From NCBI GenBank assembly GCA_003231975.1, contig QIKW01000192.1:1-33875 (forward strand): a stretch of DNA of 33,875 nucleotides, given 5' to 3'. Positions 1-33,875 of the stretch are shown piece after piece. Every line of letters starts with the position of its first letter. The first letter of the stretch is position 1. The position numbers were made by a program, and so were the translations under genes. Below the pieces are notes generated by a model. That model was not told the DNA's origin and searched no databases. It worked only from the letters and a program-made list of their open reading frames with translations. The DNA is from Acidimicrobiia bacterium. Its GTDB lineage: Bacteria > Actinomycetota > Acidimicrobiia > Acidimicrobiales > SZUA-35.

Positions 1-130
1 TGAGTTGGATGGGCGGAGCCGGACCTGCATGGCAGGTCCCAATGTGAGAGCTGTCACGCGTTGCCGACGGCGTCGGCACGCGGCGAGGTGTCGCGTTGGA
101 TGGGCGGAGCCGCTCCGCGGTAGCGGAGCC
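1..130. repeat. Intergenic array of three short-loop hairpins with a 17-bp direct repeat
   Basis: The 17-bp sequence GTTGGATGGGCGGAGCC occurs at 4-20 and again at 95-111, each time running straight into a hairpin. The hairpins are a perfect 8-bp stem with a 3-nt loop (21-39), a perfect 7-bp stem with a 3-nt loop (62-78) and a perfect 7-bp stem with a 4-nt loop (112-129). No T-tract follows any of them, so classical intrinsic terminators are unlikely. The array lies just upstream of the first glycosyltransferase and may continue to the left of the window. It could be a dispersed REP-like element or a structured leader. Confidence 0.7.
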
Positions 131-162
131 AAACAATAGAGCCCGCCAATACAATCCGGCTG

Positions 163-1086
163 GTGACTCGGATTGCGGTTTATGTGTGCACCTACAAACG
201 GAACGAGCCACTGGAGAGGCTATTGCACACGCTTCATTCGGCTGCCCAGCATGTTCTTCCTGATGCTGAGGTTGGGGTTGTTGTGGTGGACGACAATCCA
301 GACGGTCGGGCGCAGGCGGTGGTTGAGCAATTTGGCCCAGAGTTTCCGTTGGGCCTTCACTATCGTCACGCTGGCTCGCAGAATATTTCCATTGCCCGCA
401 ACGTGGGCCTTGAGGCCGCAGCTGAGTTCGGTGAGTGGGTGGCAATGACAGACGACGACATCGTGGTGCCCGAAGACTGGTTTCGTCAGCACTTGGAGCT
501 GCAGGCCCGTACTTCGGCCGACGCCACCACCGGCCCTCTGTTGTTGAAGTTTCCAGGGGACGCCCCCAGCTGGATTCACGACGAACCGTTTGATTCGTTT
601 GGTTTGCTGGACTACGACGAGGATGCGCGGGTTCCAATTTGTGCCACCGGCAACTCGATGTTGCGGGCAACGTTCCTCGCGGAGAATCCCAGCATCAGAT
701 TCGATCCAGACCTTGGGGTGCTGGGCGGTGAGGACATGGTCTTCTATCGGGCCGCGGTTGGGGCAGGCTTACGCTGTCACTTCTCCACCAAGACCGCTGT
801 TTTTGAAATGGAACCAGACGAGCGGTCAACTTTGCGGTTCCAGCTTGGCCGGGCGATGTGGATGGGAAACACGAAGTACCTGACGAACATCAGGGCTGGT
901 GACGCCAGTCGTTTCCGGTTGCTGTTGAGAAGCGGGAAGGTAATGGTCGGGGCCATGCTTCGCCCGGCCCGCCTTCTCGCAGGCGGGAAGCCCCCCCAGC
1001 TAAGGTTTGCCCTTGCCCTTTTTGCCGAGGGCCTTGGCACCATGTTGGGCCAGGTTGGGGTAAAGCTGGATCATCACCAGGTCTAG
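163..1086 (+). CDS. Family 2 glycosyltransferase
   Basis: This 307-residue GT-A fold enzyme should transfer a sugar from a nucleotide donor to the growing lipid-linked repeat unit at the cytoplasmic face. The N-terminus has the GT2 opening (VYVCTYKRN, residues 7-15) and a VVVVDDNPD strand. The metal-binding acidic motif is TDDD at 96-99, and the acceptor-side GGED motif is at 188-191. There is no membrane segment. The start is GTG, because no ATG lies before the conserved first strand. Its TAG stop shares a CTAG palindrome with the stop of the convergent flippase gene. Donor and acceptor sugars cannot be read from the sequence. Confidence 0.88.
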   Translation: MTRIAVYVCTYKRNEPLERLLHTLHSAAQHVLPDAEVGVVVVDDNPDGRAQAVVEQFGPEFPLGLHYRHAGSQNISIARNVGLEAAAEFGEWVAMTDDDIVVPEDWFRQHLELQARTSADATTGPLLLKFPGDAPSWIHDEPFDSFGLLDYDEDARVPICATGNSMLRATFLAENPSIRFDPDLGVLGGEDMVFYRAAVGAGLRCHFSTKTAVFEMEPDERSTLRFQLGRAMWMGNTKYLTNIRAGDASRFRLLLRSGKVMVGAMLRPARLLAGGKPPQLRFALALFAEGLGTMLGQVGVKLDHHQV

Positions 1087-2345
1087 CTGGCGTTGTCAGC
1101 AGCGGCTTGACTTCGGTACAGCAGAGTCCAGCCAACTACTGCCAGGTACAGCTCTGAGGCGATAGTTCCGATCACGGCCCCCCGCCATGACAACGCCGGA
1201 ATCAGGGCGATGTACATCACCATGCTGAGGATCGCCGAGCTGATAATTACCCCGGCACGCAGCGTGGTTTTTCCGAGGCCCAGGAGGCCGTTCAGGGGCG
1301 CTCTTGTGATCGACAGGAGGGGCACCACCGGCAGCAGCCAGCGAATCATCGTTACCGATTCTGAGATCCTGTCGCCAATCAAGAAGGTGAGCAGGGGAGC
1401 GACGAAGAAGATTGCAACCGCGATGGCGCTGCTAAGAGGGAACGACACCATTGCGAAACGCTTGGCCCGCCTGAGGTGCTGGCCCTTGTCGTTTCTGTTG
1501 TCGGGTAAGAAGCGCTGAAAGAGGGCCTGGTTCATTGTGCGGATTGGAAGCTGTGAAAGCAGAATCACCCTGTAGGCCGCTCCGTACAGGCCCGCATCGG
1601 AGGCCAGGCCGTAGAAGTTCATCACTGCCTTGTCGCCGTTGATCTGAAGATTCGAAGCTGTGAGCGGTAGAGATAGTTCCAGGTTGCCCCGGAGGTAGTT
1701 CCTAGATGGCCGAGAAAAGCCGAACGAAAGCCCGATGGTTGGCAGCACAACGAACAGGCTTGCGGCAGCCGCTATTGAGAATCCAATGATCCAGGCGATT
1801 GCCAGATTCCTGACCGTAAGGTTGCCGGTGAGGTAGGGCACCATGATTGCGGCCAGGCGCACAAGCGGAATGAAGATTCTGAGCTTGGCTGCCGCTGCGA
1901 ACCCCTTGACCGCTTGCACCAGTGAGGCCGAGGTTTGGGCGATGGGAAAGATGAACAGTTCTGCGACCGCCATCAAGAAGATCACATTGGCGGGGATGGT
2001 TGAGATCACCAGCCGCCCAATGAGAACCGCGGCCAACACCGCCAGCGCACCTTGGACGATTGCGAGTGCGTATGCCCTGGTTGCAACCAGCTGGGGCGAG
2101 TCTCCTTCTCGGATGATCCGTTGAAGAATGAGGAGCGACAGCCCAGACCACGTTAGGGCGCCGAGCGGGCCGATCACGCCGTAAGTTCCTACGTAGCCAC
2201 CGTAGGTTGGAGCGTCGAGAGTTCTGATCAGCAGCACAAATGACGCCAGCTGGGCCACCATCGTGAGCACATCTGACACCCCGCTCCAGGCAACGTCTGT
2301 TGCCATGTCCTGATAGCGAGCAGCCAGGCTGCGAAGCTTGCTCAT
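1083..2345 (-). CDS. Wzx-type polysaccharide flippase (MATE/MOP superfamily)
   Basis: This 420-residue, strongly hydrophobic protein has about a dozen predicted membrane helices, the usual length and pattern for Wzx/RfbX flippases of the MOP exporter superfamily. It begins with a short basic stretch, then a TM1 segment containing VLLIRTLDAPTYGGYVG, which resembles the Wzx N-terminus. Its expected job is to move undecaprenyl-pyrophosphate-linked repeat units across the plasma membrane. It is convergent with the GT2 gene (4-nt overlap at the stops). It lies 36 nt downstream of the minus-strand sulfotransferase gene, so the two are probably co-transcribed. A second flippase gene is at the right end of the window. 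Confidence 0.85.
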   Translation of the reverse strand: MSKLRSLAARYQDMATDVAWSGVSDVLTMVAQLASFVLLIRTLDAPTYGGYVGTYGVIGPLGALTWSGLSLLILQRIIREGDSPQLVATRAYALAIVQGALAVLAAVLIGRLVISTIPANVIFLMAVAELFIFPIAQTSASLVQAVKGFAAAAKLRIFIPLVRLAAIMVPYLTGNLTVRNLAIAWIIGFSIAAAASLFVVLPTIGLSFGFSRPSRNYLRGNLELSLPLTASNLQINGDKAVMNFYGLASDAGLYGAAYRVILLSQLPIRTMNQALFQRFLPDNRNDKGQHLRRAKRFAMVSFPLSSAIAVAIFFVAPLLTFLIGDRISESVTMIRWLLPVVPLLSITRAPLNGLLGLGKTTLRAGVIISSAILSMVMYIALIPALSWRGAVIGTIASELYLAVVGWTLLYRSQAAADNAS

Positions 2346-2381
2346 GGCCGCTGCGTTGATTGAGCTGAGGCAACGCTCATT

Positions 2382-3296
2382 CTATGAAGACTTGGTTCTT
2401 GGATCGGGAAACGCACTTAGCAGCGATGCCTCCCATTCCAGGGGCTGGCCAGCTGTTGCCTCGCTGAATGTCTCAGTCGAAAGAGGGGTTCCCAGCCAGC
2501 TGCCGAGACGAGCCAGATCCTCATCGAACACAGCTGTGACCCTCGCCAGCTGGGTTGGAGTTAGCTCCGGTTTCTTGCCAGGTCGCCACTGGCGGCGGAT
2601 TCGCTCGATGGTTGACGATGGAACTAACTGCCGGGCCTCCTGGTAGCCGGGCAGGCGCTTGATGGCATCTCGCACCGGACTTGTTCGCAGCCGTTCCGAC
2701 GTTGTGTTGTTGGCCTCAAGATCGTCGTTCCATCGGACGGGCTCGCCAAGCCCGATGTGGTGACTCACACGTTGCAGCACTTCGTCGGGATTTGAGTGGA
2801 GTCTGTCGAAGAACACCGGCAGTACGCGACTAGCCCCGAACGAGGCAAAGAACGGTTCGAGCTGCACGCTGTACTTGCTGTACTGGATCAGTTCGGGCAC
2901 GGCGCCGTCGACGGCTTCTGAGAAGGATGCGTCGGTTTCTCGTTGCAGCCACATGTGGGTGTAATGGGAAACGAGCCGATCAATTGGGTGACGCATCACA
3001 TAGATCAGGCGGACCGCGGGAACGTGTTCGCGAATCCGCTGGATTGTTGCCGGGTAGGTCGGCAACTTCGTGTAGTGGGTTGTGGACTCGCCGCACAGAT
3101 CGTTTGGCGCGGCGCCTGCGAAGTGCGAGGCGTACCAGTCAATTCCTTGCTGATAGACGGGATCGTCGCTGAAGAAGTAGAGCTCCTTCGGGTTGCTCAT
3201 GTAGACGCCGGGTATTGCAGCCAACTGGTCATGAAGCGAGCTTGTTGCCGCCTTCATCGCTCCGATGATCAAGAAATCCGGAAGCCGAGGGGTCAC
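2382..3296 (-). CDS. PAPS-dependent sulfotransferase, heparan-sulfotransferase-like
   Basis: This 304-residue enzyme should move sulfate from PAPS onto a sugar hydroxyl or amine. The 5'-phosphosulfate loop is PDFLIIGAMKAATSSL (6-21), followed by the KELYFF stretch typical of heparan-type and NodH-type sulfotransferases. The 3'-phosphate motif is RHPIDRLVSHY (about 102-112). The frame stays open upstream to about 3557, but that stretch has no family similarity and overlaps the divergent gene. The GTG at 3296 puts the P-loop near residue 12, as usual, so it was chosen; no clear Shine-Dalgarno supports it. This gene is from a different branch than the two paralogous sulfotransferases at 3527 and 8258. 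Confidence 0.85.
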   Translation of the reverse strand: MTPRLPDFLIIGAMKAATSSLHDQLAAIPGVYMSNPKELYFFSDDPVYQQGIDWYASHFAGAAPNDLCGESTTHYTKLPTYPATIQRIREHVPAVRLIYVMRHPIDRLVSHYTHMWLQRETDASFSEAVDGAVPELIQYSKYSVQLEPFFASFGASRVLPVFFDRLHSNPDEVLQRVSHHIGLGEPVRWNDDLEANNTTSERLRTSPVRDAIKRLPGYQEARQLVPSSTIERIRRQWRPGKKPELTPTQLARVTAVFDEDLARLGSWLGTPLSTETFSEATAGQPLEWEASLLSAFPDPRTKSS

Positions 3297-3526
3297 GTGG
3301 GCCGTGCCTGAGTTTGGACAATGCGCCGCATCGGGTTTCCTATCGGGAGGGATGCTGTCAACTTGAGGGGCAATAAACGCCCAGGGATCCGACAAGACCA
3401 CTCTATTGCGGCCTACGTTTGCCGATGATAGATCAGAACGCAGCAGTCGACGCGGAATCCCCGCGAAGGTCAATGGCCTCAACTGCCTGCTAATAACAGA
3501 GTTTTTCTCGAGAGGCGGTGTGCTAA
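3297..3526. promoter_or_regulatory. Divergent intergenic region between two sulfotransferase genes
   Basis: About 230 bp separates the proposed GTG start of the minus-strand sulfotransferase from the ATG of the plus-strand one. Promoters for both operons are expected here by position. I could not find a -10/-35 pair good enough to place either. An open minus-strand frame covers most of the gap, so the upstream gene could start earlier and the true gap could be shorter. Confidence 0.35.
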
Positions 3527-4537
3527 ATGGACAATCGGACAATGCTGGACTCGCCAATCTTCCTGGTGGGAGCCGAGAGGTCAGGTTCTACGTTGCTTCG
3601 GCTGATGCTCGACTCTCATCCTGAAATCACAGGCTGTGAAGGTTATGAGTTTGTGGTTGACCTGCTGGGTGATGATGGCTCCTACCCAGAGTTGCCTCGG
3701 TACTGGGACTACCTCTCAACCCACCAGATTTTTGGCAGCACAAAGCTCGAAATCGACCGATCACTTGACTACCAGTCCCTGGTCAACAGCTTTATTCAGC
3801 AGAGAATGGACCTTTCGGGGAAACCTCAGGCCGCCGCCATGGTTCACTTTCATTTTGGTCGAATCCTGCACCTTTGGCCAAACGCCCGGTTCATTCACAT
3901 GGTTCGAGATCCAAGGGATGTGACGGCCTCGGTTTTGCAGATGGGCTGGGAAGGCAACGTGTGGTTCGGCCTCAACAAGTGGGTTGACGCCGAGACCGAA
4001 TGGGATCGCGTGCAACCCTTGTTGGGATCTAATCGTTACCTGGAGGTGCTGTATGCCGACCTGATCGGCGATCACGTCGGAACCCTGCAACGGATTTGTG
4101 AGTTCCTCGAAGTTGAGTACACCGGGCAGATGTTGGACTATGCCAGCGACACTGGCTACGACGTGCCAGACCCCACCAAAGTGAACAAGTGGAACAAAAC
4201 CCTGTCATCTAGGGAGATCCGGTTGGTTGAGGGCCGGGTTGGCGAGTTGCTTGTGGCCAGGGGATTCGAATTGAGTGGGCTTGAGCCGCTTCAACCGACG
4301 GGTGTGGCCATGCGACTTCTGAAGGTCGACAACCATCTGAAGATGTGGAAGAACCGGATTGACAAGTTCGGGATACGTCTTTTTGTTGAGCGGGCCGTAG
4401 CCAGACTCGTACCGATCGAGTCCTATCGCCGGTCGGTAAAGCTTCGCTTCAACGCGATCGAGCGGTCCACTCGGAAACAGTCTTGGCGAGACACCGGGCA
4501 AGAATTCAGCGTCCGTACTGTTCAGAAAGATCAATGA
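3527..4537 (+). CDS. PAPS-dependent sulfotransferase (paralog A)
   Basis: This 336-residue cytosolic enzyme has the 5'-phosphosulfate loop FLVGAERSGSTLLRLMLDSH at residues 12-31. It also has the 3'-phosphate motif RDPRDVTAS (about 127-135), both diagnostic of the sulfotransferase superfamily. It aligns over its whole length with the product of the gene at 8258, including the WDRV, YTGQMLDYA and C-terminal SWR-x-GxE(F/Y)S blocks. The two are therefore paralogs, each followed by sugar-modifying or transferring genes. AGAGG lies about 11 nt upstream of the ATG; a second ATG at 3542 is also possible. The likely substrate is a sugar of the exopolysaccharide repeat unit. No PAPS synthesis genes are in the window. 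Confidence 0.87.
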   Translation: MDNRTMLDSPIFLVGAERSGSTLLRLMLDSHPEITGCEGYEFVVDLLGDDGSYPELPRYWDYLSTHQIFGSTKLEIDRSLDYQSLVNSFIQQRMDLSGKPQAAAMVHFHFGRILHLWPNARFIHMVRDPRDVTASVLQMGWEGNVWFGLNKWVDAETEWDRVQPLLGSNRYLEVLYADLIGDHVGTLQRICEFLEVEYTGQMLDYASDTGYDVPDPTKVNKWNKTLSSREIRLVEGRVGELLVARGFELSGLEPLQPTGVAMRLLKVDNHLKMWKNRIDKFGIRLFVERAVARLVPIESYRRSVKLRFNAIERSTRKQSWRDTGQEFSVRTVQKDQ

Positions 4538-4634
4538 GCGCCGATGAGTAGGGGAGAGATCAGACAGTAAGTAGACCTAAGAGCGGACTCGGTTAACTGC
4601 CAAAAACAGCGGAGCCTGAGGCGACGGGCCAAGG

Positions 4635-5750
4635 ATGGGAAAAAGGGTAATGACGACGGAGGCTTCAGCAGAATTCACTGAAGGTGGGATTGCGAGCAGG
4701 CAGAATCAGCAGGGACGTGCTTTCGCGTGGTCTCTTTGCGCACCGTTTCTGACCAGCCCGACCGATCGGTGGATCTCTGACTACACGACATCTGACCGTC
4801 ATCGATTCGAGATCGTTCCCCGGGCTGGTGGCGAGGTTAGTTGGCACACGAAGAAGGCAGCCCGAACGGGGCTTGTCGAGTGGCGGGATTTTGCAAAGAC
4901 GGCCGCCAACGCGCTTGACCTCGCGGTCAAGAACGACGGTGGTGTGGTCACGGTGTTTCCCCAACTGGCGGCAGCGGTTGCGTCTCGCAAGAAGGTCCGG
5001 CGCCAGGATCAGCCACTTGTTGCCTGGTTCTTCAACACCAACTTCGGCCGAGATGTTCGCTCCAAAATCGCGAAACGAGCGCTATCCGGGGTTGATCGAT
5101 TTGTGGTGCATTCAACGGTTGAGATTGAGGCCTACGCGGCTCATCTCCAGCTGTCTCCCAGCCGGTTTGAGTTCGTTCCCGTGCAGTACGGCGGCACGAT
5201 ACAGACCGACGAAGAAGACAACGAACAGCCGTTTGTGTTGGCCACCGGGTCGGGCTTCAGAGACTACGCCACCTTCTTCGATGCCATGAGGCTCTTGGAC
5301 ATGCCAGCGAAGGTGGTGGCTGGCGACCGTGTGCTCGAAGGCCTTACGCCACCGCCGAATGTGGAAATCATCAGCGGCATCGATCGTGATGAAATCAATC
5401 GCCTTACCAGACGCGCCCGCGTGAACGTCATCCCCATCAACGACGAGGGGCTGACCGGCGGCATCATCACAATCGTCGGCACGTTCCGCCACGGTCGGGG
5501 CCTGGTTGTTTCTGACCGGTCAGGGATCGACGACTACGTTCGCCACGACGACAACTCTCTGGTGGTCCCGTTGCGCGATCCCGCCGCGATGGCCGAGGCG
5601 ATCGAGGCGATGTTCACAGACGCGGATCTGCGACAGAGGCTTGGTAGTGCTGCCGCCACCTTTGCCGACCAGTACTGCACCGACACAGCCGTAGCGGCCG
5701 AGTTGGAAAGAATTCTGGACTTGGTCGTTTCTAGTCGCGCCGGACGCTGA
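4635..5750 (+). CDS. Family 4-like (GT-B) glycosyltransferase
   Basis: This 371-residue protein has the GT-B arrangement. A poorly conserved N-terminal half holds an acceptor-side stretch near FVVHSTVEIEAYAAHL. A clear glycosyltransferase group 1 C-terminal domain spans about 195-365. The donor-binding part contains the VNVIPINDEGLTGGIITIVG region, equivalent to the usual E-x7-E segment but with fewer acidic residues than typical. It is followed by a GLVVSDRSGIDDYV stretch. It lies 97 nt after the sulfotransferase gene and may share its transcript. The last 20 nt overlap the convergent polymerase gene. The start could be the ATG at 4635 or the one at 4650. The sugar specificity is not readable. 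Confidence 0.8.
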   Translation: MGKRVMTTEASAEFTEGGIASRQNQQGRAFAWSLCAPFLTSPTDRWISDYTTSDRHRFEIVPRAGGEVSWHTKKAARTGLVEWRDFAKTAANALDLAVKNDGGVVTVFPQLAAAVASRKKVRRQDQPLVAWFFNTNFGRDVRSKIAKRALSGVDRFVVHSTVEIEAYAAHLQLSPSRFEFVPVQYGGTIQTDEEDNEQPFVLATGSGFRDYATFFDAMRLLDMPAKVVAGDRVLEGLTPPPNVEIISGIDRDEINRLTRRARVNVIPINDEGLTGGIITIVGTFRHGRGLVVSDRSGIDDYVRHDDNSLVVPLRDPAAMAEAIEAMFTDADLRQRLGSAAATFADQYCTDTAVAAELERILDLVVSSRAGR

Positions 5751-7083
5751 GGGGCCCAAGGCTGGATCTTGGCTCTGGTTCTGCTGCGCTTTGGTCGGCG
5801 GGCGGCGTGGCGACGCGGGCTAGATCGTTCAGCTCGCGTTGTGCGACTCCCCTGATGACTGCGATGTAGACCAGCCAAGACCCGAGGAACACGTTCTCGG
5901 AGAGGCTCATCAGGAACTGAGCAGCCAGTATCAGCAGGATCCATTCGCCGAGCTCGGGAGAGCTCCTGAGGAGGCGAGTACCGCGGAACACCGTTGACAC
6001 GAACACCAGGCTGAAGATGGCCAGCCCGACGATGCCGAAGTTGAGCCACACATCAAGCGCGCCGCTGTGAGAGTGGGGAATGGCGAAACCCACGTCTCTC
6101 CAGATCTGGCGAGTGATTTCGCTGCGGGGATCCCAGAAAACTCCGCCGACTCCGTATCCAACCCAAGGGTTGTCTTGGATTGCGCTGATTACCGCTTGCC
6201 ATATGAAGGTACGGCCGGAGAAGGTGAGGTCCTTCCCGTATGCGTTGGCCAGGGCACTCAGAGACGCCACTGCAACCATGATGGCGCAAAGAGCAACCGC
6301 AAGAGAAGACATCACGTAGGCGGTGGACCAGCGGCCTTTGCTGCGATGGAAGAATCGGAACCAGGCCCACATTGCTCCAACGAACAGCGCGGTTGAAAGG
6401 CCCGTCGCTGAATCCGATCCGATCAACAAGACACCTATTACTGCCAGCATCAGGCCGCGTCTGGTTGGCTCTTTCTCCCAGATCAGCGTGGTGATCAGGG
6501 CCAGTATCAGATAGGGGGCCATCACGTTTTTGTGGATGAAGAAGCCGTTCCAGCCCGGGTAGGGCAGCGCGTAAACGCCGTCGGCCGCGTGGGTGCGGGT
6601 TTCGGGGAAAAAGACGAGCGCAAAAACCGTGATTGCGACGCCGATCATGAGGCCCCGCTGAATCGCCTTTATGACCACCTCCTTTGGTACGAGGCTGCTG
6701 ACCAGAGATGCCGCAATCACAAGTGGGAGGTCTCGGCGCACGCTGAAGAGCCCAAATTCAGGATTCCGGGTCCACAACACCGACATGCCAATCCACGCCA
6801 CCATCATCATTGCCGGGCCATCAAGCACGACTCGCTTCAGGTGAGCCTTCGGAGCCAGCAGAAGGGCCCCAACCGGTAGGCCGACGGCGAGAGTCCAGAA
6901 GAGGGGCCTGAGGGGGTAGACCGGGGCCGCGAGCAGGAACGCGATGGTGATGTAGGCGCCTGCCAGGTGAGTGGCGAACGGCCCTATTGGTTCGGTGACT
7001 CCACCGTGGGCCAAGCCCGCCAACCGCCGCGTGATCCGTCGTTCCCCAGGCGAGGCGTCTGCGGTTTGGGGTGTTTCGATCAT
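5731..7083 (-). CDS. Wzy-type O-antigen polymerase/ligase family membrane protein
   Basis: This 450-residue polytopic membrane protein has about 10-12 hydrophobic segments. It carries the Wzy_C/WaaL hallmarks in order: FFIHKN near 181-186, GSDSATGLS near 222-230, FSGRTFIW near 288-295, GYGVGGVFW near 309, and the periplasmic-loop HSHSGALDVWLNFG at 337-350. In a cluster with Wzx and PGT genes it most likely polymerises flipped repeat units on the outer face of the membrane; a ligase role is less likely because no lipid-A core genes are present. Its ATG overlaps the TGA of the upstream glycosyltransferase gene (ATGA), implying translational coupling. Its 3' end overlaps the convergent gene by 20 nt. 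Confidence 0.83.
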   Translation of the reverse strand: MIETPQTADASPGERRITRRLAGLAHGGVTEPIGPFATHLAGAYITIAFLLAAPVYPLRPLFWTLAVGLPVGALLLAPKAHLKRVVLDGPAMMMVAWIGMSVLWTRNPEFGLFSVRRDLPLVIAASLVSSLVPKEVVIKAIQRGLMIGVAITVFALVFFPETRTHAADGVYALPYPGWNGFFIHKNVMAPYLILALITTLIWEKEPTRRGLMLAVIGVLLIGSDSATGLSTALFVGAMWAWFRFFHRSKGRWSTAYVMSSLAVALCAIMVAVASLSALANAYGKDLTFSGRTFIWQAVISAIQDNPWVGYGVGGVFWDPRSEITRQIWRDVGFAIPHSHSGALDVWLNFGIVGLAIFSLVFVSTVFRGTRLLRSSPELGEWILLILAAQFLMSLSENVFLGSWLVYIAVIRGVAQRELNDLARVATPPADQSAAEPEPRSSLGPLSVRRD

Positions 7084-8174
7084 TGCTCTTTCTGGCCGAT
7101 CGCCTCTGCGAGAGTTCCTACATACGAATCGGTCGAATGGTTCTCAAGAACCCATTCTCGGGCTCTTTTGGCTCGGAGTTGAGCTTCCGCCGGATCATCT
7201 AGTACAGCAGCAATTGCATCCTGAAGTGCAGCAGCATCGCCGGGCGGGACTCCAACGACAAGATCTTGGCAGATCATTTCCGACGCAAGCCCCGGTGTTT
7301 TGGAGATGATCACGGGGCTGCCGCAAGCGATCGCCTCCAGCATTGTGGTCAGCCCAGCTGAGAAATTGTTTGCCAGCAACGGAATCACGGTGATCGATGC
7401 AGCGCGGTACAGCGACCGCAACTCGTTGAACTCGAGGTGTCGCAGTTCCATGTTGGCAGGCAACGGATCGGGGATGGCCAGCGCGGTTTGATCGGTGTAG
7501 TTCGGCGACGCGGCGCACACCTTCACAAAGAGATCTAGAGCCTCGGTTGCCTTGGCCAGCGTGATGTAGTCCCTCTGCTCGAGCCCGCAACTTGCAATAA
7601 GTGGCGACGTAAGAACTTGCTCTGGTGGGAGACGGGGTGAGAAGAAGTCGGTGTCGGTCTGATCAACGGCAAGGACAACCTGCTCAACTCGCGAGCCAAT
7701 GAGATTCTCAAGAAACCTCGCCTTGTCGGGGGTGCCAGTGGTGACGAACAAACGCTTCACCCCAACTGCAACCACCCGCGCCAACCACTTGGCCCGGGTT
7801 CGCTCGGGAGCCAGGAAGTAGATCCCGATTCGAGCCGAACTGCGCCGGAAGGCTGCCACAAGAGCCAACGGCAGCCCAACATCGTCGCCCGTGGCGTAAA
7901 TTACGGTTGTCTCCTCAGCGGTTGCAATCACATGGCGAGCTGTTGCCCAGTGCTCGCTGGTGCCTACAATCTTTGCTAGTAGACGATCTGACCACACCGT
8001 TTTGTGATCGCCCGGCTGGAGGATTTCTGCTCCGATTTCTTCTGCCAATTGTGCGACCGAGTGACCTGGTCCGGCGTCGGAGCGCTTACGATGGCCAAAA
8101 CCGGCGAAGTCGAACCTGGTGCTGGTAAGAATCAAGATCTTTGTCAGATTGCCGATGTCTTGTGGCGCGGTCAC
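7080..8174 (-). CDS. Family 4 glycosyltransferase
   Basis: This 364-residue GT-B enzyme begins with a Rossmann strand (ILILTSTRFDFAGFG). Its C-terminal domain contains FSAGLTTMLEAIACGSPVII, the GT4 nucleotide-sugar binding segment. The end is the typical AxRAREWVLENHS tail. The frame is open to 8234, but a strong Shine-Dalgarno, GGAGGAGG, sits immediately before the GTG at 8174. That start removes a short N-terminal tail unlike the family and leaves room for the divergent sulfotransferase gene, so I chose it. It is the first gene of a two-gene operon with the polymerase at 5731, overlapping by 4 nt. The substrate is unknown. Confidence 0.83.
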   Translation of the reverse strand: MTAPQDIGNLTKILILTSTRFDFAGFGHRKRSDAGPGHSVAQLAEEIGAEILQPGDHKTVWSDRLLAKIVGTSEHWATARHVIATAEETTVIYATGDDVGLPLALVAAFRRSSARIGIYFLAPERTRAKWLARVVAVGVKRLFVTTGTPDKARFLENLIGSRVEQVVLAVDQTDTDFFSPRLPPEQVLTSPLIASCGLEQRDYITLAKATEALDLFVKVCAASPNYTDQTALAIPDPLPANMELRHLEFNELRSLYRAASITVIPLLANNFSAGLTTMLEAIACGSPVIISKTPGLASEMICQDLVVGVPPGDAAALQDAIAAVLDDPAEAQLRAKRAREWVLENHSTDSYVGTLAEAIGQKEQ

Positions 8175-8191
8175 AAGCCTCCTCCCCTCCG
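8164..8191 (-). promoter_or_regulatory. Strong Shine-Dalgarno deciding the GTG start of the glycosyltransferase gene
   Basis: On the minus strand the sequence GGGGAGGAGGCTTGTG ends in the GTG at 8174-8172. This gives a GGAGG core about 6 nt from the start codon. It is one of the best ribosome-binding sites in the window, and upstream ATGs in the same frame lack one. Confidence 0.6.
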
Positions 8192-8257
8192 CCCTGATCG
8201 AATCAGTCATTGATTCGTACATCCTCTCACACACCGTCCCTCACACACCGAGTTGTC

Positions 8258-9292
8258 ATGAAAGCACATCCAATCTTCTTTGTCGGCGCAGAACGCAGCG
8301 GAACAACTCTCTTTCGGTTGATGATTGATTCGCACCCCGAAGTCACCTGTCTTGAGGGGTTTGCCTTCGTGGCCGACGCCATCGAACCCTCACCCGACAC
8401 CATGGGCCCATCCGAAGACGGCGGCAATGGGCAATGGAGCATGCCCTCGGTCGATCAATACCGGCAGTTCGTCAAGACCGACACAATATTTTCTACTTCG
8501 GGATTCTCAGTTGACCCGTCGCTTGGTTCGTTCGCCGAAATCAGCCAGAGCTTCCTTGAACAGAGGCTTGAGGCATCTGGCAAGTCTCATGTGGTTGCGA
8601 AACTTCACGAAGGCTTCGAGCGAATGCTTGCCATTTGGCCAGACGAGGTTCGCTTCATTCACCTTCTGCGTGACCCTCGGCCGGCCGCACTCTCCGGCGT
8701 CCCCATGGAGTGGGGCGGAAACGCCTACGTGGCGGCAGCGAAATGGATTAAGACCGAACAAGAGTGGGACCGGGTTAGCCACATGGTTTCGCCGGATCGG
8801 TGCATGGAAGTTCGATTTGAGGATCTTGTCACCGGGCACGAGGAGGTCCTCGCCAAGGTTTGCGCCTTCATTGGGGTTGGCTACACCGACCAGATGCTCG
8901 AATACGCGGCCGAAACCGACTACGAACTGCCAGATCCGTCTCGGGCCTACGCTTGGAAATCCGAGATGTCTGACCGTCAAGTCCAGCTGGTAGAAGCGCG
9001 GGTCGGCGACTTGCTCGTCGACCGCGGCTTCCAGCCAAGTGAGTTGGCGAAGATCAGCCTCGCCCCGCGGGACTTGCAGAAAATCAGCGCTCAGGTTCGG
9101 CTCAAGAAGTGGCGGCACAAGCTCCTGGCGCACGGCTTGGTTGGAATTGGAGAGCTGGTTACCAGGAAGCTGCGGCTCTCTTTCTTGCATACGCCGCTGA
9201 AACAAAAGATGAACTCCCACGAGCGGGCCGCCAGAAAGCGGTCCTGGCGAGAGCCAGGTCGTGAGTACTCTCTCGCTCCGCACAAGCGCTGA
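8258..9292 (+). CDS. PAPS-dependent sulfotransferase (paralog B)
   Basis: This 344-residue enzyme is a full-length paralog of the product at 3527. The 5'-phosphosulfate loop is FFVGAERSGTTLFRLMIDSH, starting near residue 7, and the 3'-phosphate motif is RDPRPAALS. Paralog A has an Asp where this one has Pro in the second motif, while the key Arg and Ser are kept. The ATG at 8258 was chosen over an in-frame start at 8210 because the motif then begins at the usual distance from the N-terminus. It heads the long plus-strand region that continues with the Gfo/Idh gene and is divergent from the GT4 gene at 7080. The presumed target is a polysaccharide sugar. Confidence 0.86.
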   Translation: MKAHPIFFVGAERSGTTLFRLMIDSHPEVTCLEGFAFVADAIEPSPDTMGPSEDGGNGQWSMPSVDQYRQFVKTDTIFSTSGFSVDPSLGSFAEISQSFLEQRLEASGKSHVVAKLHEGFERMLAIWPDEVRFIHLLRDPRPAALSGVPMEWGGNAYVAAAKWIKTEQEWDRVSHMVSPDRCMEVRFEDLVTGHEEVLAKVCAFIGVGYTDQMLEYAAETDYELPDPSRAYAWKSEMSDRQVQLVEARVGDLLVDRGFQPSELAKISLAPRDLQKISAQVRLKKWRHKLLAHGLVGIGELVTRKLRLSFLHTPLKQKMNSHERAARKRSWREPGREYSLAPHKR

Positions 9293-9379
9293 GATGAGTT
9301 TTGCGGTGGTGGATCCAGGCGAATCGGGGTTTCCCCAGTTTTGCTTGACAACGGGAACTCGTCGGCCGATTGGGAGGCC

Positions 9380-10456
9380 ATGACGTCTCCCTTGCGCGCC
9401 GCCGTGATCGGTGCAGGCGCCATCTCCTTGGAACACCTGCCCTTTCTTCAGCAGAGCGAACGGGCCAACCTCGTTGGGATCTGTGATCTCTCGCCGGTTT
9501 CGGCTCGCATTGCGGCCCGCCGCTTCGACGCGGAAGCCGGCTACACCGACTTGGCTCATATGCTTCGCCAGGCGTTGCCGCAGGTAGTTCACGTGCTCAC
9601 CCCGCCTCATACCCACGGTCCACTGGTTCGCCTTTGCCTTGAGGCCGGGGCTCATGTGGTGTGCGAAAAGCCAATGGCTGCAACCGCCGACGAGGCCCAG
9701 GAGTTGTTGACTGTGGCGGCCACCAACAAGGTGCACTTGGTCGAGAACCACAACTATCGATTCAACGATGAAGTCGTTGCTCTGAAAGCCTTGATCGAAC
9801 AGGGGCGAATCGGTGATGTGTGCGAAGTCGACATCCGGATGGCCCTCCAGATCCGGGGCGAAGGCTCTCGTTTCGCCGACCTCAGCAACATCCACCCAAT
9901 CCACGCGATGCCTGCCGGGGTGTTACATGACTTCGTCACCCACTTCGCCTACTTGCTGAACGAGCTGTCTGGCGGGGCCGACTGGCAGAGGGTCAGTGCA
10001 GCGTGGAGCAATCACGGCGGCGGGGAGCTGTTCAAATTCGACGATCTTGATGCCACCTTGATTGGCCCCAATGGTGCCGGCCAGGTGCATGGTCGGATCC
10101 GGTTTTCCTGCCGCACCTCGCCCGATGTCTTTTCGGTAACGGTCCGAGGCACCGAAGGTCAGGCGTCAACCGACATCTTCCATCCGTTCCTGGAAGTGCT
10201 TGGCCCGCGCCCCGGAGGCGAGCAGCTCACACCAATAGTGAATCACATCGTCAACGGCACACGGCTGGCTGGGGCGGGCTTTCGAAACTTTGGCCAGAAG
10301 CTTCTCCAGCACGGCCCGTATCACGGCCTCTCCCGGTTTCTTGACAGTACGTACGAGGCCTTGCAAGCAGACCAGCCGCCGCCGGTCACGCCACAGCACA
10401 TCATGGCAGCAGCGTCGCTGGTCGACCGCCTCCTGGACCAAGAGGCAAGACTGTGA
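9380..10456 (+). CDS. Gfo/Idh/MocA-family NAD(P)-dependent oxidoreductase
   Basis: This 358-residue protein starts with a Rossmann dinucleotide fold (AAVIGAGAIS, residues 7-16). The family's cofactor and active-site motif EKP is at 96-98, within VVCEKPMAAT. A C-terminal GFO_IDH_MocA domain carries the LHDFVTHFAYLLNEL helix with candidate catalytic histidines. Such enzymes oxidise or reduce sugar hydroxyls, in surface-polysaccharide clusters often on nucleotide sugars. The ATG at 9380 gives the standard N-terminus but has GGAGG only 2 nt away; a TTG at 9341 is the alternative. It overlaps the next SDR gene by 4 nt (GTGA), so the two probably act in one pathway. Confidence 0.82.
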   Translation: MTSPLRAAVIGAGAISLEHLPFLQQSERANLVGICDLSPVSARIAARRFDAEAGYTDLAHMLRQALPQVVHVLTPPHTHGPLVRLCLEAGAHVVCEKPMAATADEAQELLTVAATNKVHLVENHNYRFNDEVVALKALIEQGRIGDVCEVDIRMALQIRGEGSRFADLSNIHPIHAMPAGVLHDFVTHFAYLLNELSGGADWQRVSAAWSNHGGGELFKFDDLDATLIGPNGAGQVHGRIRFSCRTSPDVFSVTVRGTEGQASTDIFHPFLEVLGPRPGGEQLTPIVNHIVNGTRLAGAGFRNFGQKLLQHGPYHGLSRFLDSTYEALQADQPPPVTPQHIMAAASLVDRLLDQEARL

Positions 10457-11538
10457 ATACCCAGACTGAGCCCAGCCAGTTCCGTATCTTCGTTTCCGGT
10501 GCCACCGGGTTTGTTGGCCGTCACGTCGTTGCCGAGGCCGTGTCCCGAGGGCACCACGTTGTTGCAATGGTGCGCCCAGCCTCTTCGGCCAGCGCATTGG
10601 ATCCGGTTGCCGCCACCGGCCGCCTCAGCATTGTGAGGGCAGACCTGGCGGCGCCCACCGGGATTGCTGAAGCCATGGCGGGCTGTGATGCCGTGCTTCA
10701 CCTGGCGGCAGTGAAGGGCGGTGACTTCTTCAGTCGCTTTGCGGGAACTGTTGTTGGCACCGAGACCCTGCTGAACGCAGCCAGGGCAGCTGAGGTCAGG
10801 CGCCTGGTTGCTGTAAGCACCTTCTCGGTCTATGACTACGGTGCCATAAAGGCGGGCTCGGTCTTCGACGAGAGTTTCCCCGTGATCGCAGACCCCCGGG
10901 GCCGAGACGAATACGCCGAAACCAAGTTGTATCAAGACGAGCTCTACTGGGAGTTCGGAGCTGCTCCCGACAACCACTTGGTCATGATGCGACCTGGGAT
11001 GATCTATGGTCGAGATCAGCTCTGGCATCCGTTGCTTGGCGGAGAGTTCGGGCCGATCGATCTGAGGGTTGGAGCGAAAGCGAGACCCCCTATCAGCTAT
11101 GTCGAGAACACCGCCCAGGCGCTGGTGCTTGCCGCCGAGGTGCTCTGCGATCCGCAAACAACCGATTCGGTGGACGGGCAGGTGATCAACATTGTTGACA
11201 ACGACCTTCCAACCCAGGCCTATTACGCCGAGCGGGTGAAGGAGCTGGTTGAAGTTCCCAAATCGCTGTTTGTGCCAAGGCCGGTAATGAAGGCGGCTGC
11301 GGTGGCAGTTGCAGCGGTAAATCGTCGGTTCTTCGATGGCCGGGCCAAGGTTCCAAGCATCGCCCTGCCAGACCAGATCGATGCCAGATTCAAGCCGTTC
11401 GTTTACCAGAACGCGAAGGCAAAACGCCTCCTTGGATGGTCTCCCCGGTTCGGCCTCGACGAAGCGCTTCGCAGAAGCGCGAGCTCGGAGGATCTTGTCT
11501 CCAAGCAGTTGATGAGCAATGGTCGCTCAGAGTCGTGA
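10453..11538 (+). CDS. Extended short-chain dehydrogenase (NAD-dependent epimerase/dehydratase)
   Basis: This 361-residue SDR has the nucleotide-binding motif GATGFVG at 16-22 and the catalytic YAETK (Tyr154, Lys158). An MRPGMIYG stretch follows, typical of the extended SDR (WcaG-like) group. The residues after the active site do not tell epimerase, dehydratase or reductase apart. The GTG start overlaps the stop of the Gfo/Idh gene, and its own stop overlaps the GTG of the following glycosyltransferase, so three genes are translationally chained. A role in modifying a nucleotide sugar or lipid-linked sugar together with the Gfo/Idh protein is inferred from the coupling. Confidence 0.8.
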   Translation: MNTQTEPSQFRIFVSGATGFVGRHVVAEAVSRGHHVVAMVRPASSASALDPVAATGRLSIVRADLAAPTGIAEAMAGCDAVLHLAAVKGGDFFSRFAGTVVGTETLLNAARAAEVRRLVAVSTFSVYDYGAIKAGSVFDESFPVIADPRGRDEYAETKLYQDELYWEFGAAPDNHLVMMRPGMIYGRDQLWHPLLGGEFGPIDLRVGAKARPPISYVENTAQALVLAAEVLCDPQTTDSVDGQVINIVDNDLPTQAYYAERVKELVEVPKSLFVPRPVMKAAAVAVAAVNRRFFDGRAKVPSIALPDQIDARFKPFVYQNAKAKRLLGWSPRFGLDEALRRSASSEDLVSKQLMSNGRSES

Positions 11539-12884
11539 AAAAAAACCGAGCGGTCTCGCAGCCAGCGCCCAAAGCTGGCCCTCGCGTGCTGTATTTCGCA
11601 ACCGAGTACCCACGGGCAACCGACACGTTCATTCAGCGCGAGATTGCCGCCCTTCGCTCCCACGGCGTTGTTGTTGAAAGCATGGCCGCGCGCTCGCCTG
11701 ACGACCAACACGTCGTTGGCGAAGAGCAGCGGCTTGAGAGGGATCGAACCCGATACATCCTTCCCCCGTCGGTCGGGTCGCTGCTAAAGGATCATCTTGG
11801 GCTTGTGACCCGGTCACCTGGCCGGTACGTGCGGGCGCTAAAGCTGGCTCTTCGCACCGCCCGTCCCGGAATAAGGGGTCACCTCTTCCAGCTTTTTTAC
11901 TTTGCCGAAGCTGGCGCAGTAGCGGCCCGCCTGCGAGACGAGGAATTCGATCACCTGCACAGCCACTTTGGCGACGTCTCAACCTCAATTGCCATGCTGG
12001 CATCTGAGCTTGCAGGTGTTCGATTCAGCTTCACGCTTCATGGCCCTGGAGTGTTCTTCGAGGCGCACACCTGGCGGTTAGACACCAAGATCGAGCGGGC
12101 CGCATTCGTTTCTTGCATTTCGTGGTTCTGTCGCAGCCAGGCGCAATTGCTGAGCTCTGAGGAAAGCGGCCCAAAGCTTCACATTGTCCACTGCGGAGTT
12201 GATGTCAATCGCTATGTCGACCGATCAGCCGAAGAGGCCCGTCCTCTGGGAACAAGCGGTCCGATTCGGCTGGCCTTTGTTGGTCGTTTGGATCACGTGA
12301 AGGGCCTCACTGTGCTGTTTGAGGCGCTCGCTGAGGTCGCCAAATCAAGGCCCGAGGTGCATCTCGAGGTTGCGGGCGACGGCCCAAAGCGGCGTGACTT
12401 CGAAAGAGCGGCTGCCCGTATGGCGCTTAGCGACCGGGTCAAGTTTCTTGGCTATGTCAGCCAGTCCGAGGTTGCCGATCTCTTGGCCCGCAGCGACATT
12501 TACGTCCTGCCAAGCTTCGCCGAGGGCGTGCCCGTTGTTCTGATGGAAGCTCAGGCCAGCGGCCTTCCGGCTGTTGCCACCAAAGTCGGGGGTGTTGGCG
12601 AACTCGTTTTGAACAACAAGACCGGCTTCCTTGTTTCGCCGGGGGATGTGTTGGAGTTGGCTGCACGAATTGATCAGCTGGCGGGCGACCCCGAGATGCG
12701 ACAGAGGTTCGGAGCCGCCGGGCGGGCAAAAGTGACGGCCGAGTTCGCAAGCAAAACCGAAGCGGGAAGGCTGGCCGCGTTGTTCGCAGCACCCGGATCG
12801 ACCGCTTTTCTAGGAATTCGACCAAATTCGGCGGCCGCGGGAGACCTAAATGATCCGGTACTTCCCCATGTTTCCCCCTATTGA
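11535..12884 (+). CDS. Family 4 glycosyltransferase (WcaL/colanic-acid type)
   Basis: This 449-residue GT-B enzyme opens with VLYFATEYPRATDTFIQREI, the signature start of colanic-acid-type GT4 enzymes. It has a LHSHFGD acceptor-side motif and FVGRLDHVKGL at the start of the donor domain. The E-x7-E element lies in FAEGVPVVLMEAQASGLP. An open frame extends back to 11436 inside the previous gene, but the GTG at 11535 (GTGA overlap with the SDR stop) gives the normal N-terminus. It ends in a TTGA overlap with the frame of the GH74-like gene. Donor sugar unknown. Confidence 0.87.
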   Translation: MKKNRAVSQPAPKAGPRVLYFATEYPRATDTFIQREIAALRSHGVVVESMAARSPDDQHVVGEEQRLERDRTRYILPPSVGSLLKDHLGLVTRSPGRYVRALKLALRTARPGIRGHLFQLFYFAEAGAVAARLRDEEFDHLHSHFGDVSTSIAMLASELAGVRFSFTLHGPGVFFEAHTWRLDTKIERAAFVSCISWFCRSQAQLLSSEESGPKLHIVHCGVDVNRYVDRSAEEARPLGTSGPIRLAFVGRLDHVKGLTVLFEALAEVAKSRPEVHLEVAGDGPKRRDFERAAARMALSDRVKFLGYVSQSEVADLLARSDIYVLPSFAEGVPVVLMEAQASGLPAVATKVGGVGELVLNNKTGFLVSPGDVLELAARIDQLAGDPEMRQRFGAAGRAKVTAEFASKTEAGRLAALFAAPGSTAFLGIRPNSAAAGDLNDPVLPHVSPY

Positions 12885-12922
12885 CACTGGGCGATGATTC
12901 CCATGCGAGACGGCTGGCTACG

Positions 12923-15244
12923 GTGCCAAAGGTGACGAAAACTGCGGCGAAGGTGATCATCGCGATTGTGGCGGTAATGGTGGTGGCATCAGCCTGCACC
13001 GGCGACCCTGGCAACGGGTTGGATCCGCTGCCACCTCCGGGTTCAAGACCAGAAATGACGTTTGAACCAACGGTCACGGTGCCTCCTGCCGAAGAGCCTG
13101 TCAGCTCGGTCGAAGAGTCATACCAGTGGGAAGTTCTGTCGACCGGTGCTGGCGGGTTTGTCACCGGGCTGGATTCCAACGCCGACGGTTCGGTCCGTTT
13201 GGCTCGCACCGATGTGGGCGGCATCTACCGGTGGAACGACAGCGGACGGCTCTGGCAACAGCTGATCACCTTCGAGGGAGTGCAAGACCCCGAGCTAAGC
13301 GACTTTCAGATCGAGGCAATGGCAATAGCCCCGTCCGACCCTGATCGCTTGTACATCAGCACTGGCAGAAGTGTGCGGGAGCCAGAGGGCCGTGTGTTCG
13401 CCAGCCAGGATGGCGGCCTCACATGGGTTGGCGCCCAGCAGCGGTTTGCCATCCACGCCAACGGAGACTGGCGAACCTCTGGCGAACGTCTGGCAGTAGA
13501 TCCCACCGATCCCGATGTTGTCCTGCTCGGTACCCGGACTGAAGGGCTCTGGCGTTCGACTGACGGTGCCACAACCTTTGAAAGAATCGACAGTGTGCCC
13601 GTTGGCTCCCTACCCGCGGGGGTGCGCGAAAGTGCAACACCAGCGGGCGTTCTGTTCGTTGTGTTCTCAGCCGATGGCTCTACTGCATGGGCGGGCGTTT
13701 CTGGAGTTGGAGTTCTCCGCAGCGAAGATGGGGGCCTCAATTGGGTAGTCCTGGTGCCGGGCGAGGGCATGCCGTTCGATGCCGAGGAAGGAGTGGACGG
13801 TCGTCTCTGGGTCGTGCAGCGTGACCCAGGAAAGGTTTGGCTGGTCGATGGCGACTCGGTTAGCGAGATCAACCCGAACAACGACCGCCGTTACGAGACA
13901 GTTTCGGTTGATCCGTTCAACCCGGATCGTGCCATCGTTGGAGGAGTTGGCATCGCAGGCGATCTGTGGATAACGACAAGCGCTGGCCGCTCCTGGGATG
14001 ATCTGCCTGTTGAGGTCAGTTGCCAGACGATTCCATGGTTGGATGTTTACCCGAATGAGTTCCTTCCAACTGGGTCAATCCGTTTTGACCGCTCAGTTCA
14101 GGACCAATTGTGGGTTCCTGAGGGTTTCGCTGTTTGGCGCGGCATGGTCGACCGGGGTCGCCTAGACCTGGTGTGTGAGGCGGCCGGAATCGAAGAGTTG
14201 GTTTCCAACGACGTCGTTGTGCCTCCAGGGGGCCAGCCGGTTACCGCCCACTGGGATCGAGGGGTCTTTTGGCACGGCGGCACCAGCGCGGCCGAGGCCG
14301 TTGTGTTCCCCGAGAATCGGTTCAATTCGGCGTGGGACCTGGACTGGACCCCCGCAGATCCAGACTTCGTTGCCGTGATCATCGGCGACCAGAGAACTTG
14401 CTGTCGGGCTGAACCCGAGTCGTTCCTGAGTGGCTACTCAGAAGACGGCGGCCAGACGTGGACTCCGTTTGGTTCCTATCAAACCGGCCAGCCCGAGGCC
14501 CTGGTGTACGGCAACATTGCAGTTGCCTCAAACGACCCAAGCAACCTGGTTTGGCTGCCAACCTTCAACCGTGAGATCCACTTCAGCACCGACAAGGGGA
14601 ACACCTGGACTCCGGTGGTGCTGCCGGGCACCGAGGAAATGACAAATCCGAATACCGGAGCGTACGCTGGTGGCTCTCATTTTCAGTACTTCCTGAATCG
14701 AAAAGTGCTGGTGGCAGACAGGATCGAACCAAACACCTTCTACCTCTACCACCGGCTTGGGATCTTCCAATCAACAGACGGAGGGGCGTCTTGGGAGCTT
14801 TTGGAATCTGAGGGCCTGGTGCGCGGCGGGGCAGGGCAGTTCAACGCATCTCTGGTTGCCTCACCAACCGAGGCCGGGCATCTTATCTTCACCCAGGGAC
14901 TCCAGGAAAGCGGCGAGGTGCCGTTCTATGAATCCACAGACGGCGGAGCCACCTGGCGGACCGTTCCTGGGCTTTCAGATGTATCGGTCGCCGGATTCGG
15001 GGCGCCGATCGGAGACCGCGCTGATCCGGCGGTCTATCTCAGTGGCAAGTTCGGCGGAGTCCAAGGGATCTACCGATCAGTCGACGGACTCTCGACGTGG
15101 GAGCTGATCTCTCCGGCTCCGCTTGGGAACTATCAGGCGATAAAGGCCATCACCGGCAGCCTCGACGAGCCTGGAACGGTCTATGTTGGATTCTCCGGGA
15201 CATCCTTCATGGTTGGCCGATCTGGGCCGATTGAAGGGGGCTGA
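12923..15244 (+). CDS. GH74-like beta-propeller glycoside hydrolase, predicted lipoprotein
   Basis: This 773-residue exported protein has a basic N-terminus, a hydrophobic stretch and a lipobox-like VVASAC ending at Cys25, then a Pro-rich linker. The body has many Asp-box motifs (for example SQDGGLTW, SEDGGQTW, STDGGASW), as in tandem beta-propellers. The propeller starts with YQWEVLSTGAGGFVTG and LARTDVGGIYRW, matching the opening of GH74 xyloglucanases. The Asp of RTDVGG (97) and that of AHWDRGVFWH (445) sit where the two GH74 catalytic acids are expected. GH74 enzymes cut beta-1,4-glucan backbones such as xyloglucan. In this operon it may trim or release the polymer made by the cluster. 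The start is unsettled: a TTG at 12881 overlaps the previous stop, and GTGs lie at 12923 and 12932. Confidence 0.75.
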   Translation: MPKVTKTAAKVIIAIVAVMVVASACTGDPGNGLDPLPPPGSRPEMTFEPTVTVPPAEEPVSSVEESYQWEVLSTGAGGFVTGLDSNADGSVRLARTDVGGIYRWNDSGRLWQQLITFEGVQDPELSDFQIEAMAIAPSDPDRLYISTGRSVREPEGRVFASQDGGLTWVGAQQRFAIHANGDWRTSGERLAVDPTDPDVVLLGTRTEGLWRSTDGATTFERIDSVPVGSLPAGVRESATPAGVLFVVFSADGSTAWAGVSGVGVLRSEDGGLNWVVLVPGEGMPFDAEEGVDGRLWVVQRDPGKVWLVDGDSVSEINPNNDRRYETVSVDPFNPDRAIVGGVGIAGDLWITTSAGRSWDDLPVEVSCQTIPWLDVYPNEFLPTGSIRFDRSVQDQLWVPEGFAVWRGMVDRGRLDLVCEAAGIEELVSNDVVVPPGGQPVTAHWDRGVFWHGGTSAAEAVVFPENRFNSAWDLDWTPADPDFVAVIIGDQRTCCRAEPESFLSGYSEDGGQTWTPFGSYQTGQPEALVYGNIAVASNDPSNLVWLPTFNREIHFSTDKGNTWTPVVLPGTEEMTNPNTGAYAGGSHFQYFLNRKVLVADRIEPNTFYLYHRLGIFQSTDGGASWELLESEGLVRGGAGQFNASLVASPTEAGHLIFTQGLQESGEVPFYESTDGGATWRTVPGLSDVSVAGFGAPIGDRADPAVYLSGKFGGVQGIYRSVDGLSTWELISPAPLGNYQAIKAITGSLDEPGTVYVGFSGTSFMVGRSGPIEGG

Positions 15245-15245
15245 G

Positions 15246-16187
15246 GTGACGGCGCCAACTCGTTCCTCTGACGACACCCCTACGGGGCGCTCTACTCTCA
15301 AACAAACCGCCCAGGAGTTTGCGTTGAAGGAAATCGAGACTTCCAGATCAAACGAGGCTCGGCAGATGGCCGCGCCTGCGTTTGACACGGTAGATCTTTT
15401 TGGGTTGCCCTTCGTCGACGCCGCCAAGGAATCCGAGGTGGCCGATCATCTTGTCAACTGGTGCCCAGAGCGGCTGTCAACCGATATTCTGACCGATGTG
15501 GCCAACGGGTCCGGGGCCACTTTGCCGTTCGTGATTACCCCGAACGTCGACATTGTTGTTCAGCTCCACCAGGGCGACGAGCAACTCCGAGCCTCGGTCA
15601 GCCGCTCACTGTATGTTCTGCCCGACGGCTGGCCCATCGTTGGTGTCTCGCGCTTGGTTCGCCGGCCACTGAGCAGCCGAATTTCCGGTGCCTCAGTGTT
15701 CTCGTACTGGTGGCCCCAGGTTTGTGCCAGGAGTAGACCTACCGCGCTTTTGCTCTCAAGCGAGGCGGTTAAGGACGGCCTGCTTAAGGAGCACCAAGCC
15801 GCAGTTGCAATGGTTCCTCCGATGATCGCCCCAACTCAGGATGCCATTGACTCTGTCGCCGACGACTTTGTGAAGATGGCGGTTGAGGCCGAGGCCGAGT
15901 TTGTGGTGTTCGGCCTCGGTCACCCCAAGGACACCAAGCTGGCGTTGGCCGTGCTTGAGCGCTGGCCAAGCGACCTGGAAGTTCCGCTTTCCTTCTGCCT
16001 GGGAGCATCGGCTGAGTTCTACCTCGGCCTCAAGAAACGAGCACCTCGTTGGGTTCAACGTTTTGGTCTTGAGTGGTTGGCTCGCTTCGTGCAGGAGCCC
16101 CGTCGGATGTTCCGGCGATACTTTGTGCGAGACTTGGCCTTCTTCCCGCTGGCCATGAGGGAAATTTTCGGTCGGGGCAAACAATGA
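15246..16187 (+). CDS. WecG/TagA/CpsF-family glycosyltransferase
   Basis: This GT26-type enzyme of 313 residues shows the family blocks in order: LFGLPFVDA (51-59), TPNVDIV (98-104), LPDGWPIVG with Asp127, the RISGAS block near 145, and VFGLGHPKD near 221. The family adds N-acetylmannosamine or its uronate to a lipid-linked first sugar (TagA in wall teichoic acid, WecG in enterobacterial common antigen), so it may place the second sugar here. The usual PkQE motif reads PKDT, so acceptor handling may differ. The N-terminal 40 residues are not conserved, and an internal ATG at 15366 is a possible start. GTG 15246 is favoured by the GGGGG run 5' of it. Confidence 0.82.
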   Translation: MTAPTRSSDDTPTGRSTLKQTAQEFALKEIETSRSNEARQMAAPAFDTVDLFGLPFVDAAKESEVADHLVNWCPERLSTDILTDVANGSGATLPFVITPNVDIVVQLHQGDEQLRASVSRSLYVLPDGWPIVGVSRLVRRPLSSRISGASVFSYWWPQVCARSRPTALLLSSEAVKDGLLKEHQAAVAMVPPMIAPTQDAIDSVADDFVKMAVEAEAEFVVFGLGHPKDTKLALAVLERWPSDLEVPLSFCLGASAEFYLGLKKRAPRWVQRFGLEWLARFVQEPRRMFRRYFVRDLAFFPLAMREIFGRGKQ

Positions 16188-17077
16188 GCGCACCTCCTGA
16201 GATCTCGGTTGTGATGCCCGCGGGTTCGATCGAGCCAGAGCTTGACCTTCAGCTTGAGGCCCTGGCCGCCCAGTCCTTCGCCGGTTCATGGGAGCTTGTG
16301 GTTTCACTGAACACCGCAGATCGAGCCGCCAGACTGGCACTTGATGAGGCGCTCGAGCGGTTTGACGAGCTGGGAGCCGGATCCACACCGGCGGTTGTGA
16401 TTGACAGCTCGGCTGTTCGCAGCGCATCACATGCCAGGAACGCAGGCGCGGCCGCGGCGAAGGCGCCCTTGCTGGCGTTTTGCGACAGTGACGACATCGC
16501 CCATCCCGATTGGTTGAATGCCATCTCCGAGTCTCTTCAGGCCAACGATGCCGTCGGTGGATTTCTCGAAGAACAACGCCTGGGCGTAAGCGGTCAGGAG
16601 AACTGGCGACCTCCCGCAACTCCTGGCAGCAATCCTTCGTTTCTGGGTCACCCCTATCTGGTATCGGCCAACATGGGCGTGCGGGCTTCCGCCTTTCACG
16701 CCGCAGGTGGGTTTGACGAGTCGCTCATCCGAGGCGAAGACATAGCCTTTGCCTGGGCCCTGATTCGCAACGGCGTGAAGCTTGGTTACTCCCCGGAGGC
16801 CGTGATGCACTATCGCCACAGGAAAGGCCTGCGGCCAATGCTTAAACAGCACTACCTATACGGTCGTGGGATGAGCCAGATCCTCGCCACCCATGGGGTG
16901 CCGGACGGAGCGGGCAAATCTGCCACGTTGCTTCGGGCCAACGGTCAGTCGGTTGACCAGATCAGTGCCGTTCACATTCTGCGCCGCGGCTCCATCGCCG
17001 TTGGCCGACTGGTCGGCCTGGCCCAAGTTCTGATCTCGGGCCGACTTGCTTCGTTCGCTCTCCCCGGAAGGAATTGA
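16184..17077 (+). CDS. Family 2 glycosyltransferase
   Basis: This 297-residue GT-A enzyme has ISVVMPAGS at 7-15, a SHARNAG motif at 82-88, the metal-binding DSDD at 101-104 and the acceptor motif RGED at 183-186. No transmembrane anchor is obvious, although the C-terminal 40 residues are moderately hydrophobic. Its ATG lies inside the stop of the TagA-type gene (ATGA), indicating coupled translation. It is the last glycosyltransferase of the central operon before the chain-length gene. Specificity is not evident. Confidence 0.83.
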   Translation: MSAPPEISVVMPAGSIEPELDLQLEALAAQSFAGSWELVVSLNTADRAARLALDEALERFDELGAGSTPAVVIDSSAVRSASHARNAGAAAAKAPLLAFCDSDDIAHPDWLNAISESLQANDAVGGFLEEQRLGVSGQENWRPPATPGSNPSFLGHPYLVSANMGVRASAFHAAGGFDESLIRGEDIAFAWALIRNGVKLGYSPEAVMHYRHRKGLRPMLKQHYLYGRGMSQILATHGVPDGAGKSATLLRANGQSVDQISAVHILRRGSIAVGRLVGLAQVLISGRLASFALPGRN

Positions 17078-17105
17078 CCAGCGACGCGTCGTTGGTTCAC
17101 CTCAC

Positions 17106-19130
17106 ATGGAACTGTCCTTTGTTTTTGCCGCCCTGAAACGCCGCTGGTGGGTGGTGTTGATCTTTGCCGAACTTGGCATTTTGCCCTTCATCATTGGAGG
17201 TGGCCCGGTTGAGACCACGGTGTTTGAGTCTCAGGCCAGGCTGGTGATTTTGCCGCCATCGGGTTCTCGGATAACCACCACCCAACCAGACCGCTACGTG
17301 CTTGGTCAGCTTGAAATCCTTACAGGAAGAAGCGTTGCCGAGCAGGTCGCCGAGCAGTTGGGCTCTGACAACGTTAGAGAGATCAGGCAGAGCTCTGAGT
17401 TTGTTCACATCCCGGAAACCGACGTTGTTACCGTTTCGGTTCGCGAGGAAGACCCGGCAACGGCTCAACTGGTGCTCCAGACCATCGTCGATACCTACAT
17501 GGCAAGGCTGGTTGCGGCCGATACCGCGGTTCGTGGTCCCGATCTGGCAAGGCTCGAAGAGGAGCTGTTGGATCTTCGAGATGATCTGCAAACTGTGAAC
17601 GCAAGGATCGCGACTGCATACGAACCGTGGCTCAATCCCGATTCTGAGATCGCCCGACCTGCGCCGTCAGAAGTCGCTCTGGTGCCGAACGAGTCGGCCG
17701 AGCGCACGTTCATCATCGCCGAGATCCAACGCAACGAACTGCTCCGTAGCACTATCACGAACACACCATCGGGAGTGAACACCTCGATCGTTCAGGACGC
17801 CTCGCTGCCAACGAATCCGATCACCGAAACGGGCGGCATTTTCGAGATAGCTTTTCTGGTTGGCATGACGCTCCTCGGAGTTTCAGTTGCCCTGCTGTGG
17901 GCCCGGTTCTCCAGGAAGGTTCTGGACGTGCACCACCTATCTGAGATCTTGCAGGTGCCAGTAGTTGCGAGACTGAAGAAGTCGAAGGCGCTAAAACAAG
18001 ACCCGCTTGTTGCCTTCACCCGACTTCCGCAAGACATGATTGCCGGAGTCGACCAAATTGCGGTTCAGGCCGAGGCACTGGCGTCAATCGATCGGCCGCT
18101 CACCATCGCCGTCGTTGGCTCACAACGAGGGGCCGCAACCACAACTGTTGCGGTTGCCCTCGCCGCCCGATTCGCCGCCGCTGAATATTCGGTCCTGCTG
18201 GCAGACGCCGACCGCCGAGACCCTTGGATCACAGATGTGTTCGGGGCTGCCGACCATGGTGGTGTACCTGCCTTGCTGGGAATTGTCGACAAGGGAGTCG
18301 ACAGGATCTTTACCAGAACCAGCGAGCCAGACGTGAGAGTGCTCGGACTTGGTGGTAGCGGAGCCAACCTGCGGAGAGAATCTGCTCCCGCCTTGGTCGA
18401 GGCCTCTCGGGAGGCGGCCAACATTGTGATCTTCGATGGAGGCCCACTGCTGGATGCGGCGTCGACTGTTGAACTTTGCAACGTGGTTGACGCCATCGTC
18501 CTAACGGTGCCGCTCTCAGATTCAAGAACCGATGACCTTGCCGTAGTTGCCCGCCAGCTGGGAAGTGTCCGAAGCAAGGTGTTGCCTGCGCTAACGGCCA
18601 CCAGCAGGAGTGTGGCGTCCCGCCAGACAATCGACGCCAATCTCGGGGCAGACAGTTTCGCTCTTGGTGGGGGCCTCGTTGCGGTGGCCAGAGCCGCCAG
18701 TGAAGGCCGTACCAGCAGGGCTTCGAGCCAACGAATGCGAGCCGAAGACAGCGATCCCGGCAAGCCAGGCTCCGATTCACCAATTGAGCGCCGACAGTCC
18801 GACAGGCAAACAGACGAGGCCGACGATGTCAGCCCGTCTGCACGCGGTTCCGCCAACTCCAAGGCAGCCGAATCAGCCAAGAAGAAGCCGAGTAGGGCCG
18901 CAAAGAGCGCCACTCAAGGGGTGGATCGACGGAAATCCAAGGCCAGGACGCCCGCACCGAAGGGGCGGCCAGAACGAAGGTCGGCCAACAAGGCCAAGGC
19001 CGCATCAACCGACGCCAACCGTCGGGCAGCAGGCACCAAGGAGAAACCAAGCAAACCGGGCGAGAAGGTTCAGAAAGTTGGGGCGGAAGCGCAAGTGAAG
19101 GATGGAAAGAGTGACCGACCAGACAGTTGA
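17106..19130 (+). CDS. Wzz/Wzc-like chain-length protein with degenerate P-loop and basic C-terminal tail
   Basis: This 674-residue protein has a membrane helix near the N-terminus (RRWWVVLIFAELGILPFII), an extracytoplasmic Wzz domain with a helical stretch, and a second helix ending near LLWARFSRK. A ParA/BY-kinase-like domain follows. The Walker A equivalent, GSQRGAATTT (338-347), has Ala-Thr where Gly-Lys is expected, so ATP binding in the normal way is doubtful. LLADADRRD (Walker A') and IVIFDGG (Walker B) are still recognisable. From about residue 530 the tail is low-complexity, rich in Lys, Arg, Ser, Ala and Pro, with no tyrosine cluster. I read it as a copolymerase pseudokinase. ATG 17106 has no strong ribosome-binding site. 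It overlaps the next gene by 29 nt. Confidence 0.8.
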   Translation: MELSFVFAALKRRWWVVLIFAELGILPFIIGGGPVETTVFESQARLVILPPSGSRITTTQPDRYVLGQLEILTGRSVAEQVAEQLGSDNVREIRQSSEFVHIPETDVVTVSVREEDPATAQLVLQTIVDTYMARLVAADTAVRGPDLARLEEELLDLRDDLQTVNARIATAYEPWLNPDSEIARPAPSEVALVPNESAERTFIIAEIQRNELLRSTITNTPSGVNTSIVQDASLPTNPITETGGIFEIAFLVGMTLLGVSVALLWARFSRKVLDVHHLSEILQVPVVARLKKSKALKQDPLVAFTRLPQDMIAGVDQIAVQAEALASIDRPLTIAVVGSQRGAATTTVAVALAARFAAAEYSVLLADADRRDPWITDVFGAADHGGVPALLGIVDKGVDRIFTRTSEPDVRVLGLGGSGANLRRESAPALVEASREAANIVIFDGGPLLDAASTVELCNVVDAIVLTVPLSDSRTDDLAVVARQLGSVRSKVLPALTATSRSVASRQTIDANLGADSFALGGGLVAVARAASEGRTSRASSQRMRAEDSDPGKPGSDSPIERRQSDRQTDEADDVSPSARGSANSKAAESAKKKPSRAAKSATQGVDRRKSKARTPAPKGRPERRSANKAKAASTDANRRAAGTKEKPSKPGEKVQKVGAEAQVKDGKSDRPDS

Positions 19131-19929
19131 CCCAATCGTAAGTCCCGCAGACATTCCCGTTGTGATCTTGTGCGGTGGTCAGGGCACCCGAATCAGAGAG
19201 GCTTCTGAGAAGCTGCCAAAGCCGCTGATTGACATCGGCGGTAGGCCTGTCTTGTGGCACATCATGAAAACCTACGGAGCCCACGGCTTTCGGAGGTTCA
19301 TTCTCTGCCTGGGCTACAAGGCATGGGACATCAAGGAGTTCTTCCTCAGGTACCAGGAGAACGTCACCGACTTCACTATCAACGTTGCCCACGGCGGCGG
19401 CCCCCAGTTTCACGCGTCACTAGATCTTGACGATTGGGATGTCAGCCTTGTCAACACGGGGATCGATAGCGGCACCGGAGGTAGATTGGAGCGGGTCAGG
19501 CACCTTATTGATCAGCCGTACTTTATGGTCAGCTACGGCGATGGGGTTGGCGGCGTCGATCTGTCGGGTGAGTTGGCGGCTCTGGTCGCTCGACCCGAGC
19601 TGATGGCTTATGTAACCGGCGTGCACCCAACTAGCCGTTACGGAGAGTTGCACACAAACGAGGACCGGGTTATTGACTTTGCCGAGAAGTTGCCGTCTGA
19701 CGGCTGGGTTTCGGCTGGATTCTTTGCCTTCCGTCAGGAGTTTCTGGATCGGCTGCTGCCAGACCCCGAGCACTTCTTCGAGCAGGGCCCGATGCAGGAT
19801 TTGGCCCGCGAGGGCCAGCTTGGCCTCTGGCAGCACAATGGGTTCTGGATGGGTATGGACACCTACCGGGAATATGTTGCCCTTAACAAGTTGTGGGCCG
19901 ACGGGGAAGCTGAGTGGAAGATCTGGTAG
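19102..19929 (+). CDS. rfbF: Glucose-1-phosphate cytidylyltransferase
   Basis: This 275-residue nucleotidyltransferase makes CDP-glucose from CTP and glucose 1-phosphate. It has VVILCGGQGTRIRE at 20-33, KLPKPLIDIGGRPVLWHIMK just after, FILCLGYKAWDIKEFF, and GYGDGVGGVDL-type metal-binding context (SYGDGVGGVD). These match RfbF/DdhA rather than the RmlA dTDP enzymes. Length is close to the family norm of about 257 plus a short N-terminal extension. GTG 19111 is an alternative start to ATG 19102. The usual partner, CDP-glucose 4,6-dehydratase (RfbG), is not recognisable in the window. The stop codon abuts that of the convergent PGT gene. Confidence 0.9.
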   Translation: MERVTDQTVDPIVSPADIPVVILCGGQGTRIREASEKLPKPLIDIGGRPVLWHIMKTYGAHGFRRFILCLGYKAWDIKEFFLRYQENVTDFTINVAHGGGPQFHASLDLDDWDVSLVNTGIDSGTGGRLERVRHLIDQPYFMVSYGDGVGGVDLSGELAALVARPELMAYVTGVHPTSRYGELHTNEDRVIDFAEKLPSDGWVSAGFFAFRQEFLDRLLPDPEHFFEQGPMQDLAREGQLGLWQHNGFWMGMDTYREYVALNKLWADGEAEWKIW

Positions 19930-19938
19930 TTAACTACC
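19925..19938. other. Perfect 14-bp palindrome spanning two abutting convergent stop codons
   Basis: GGTAGTTAACTACC is its own reverse complement and contains the TAG of the plus-strand cytidylyltransferase gene and the TAA of the minus-strand PGT gene. The two coding regions touch with zero spacing. It lacks a loop and a T-tract, so it is weak as a terminator hairpin, but it is symmetrical for both transcripts. Confidence 0.6.
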
Positions 19939-20589
19939 GGTGCCCTTCACCATGGCAGAAGCGGTTCTCGCCAAGAACTTCAGGTCGTTTCGCAGGCTCA
20001 CAGATTCCACGTACCCGTTGTCCAGTCCAAGCCCATGGTTCAGGCGGCCCGCTCGCCGCAGCGGTGAAACCTGGAATGGGCCGGTCAGGCCTGGTCGAAC
20101 CAGGTGTCGTGAGTGGTTCCGGAACTCTGTAGTTGCCACCGAATCCAGCTCGGGCCTGGGCCCAACCAGAGACATGTCGCCCCGCAGTACGTTGAACAGC
20201 TGAGGAATTTCGTCCAGGCTGAACCGTCTGAGCACCCGTCCCAGGCTTGTATGGCGCGGGTCAGCGTCGAACTTGTGGCCGTTGCGGCGCTCAGGGCCGA
20301 CGTAGGTGCTGCTGTCGGTCGAACGTCGGCTGTGCTCCATCGTTCGGAACTTGAGCATTGCGAACGGTCGGCCGTGCCTGCCGACCCGCTGCTGGGTCAG
20401 CACGATTCGAGGGCCGAGCTGGAGCCTCAATCCGAGAGCCAGCACAACGAACAACGGCAGTGCCAGCAACAGCAGGATGGCGGCGAAGGCGACGTCGATC
20501 ATCCGCTTACCCCACTGGGAATACCAGCCATCGGGTGTACGCGTTACGACTTTGACCGCCGGGGGCGGGGAATGCTCTATCAGTGACAT
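19930..20589 (-). CDS. Small monotopic phosphoglycosyl transferase (bacterial sugar transferase)
   Basis: This 219-residue protein consists of the monoPGT catalytic core only. It has a reentrant hydrophobic helix (30-55), TQQRVGRHGRPF, LKFRTM (89-94), the catalytic Asp-Glu of SLDEIPQL at 126-127, and LVGPRPEL (141-148). The family moves a sugar phosphate from a UDP-sugar to undecaprenyl phosphate and so starts repeat-unit synthesis. Upstream of ATG 20589 the frame stays open to 20754, overlapping the next PGT gene by 56 nt. That extension lacks family similarity, so I chose the internal ATG; the N-terminus is uncertain. It is probably co-transcribed with the larger PGT gene. Confidence 0.85.
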   Translation of the reverse strand: MSLIEHSPPPAVKVVTRTPDGWYSQWGKRMIDVAFAAILLLLALPLFVVLALGLRLQLGPRIVLTQQRVGRHGRPFAMLKFRTMEHSRRSTDSSTYVGPERRNGHKFDADPRHTSLGRVLRRFSLDEIPQLFNVLRGDMSLVGPRPELDSVATTEFRNHSRHLVRPGLTGPFQVSPLRRAGRLNHGLGLDNGYVESVSLRNDLKFLARTASAMVKGTGS

Positions 20590-20698
20590 TGGTTCCGTGC
20601 CACTCCACCCGGTGGACGCATTATGCCCATCGGCGAAGCGAAAGGAAAGGCTTTTGGCCAGACCATCTACCCGTACCAGTTGATCTGAACTGAACGAC

Positions 20699-22279
20699 TC
20701 AACCCGCACCACTGGATGAAGACTCGTCGCCTGGTGCAGATGCACTGTGTCCACCAGTTCGGGCGGTGTGAGCCGCTGCTAGGCGAGCTGTAGTTTTCTC
20801 TCGCAGATCGATGATCGTTTCGGACTGGGCCACAACAACTTGATCGTTGCCGTTTGCGGGAAGGAATCGCCGCAATGGCAGCATCGCCACCGTTACGATC
20901 ACCTGCTCTACCGTTGCCATCAGGATGCGCAGGTCCAGGCCCACTGTCCAGTTCTCGACGTAGTGAAGGTCTAGCCGTCGGTAGGCGCTGAAGCTGGCGT
21001 TGCTTCTGGCTTCAACCTGCCACAGGCCAGTGATGCCAGGCCTTACGCTGAAGCGGCCCCGGAGTTCGTCGTCGAAAGCTGCCTCTTCCTCAAGCAGAGC
21101 GGGGCGTGGCCCAACAAGGCTCATCTCCCCCTTCAAGACGTTCACGAGTTGTGGCAACTCGTCTATTGAAGACTCTCGAATCAGGCGCCCAACCCGGGTG
21201 ATACGGGGATCATCGGAAAGCTTGAACAGCGGCCCTGATCTCTGGTTCTCGTTGGCTAGATCGGCCTTCAGCTCCTCGGCGTTGGTGACCATGGAGCGGA
21301 ACTTCACCATTTCGAATGTCTTGGCCCCTCTGCCTGCCCGGCGCTGGCGAAACAGAGCCGGCCCACCATCTTCGACTTTGATGGCCATCGCAGTTAGCAG
21401 AAGAATGGGGGCGACGAGGATGAGCCCAACGACGGCGCCGATGATGTCGATGGCGCGCTTGGTTGCCAGCTGCCACCGAGCGGGTTCGTTGGCAGACCAA
21501 ACAACCAATGGTTCGTGAGCCAGAGAACGCACCTCGAAACGAGCGTCCCAGAGGCGGCTGACGCCGGTGGACAGGTGTACGTCGAAGCCAGCGTCAAACA
21601 GGTCGCGTGTGATGTTGCGGAACTGCTCACCCCGGAATCCTGTGGGGGTAACAATGGCAGATTGGGCTTCGTGCACGTGCATCAATTCGACTAGGCGATC
21701 GGTTGGGCCCAGCCATAGGTCGGCCAGTCCGAACTTCTCGGCAACCGGCAAGTGCCCAACGATTCCGACTAGATCGAATCTCGCCTCGGGATGGTCTGCA
21801 ATCACCTCGGCGAGGTCGCCTGCTTCGTGGCCAGAACCAACGATCACGACGCGCTCTGGGACGTGGCGAGACTGAAGCTCGGCCCCAAGTGAGCGAATCA
21901 TTCCGCGAGCAACCACAAGGAGAGAGACCGCAATTGCAAACCCGATAACTATTTCCCAGGCACCGATGTGCCAGTTGAGGAAGGCACCGGACACGATTGT
22001 GGCTGCACCGCCGGTGAGAATGGCCCCAACGAGGCGGGAGATCTCGTCGGTGCGGGGGAGAGTCGGCCTGGTTTGGTAAAGCCCGTAGCGGTGGAAGAAG
22101 CCAATTGTTGCGACAACTGCTATTGCTGCCAAGACGAGCGACTGCGAGTTGGACCGGGCAGCTGTGATTGTGATGTTTGTGATCACGAACACAATGAGCC
22201 AGGCGAGGGAAAGCGAAGCCGCGTCAACCACGTGAGTGGCGATCCGAGCATCTCCCTGGCGTTTGTTTTTATTTGGCAC
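20699..22279 (-). CDS. Large phosphoglycosyl transferase (WbaP/WcaJ-type undecaprenyl-phosphate sugar-phosphotransferase)
   Basis: This 526-residue protein has the full WbaP-type layout. Four N-terminal membrane helices (within about 15-125) come first, then a CoA-binding-like Rossmann domain (VVIVGSG near 144), a reentrant helix near 275-300, and the catalytic domain. The last contains VKFRSM (325-330), the Asp-Glu of SIDELPQL (373-374), SLVGPRPAL and PGITGLWQV. It should prime synthesis by loading hexose 1-phosphate on undecaprenyl phosphate. The tail after about 480 is low complexity. The start is GTG 22279, with AAGGG about 9 nt upstream. It and the short PGT make two priming enzymes in one operon. 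Confidence 0.9.
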   Translation of the reverse strand: MPNKNKRQGDARIATHVVDAASLSLAWLIVFVITNITITAARSNSQSLVLAAIAVVATIGFFHRYGLYQTRPTLPRTDEISRLVGAILTGGAATIVSGAFLNWHIGAWEIVIGFAIAVSLLVVARGMIRSLGAELQSRHVPERVVIVGSGHEAGDLAEVIADHPEARFDLVGIVGHLPVAEKFGLADLWLGPTDRLVELMHVHEAQSAIVTPTGFRGEQFRNITRDLFDAGFDVHLSTGVSRLWDARFEVRSLAHEPLVVWSANEPARWQLATKRAIDIIGAVVGLILVAPILLLTAMAIKVEDGGPALFRQRRAGRGAKTFEMVKFRSMVTNAEELKADLANENQRSGPLFKLSDDPRITRVGRLIRESSIDELPQLVNVLKGEMSLVGPRPALLEEEAAFDDELRGRFSVRPGITGLWQVEARSNASFSAYRRLDLHYVENWTVGLDLRILMATVEQVIVTVAMLPLRRFLPANGNDQVVVAQSETIIDLREKTTARLAAAHTARTGGHSASAPGDESSSSGAG

Positions 22280-22428
22280 TCTCTACCGCCCTTGTTCCCG
22301 CAAGCCTACCGTCGGCCCGCAGCCGGGCACCGTAGACGAGCTCAAGGGTGCTAAGAGCAGATCGGGTGTTTTAACCCACTAAGGGGCCTAGCGAGTAGCA
22401 GGAGGACGGCGCTCCTCCTAAGCATAGG
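22280..22428. other. Intergenic gap between IspD-like and large PGT genes
   Basis: About 150 bp separates two minus-strand genes. It contains a hairpin at 22400-22419 close to the upstream gene's stop and an AT-richer stretch (GGGTTAAAACACCC on the minus strand). A promoter for the PGT operon is expected here, but no convincing -35/-10 pair was found. Confidence 0.4.
22400..22419 (-). terminator. Candidate hairpin terminator after the IspD-like gene
   Basis: AGGAGGA and TCCTCCT form a perfect 7-bp stem around a 6-nt loop, starting about 10 nt after the stop codon. There is no downstream T-run, so it may be a weak terminator, an mRNA 3' stabiliser or simply a hairpin. The stem contains AGGAGG, which could also mimic a Shine-Dalgarno. 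Confidence 0.35.
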
Positions 22429-23124
22429 TCAAACCAATCTTCTTGCTAGCTGGATGCTGGTCGCATCGATGATGTGAATGTTCCCAACCTCGCCAGGAAT
22501 CCCTACCACCCGGTAGCCGAAGTGTTCCAGAAGCTCCGAGTCTTCCCGTATCCCGTCTGGCCGGTCGGCGGCTGCGTGGGCTTTGGCCAGGGAGCTGTGG
22601 CGGAACGCCATCGGGACTTGCGCCGCTCCCAGGTTTTCTCGACCAATGGTCAGCAGAGTCCCGTCAAGCCTGCGACGTTTCACCAGGTCAACCGCGTCGA
22701 GCACCGGAACCACCGCATCAGCTGGCTCGTTGCTGTCCGAGAGTCGCTCGATGAGCGCGGCAAATAGCGCCTGGGACGCCAGCGGATGGGCTGCGTCGTG
22801 AATCAGAATCCATTCGAACCCGCGCGGAACCACTTCCAGACCGGCCGCGACCGACGCCAGACGAGTGGATCCGCCCCACACAATTTGATCTACCTGAGCG
22901 CCGGTCCAGTCCGTTTCTGCTGGTAGAACTAGGACCACGTAGTTGCTGGCGGCGCTAGCGGTTCGCACCGCTTGATCCACCAGTCGCTCATCGCTGGTGA
23001 GGAACTCAAATTGCTTAGGTTTGCCGTACCGGCTGCCCGATCCGGCAGCCACAACAATCGCAGCCGATTTTCGTTTGTCCAATTCCCTAATTTCGCTTGT
23101 ACTTCGTGACGAAAGAGTACCCAT
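22429..23124 (-). CDS. IspD/TarI-like cytidylyltransferase, divergent
   Basis: This 231-residue enzyme has the IspD-family CTP loop AAGSGSRYGKPKQF (26-39), VWGGSTRLASV (82-92) and IHDAAHP (108-114). It differs from housekeeping IspD where the substrate phosphate binds. HDAARP is HDAAHP here, the TDDA-like motif reads EDSE, and the NIKIT motif is NIHIIDATS with His217 replacing the usual Lys. In a polysaccharide locus it is more likely to make a CDP-alditol or CDP-sugar, as TarI does, than CDP-methylerythritol; this is inference. Its ATG shares two bases with the ATG of the divergent SDR gene (CATG at 23122-23125), unless a downstream TTG at 23082 is the real start. Confidence 0.7.
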   Translation of the reverse strand: MGTLSSRSTSEIRELDKRKSAAIVVAAGSGSRYGKPKQFEFLTSDERLVDQAVRTASAASNYVVLVLPAETDWTGAQVDQIVWGGSTRLASVAAGLEVVPRGFEWILIHDAAHPLASQALFAALIERLSDSNEPADAVVPVLDAVDLVKRRRLDGTLLTIGRENLGAAQVPMAFRHSSLAKAHAAADRPDGIREDSELLEHFGYRVVGIPGEVGNIHIIDATSIQLARRLV

Positions 23125-24238
23125 GACAACAGTTCACCATCAAAGCTCAGTTGTCAGCGAAGATCTCTCGATGATGAGCACCAGATTGGACCTGGTCTTT
23201 TCGAAGATGAGTGGCGACGATCTGCTGATCACCGGGGGAGCGGGGTTCCTTGGCTACTACCTGGTGCAGGCCCCGCTGGCCTGGAATCGGGAGAATCCCT
23301 CCAAGCCCGCCATTCGGGTAACGGTTCACGACAACTTTGCCAGAGGAGTGCCGGGCTGGCTCAGTGATCTAGAGGATGTTGCCCTTCGCATCGTCACCCG
23401 AAGTGTGCTCGACCCAATGCCCGATGATGAGCCCCGTTTCGACTGGATCATCCACGCCGCCTCGATTGCCTCGCCCATCTACTATCGGCAGTTCCCGATT
23501 GAGACCATGGACGCCAATGTAGATGGCCTCCGGCTGATCCTTGATGAGATGAAGGACCGCGCCGACTCTGAGAACCCGGTGAAAGGGTTCCTTTTCTTCT
23601 CAACCAGCGAAATCTATGGAGACCCTGATCCGGCTGCCATTCCAACCCCCGAGACATATCGGGGCAGTGTCAGTTGCACCGGGCCGCGTGCTTGTTATGA
23701 CGAGTCAAAGCGTTACGGCGAAACTCTCTGTGTCAACTTCGCAGGCCAATACGGGCTTCCCATCGGCATCGCCCGGCCGTTCAACAACTACGGCCCAGGA
23801 CTGCGAATAGACGACGGGCGAGTGCTGCCCGACTATGCCCGCAACGTTCTGAACGGCCAGGACATTGTGATGCTGTCAGACGGCAAGGCCACCCGAACTT
23901 TCTGCTACGTGGCAGATTCGGTCACGGGCTACTACCTGATTCTCGGTGGGGCTTCGGCCTATCCCGGAGAGTCGTTCAACATAGGCACGGATCTTCCCGA
24001 GATAGACATGCGGGATCTGGCCGATCGGGTGGTGGCTCTTGGCCGCGAGATGTTCGGCTATGAGGGCAAAATCATAAACGAGACGTCGGCTGACCCGGAG
24101 TACCTGACAGACAACCCGAACCGGCGCTGCCCGATTATCGACAAGGCGCGGAATCTGCTTGGATACGAGGCCGAAGTAGACATAGACACCGGCCTGCGAA
24201 GAGCGTTGCGCTGGTACGAGGAGCAATCAGAGCGATGA
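23123..24238 (+). CDS. UDP-glucuronate decarboxylase (UDP-xylose synthase)-like SDR
   Basis: This 371-residue extended SDR has the nucleotide motif ITGGAGFLG, ASPIYYRQFPIET, STSEIYGDP, and GPRACYDESKRYGE with Tyr192 and Lys196. Further on are FNNYGP and DGKATRTFCYV. These blocks match UDP-xylose synthase, including the Glu of STSE and the Arg of the TRTF stretch that act in decarboxylation. The enzyme would turn UDP-glucuronate into UDP-xylose or UDP-4-keto-pentose. The next gene makes UDP-glucuronate and overlaps by 4 nt, which supports the call. A related dehydratase or epimerase is the alternative. The start may be the ATG at 23123, 23171 or 23207, all with weak ribosome-binding sites. Confidence 0.72.
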   Translation: MTTVHHQSSVVSEDLSMMSTRLDLVFSKMSGDDLLITGGAGFLGYYLVQAPLAWNRENPSKPAIRVTVHDNFARGVPGWLSDLEDVALRIVTRSVLDPMPDDEPRFDWIIHAASIASPIYYRQFPIETMDANVDGLRLILDEMKDRADSENPVKGFLFFSTSEIYGDPDPAAIPTPETYRGSVSCTGPRACYDESKRYGETLCVNFAGQYGLPIGIARPFNNYGPGLRIDDGRVLPDYARNVLNGQDIVMLSDGKATRTFCYVADSVTGYYLILGGASAYPGESFNIGTDLPEIDMRDLADRVVALGREMFGYEGKIINETSADPEYLTDNPNRRCPIIDKARNLLGYEAEVDIDTGLRRALRWYEEQSER

Positions 24239-25581
24239 AACTCTCAGTAATAGGCACCGGCTACGTCGGCTTGGTCAGCGGTGTCTGCCTGGCCCATGTT
24301 GGCCACGACGTTGTTTGTGTTGACATTGACGAGGCGAAGGTAGCCAGAATCAACCGCGGAGACTGCCCCATTCACGAAGACGGCTTGGCCGAACTGATGG
24401 AGGGAGTTCTCGGCAATCGTTTTCGGGCAACCACCGACTTGGCCGAGGCGGTGGCCTCAACTGAGCTAACCCTTGTTGCCGTTGGCACACCCTTTGGGGA
24501 AGAACGAATTGACCTTGGACAGATTGAGGCAGCCGCCGCGGCTGTTGGGGCTGAGCTGGCCAAGAAGAACTCGTACCACGTTGTTGCGGTCAAGAGCACT
24601 GTGGTACCGGGAACAACCGAAGACGTTGTTCTCCCAATCCTGGAAAAGGAGAGCGGCAAAACCGCAGGCCCAGATTTTGGCGTTGGCATGAATCCAGAAT
24701 TCCTGCGCGAAGGCGTGGCAGTTGCTGACTTCCTCAATCCTGACCGCATCGTGATTGGTGGGATCGACGAAAGAACTCTCGACATGATGAACGGTCTGTA
24801 TTCATTGTTTCCCAACACCGATGTGATGCGGACCACCCCTCGCACCGCCGAAATGATCAAATACACGGCCAACTCGTTGCTGGCAACGCTAATCTCGTTC
24901 TCGAACGAGATTGCAAACATGTCGGCCGTGGTTGGAGTTGATTCAACCGACGTCATGAGGGGCGTTCATCTTGATCACCGGTTCTCACCAATCCTGGCCG
25001 ACGGCACGCGGGTCAGGCCCGCGTCGCTCACCTACCTCGAGGCAGGATGCGGTTTCGGCGGTAGTTGTTTTCCAAAGGACGTGAAGGCCCTGGCCGCCTA
25101 TGCGCGCTCGGTTGGGGTTCCCGCCCCGATTCTTGAAGGCGCCCTTCAGATCAACGAAGACCAACCAGCGAAGCTGGTGGAACCCGTTGTTGGTGCGCTG
25201 GCACCCGGCAGCAAGGTCACGGTTCTGGGAGCTGCCTTCAAGCCAGATACCGATGACGTTCGAGAGTCGCCAACCCTACGAATCGTTCCCGCCCTACTGG
25301 CCGCAGGCCTCAAAGTCACCCTGCACGACCCCATTGCGCTTGAAAACGCTGCCGCCGAGCTTGGCGCCGACGTTATCTATGAAGATGACATTGACCTGGC
25401 GCTGCTCGGAGCGGACGCGGTAGTTCTTGTAACCAAGTGGGGCACCTATCAGGATCTGCCCCAGAAGCTGGCAGGGGTTGATCCCCAGCCTTTGGTGGCC
25501 GATGGGCGTCGAATGTTTGGTGCTGATCAGTTTGCTCGATATGTGGGAATTGGCTACCCGCAATCAGCTGCGCCCGCATGA
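24235..25581 (+). CDS. ugd: UDP-glucose 6-dehydrogenase
   Basis: This 448-residue enzyme oxidises UDP-glucose to UDP-glucuronate with two NAD+. The N-terminal Rossmann motif is VIGTGYVGLVSGVCLAHVGH. The central domain has NPEFLREG and KYTANSLLAT. The catalytic cysteine is Cys278 in GCGFGGSCFPKD, and the C-terminal domain has AAFKPDTDDVRESP. Length and motifs are standard. It is coupled by an ATGA overlap to the UDP-xylose-synthase-like gene before it and by another ATGA to the epimerase after it. GDP-mannose dehydrogenase is less likely from the sequence around the catalytic Cys. Confidence 0.93.
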   Translation: MKLSVIGTGYVGLVSGVCLAHVGHDVVCVDIDEAKVARINRGDCPIHEDGLAELMEGVLGNRFRATTDLAEAVASTELTLVAVGTPFGEERIDLGQIEAAAAAVGAELAKKNSYHVVAVKSTVVPGTTEDVVLPILEKESGKTAGPDFGVGMNPEFLREGVAVADFLNPDRIVIGGIDERTLDMMNGLYSLFPNTDVMRTTPRTAEMIKYTANSLLATLISFSNEIANMSAVVGVDSTDVMRGVHLDHRFSPILADGTRVRPASLTYLEAGCGFGGSCFPKDVKALAAYARSVGVPAPILEGALQINEDQPAKLVEPVVGALAPGSKVTVLGAAFKPDTDDVRESPTLRIVPALLAAGLKVTLHDPIALENAAAELGADVIYEDDIDLALLGADAVVLVTKWGTYQDLPQKLAGVDPQPLVADGRRMFGADQFARYVGIGYPQSAAPA

Positions 25582-26102
25582 TCTTCACCCCAACCCGCCT
25601 TGATGGCGTTTTCCTGGTTGACCTGGAACCGCACGGAGACGACCGCGGCTTCTTTGCCAGATTCTACTGCGCAACCGAGTTTGCCGACATGGGCTTAACC
25701 GTTCCCAGCCAGCAGGGAAATGTCAGTTTTACCGCGGCGGCAGGCACCGTTCGGGGTATTCACTGGCAGGTCGGTGCGGCGGCAGAGGCAAAGTTCTTCC
25801 GTTGCATCAGCGGCGCCATCTATGACGTTGCGGTAGATGTCAGGCCGGATTCGCCCACCTACCTCCAGCACGTTGGGGTTGAACTGTCGGCAACGAACCG
25901 CCGAGCGCTCTACGTGCCGGAAGGATTCGGCCATGGCTACCAAACGCTGGCCGCGAACACCGAGGCCCTCTACTTGGTCAGCGCGGCGTACGCTCCGGAT
26001 GCAGAGCGCGGAATACGGCCAACCGATCCGAAACTCGCCATCGACTGGCCAATCGAAATCACGGAAGTGTCAGAGAAGGATCAGGGCTGGAAGGCACTTT
26101 GA
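25578..26102 (+). CDS. RmlC-like NDP-4-keto-sugar 3,5-epimerase
   Basis: This 174-residue cupin follows the dTDP-4-dehydrorhamnose 3,5-epimerase pattern. It has GDDRGFFARFY near 20-30, RGIHWQ with catalytic His62, Lys72, DVRPDSPTY, VPEGFGHGYQ and the active-site Tyr138 in SAAYAPDAERGI. The usual WNDP near 147-150 reads PTDP. RmlA, RmlB and RmlD are absent from the window, so its substrate is probably not dTDP-4-keto-6-deoxyglucose made here. A CDP- or UDP-linked keto sugar is possible given RfbF and the SDR. The gene overlaps ugd by 4 nt. Confidence 0.82.
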   Translation: MIFTPTRLDGVFLVDLEPHGDDRGFFARFYCATEFADMGLTVPSQQGNVSFTAAAGTVRGIHWQVGAAAEAKFFRCISGAIYDVAVDVRPDSPTYLQHVGVELSATNRRALYVPEGFGHGYQTLAANTEALYLVSAAYAPDAERGIRPTDPKLAIDWPIEITEVSEKDQGWKAL

Positions 26103-26134
26103 ACGGCCTGCTACACACGGATTGAGGGAACAAA

Positions 26135-27466
26135 GTGATCATCGTCGACACCGCGTTGAAGAAGCGAGAACAAGACGGCAAGCCGGTGCGCCTGGCCGTC
26201 ACCGGCGCCGGGTTCATTAACCGGGGGATGAGCAACCGGATCATCAACTACACCCCTGGAATGGAACTCTCTGTCATTGTGAACCGCACCGCGGCCAACG
26301 CCATCCGCTGCTACGCAGAGGCCGGAATCCGCGACCCGGTTGAGGTAAAGACCACCTCAGAGCTTGTTTCGGCTATCCAGGCCGGCCGCTTTGCATACAC
26401 CGACGACTACGCCGTTGCCACATCGTGTGAGCTGATAGACGTGCTGGTTGAGGGCACGGGAACCATCCACTACGCGGCCCCAATTGTTGAAGCCGCAATT
26501 GCTGGCGGCCAACACGTTGTGATGCTCAACGCCGAGCTTGACGGCCTGATCGGCCCGATCCTTCACAAACAGGCCCAAGCCGCCGGTGTGATCTACACAG
26601 GCTGTGACGGAGACCAGCCTGGTGTACAGATGAACCTTCTTCGCTTCGTGGAGGGAATCGGCGCCCGCCCGCTGGTGGCAGGCAACATCAAGGGAATGCT
26701 CGACTACTACCGGACACCTGAAACTCAGGCCAGCTTCGCCGCTGTCTGGGGCCAAACTCCCGAGATGGTCACCAGCTTCGCCGACGGCACCAAAATTGCC
26801 TTTGAACAGGCAGTGGTCGCCAACGCCACAGGTTTCACCGTTGCCAAGCGCGGAATGATCGGCCCCGAATTCGACGGGTTCATAGACGACGCTGTCAAGT
26901 TCTATGACCTCGACATGCTGGAGGAGAAGGGCGGAATCGTCGACTACATCGTTGGCACCAAGCCCAGCCCAGGGGTCTATGTTTTCGCGGTTCACGACGA
27001 CCCCCAACAACACATCTACCTCAAGTACGGCAAGCTGGGAGACGGCCCTCTCTACTCGTTCTATGTGCCATACCACCTCTGCCACTTCGAGGTCCCGAAC
27101 GCAGCAGCCAGAGCCGTGCTGTTCAACGATGCGACCATCGAACCAACCCATGGGCCCCAGGTCGATGTAATCGCCATCGCCAAATCTGCCTTGAATGCAG
27201 GCACCACCCTCGACGGCCTGGGAGGGTTCCACACGTATGGATTGTGCGAGACCCACCAGGTCACACGATCAGATGGACTTCTCACAATGGGCCAGGCCGA
27301 GGGCTGCACCCTCGTCAACAATGTGGCAAAGGACCAAGCGCTAACCCTGGCCGACGTCACCATGCCCAAGGGCCGCAGGGTCGACCAGCTCAGAGCCGAA
27401 CAAGACGCGTCTCTTTTGATTGGTTCGGCTGTCGCCTCACCGGCTTCGCCGGATCCGGGTCGTTAG
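26135..27466 (+). CDS. Homoserine-dehydrogenase-like NAD(P)-binding oxidoreductase, SAF-domain type
   Basis: This 443-residue protein has a Rossmann motif VTGAGFINRG near 22-31 and a central region with HVVMLNAELD and TGCDGDQPG. The C-terminal part (from about 350, near GTTLDGLGGFHTYG) resembles the SAF region of COG4091-type proteins. That group often sits beside RfbF and RmlC-like genes in surface-polysaccharide clusters; its reaction is not settled. GTG 26135 has a good GAGGGA ribosome-binding site. The last codons (GSAVASPASPDPGR) contain a DNA hairpin and a palindrome that belong to the adjacent repeat region, so the C-terminus may have been rewritten by it. Confidence 0.7.
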   Translation: MIIVDTALKKREQDGKPVRLAVTGAGFINRGMSNRIINYTPGMELSVIVNRTAANAIRCYAEAGIRDPVEVKTTSELVSAIQAGRFAYTDDYAVATSCELIDVLVEGTGTIHYAAPIVEAAIAGGQHVVMLNAELDGLIGPILHKQAQAAGVIYTGCDGDQPGVQMNLLRFVEGIGARPLVAGNIKGMLDYYRTPETQASFAAVWGQTPEMVTSFADGTKIAFEQAVVANATGFTVAKRGMIGPEFDGFIDDAVKFYDLDMLEEKGGIVDYIVGTKPSPGVYVFAVHDDPQQHIYLKYGKLGDGPLYSFYVPYHLCHFEVPNAAARAVLFNDATIEPTHGPQVDVIAIAKSALNAGTTLDGLGGFHTYGLCETHQVTRSDGLLTMGQAEGCTLVNNVAKDQALTLADVTMPKGRRVDQLRAEQDASLLIGSAVASPASPDPGR

Positions 27467-27647
27467 GTTCCCGCTGGTCGCCGATGGCGACCACGCGTAA
27501 CTGAGTCGGGGCGAGTTTTGGAGCGGAGCGAGAAAGACTCGGGAAGAGATGAGGCCGTTAGGCCGAGGAACGGCGATTGCTACCGCAGACCCGGCTCCGG
27601 CGAACCAGGTCAATAGCTCAAAGCTGGTCGCCGATGGCGACCACGCG
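27440..27647. repeat. Hairpin-rich repeat region with a 25-bp direct repeat
   Basis: A 25-bp sequence beginning GCTGGTCGCCGATGGC occurs exactly at 27473-27497 and 27623-27647, 150 bp apart. Each copy contains a perfect 8-bp stem with a GAT loop. Within or near the unit are a 5-bp stem with TTC loop (27440-27452), the palindrome CCGGATCCGG (27449-27458), a GGCC-GTTA-GGCC stem (27553-27564) and GAGTC/GACTC arms. The first hairpin lies inside the 3' end of the preceding coding region. Like the array at 1-130, each 8-bp or 7-bp stem is followed by CACGCG in several copies. No convincing gene is present in this gap (27467-27731). Confidence 0.75.
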
Positions 27648-27731
27648 ATACAGCAAGAGATCATCGGGAAAGCCAAAACGCCTCAGAATTGGCGTCGGCA
27701 ACCTCCGTCATCGATGGGCTGATCCGCCCTT

Positions 27732-29819
27732 TTGACCGCTCTGCGCACCGCCTGGCCGCTCTTGGTAGCTAACCTGGTCTCGGTGCGAACACCAAATTCA
27801 TCCGGCGGGAGAAGCCTGCGGTTGCTCGCTGGCTCGTCTTCGTTGGGGCGCCGCGTGGCAGCGCGCCTCTTGACCTCTGGTTACACCGGCCTTGAGGACG
27901 CTGTTGACCGGCTCCTCTCAAAGCCCCCGTCGATTGTGTCAGTAGATGTCTTCGACACTGTTGTAATGCGGCCCGTGCTAGGAGAGCCGTCATGGCTCCT
28001 GGCAATGACGAATACCGTGCTTGGGCCAAACTACGAAGCCGAGGCGCAGGCTCTTGTTCACCAGAGAACGGGCCATGTCAACGGCGAGGCGCCCTCGATA
28101 TTCGACATCTACAAGCAGTCCGGTTTGACCGAAGGGCAACGCTTGAAAGCTGAGGACGAAATTTCGTTCGAGCTTGAAAACGTTCGGGCCGTCCCCGGCG
28201 CTGCTGCCCAACTTGACCGGCTGCGCCAGGCCGGGGTTGCGGTCCAATTCACCTCCGATATGCACTTGTCAAGTGAAACGCTCACCAAACTGCTCGACGG
28301 CCTCGGTTTGCTTGACCCCGCCGATGTGGTGAGTTCGTCCTCTGACCACGGAGTTTCGAAATCCTCTGGTGAGCTCTTCGAACGCCTCTTCAGTCATCTC
28401 CCAAACAGGGGAGACGCAATTGCCCACATCGGAGACAACCCTTGGAGCGATGGAGCGCAGGCTCTGCGCCACGGATTGCGGTGTGAGGTTGTGCGCTCTG
28501 CAACCGGCACGCGGTATGAGAAGGCAATGGCCAAGGGAATTCAGGTCAGCGGCTCAGCGATTGCCGGAGCCGCCCGCTCGGCGCGTCTCAGCGGAGATTT
28601 CGCCTCTTCGGATCAGCAGCAGCTGTTCGAGTTGGGCACTCAGGTTCCCGGTCAGTGTTTTCTCGCGTTCTTGTTGTGGGTTCGAGAGCAGTGCGAAGAA
28701 GAGGGGATTCGACGGATCGTCTTTCTCAGTCGCGACGGAGAACTTCCTCTGCGAATGGCCGAGGCCATGCCTGCCGATCACTGGGAAGGCTTTGAGCTGT
28801 CCTACCTTCACTGCGCCAGACGAGTGTGGCAGCACGCCGCAGTGCGTTCGGTTGGTATCGAGCGATGGATTACCGCAGGCACCAGAAACGACACCTCTTT
28901 CATTCATCACTACCGGCATGAGATTCCGTTCAGCTCGCTACTGAATCGGATCGGTTTGACCCCCGATGATCTTTCGCCCTCTGGCGAGCTGGCAAGCCTC
29001 GATCCTGATGCTCCCCTTCCTAGTTCACACGTTGAAAGCTGGGAAGCACTCCTGGGAGATACTGCTGTCCGGCAGTTGATTCTGGAACGTGCGGTGCCGA
29101 AGGAAGCGACGCTGCTGGAATACCTCAAACAAGAAAGATTGGTCGATGATCGGCTGGCGTTTGTGGACGTTGGCTGGCGGGGCCAGTTGGCTTGGATGGT
29201 TTCCAGTCTGGTGAAGTCTGCTGGTGGCCAAGAACCCTTGCATCTCCACTTCGGGGGAGACCACGTTTCCTCAGCCGATGATAGTCGGGCGTGGATCAGG
29301 CGTTTCGCCCTTGATGACAGCCTGTATCCCCACCCCATTGCCCAGCCTGTCGCTTGCGTTGAGGTCTTTACCGGCTCAGGCAAGGCCCGGTTGGTTGACT
29401 ACGTTGCCGCTCCAAGTGGGGTGATTAGCCCCGTTTTTGACAGGCACGTCCCTGCAATCGACTCGCCAGCCAGACAAACTGTTTGGGACGGAGCAATTAC
29501 GGTTGCTGCGGTTTTTCCGTCGCGGGCTCTGATTCGCCAGTGGGGCGCCGAAGATCATCTTTTGGTTCATGAAACCCGCAAGGTGCTCTCGGATTTTTGG
29601 AATCGGCCAGACCGAGCCGAGGTTCGAGGCCTTCAGCACCTGTTTGTTGAGGCTGACGACGTTGGCGACTCCATCGGCGACTTCATCGCTCCGTACACCC
29701 TGAGTGAGGCTTTTGGGGAGAAGGGCGGGCGCAGAAAGTGGGGGCCGGGGTCACTTGAGGTTACTTGGAGGCCGTTTCGCGACATTCTCAGGATCTATTT
29801 CCGTATTCGCGACCGCTGA
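27732..29819 (+). CDS. Large HAD-superfamily hydrolase-like protein (COG5610-type)
   Basis: This 695-residue protein has an N-terminal HAD domain: motif I SVDVFDT (Asp72, Asp75), motif II TSDMHLS (174-180), a motif III Lys210, and motif IV HIGDNPWSDG (232-241). In motif I the position of the usual second catalytic acid is Phe, as in COG5610 proteins, so classical phosphatase activity is not assured. The second half has VFLSRDGELP and VDVGWRGQL, also seen in that group. Related proteins are found in capsule clusters near glycosyltransferases; the role is unknown. The start is uncertain: TTG 27732 has no ribosome-binding site, and GTG 27783 is an alternative. Confidence 0.65.
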   Translation: MTALRTAWPLLVANLVSVRTPNSSGGRSLRLLAGSSSLGRRVAARLLTSGYTGLEDAVDRLLSKPPSIVSVDVFDTVVMRPVLGEPSWLLAMTNTVLGPNYEAEAQALVHQRTGHVNGEAPSIFDIYKQSGLTEGQRLKAEDEISFELENVRAVPGAAAQLDRLRQAGVAVQFTSDMHLSSETLTKLLDGLGLLDPADVVSSSSDHGVSKSSGELFERLFSHLPNRGDAIAHIGDNPWSDGAQALRHGLRCEVVRSATGTRYEKAMAKGIQVSGSAIAGAARSARLSGDFASSDQQQLFELGTQVPGQCFLAFLLWVREQCEEEGIRRIVFLSRDGELPLRMAEAMPADHWEGFELSYLHCARRVWQHAAVRSVGIERWITAGTRNDTSFIHHYRHEIPFSSLLNRIGLTPDDLSPSGELASLDPDAPLPSSHVESWEALLGDTAVRQLILERAVPKEATLLEYLKQERLVDDRLAFVDVGWRGQLAWMVSSLVKSAGGQEPLHLHFGGDHVSSADDSRAWIRRFALDDSLYPHPIAQPVACVEVFTGSGKARLVDYVAAPSGVISPVFDRHVPAIDSPARQTVWDGAITVAAVFPSRALIRQWGAEDHLLVHETRKVLSDFWNRPDRAEVRGLQHLFVEADDVGDSIGDFIAPYTLSEAFGEKGGRRKWGPGSLEVTWRPFRDILRIYFRIRDR

Positions 29820-29889
29820 CGCCGTCTTGGTAACCTTTGCCCGCTGAGCGAGATTGGTGGCCAAAACCGGCTAGTATCTACCGGAAGTT
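29820..29889 (+). promoter_or_regulatory. Possible promoter before the second Wzc-like gene
   Basis: The 70-bp gap contains CTAGTATCTA with a -10-like TAGTAT at 29872-29877, but no -35 at the right distance. Transcription would start about 6 nt before the GTG at 29890, or about 40 nt before a TTG at 29923 with a good ribosome-binding site. The call rests only on the -10-like hexamer. Confidence 0.2.
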
Positions 29890-31608
29890 GTGGGGCTTCT
29901 CGCAAACCCCGAGGAGCGAGCGTTGCAAGAAGAGTTTTCTTCTGAAACTGGCCAAGTTGCACGGCTGGAGGATTACCTCCGGGCAATTAAGTCGCGCCCA
30001 ATACTAGTACTGGCCCTGCCTTTGCTGTTTGGACTCGGCACCTGGCTGGCTGCCGAGTCACGAGTTGAGACCTACTCAGCCAGTGGGTCCTTGGCCCTTG
30101 GCCCTTCCCCAGTCGGCGCTGTAAACGCCAACTTGGCCAGACCGGTGGAAGAGCGCGAAAGCGAAGTGGTGCAATCCAATGCCGTAGCCGCCGAGGTAGC
30201 GGAAGACCTTGGCCTTGGCACAGATGGCTCGGAATTGCTGAAGAACCTCACGGTTCAGTTCGTGCCAGGGTCTGAGGTTCTGAGCTTGTCTTATGTGGGC
30301 ACAGAACCTCAGGAGTCTGCCGACGTTGTAAATGGTTTCTCCCAGTCCTACACCCAGATGAGAGAGGCACAGGCTGATCAGTTCTACACAGCCCAACTTG
30401 AAGTCCTCGAAAGCCAGCTAACAGAGATTCGGGCCGAGGTGGCCGAATTGGACCGCAATGTGCAGACCCTGGACCGGGAACGCCTGGCTATCTTGGCCCT
30501 CGAGCCAGAGTTTCGGGAAGCTCTCCCCAACGCAAATCTGGTACTGGCCGAAGCAAGGGCGGCGCGGGTCGAGCGCAACAGAGTCCTAACGGTAATGGAG
30601 GACTCCAAGCGCACCCTTACGCTCACGGCTCAGACCCGCCAAGCAACAGCAACGGTTCTCAGATCCGCCACTCCAGCCGAGGCCCCAAGCGGAGTTTCCT
30701 CGCTGCTGCTGGCCATCGGGGGAGCGCTGCTTGGATTGGTAGCCGGAATAGCGGCAGCTTTCCTGTGGGAGCGGCTTGATAACCGGGCGAAGGGCAGCGC
30801 TGAGGTGTCGGCGGTGCTCGGGGCCCCGATTCTGGGCGAGGTGCCGTCGTTCTCACGTCAGCGTCGACTGGGCCCGGCGGCCTTGATCATGCTTTCAGAT
30901 CAGGGATCCCAACGGGTCCACTTCGCCAAAGAGGCATACCGGCGCCTACGTTCTGTTCTCCAGTTCGCATCTTTGGACCGCGAAGACAGCGAGGGCGGTT
31001 TCCTGGCGGCTGTAACCAGCGCCCATCCAAGCGAAGGCAAAAGCGTTACTGCGGCAAACCTCGCGGTAGCGCTAGCTCAGGCAGGCAAGGTGGTTGTTCT
31101 GGTCTCGGCCGACATGCGAAGGCCAACCATCGAGATGCTTTTTGGAATCGGAATCCAAGACGATGGGCTCTCAACTGTTCTGGCAGGCGGCCGCACCGAT
31201 CTTCAGCTACTCGATACTTCCGTTGACCGGCTCTTCATCCTGCCTGCCGGCCCCGCACCGGCCAATCCGGCAGAATTGCTGGCATCGGGAAGGCTTGAGC
31301 CGGTACTGGATCAGCTGCGGTCCTCTGCTGACTTTGTTGTGGTTGACACCCCGCCCGTGTTGAGCGTGGCCGATGCCCTCGTTATTGGCGCAGCGGTAGA
31401 CGGAACCCTACTTGTGGTTGATGCCCAACGCACAGACTCACCAGACCTCTGGCAAGCCCGGTCAGAACTCAGCAGGGCCGGAATCAATGTCATAGGCGGA
31501 ATCCTGAATCGCACGCGCCACCGCTCGTCGTTCCTGTCGCGAAAGAACCAATATGCATACGCGAACGCAGCCCAACCCACCGAGAGCCCTAAAGAAGTCG
31601 CCGTTTAG
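29890..31608 (+). CDS. Wzc/CapAB-like chain-length and tyrosine-kinase-type protein
   Basis: This 572-residue protein has a Wzz domain between two membrane helices (near 38-56 and near 270-295). A cytoplasmic P-loop domain of the BY-kinase type follows. Walker A is intact: SAHPSEGKS, with Lys384. Walker A' is VLVSADMRRP, with Ser at the first acidic position, and Walker B is FVVVDTPPVL. The short tail ends in NQYAYANAAQ, with only two tyrosines, instead of a full Tyr cluster. It probably controls chain length of the polymer with the Wzy encoded next. GTG 29890 is listed, but TTG 29923 has a better GAGGAG ribosome-binding site 6 nt away and may be the real start. Confidence 0.82.
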   Translation: MGLLANPEERALQEEFSSETGQVARLEDYLRAIKSRPILVLALPLLFGLGTWLAAESRVETYSASGSLALGPSPVGAVNANLARPVEERESEVVQSNAVAAEVAEDLGLGTDGSELLKNLTVQFVPGSEVLSLSYVGTEPQESADVVNGFSQSYTQMREAQADQFYTAQLEVLESQLTEIRAEVAELDRNVQTLDRERLAILALEPEFREALPNANLVLAEARAARVERNRVLTVMEDSKRTLTLTAQTRQATATVLRSATPAEAPSGVSSLLLAIGGALLGLVAGIAAAFLWERLDNRAKGSAEVSAVLGAPILGEVPSFSRQRRLGPAALIMLSDQGSQRVHFAKEAYRRLRSVLQFASLDREDSEGGFLAAVTSAHPSEGKSVTAANLAVALAQAGKVVVLVSADMRRPTIEMLFGIGIQDDGLSTVLAGGRTDLQLLDTSVDRLFILPAGPAPANPAELLASGRLEPVLDQLRSSADFVVVDTPPVLSVADALVIGAAVDGTLLVVDAQRTDSPDLWQARSELSRAGINVIGGILNRTRHRSSFLSRKNQYAYANAAQPTESPKEVAV

Positions 31609-32872
31609 TCTCACTTCGGTCTGGCGCCGTGAACCGCCCAATCGAATGGAGCGGGCGATTGTCATCGCGTTCTTGTTCATCAACCAGTTTGGAACGCCAG
31701 TCAACTGGTTTCGTCAGTTCACCGGCCTCGGTTCGGGAGGCGGCTCGAACCCCATCCTGGTAGGAGGCAGCCTGCTGCTGGTGCTCCTTTTCCTGCCATC
31801 GCTGATCGGTCGAGGGGATCGGGTGATCAAGATGCTGCACAATGCCCCCTTTCTCTTCGCGTTCTTGGGCCTCGTTCTTGTTTCGTTCATGTGGTCTGAC
31901 TTCACCAGCATCACCCTGGTAGACACTTTGAATCTGATGGTGCTGTCCGTCTTTGGGCTAATACTTGCTGTCCGCTTCACTATTCGAGAATTTCTCAGCA
32001 CCTTTTCGATAGCTCTGGGGGTTGGCCTAGTTATGAGTCTGCTCTGGGTAGTTGCCCTTCCCCGGTTTGGTACAACACCGGCGGGTTGGTCGGGCCTTGG
32101 GGTTGGGAAGAACGATCTCGGTAACGACGGTGTTATCGGAGCCCTGGTTCTGTTGTTGACAGCCAGAATCCTCCCGAGATGGCGCCACGCCCTCTACTTG
32201 GGCGGAATTGTCGCGCTGGTTCTGTTGGTTGGCTCGCAGAGCAAGACATCCCTGGCTGCAGGCATGCTGACCTTGGGTTCACTAGTGATATTTCAGGCCT
32301 TCAGATCTCGCCGCACCCTGTTCGGGGCCGTTGCTCTTACTTTGACGTCCGCCACCATCGTTGCCTTCCTTTTCGTAACGGCCAACATCTCCTTGTTGGC
32401 GGGCTACTTGGAGAAAGACGCCAGCCTGTCTGGGCGTACAACCATGTGGCCGCTGGTTGTCGACGCCATTGCCAGCAGACCGATTTTGGGTTTTGGCTAC
32501 GGCGGCTATTGGAACGGCTACTTCAGCCCCTCCTTCAGGGTGCTGGTTGAAAACACGTGGATGCCCAACCACGCTCACAATGCAATACTTGAGATTGCCC
32601 TTGATCTTGGGCTAGTCGGCGTAGTTCTGTTCCTGCTGGTAAACGCCGGAGCGATTGCTCGTGGCGTCCACTTCATCCAGAGAATCCCGGGGCCCGCTGG
32701 CCTGTTCCCCCTGGCATACCTAACCCTGGCCGTGATGGTCTCAACCACTGAGTCTGGCCCAATTGAGCAACGAACTGGTTGGGTTGTGTTTGTGTTCGTT
32801 GTTCTTACCTTGGCTGGCAGCGACGTTTCGGCCAAACACAAACTTGATCACTCCAAGGCCTTTTCGGGATAG
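31553..32872 (+). CDS. Wzy-type O-antigen polymerase/ligase family membrane protein
   Basis: This 439-residue polytopic protein has about 10-11 hydrophobic segments and the Wzy_C pattern. It has GKNDLGN near 185, GSQSKTSLA near 227-235, LSGRTTMW near 292-299, GFGYGGYW near 313-320 and NHAHNAILEIALDLG near 339-353. It shares motif order with the polymerase at 5731 but is clearly divergent from it. Expected function is polymerisation of flipped repeat units on the outside of the membrane. The ATG at 31553 gives a 56-nt overlap with the Wzc-like gene; ATG 31646 would remove it. Its 3' end overlaps the convergent flippase gene by 25 nt. Confidence 0.82.
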   Translation: MHTRTQPNPPRALKKSPFSLTSVWRREPPNRMERAIVIAFLFINQFGTPVNWFRQFTGLGSGGGSNPILVGGSLLLVLLFLPSLIGRGDRVIKMLHNAPFLFAFLGLVLVSFMWSDFTSITLVDTLNLMVLSVFGLILAVRFTIREFLSTFSIALGVGLVMSLLWVVALPRFGTTPAGWSGLGVGKNDLGNDGVIGALVLLLTARILPRWRHALYLGGIVALVLLVGSQSKTSLAAGMLTLGSLVIFQAFRSRRTLFGAVALTLTSATIVAFLFVTANISLLAGYLEKDASLSGRTTMWPLVVDAIASRPILGFGYGGYWNGYFSPSFRVLVENTWMPNHAHNAILEIALDLGLVGVVLFLLVNAGAIARGVHFIQRIPGPAGLFPLAYLTLAVMVSTTESGPIEQRTGWVVFVFVVLTLAGSDVSAKHKLDHSKAFSG

Positions 32873-33875
32873 TCGCCGGTGAGGGGTTCGCTTCGGAGTA
32901 GGGCAACCCACAGGCACACCGCAACCAACAGGTCCGACAGCAAGGTGGCAATCACCGCTCCACGCCAGTCGTACCTCGGGATCAGCACAAAGTTCATTGC
33001 CACGTTCAGGCCAGCGGCTCCCAGCAGAATTCTGGTTACCCAGAGCTGGCGCCCGGTTGCGGTTAGCCCTCTCGCCGCGTACTGCTGGCCCGCAATCAGA
33101 ACTGGGAGCGCCGCCAGCGCTCGCACAATCACCGACGGATCAATCTCGCCATCGTCGAGCAGTCTTGTCAGAAGGGGAGCGGCCAGCCACAGAGCGGCGC
33201 CGCAAAGAACGGCGTACGCGCCGCCAACGGCCGTGTGCCGCACAGCCATCCCCGGGATCTTGTTAGGGCTTCTCTGGCCGATCCTGAAGAACTTGGTGAG
33301 GGTTGCATTCAGCAGGGCATTCAACGGTTGAACTGCCGCCTGGATCACCCGATAGGCCACCGCGTATGCAGCCGTGACCTCGGCGAATCCGAATCCGGCC
33401 AGCATTGCCTTGTCTGCGTCGTTCTTTATTCCAATGGCGCTGCCGTTGAACGAATAGAGCAGGCCCTCTCGGGCGTACGCAACGCTTGGACGATCAGGAG
33501 CCTCACTTGGAATCCCGCCTAGCTGCTTCACAACGAACAATCCTGACAGCGCCGCTATCACCTCAACCCCTAAGTGAAGGCCAACCCATACACCCAAGCT
33601 CGTCTGGTCAGAAAGTACGAACCCCACCGCGGCGATGGCTCTGCCAAACCGGCTAACAAGTTGGGGCAGCGATGCGCCCCGGCTATCGCCAACCGAGCGG
33701 GCAATCTGGCGCGTCACTACCATGATCCGGCCGAACACAATCTCGCTGACCACGAGGGTTGCCCCGACAGCAAACGGCGTGGCTGAGGCCAGAATCGGAA
33801 GGCTGGCGATCAGGCCCAGAGTGCCGATTGTTATGCCAACTCCGAACACAGCAACACCCCTTGAAACGGACCGTT
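32848..33875 (-). CDS. Wzx-type flippase, 5' end beyond the window
   Basis: The reading frame stays open past the GTG at 33849 to the window edge, so the 342 codons seen are an incomplete gene that lacks its N-terminus. The visible part has about ten hydrophobic segments and the polysaccharide-synthase pattern. It includes the NDADKAMLAGFGFAEVTAAYAVAYR region, comparable to the INGDKAVMNFYGLASDAGLYGAAYR region of the flippase at 1083 in both lysine and aromatic residues. It should move lipid-linked repeat units across the membrane. It is convergent with the second polymerase gene, overlapping by 25 nt at the stops. A complete protein of roughly 420 residues is expected. Confidence 0.8.
   Translation of the reverse strand, partial: RSVSRGVAVFGVGITIGTLGLIASLPILASATPFAVGATLVVSEIVFGRIMVVTRQIARSVGDSRGASLPQLVSRFGRAIAAVGFVLSDQTSLGVWVGLHLGVEVIAALSGLFVVKQLGGIPSEAPDRPSVAYAREGLLYSFNGSAIGIKNDADKAMLAGFGFAEVTAAYAVAYRVIQAAVQPLNALLNATLTKFFRIGQRSPNKIPGMAVRHTAVGGAYAVLCGAALWLAAPLLTRLLDDGEIDPSVIVRALAALPVLIAGQQYAARGLTATGRQLWVTRILLGAAGLNVAMNFVLIPRYDWRGAVIATLLSDLLVAVCLWVALLRSEPLTGDYPEKALE

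Follow-up and report, generated by a model that had tools for sequence, protein, structure and literature searches.

A membrane-anchored GH74-type protein is a candidate hydrolase of a Wzx/Wzy exopolysaccharide system in Acidimicrobiia

Introduction

GH74 is a family described as degrading plant xyloglucan, and a GH74-type gene lying among genes for the synthesis of an exopolysaccharide (EPS) raises the question of what such an enzyme does there. The gene lies on a 33,875-nucleotide stretch of DNA from an Acidimicrobiia bacterium (contig QIKW01000192.1), which was analysed over its full length and is referred to here as the window. The window is one complete contig, and an assembly artefact is unlikely because G001, a separate genome from the same genus, has an identical order of genes. 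An earlier note on this DNA proposed that the cell makes a xylose-substituted glucan-type polymer and trims it with a dedicated hydrolase. Our literature search found no report placing GH74 in polysaccharide biosynthesis. At issue are whether the protein belongs to GH74, whether its association with EPS genes is conserved, and whether its substrate resembles xyloglucan.

Results

The gene occupies 12923–15244 on the + strand and encodes a 773-residue lipoprotein from a putative GTG start at 12923; the mechanically called open reading frame begins earlier, at TTG 12881. A lipobox (VVASAC, with its Cys near residue 25) is located at the N-terminus, and a membrane anchor, either a lipobox or an N-terminal helix, is present in 10/10 aligned family members. 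Pfam finds only Sortilin-Vps10/BNR propeller repeats in the protein. The name Sortilin-Vps10 was rejected as a repeat-level match rather than a family assignment, as was the F510_1955 family (Pfam and NCBIfam names), whose repeat-level match was below cut-off. When searched against solved structures by phmmer, the protein matched GH74 xyloglucanases over its full length (2cn2, E=2e-47), and a family profile matched it with E=5e-229. The 25 best fold matches of its AlphaFold2 model (mean pLDDT 88.6) were all GH74 structures, with E values from 2e-54 to 9e-22, followed by a drop to 9e-16. Asp97 aligns to the residue that is mutated to alanine in 2cn3 (D70A), and Asp445 aligns to D480, the second catalytic Asp of Clostridium thermocellum Xgh74A. 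All 87 sequences aligned have both residues, which account for two of just 21 invariant columns in a 32-row alignment. The profile search and structure prediction had been proposed as checks in the earlier note, and its description of a 773-residue GH74 propeller with both catalytic aspartates is borne out. Taken together, the full-length homology, the predicted tandem seven-bladed propeller fold and the two catalytic residues identify the protein, as judged from sequence and model, as a membrane-anchored GH74-type double propeller. C224, the second match within the same genome, proved to be a distantly related BNR paralogue and was rejected as another GH74. No relative of the protein was found on viral contigs, and the copy at L012 (genome G009) contains one in-frame TAG, reflecting assembly error or decay.

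The surroundings of the gene are those of a biosynthetic EPS region, as had been claimed. An EpsE-like GT4 glycosyltransferase gene (11436–12884, +) lies directly upstream, with 38 bases between its end and the GTG, and the 3′ end of the GH74-type gene is overlapped by a WecG/TagA/CpsF glycosyltransferase gene (15183–16187, +). Farther upstream are genes for a GT2 glycosyltransferase (163–1086, +), whose homologue in related genomes is linked to either GH74 or GH9, a Wzx-like flippase (1083–2345, −), two GT4 glycosyltransferases (4635–5750, +; 7080–8234, −), a Wzy-type polymerase with a Wzy_C match (5731–7083, −), a Gfo/Idh/MocA sugar dehydrogenase (9341–10456, +), an SDR epimerase/dehydratase (10453–11538, +) and three sulfotransferases (2382–3557, −; 3527–4537, +; 8210–9292, +). 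The flippase is a multi-span membrane protein with no Pfam match and was assigned by topology and position. Downstream are a GT2 (MftF-like) glycosyltransferase (16073–17077, +), a Wzc/Wzz-like chain-length protein with a tyrosine-kinase-like ATPase (17046–19130, +), a glucose-1-phosphate cytidylyltransferase-like protein (19102–19929, +) and a priming sugar-phosphate transferase (EPS_sugtrans/WcaJ-like; 20699–22279, −). With a further pair of genes at 31553–32872 (+) and 32848–33849 (−), the contig carries two Wzx-like and two Wzy-like genes in all and probably holds two adjacent polysaccharide systems.

Linkage between GH74 and EPS genes extends well beyond the window. A GH74 gene together with an orthologous Wzx/Wzy cluster was found in 11 genomes of one Acidimicrobiales family, all 11 of which contain a homologue of the Wzx-like protein. 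The ten relatives represent four genera, and the linkage is kept despite rearranged gene order; GH74, Wzx, Wzy and a GT2 gene share one strand in the g5 genomes. EPS genes also lie beside GH74 in two lake Acidimicrobiia (L041, L042) and in one proteobacterium (L043), whose EPS genes were missed by single-sequence searches with window proteins, so that the comparison relied on Pfam and on profiles built from relatives. The conserved linkage thus covers 13 Acidimicrobiia genomes, our own included, and one proteobacterium, whereas a profile search recognised no EPS gene at 63 of 65 ordinary GH74 loci. Both exceptions are cyanobacterial (Tildeniella L044 and Scytolyngbya L050). In L044, Wzx, Wzy and glycosyltransferase genes lie near GH74, and the GH74 gene is directly upstream of genes for outer-membrane polysaccharide export (OPX) and a Wzc-type kinase, which adjoin it (L044:9845–13446). 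An ordinary xyloglucanase for plant or algal polymers, situated near EPS genes by chance, would be in keeping with the history of the GH74 family and with relatives of the same clade that lie outside EPS clusters (Chloroflexi L035 and L037–L039; Rubrivivax L040). Such a catabolic role is distinctly improbable given the recurrence of the linkage in several genera despite rearrangement, the anchor in every aligned family member, and the window itself, within which no other xyloglucan-degrading gene was recognised. One of the Chloroflexi, AL-N1, has a tandem pair of GH74-type genes from this deep clade (L039:9110–14728), in whose surroundings no EPS genes were recognised.

To place the protein within GH74, 84,980 species genomes were scanned, yielding 79 loci, and a 42-row tree was built that included three solved ordinary GH74 enzymes. 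The window protein groups with nine others from its family and with eight sister sequences from other Acidimicrobiia, Chloroflexi and two proteobacteria, and a branch with SH-aLRT 100 separates this group from all ordinary GH74 enzymes. The differences that are clade-wide are located at the substrate cleft. In an endo-processive GH74 xyloglucanase, PoXEG74, the plus subsites carry a xyloglucan-binding aromatic platform formed by W347, W348 and W406 (PMC10317168). Alignment did not reveal this platform in the window protein: all 18 clade members have lost the Trp-Trp pair of the +3/+5 subsites, and 17/18 have Phe or Tyr at the position of W406. Of 69 ordinary GH74 sequences, in contrast, 66 are aromatic at the first of the paired positions and 67 keep W406. 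The motif around Asp445 is AHWDR in 10/10 family members instead of the canonical GD-x-x-G(F/Y), and the invariant Arg446 beside the catalytic residue could suit an acidic polymer. The Trp-Trp pair is also lost from the cyanobacterial L044 and L050 proteins. At the first Trp-pair position, an aromatic residue is missing from all 15 EPS-placed members and kept at 63 loci, none of which is EPS-placed; a further six members that have lost it (L035, L037–L040 and G137) likewise lie outside EPS clusters. The pattern reflects few phylogenetic events.

The case for xylose rests on two further genes of the region, which the earlier note had correctly recognised, although they are 8–10 kb from GH74. 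These encode a UDP-glucuronate decarboxylase (UXS)-like SDR (22997–24238, +) and a UDP-glucose 6-dehydrogenase (Ugd; 24235–25581, +). Among solved structures the SDR is closest to UDP-glucuronate decarboxylase 1 (1.5e-41; next kind of enzyme, 4.5e-29), and it retains STSE at 202, YDESK at 234 and an Arg near 376, the T/E, YxxxK and Arg catalytic signature. It scores far below the curated UXS/ArnA cut-offs (64 bits against 294 for the bifunctional UXS model). It is probably, as its similarity suggests, a UDP-xylose synthase. A close orthologue accompanies GH74 in only 3/11 genomes (G000, G001 and G022) and occurs without GH74 in two others (G006 and G013), travelling with ugd in all five. More distant pairs of ugd and UXS-like genes are found elsewhere in nearly all genomes examined and are uninformative about GH74 because they are present with or without it. 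UDP-xylose capacity therefore does not track GH74, and a link between the UXS/Ugd genes and GH74 was rejected as a rule.

These results bear directly on the proposal of a self-made, xyloglucan-like glucan with xylose substituents that is trimmed by a GH74 of ordinary xyloglucanase specificity. The UXS-like and Ugd genes in the same region, their conservation as a block in the neighbour G001 and the intact catalytic aspartates of GH74 are all compatible with it. The distribution of the block, the loss of the tryptophan platform throughout the clade and the arrangement in genome G015, where an rmlC-drl pair adjoins an open reading frame beginning like CDP-glucose 4,6-dehydratase instead, argue against it, and we consider it unlikely. 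The xylose substitution is accordingly the part of the earlier proposal that did not hold.

The block that contains the UXS-like and Ugd genes (22997–25581) continues at 25578–27466 and also includes an RmlC-like epimerase and a DXR-like enzyme (DRL; nearest structure 3upy). DRL is not needed for isoprenoids because an ordinary DXR is encoded elsewhere in the genome, and it may make an unusual sugar. An IspD-type cytidylyltransferase gene (22429–23124, −) is divergent from the UXS-like gene; none was found at the matching place in G001, and a 38% homologue adjoins the UXS-like gene in G022 (L110).

The orthologous cluster is also present in family genomes that lack GH74. In G003 and G030, the gene adjoining EpsE or Wzx encodes a 940–990-residue protein with an N-terminal membrane segment followed by CelD_N and GH9 domains. 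Relatives of this anchored GH9 protein were found in 18 family genomes; in 12 of them (G003, G006, G010, G013, G015, G018, G027, G030, G032, G035, G036 and G037) the gene lies beside a homologue of the window's Wzy, Wzx or both, and in the stretch read from the other six (G004, G014, G021, G023, G034 and G038) no such homologue was found. The loci in GH74-negative relatives include L128:6487–9315 (−), L129:5500–8460 (−) and L130–L149. Among 39 family genomes, 29 contain Wzx, 11 GH74 and 18 GH9; one (G015) has both hydrolases, and one Wzx-positive genome (G033, 83% complete and with a contig end close by) has neither. One or other hydrolase is thus present in 28/29 Wzx-positive genomes and 0/10 Wzx-negative genomes (Fisher p=1.7e-8, with genomes within a genus not independent); counted by genus, which is the fairer figure, the ratio is 8/8 against 0/3 (Fisher p=0.006). 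Conserved linkage and co-occurrence with Wzx/Wzy genes were both found, as expected of a hydrolase belonging to a Wzx/Wzy EPS system.

Because each genus is uniform, few evolutionary events underlie the pattern of GH74 and GH9. In a Wzx tree the GH74-linked and GH9-linked flippases are apart. G015, where the two hydrolases each adjoin a different Wzx copy, has its GH9-linked copy on the GH74 side. The tree, whose branches are long, provides moderate evidence for about two switches between the hydrolases, and the polymer itself may have changed at a switch, as opposed to one hydrolase replacing the other on an unchanged polymer. The folds of GH74 and GH9 are unrelated, but both families are inverting and act mainly on beta-1,4-glucans. 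Our literature search turned up no account of a GH9 enzyme belonging to a Wzx/Wzy system.

Two further explanations were weighed against these data. The protein might be a non-catalytic propeller that binds polymer or forms a scaffold within the export machinery; propellers often bind ligands and the substrate cleft has diverged, but the presence of both catalytic aspartates among so few invariant columns, together with the DAGD motif retained by nearly all replacement GH9 copies that extend across that region, makes this very doubtful. Alternatively, it might transfer the polymer to another acceptor, with no hydrolysis, as a transglycosylase or attachment enzyme. Its membrane placement with the Wzx/Wzy machinery would suit such a function, but inverting glycoside hydrolases, GH74 and GH9 included, rarely transglycosylate, and we regard this as the least probable of the alternatives.

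Discussion

The explanation that we favour, with a probability of about 0.7, is that the GH74-type protein is an endo-hydrolase of the surrounding Wzx/Wzy system, anchored outside the cytoplasmic membrane, that trims or releases the native polymer. Its catalysis, substrate and cellular role are what we infer from the loci compared here. Glycosyltransferases would build a lipid-linked repeat, which would be flipped by Wzx and then polymerised by Wzy; the hydrolase would cut growing or misplaced chains at the exit, leading to control of chain length, release, or clearing of the secretion path. The alternation of GH74 and GH9 with one export system and the anchoring at the outer face fit an endo-hydrolase that edits nascent polymer. 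Cleavage is likely to fall on a beta-1,4 gluco-type linkage in the native polymer, itself probably sulfated, and probably not on one in xyloglucan. A dedicated hydrolase of a self-made polymer, as first proposed for this locus, is strongly supported by the conserved linkage, its absence from nearly all ordinary loci and the GH9 alternative, and the glucan-type character of that polymer is supported indirectly by the fact that both hydrolases come from beta-1,4-glucanase families. We would give even odds to the broader proposition that the pathway requires a wall-side endo-hydrolase, with GH74 and GH9 replacing each other, and that this GH74 forms a novel subfamily whose substrate, a self-made, probably sulfated, beta-glucan-like polymer, is also new.

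Why hydrolases are encoded in synthesis operons is an open question for cellulose, and a second type of pathway, Wzx/Wzy, appears to need one so strongly that two unrelated folds have come to occupy the position. The question thereby becomes testable by swapping GH74 and GH9. Such GH74 genes in metagenomes should not be annotated as plant-biomass degraders.

The GH74 xyloglucanases of known structure (C. thermocellum Xgh74A, 2cn2/2cn3; PoGH74, 6mgj–6mgl) share with the window protein full-length homology, the double seven-bladed propeller and both catalytic residues. The window protein differs in being membrane-anchored, in an EPS cluster and in a separate clade, in lacking the W347/W348/W406 platform and in having AHWDR in place of GD-x-x-G(F/Y). 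In the Myxococcus xanthus EPS cluster, also of the Wzx/Wzy type, EpsB is a predicted hydrolase and offers a precedent (PMC7484181). The proposed role resembles that of BcsZ (GH8) or plant KORRIGAN (GH9), since BcsZ-type enzymes and KORRIGAN edit nascent polymer in cellulose synthesis (PMC5407803, PMC4226561). BcsZ-type GH8 enzymes, CelC2 and CcsZ are endoglucanases of cellulose synthase operons (PMC5407803, PMC3520766, PMC7710045) and, like the window protein, are encoded by a hydrolase gene inside a polysaccharide synthesis operon; they belong to other GH families and serve synthase-dependent cellulose, whereas the window system makes a Wzx/Wzy polymer. KORRIGAN is a membrane-anchored endoglucanase needed for cellulose synthesis in plants (PMC4226561). 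It is eukaryotic and works with cellulose synthase, and as a membrane-anchored GH9 enzyme it is akin to the GH9 proteins of the sister genomes rather than to GH74.
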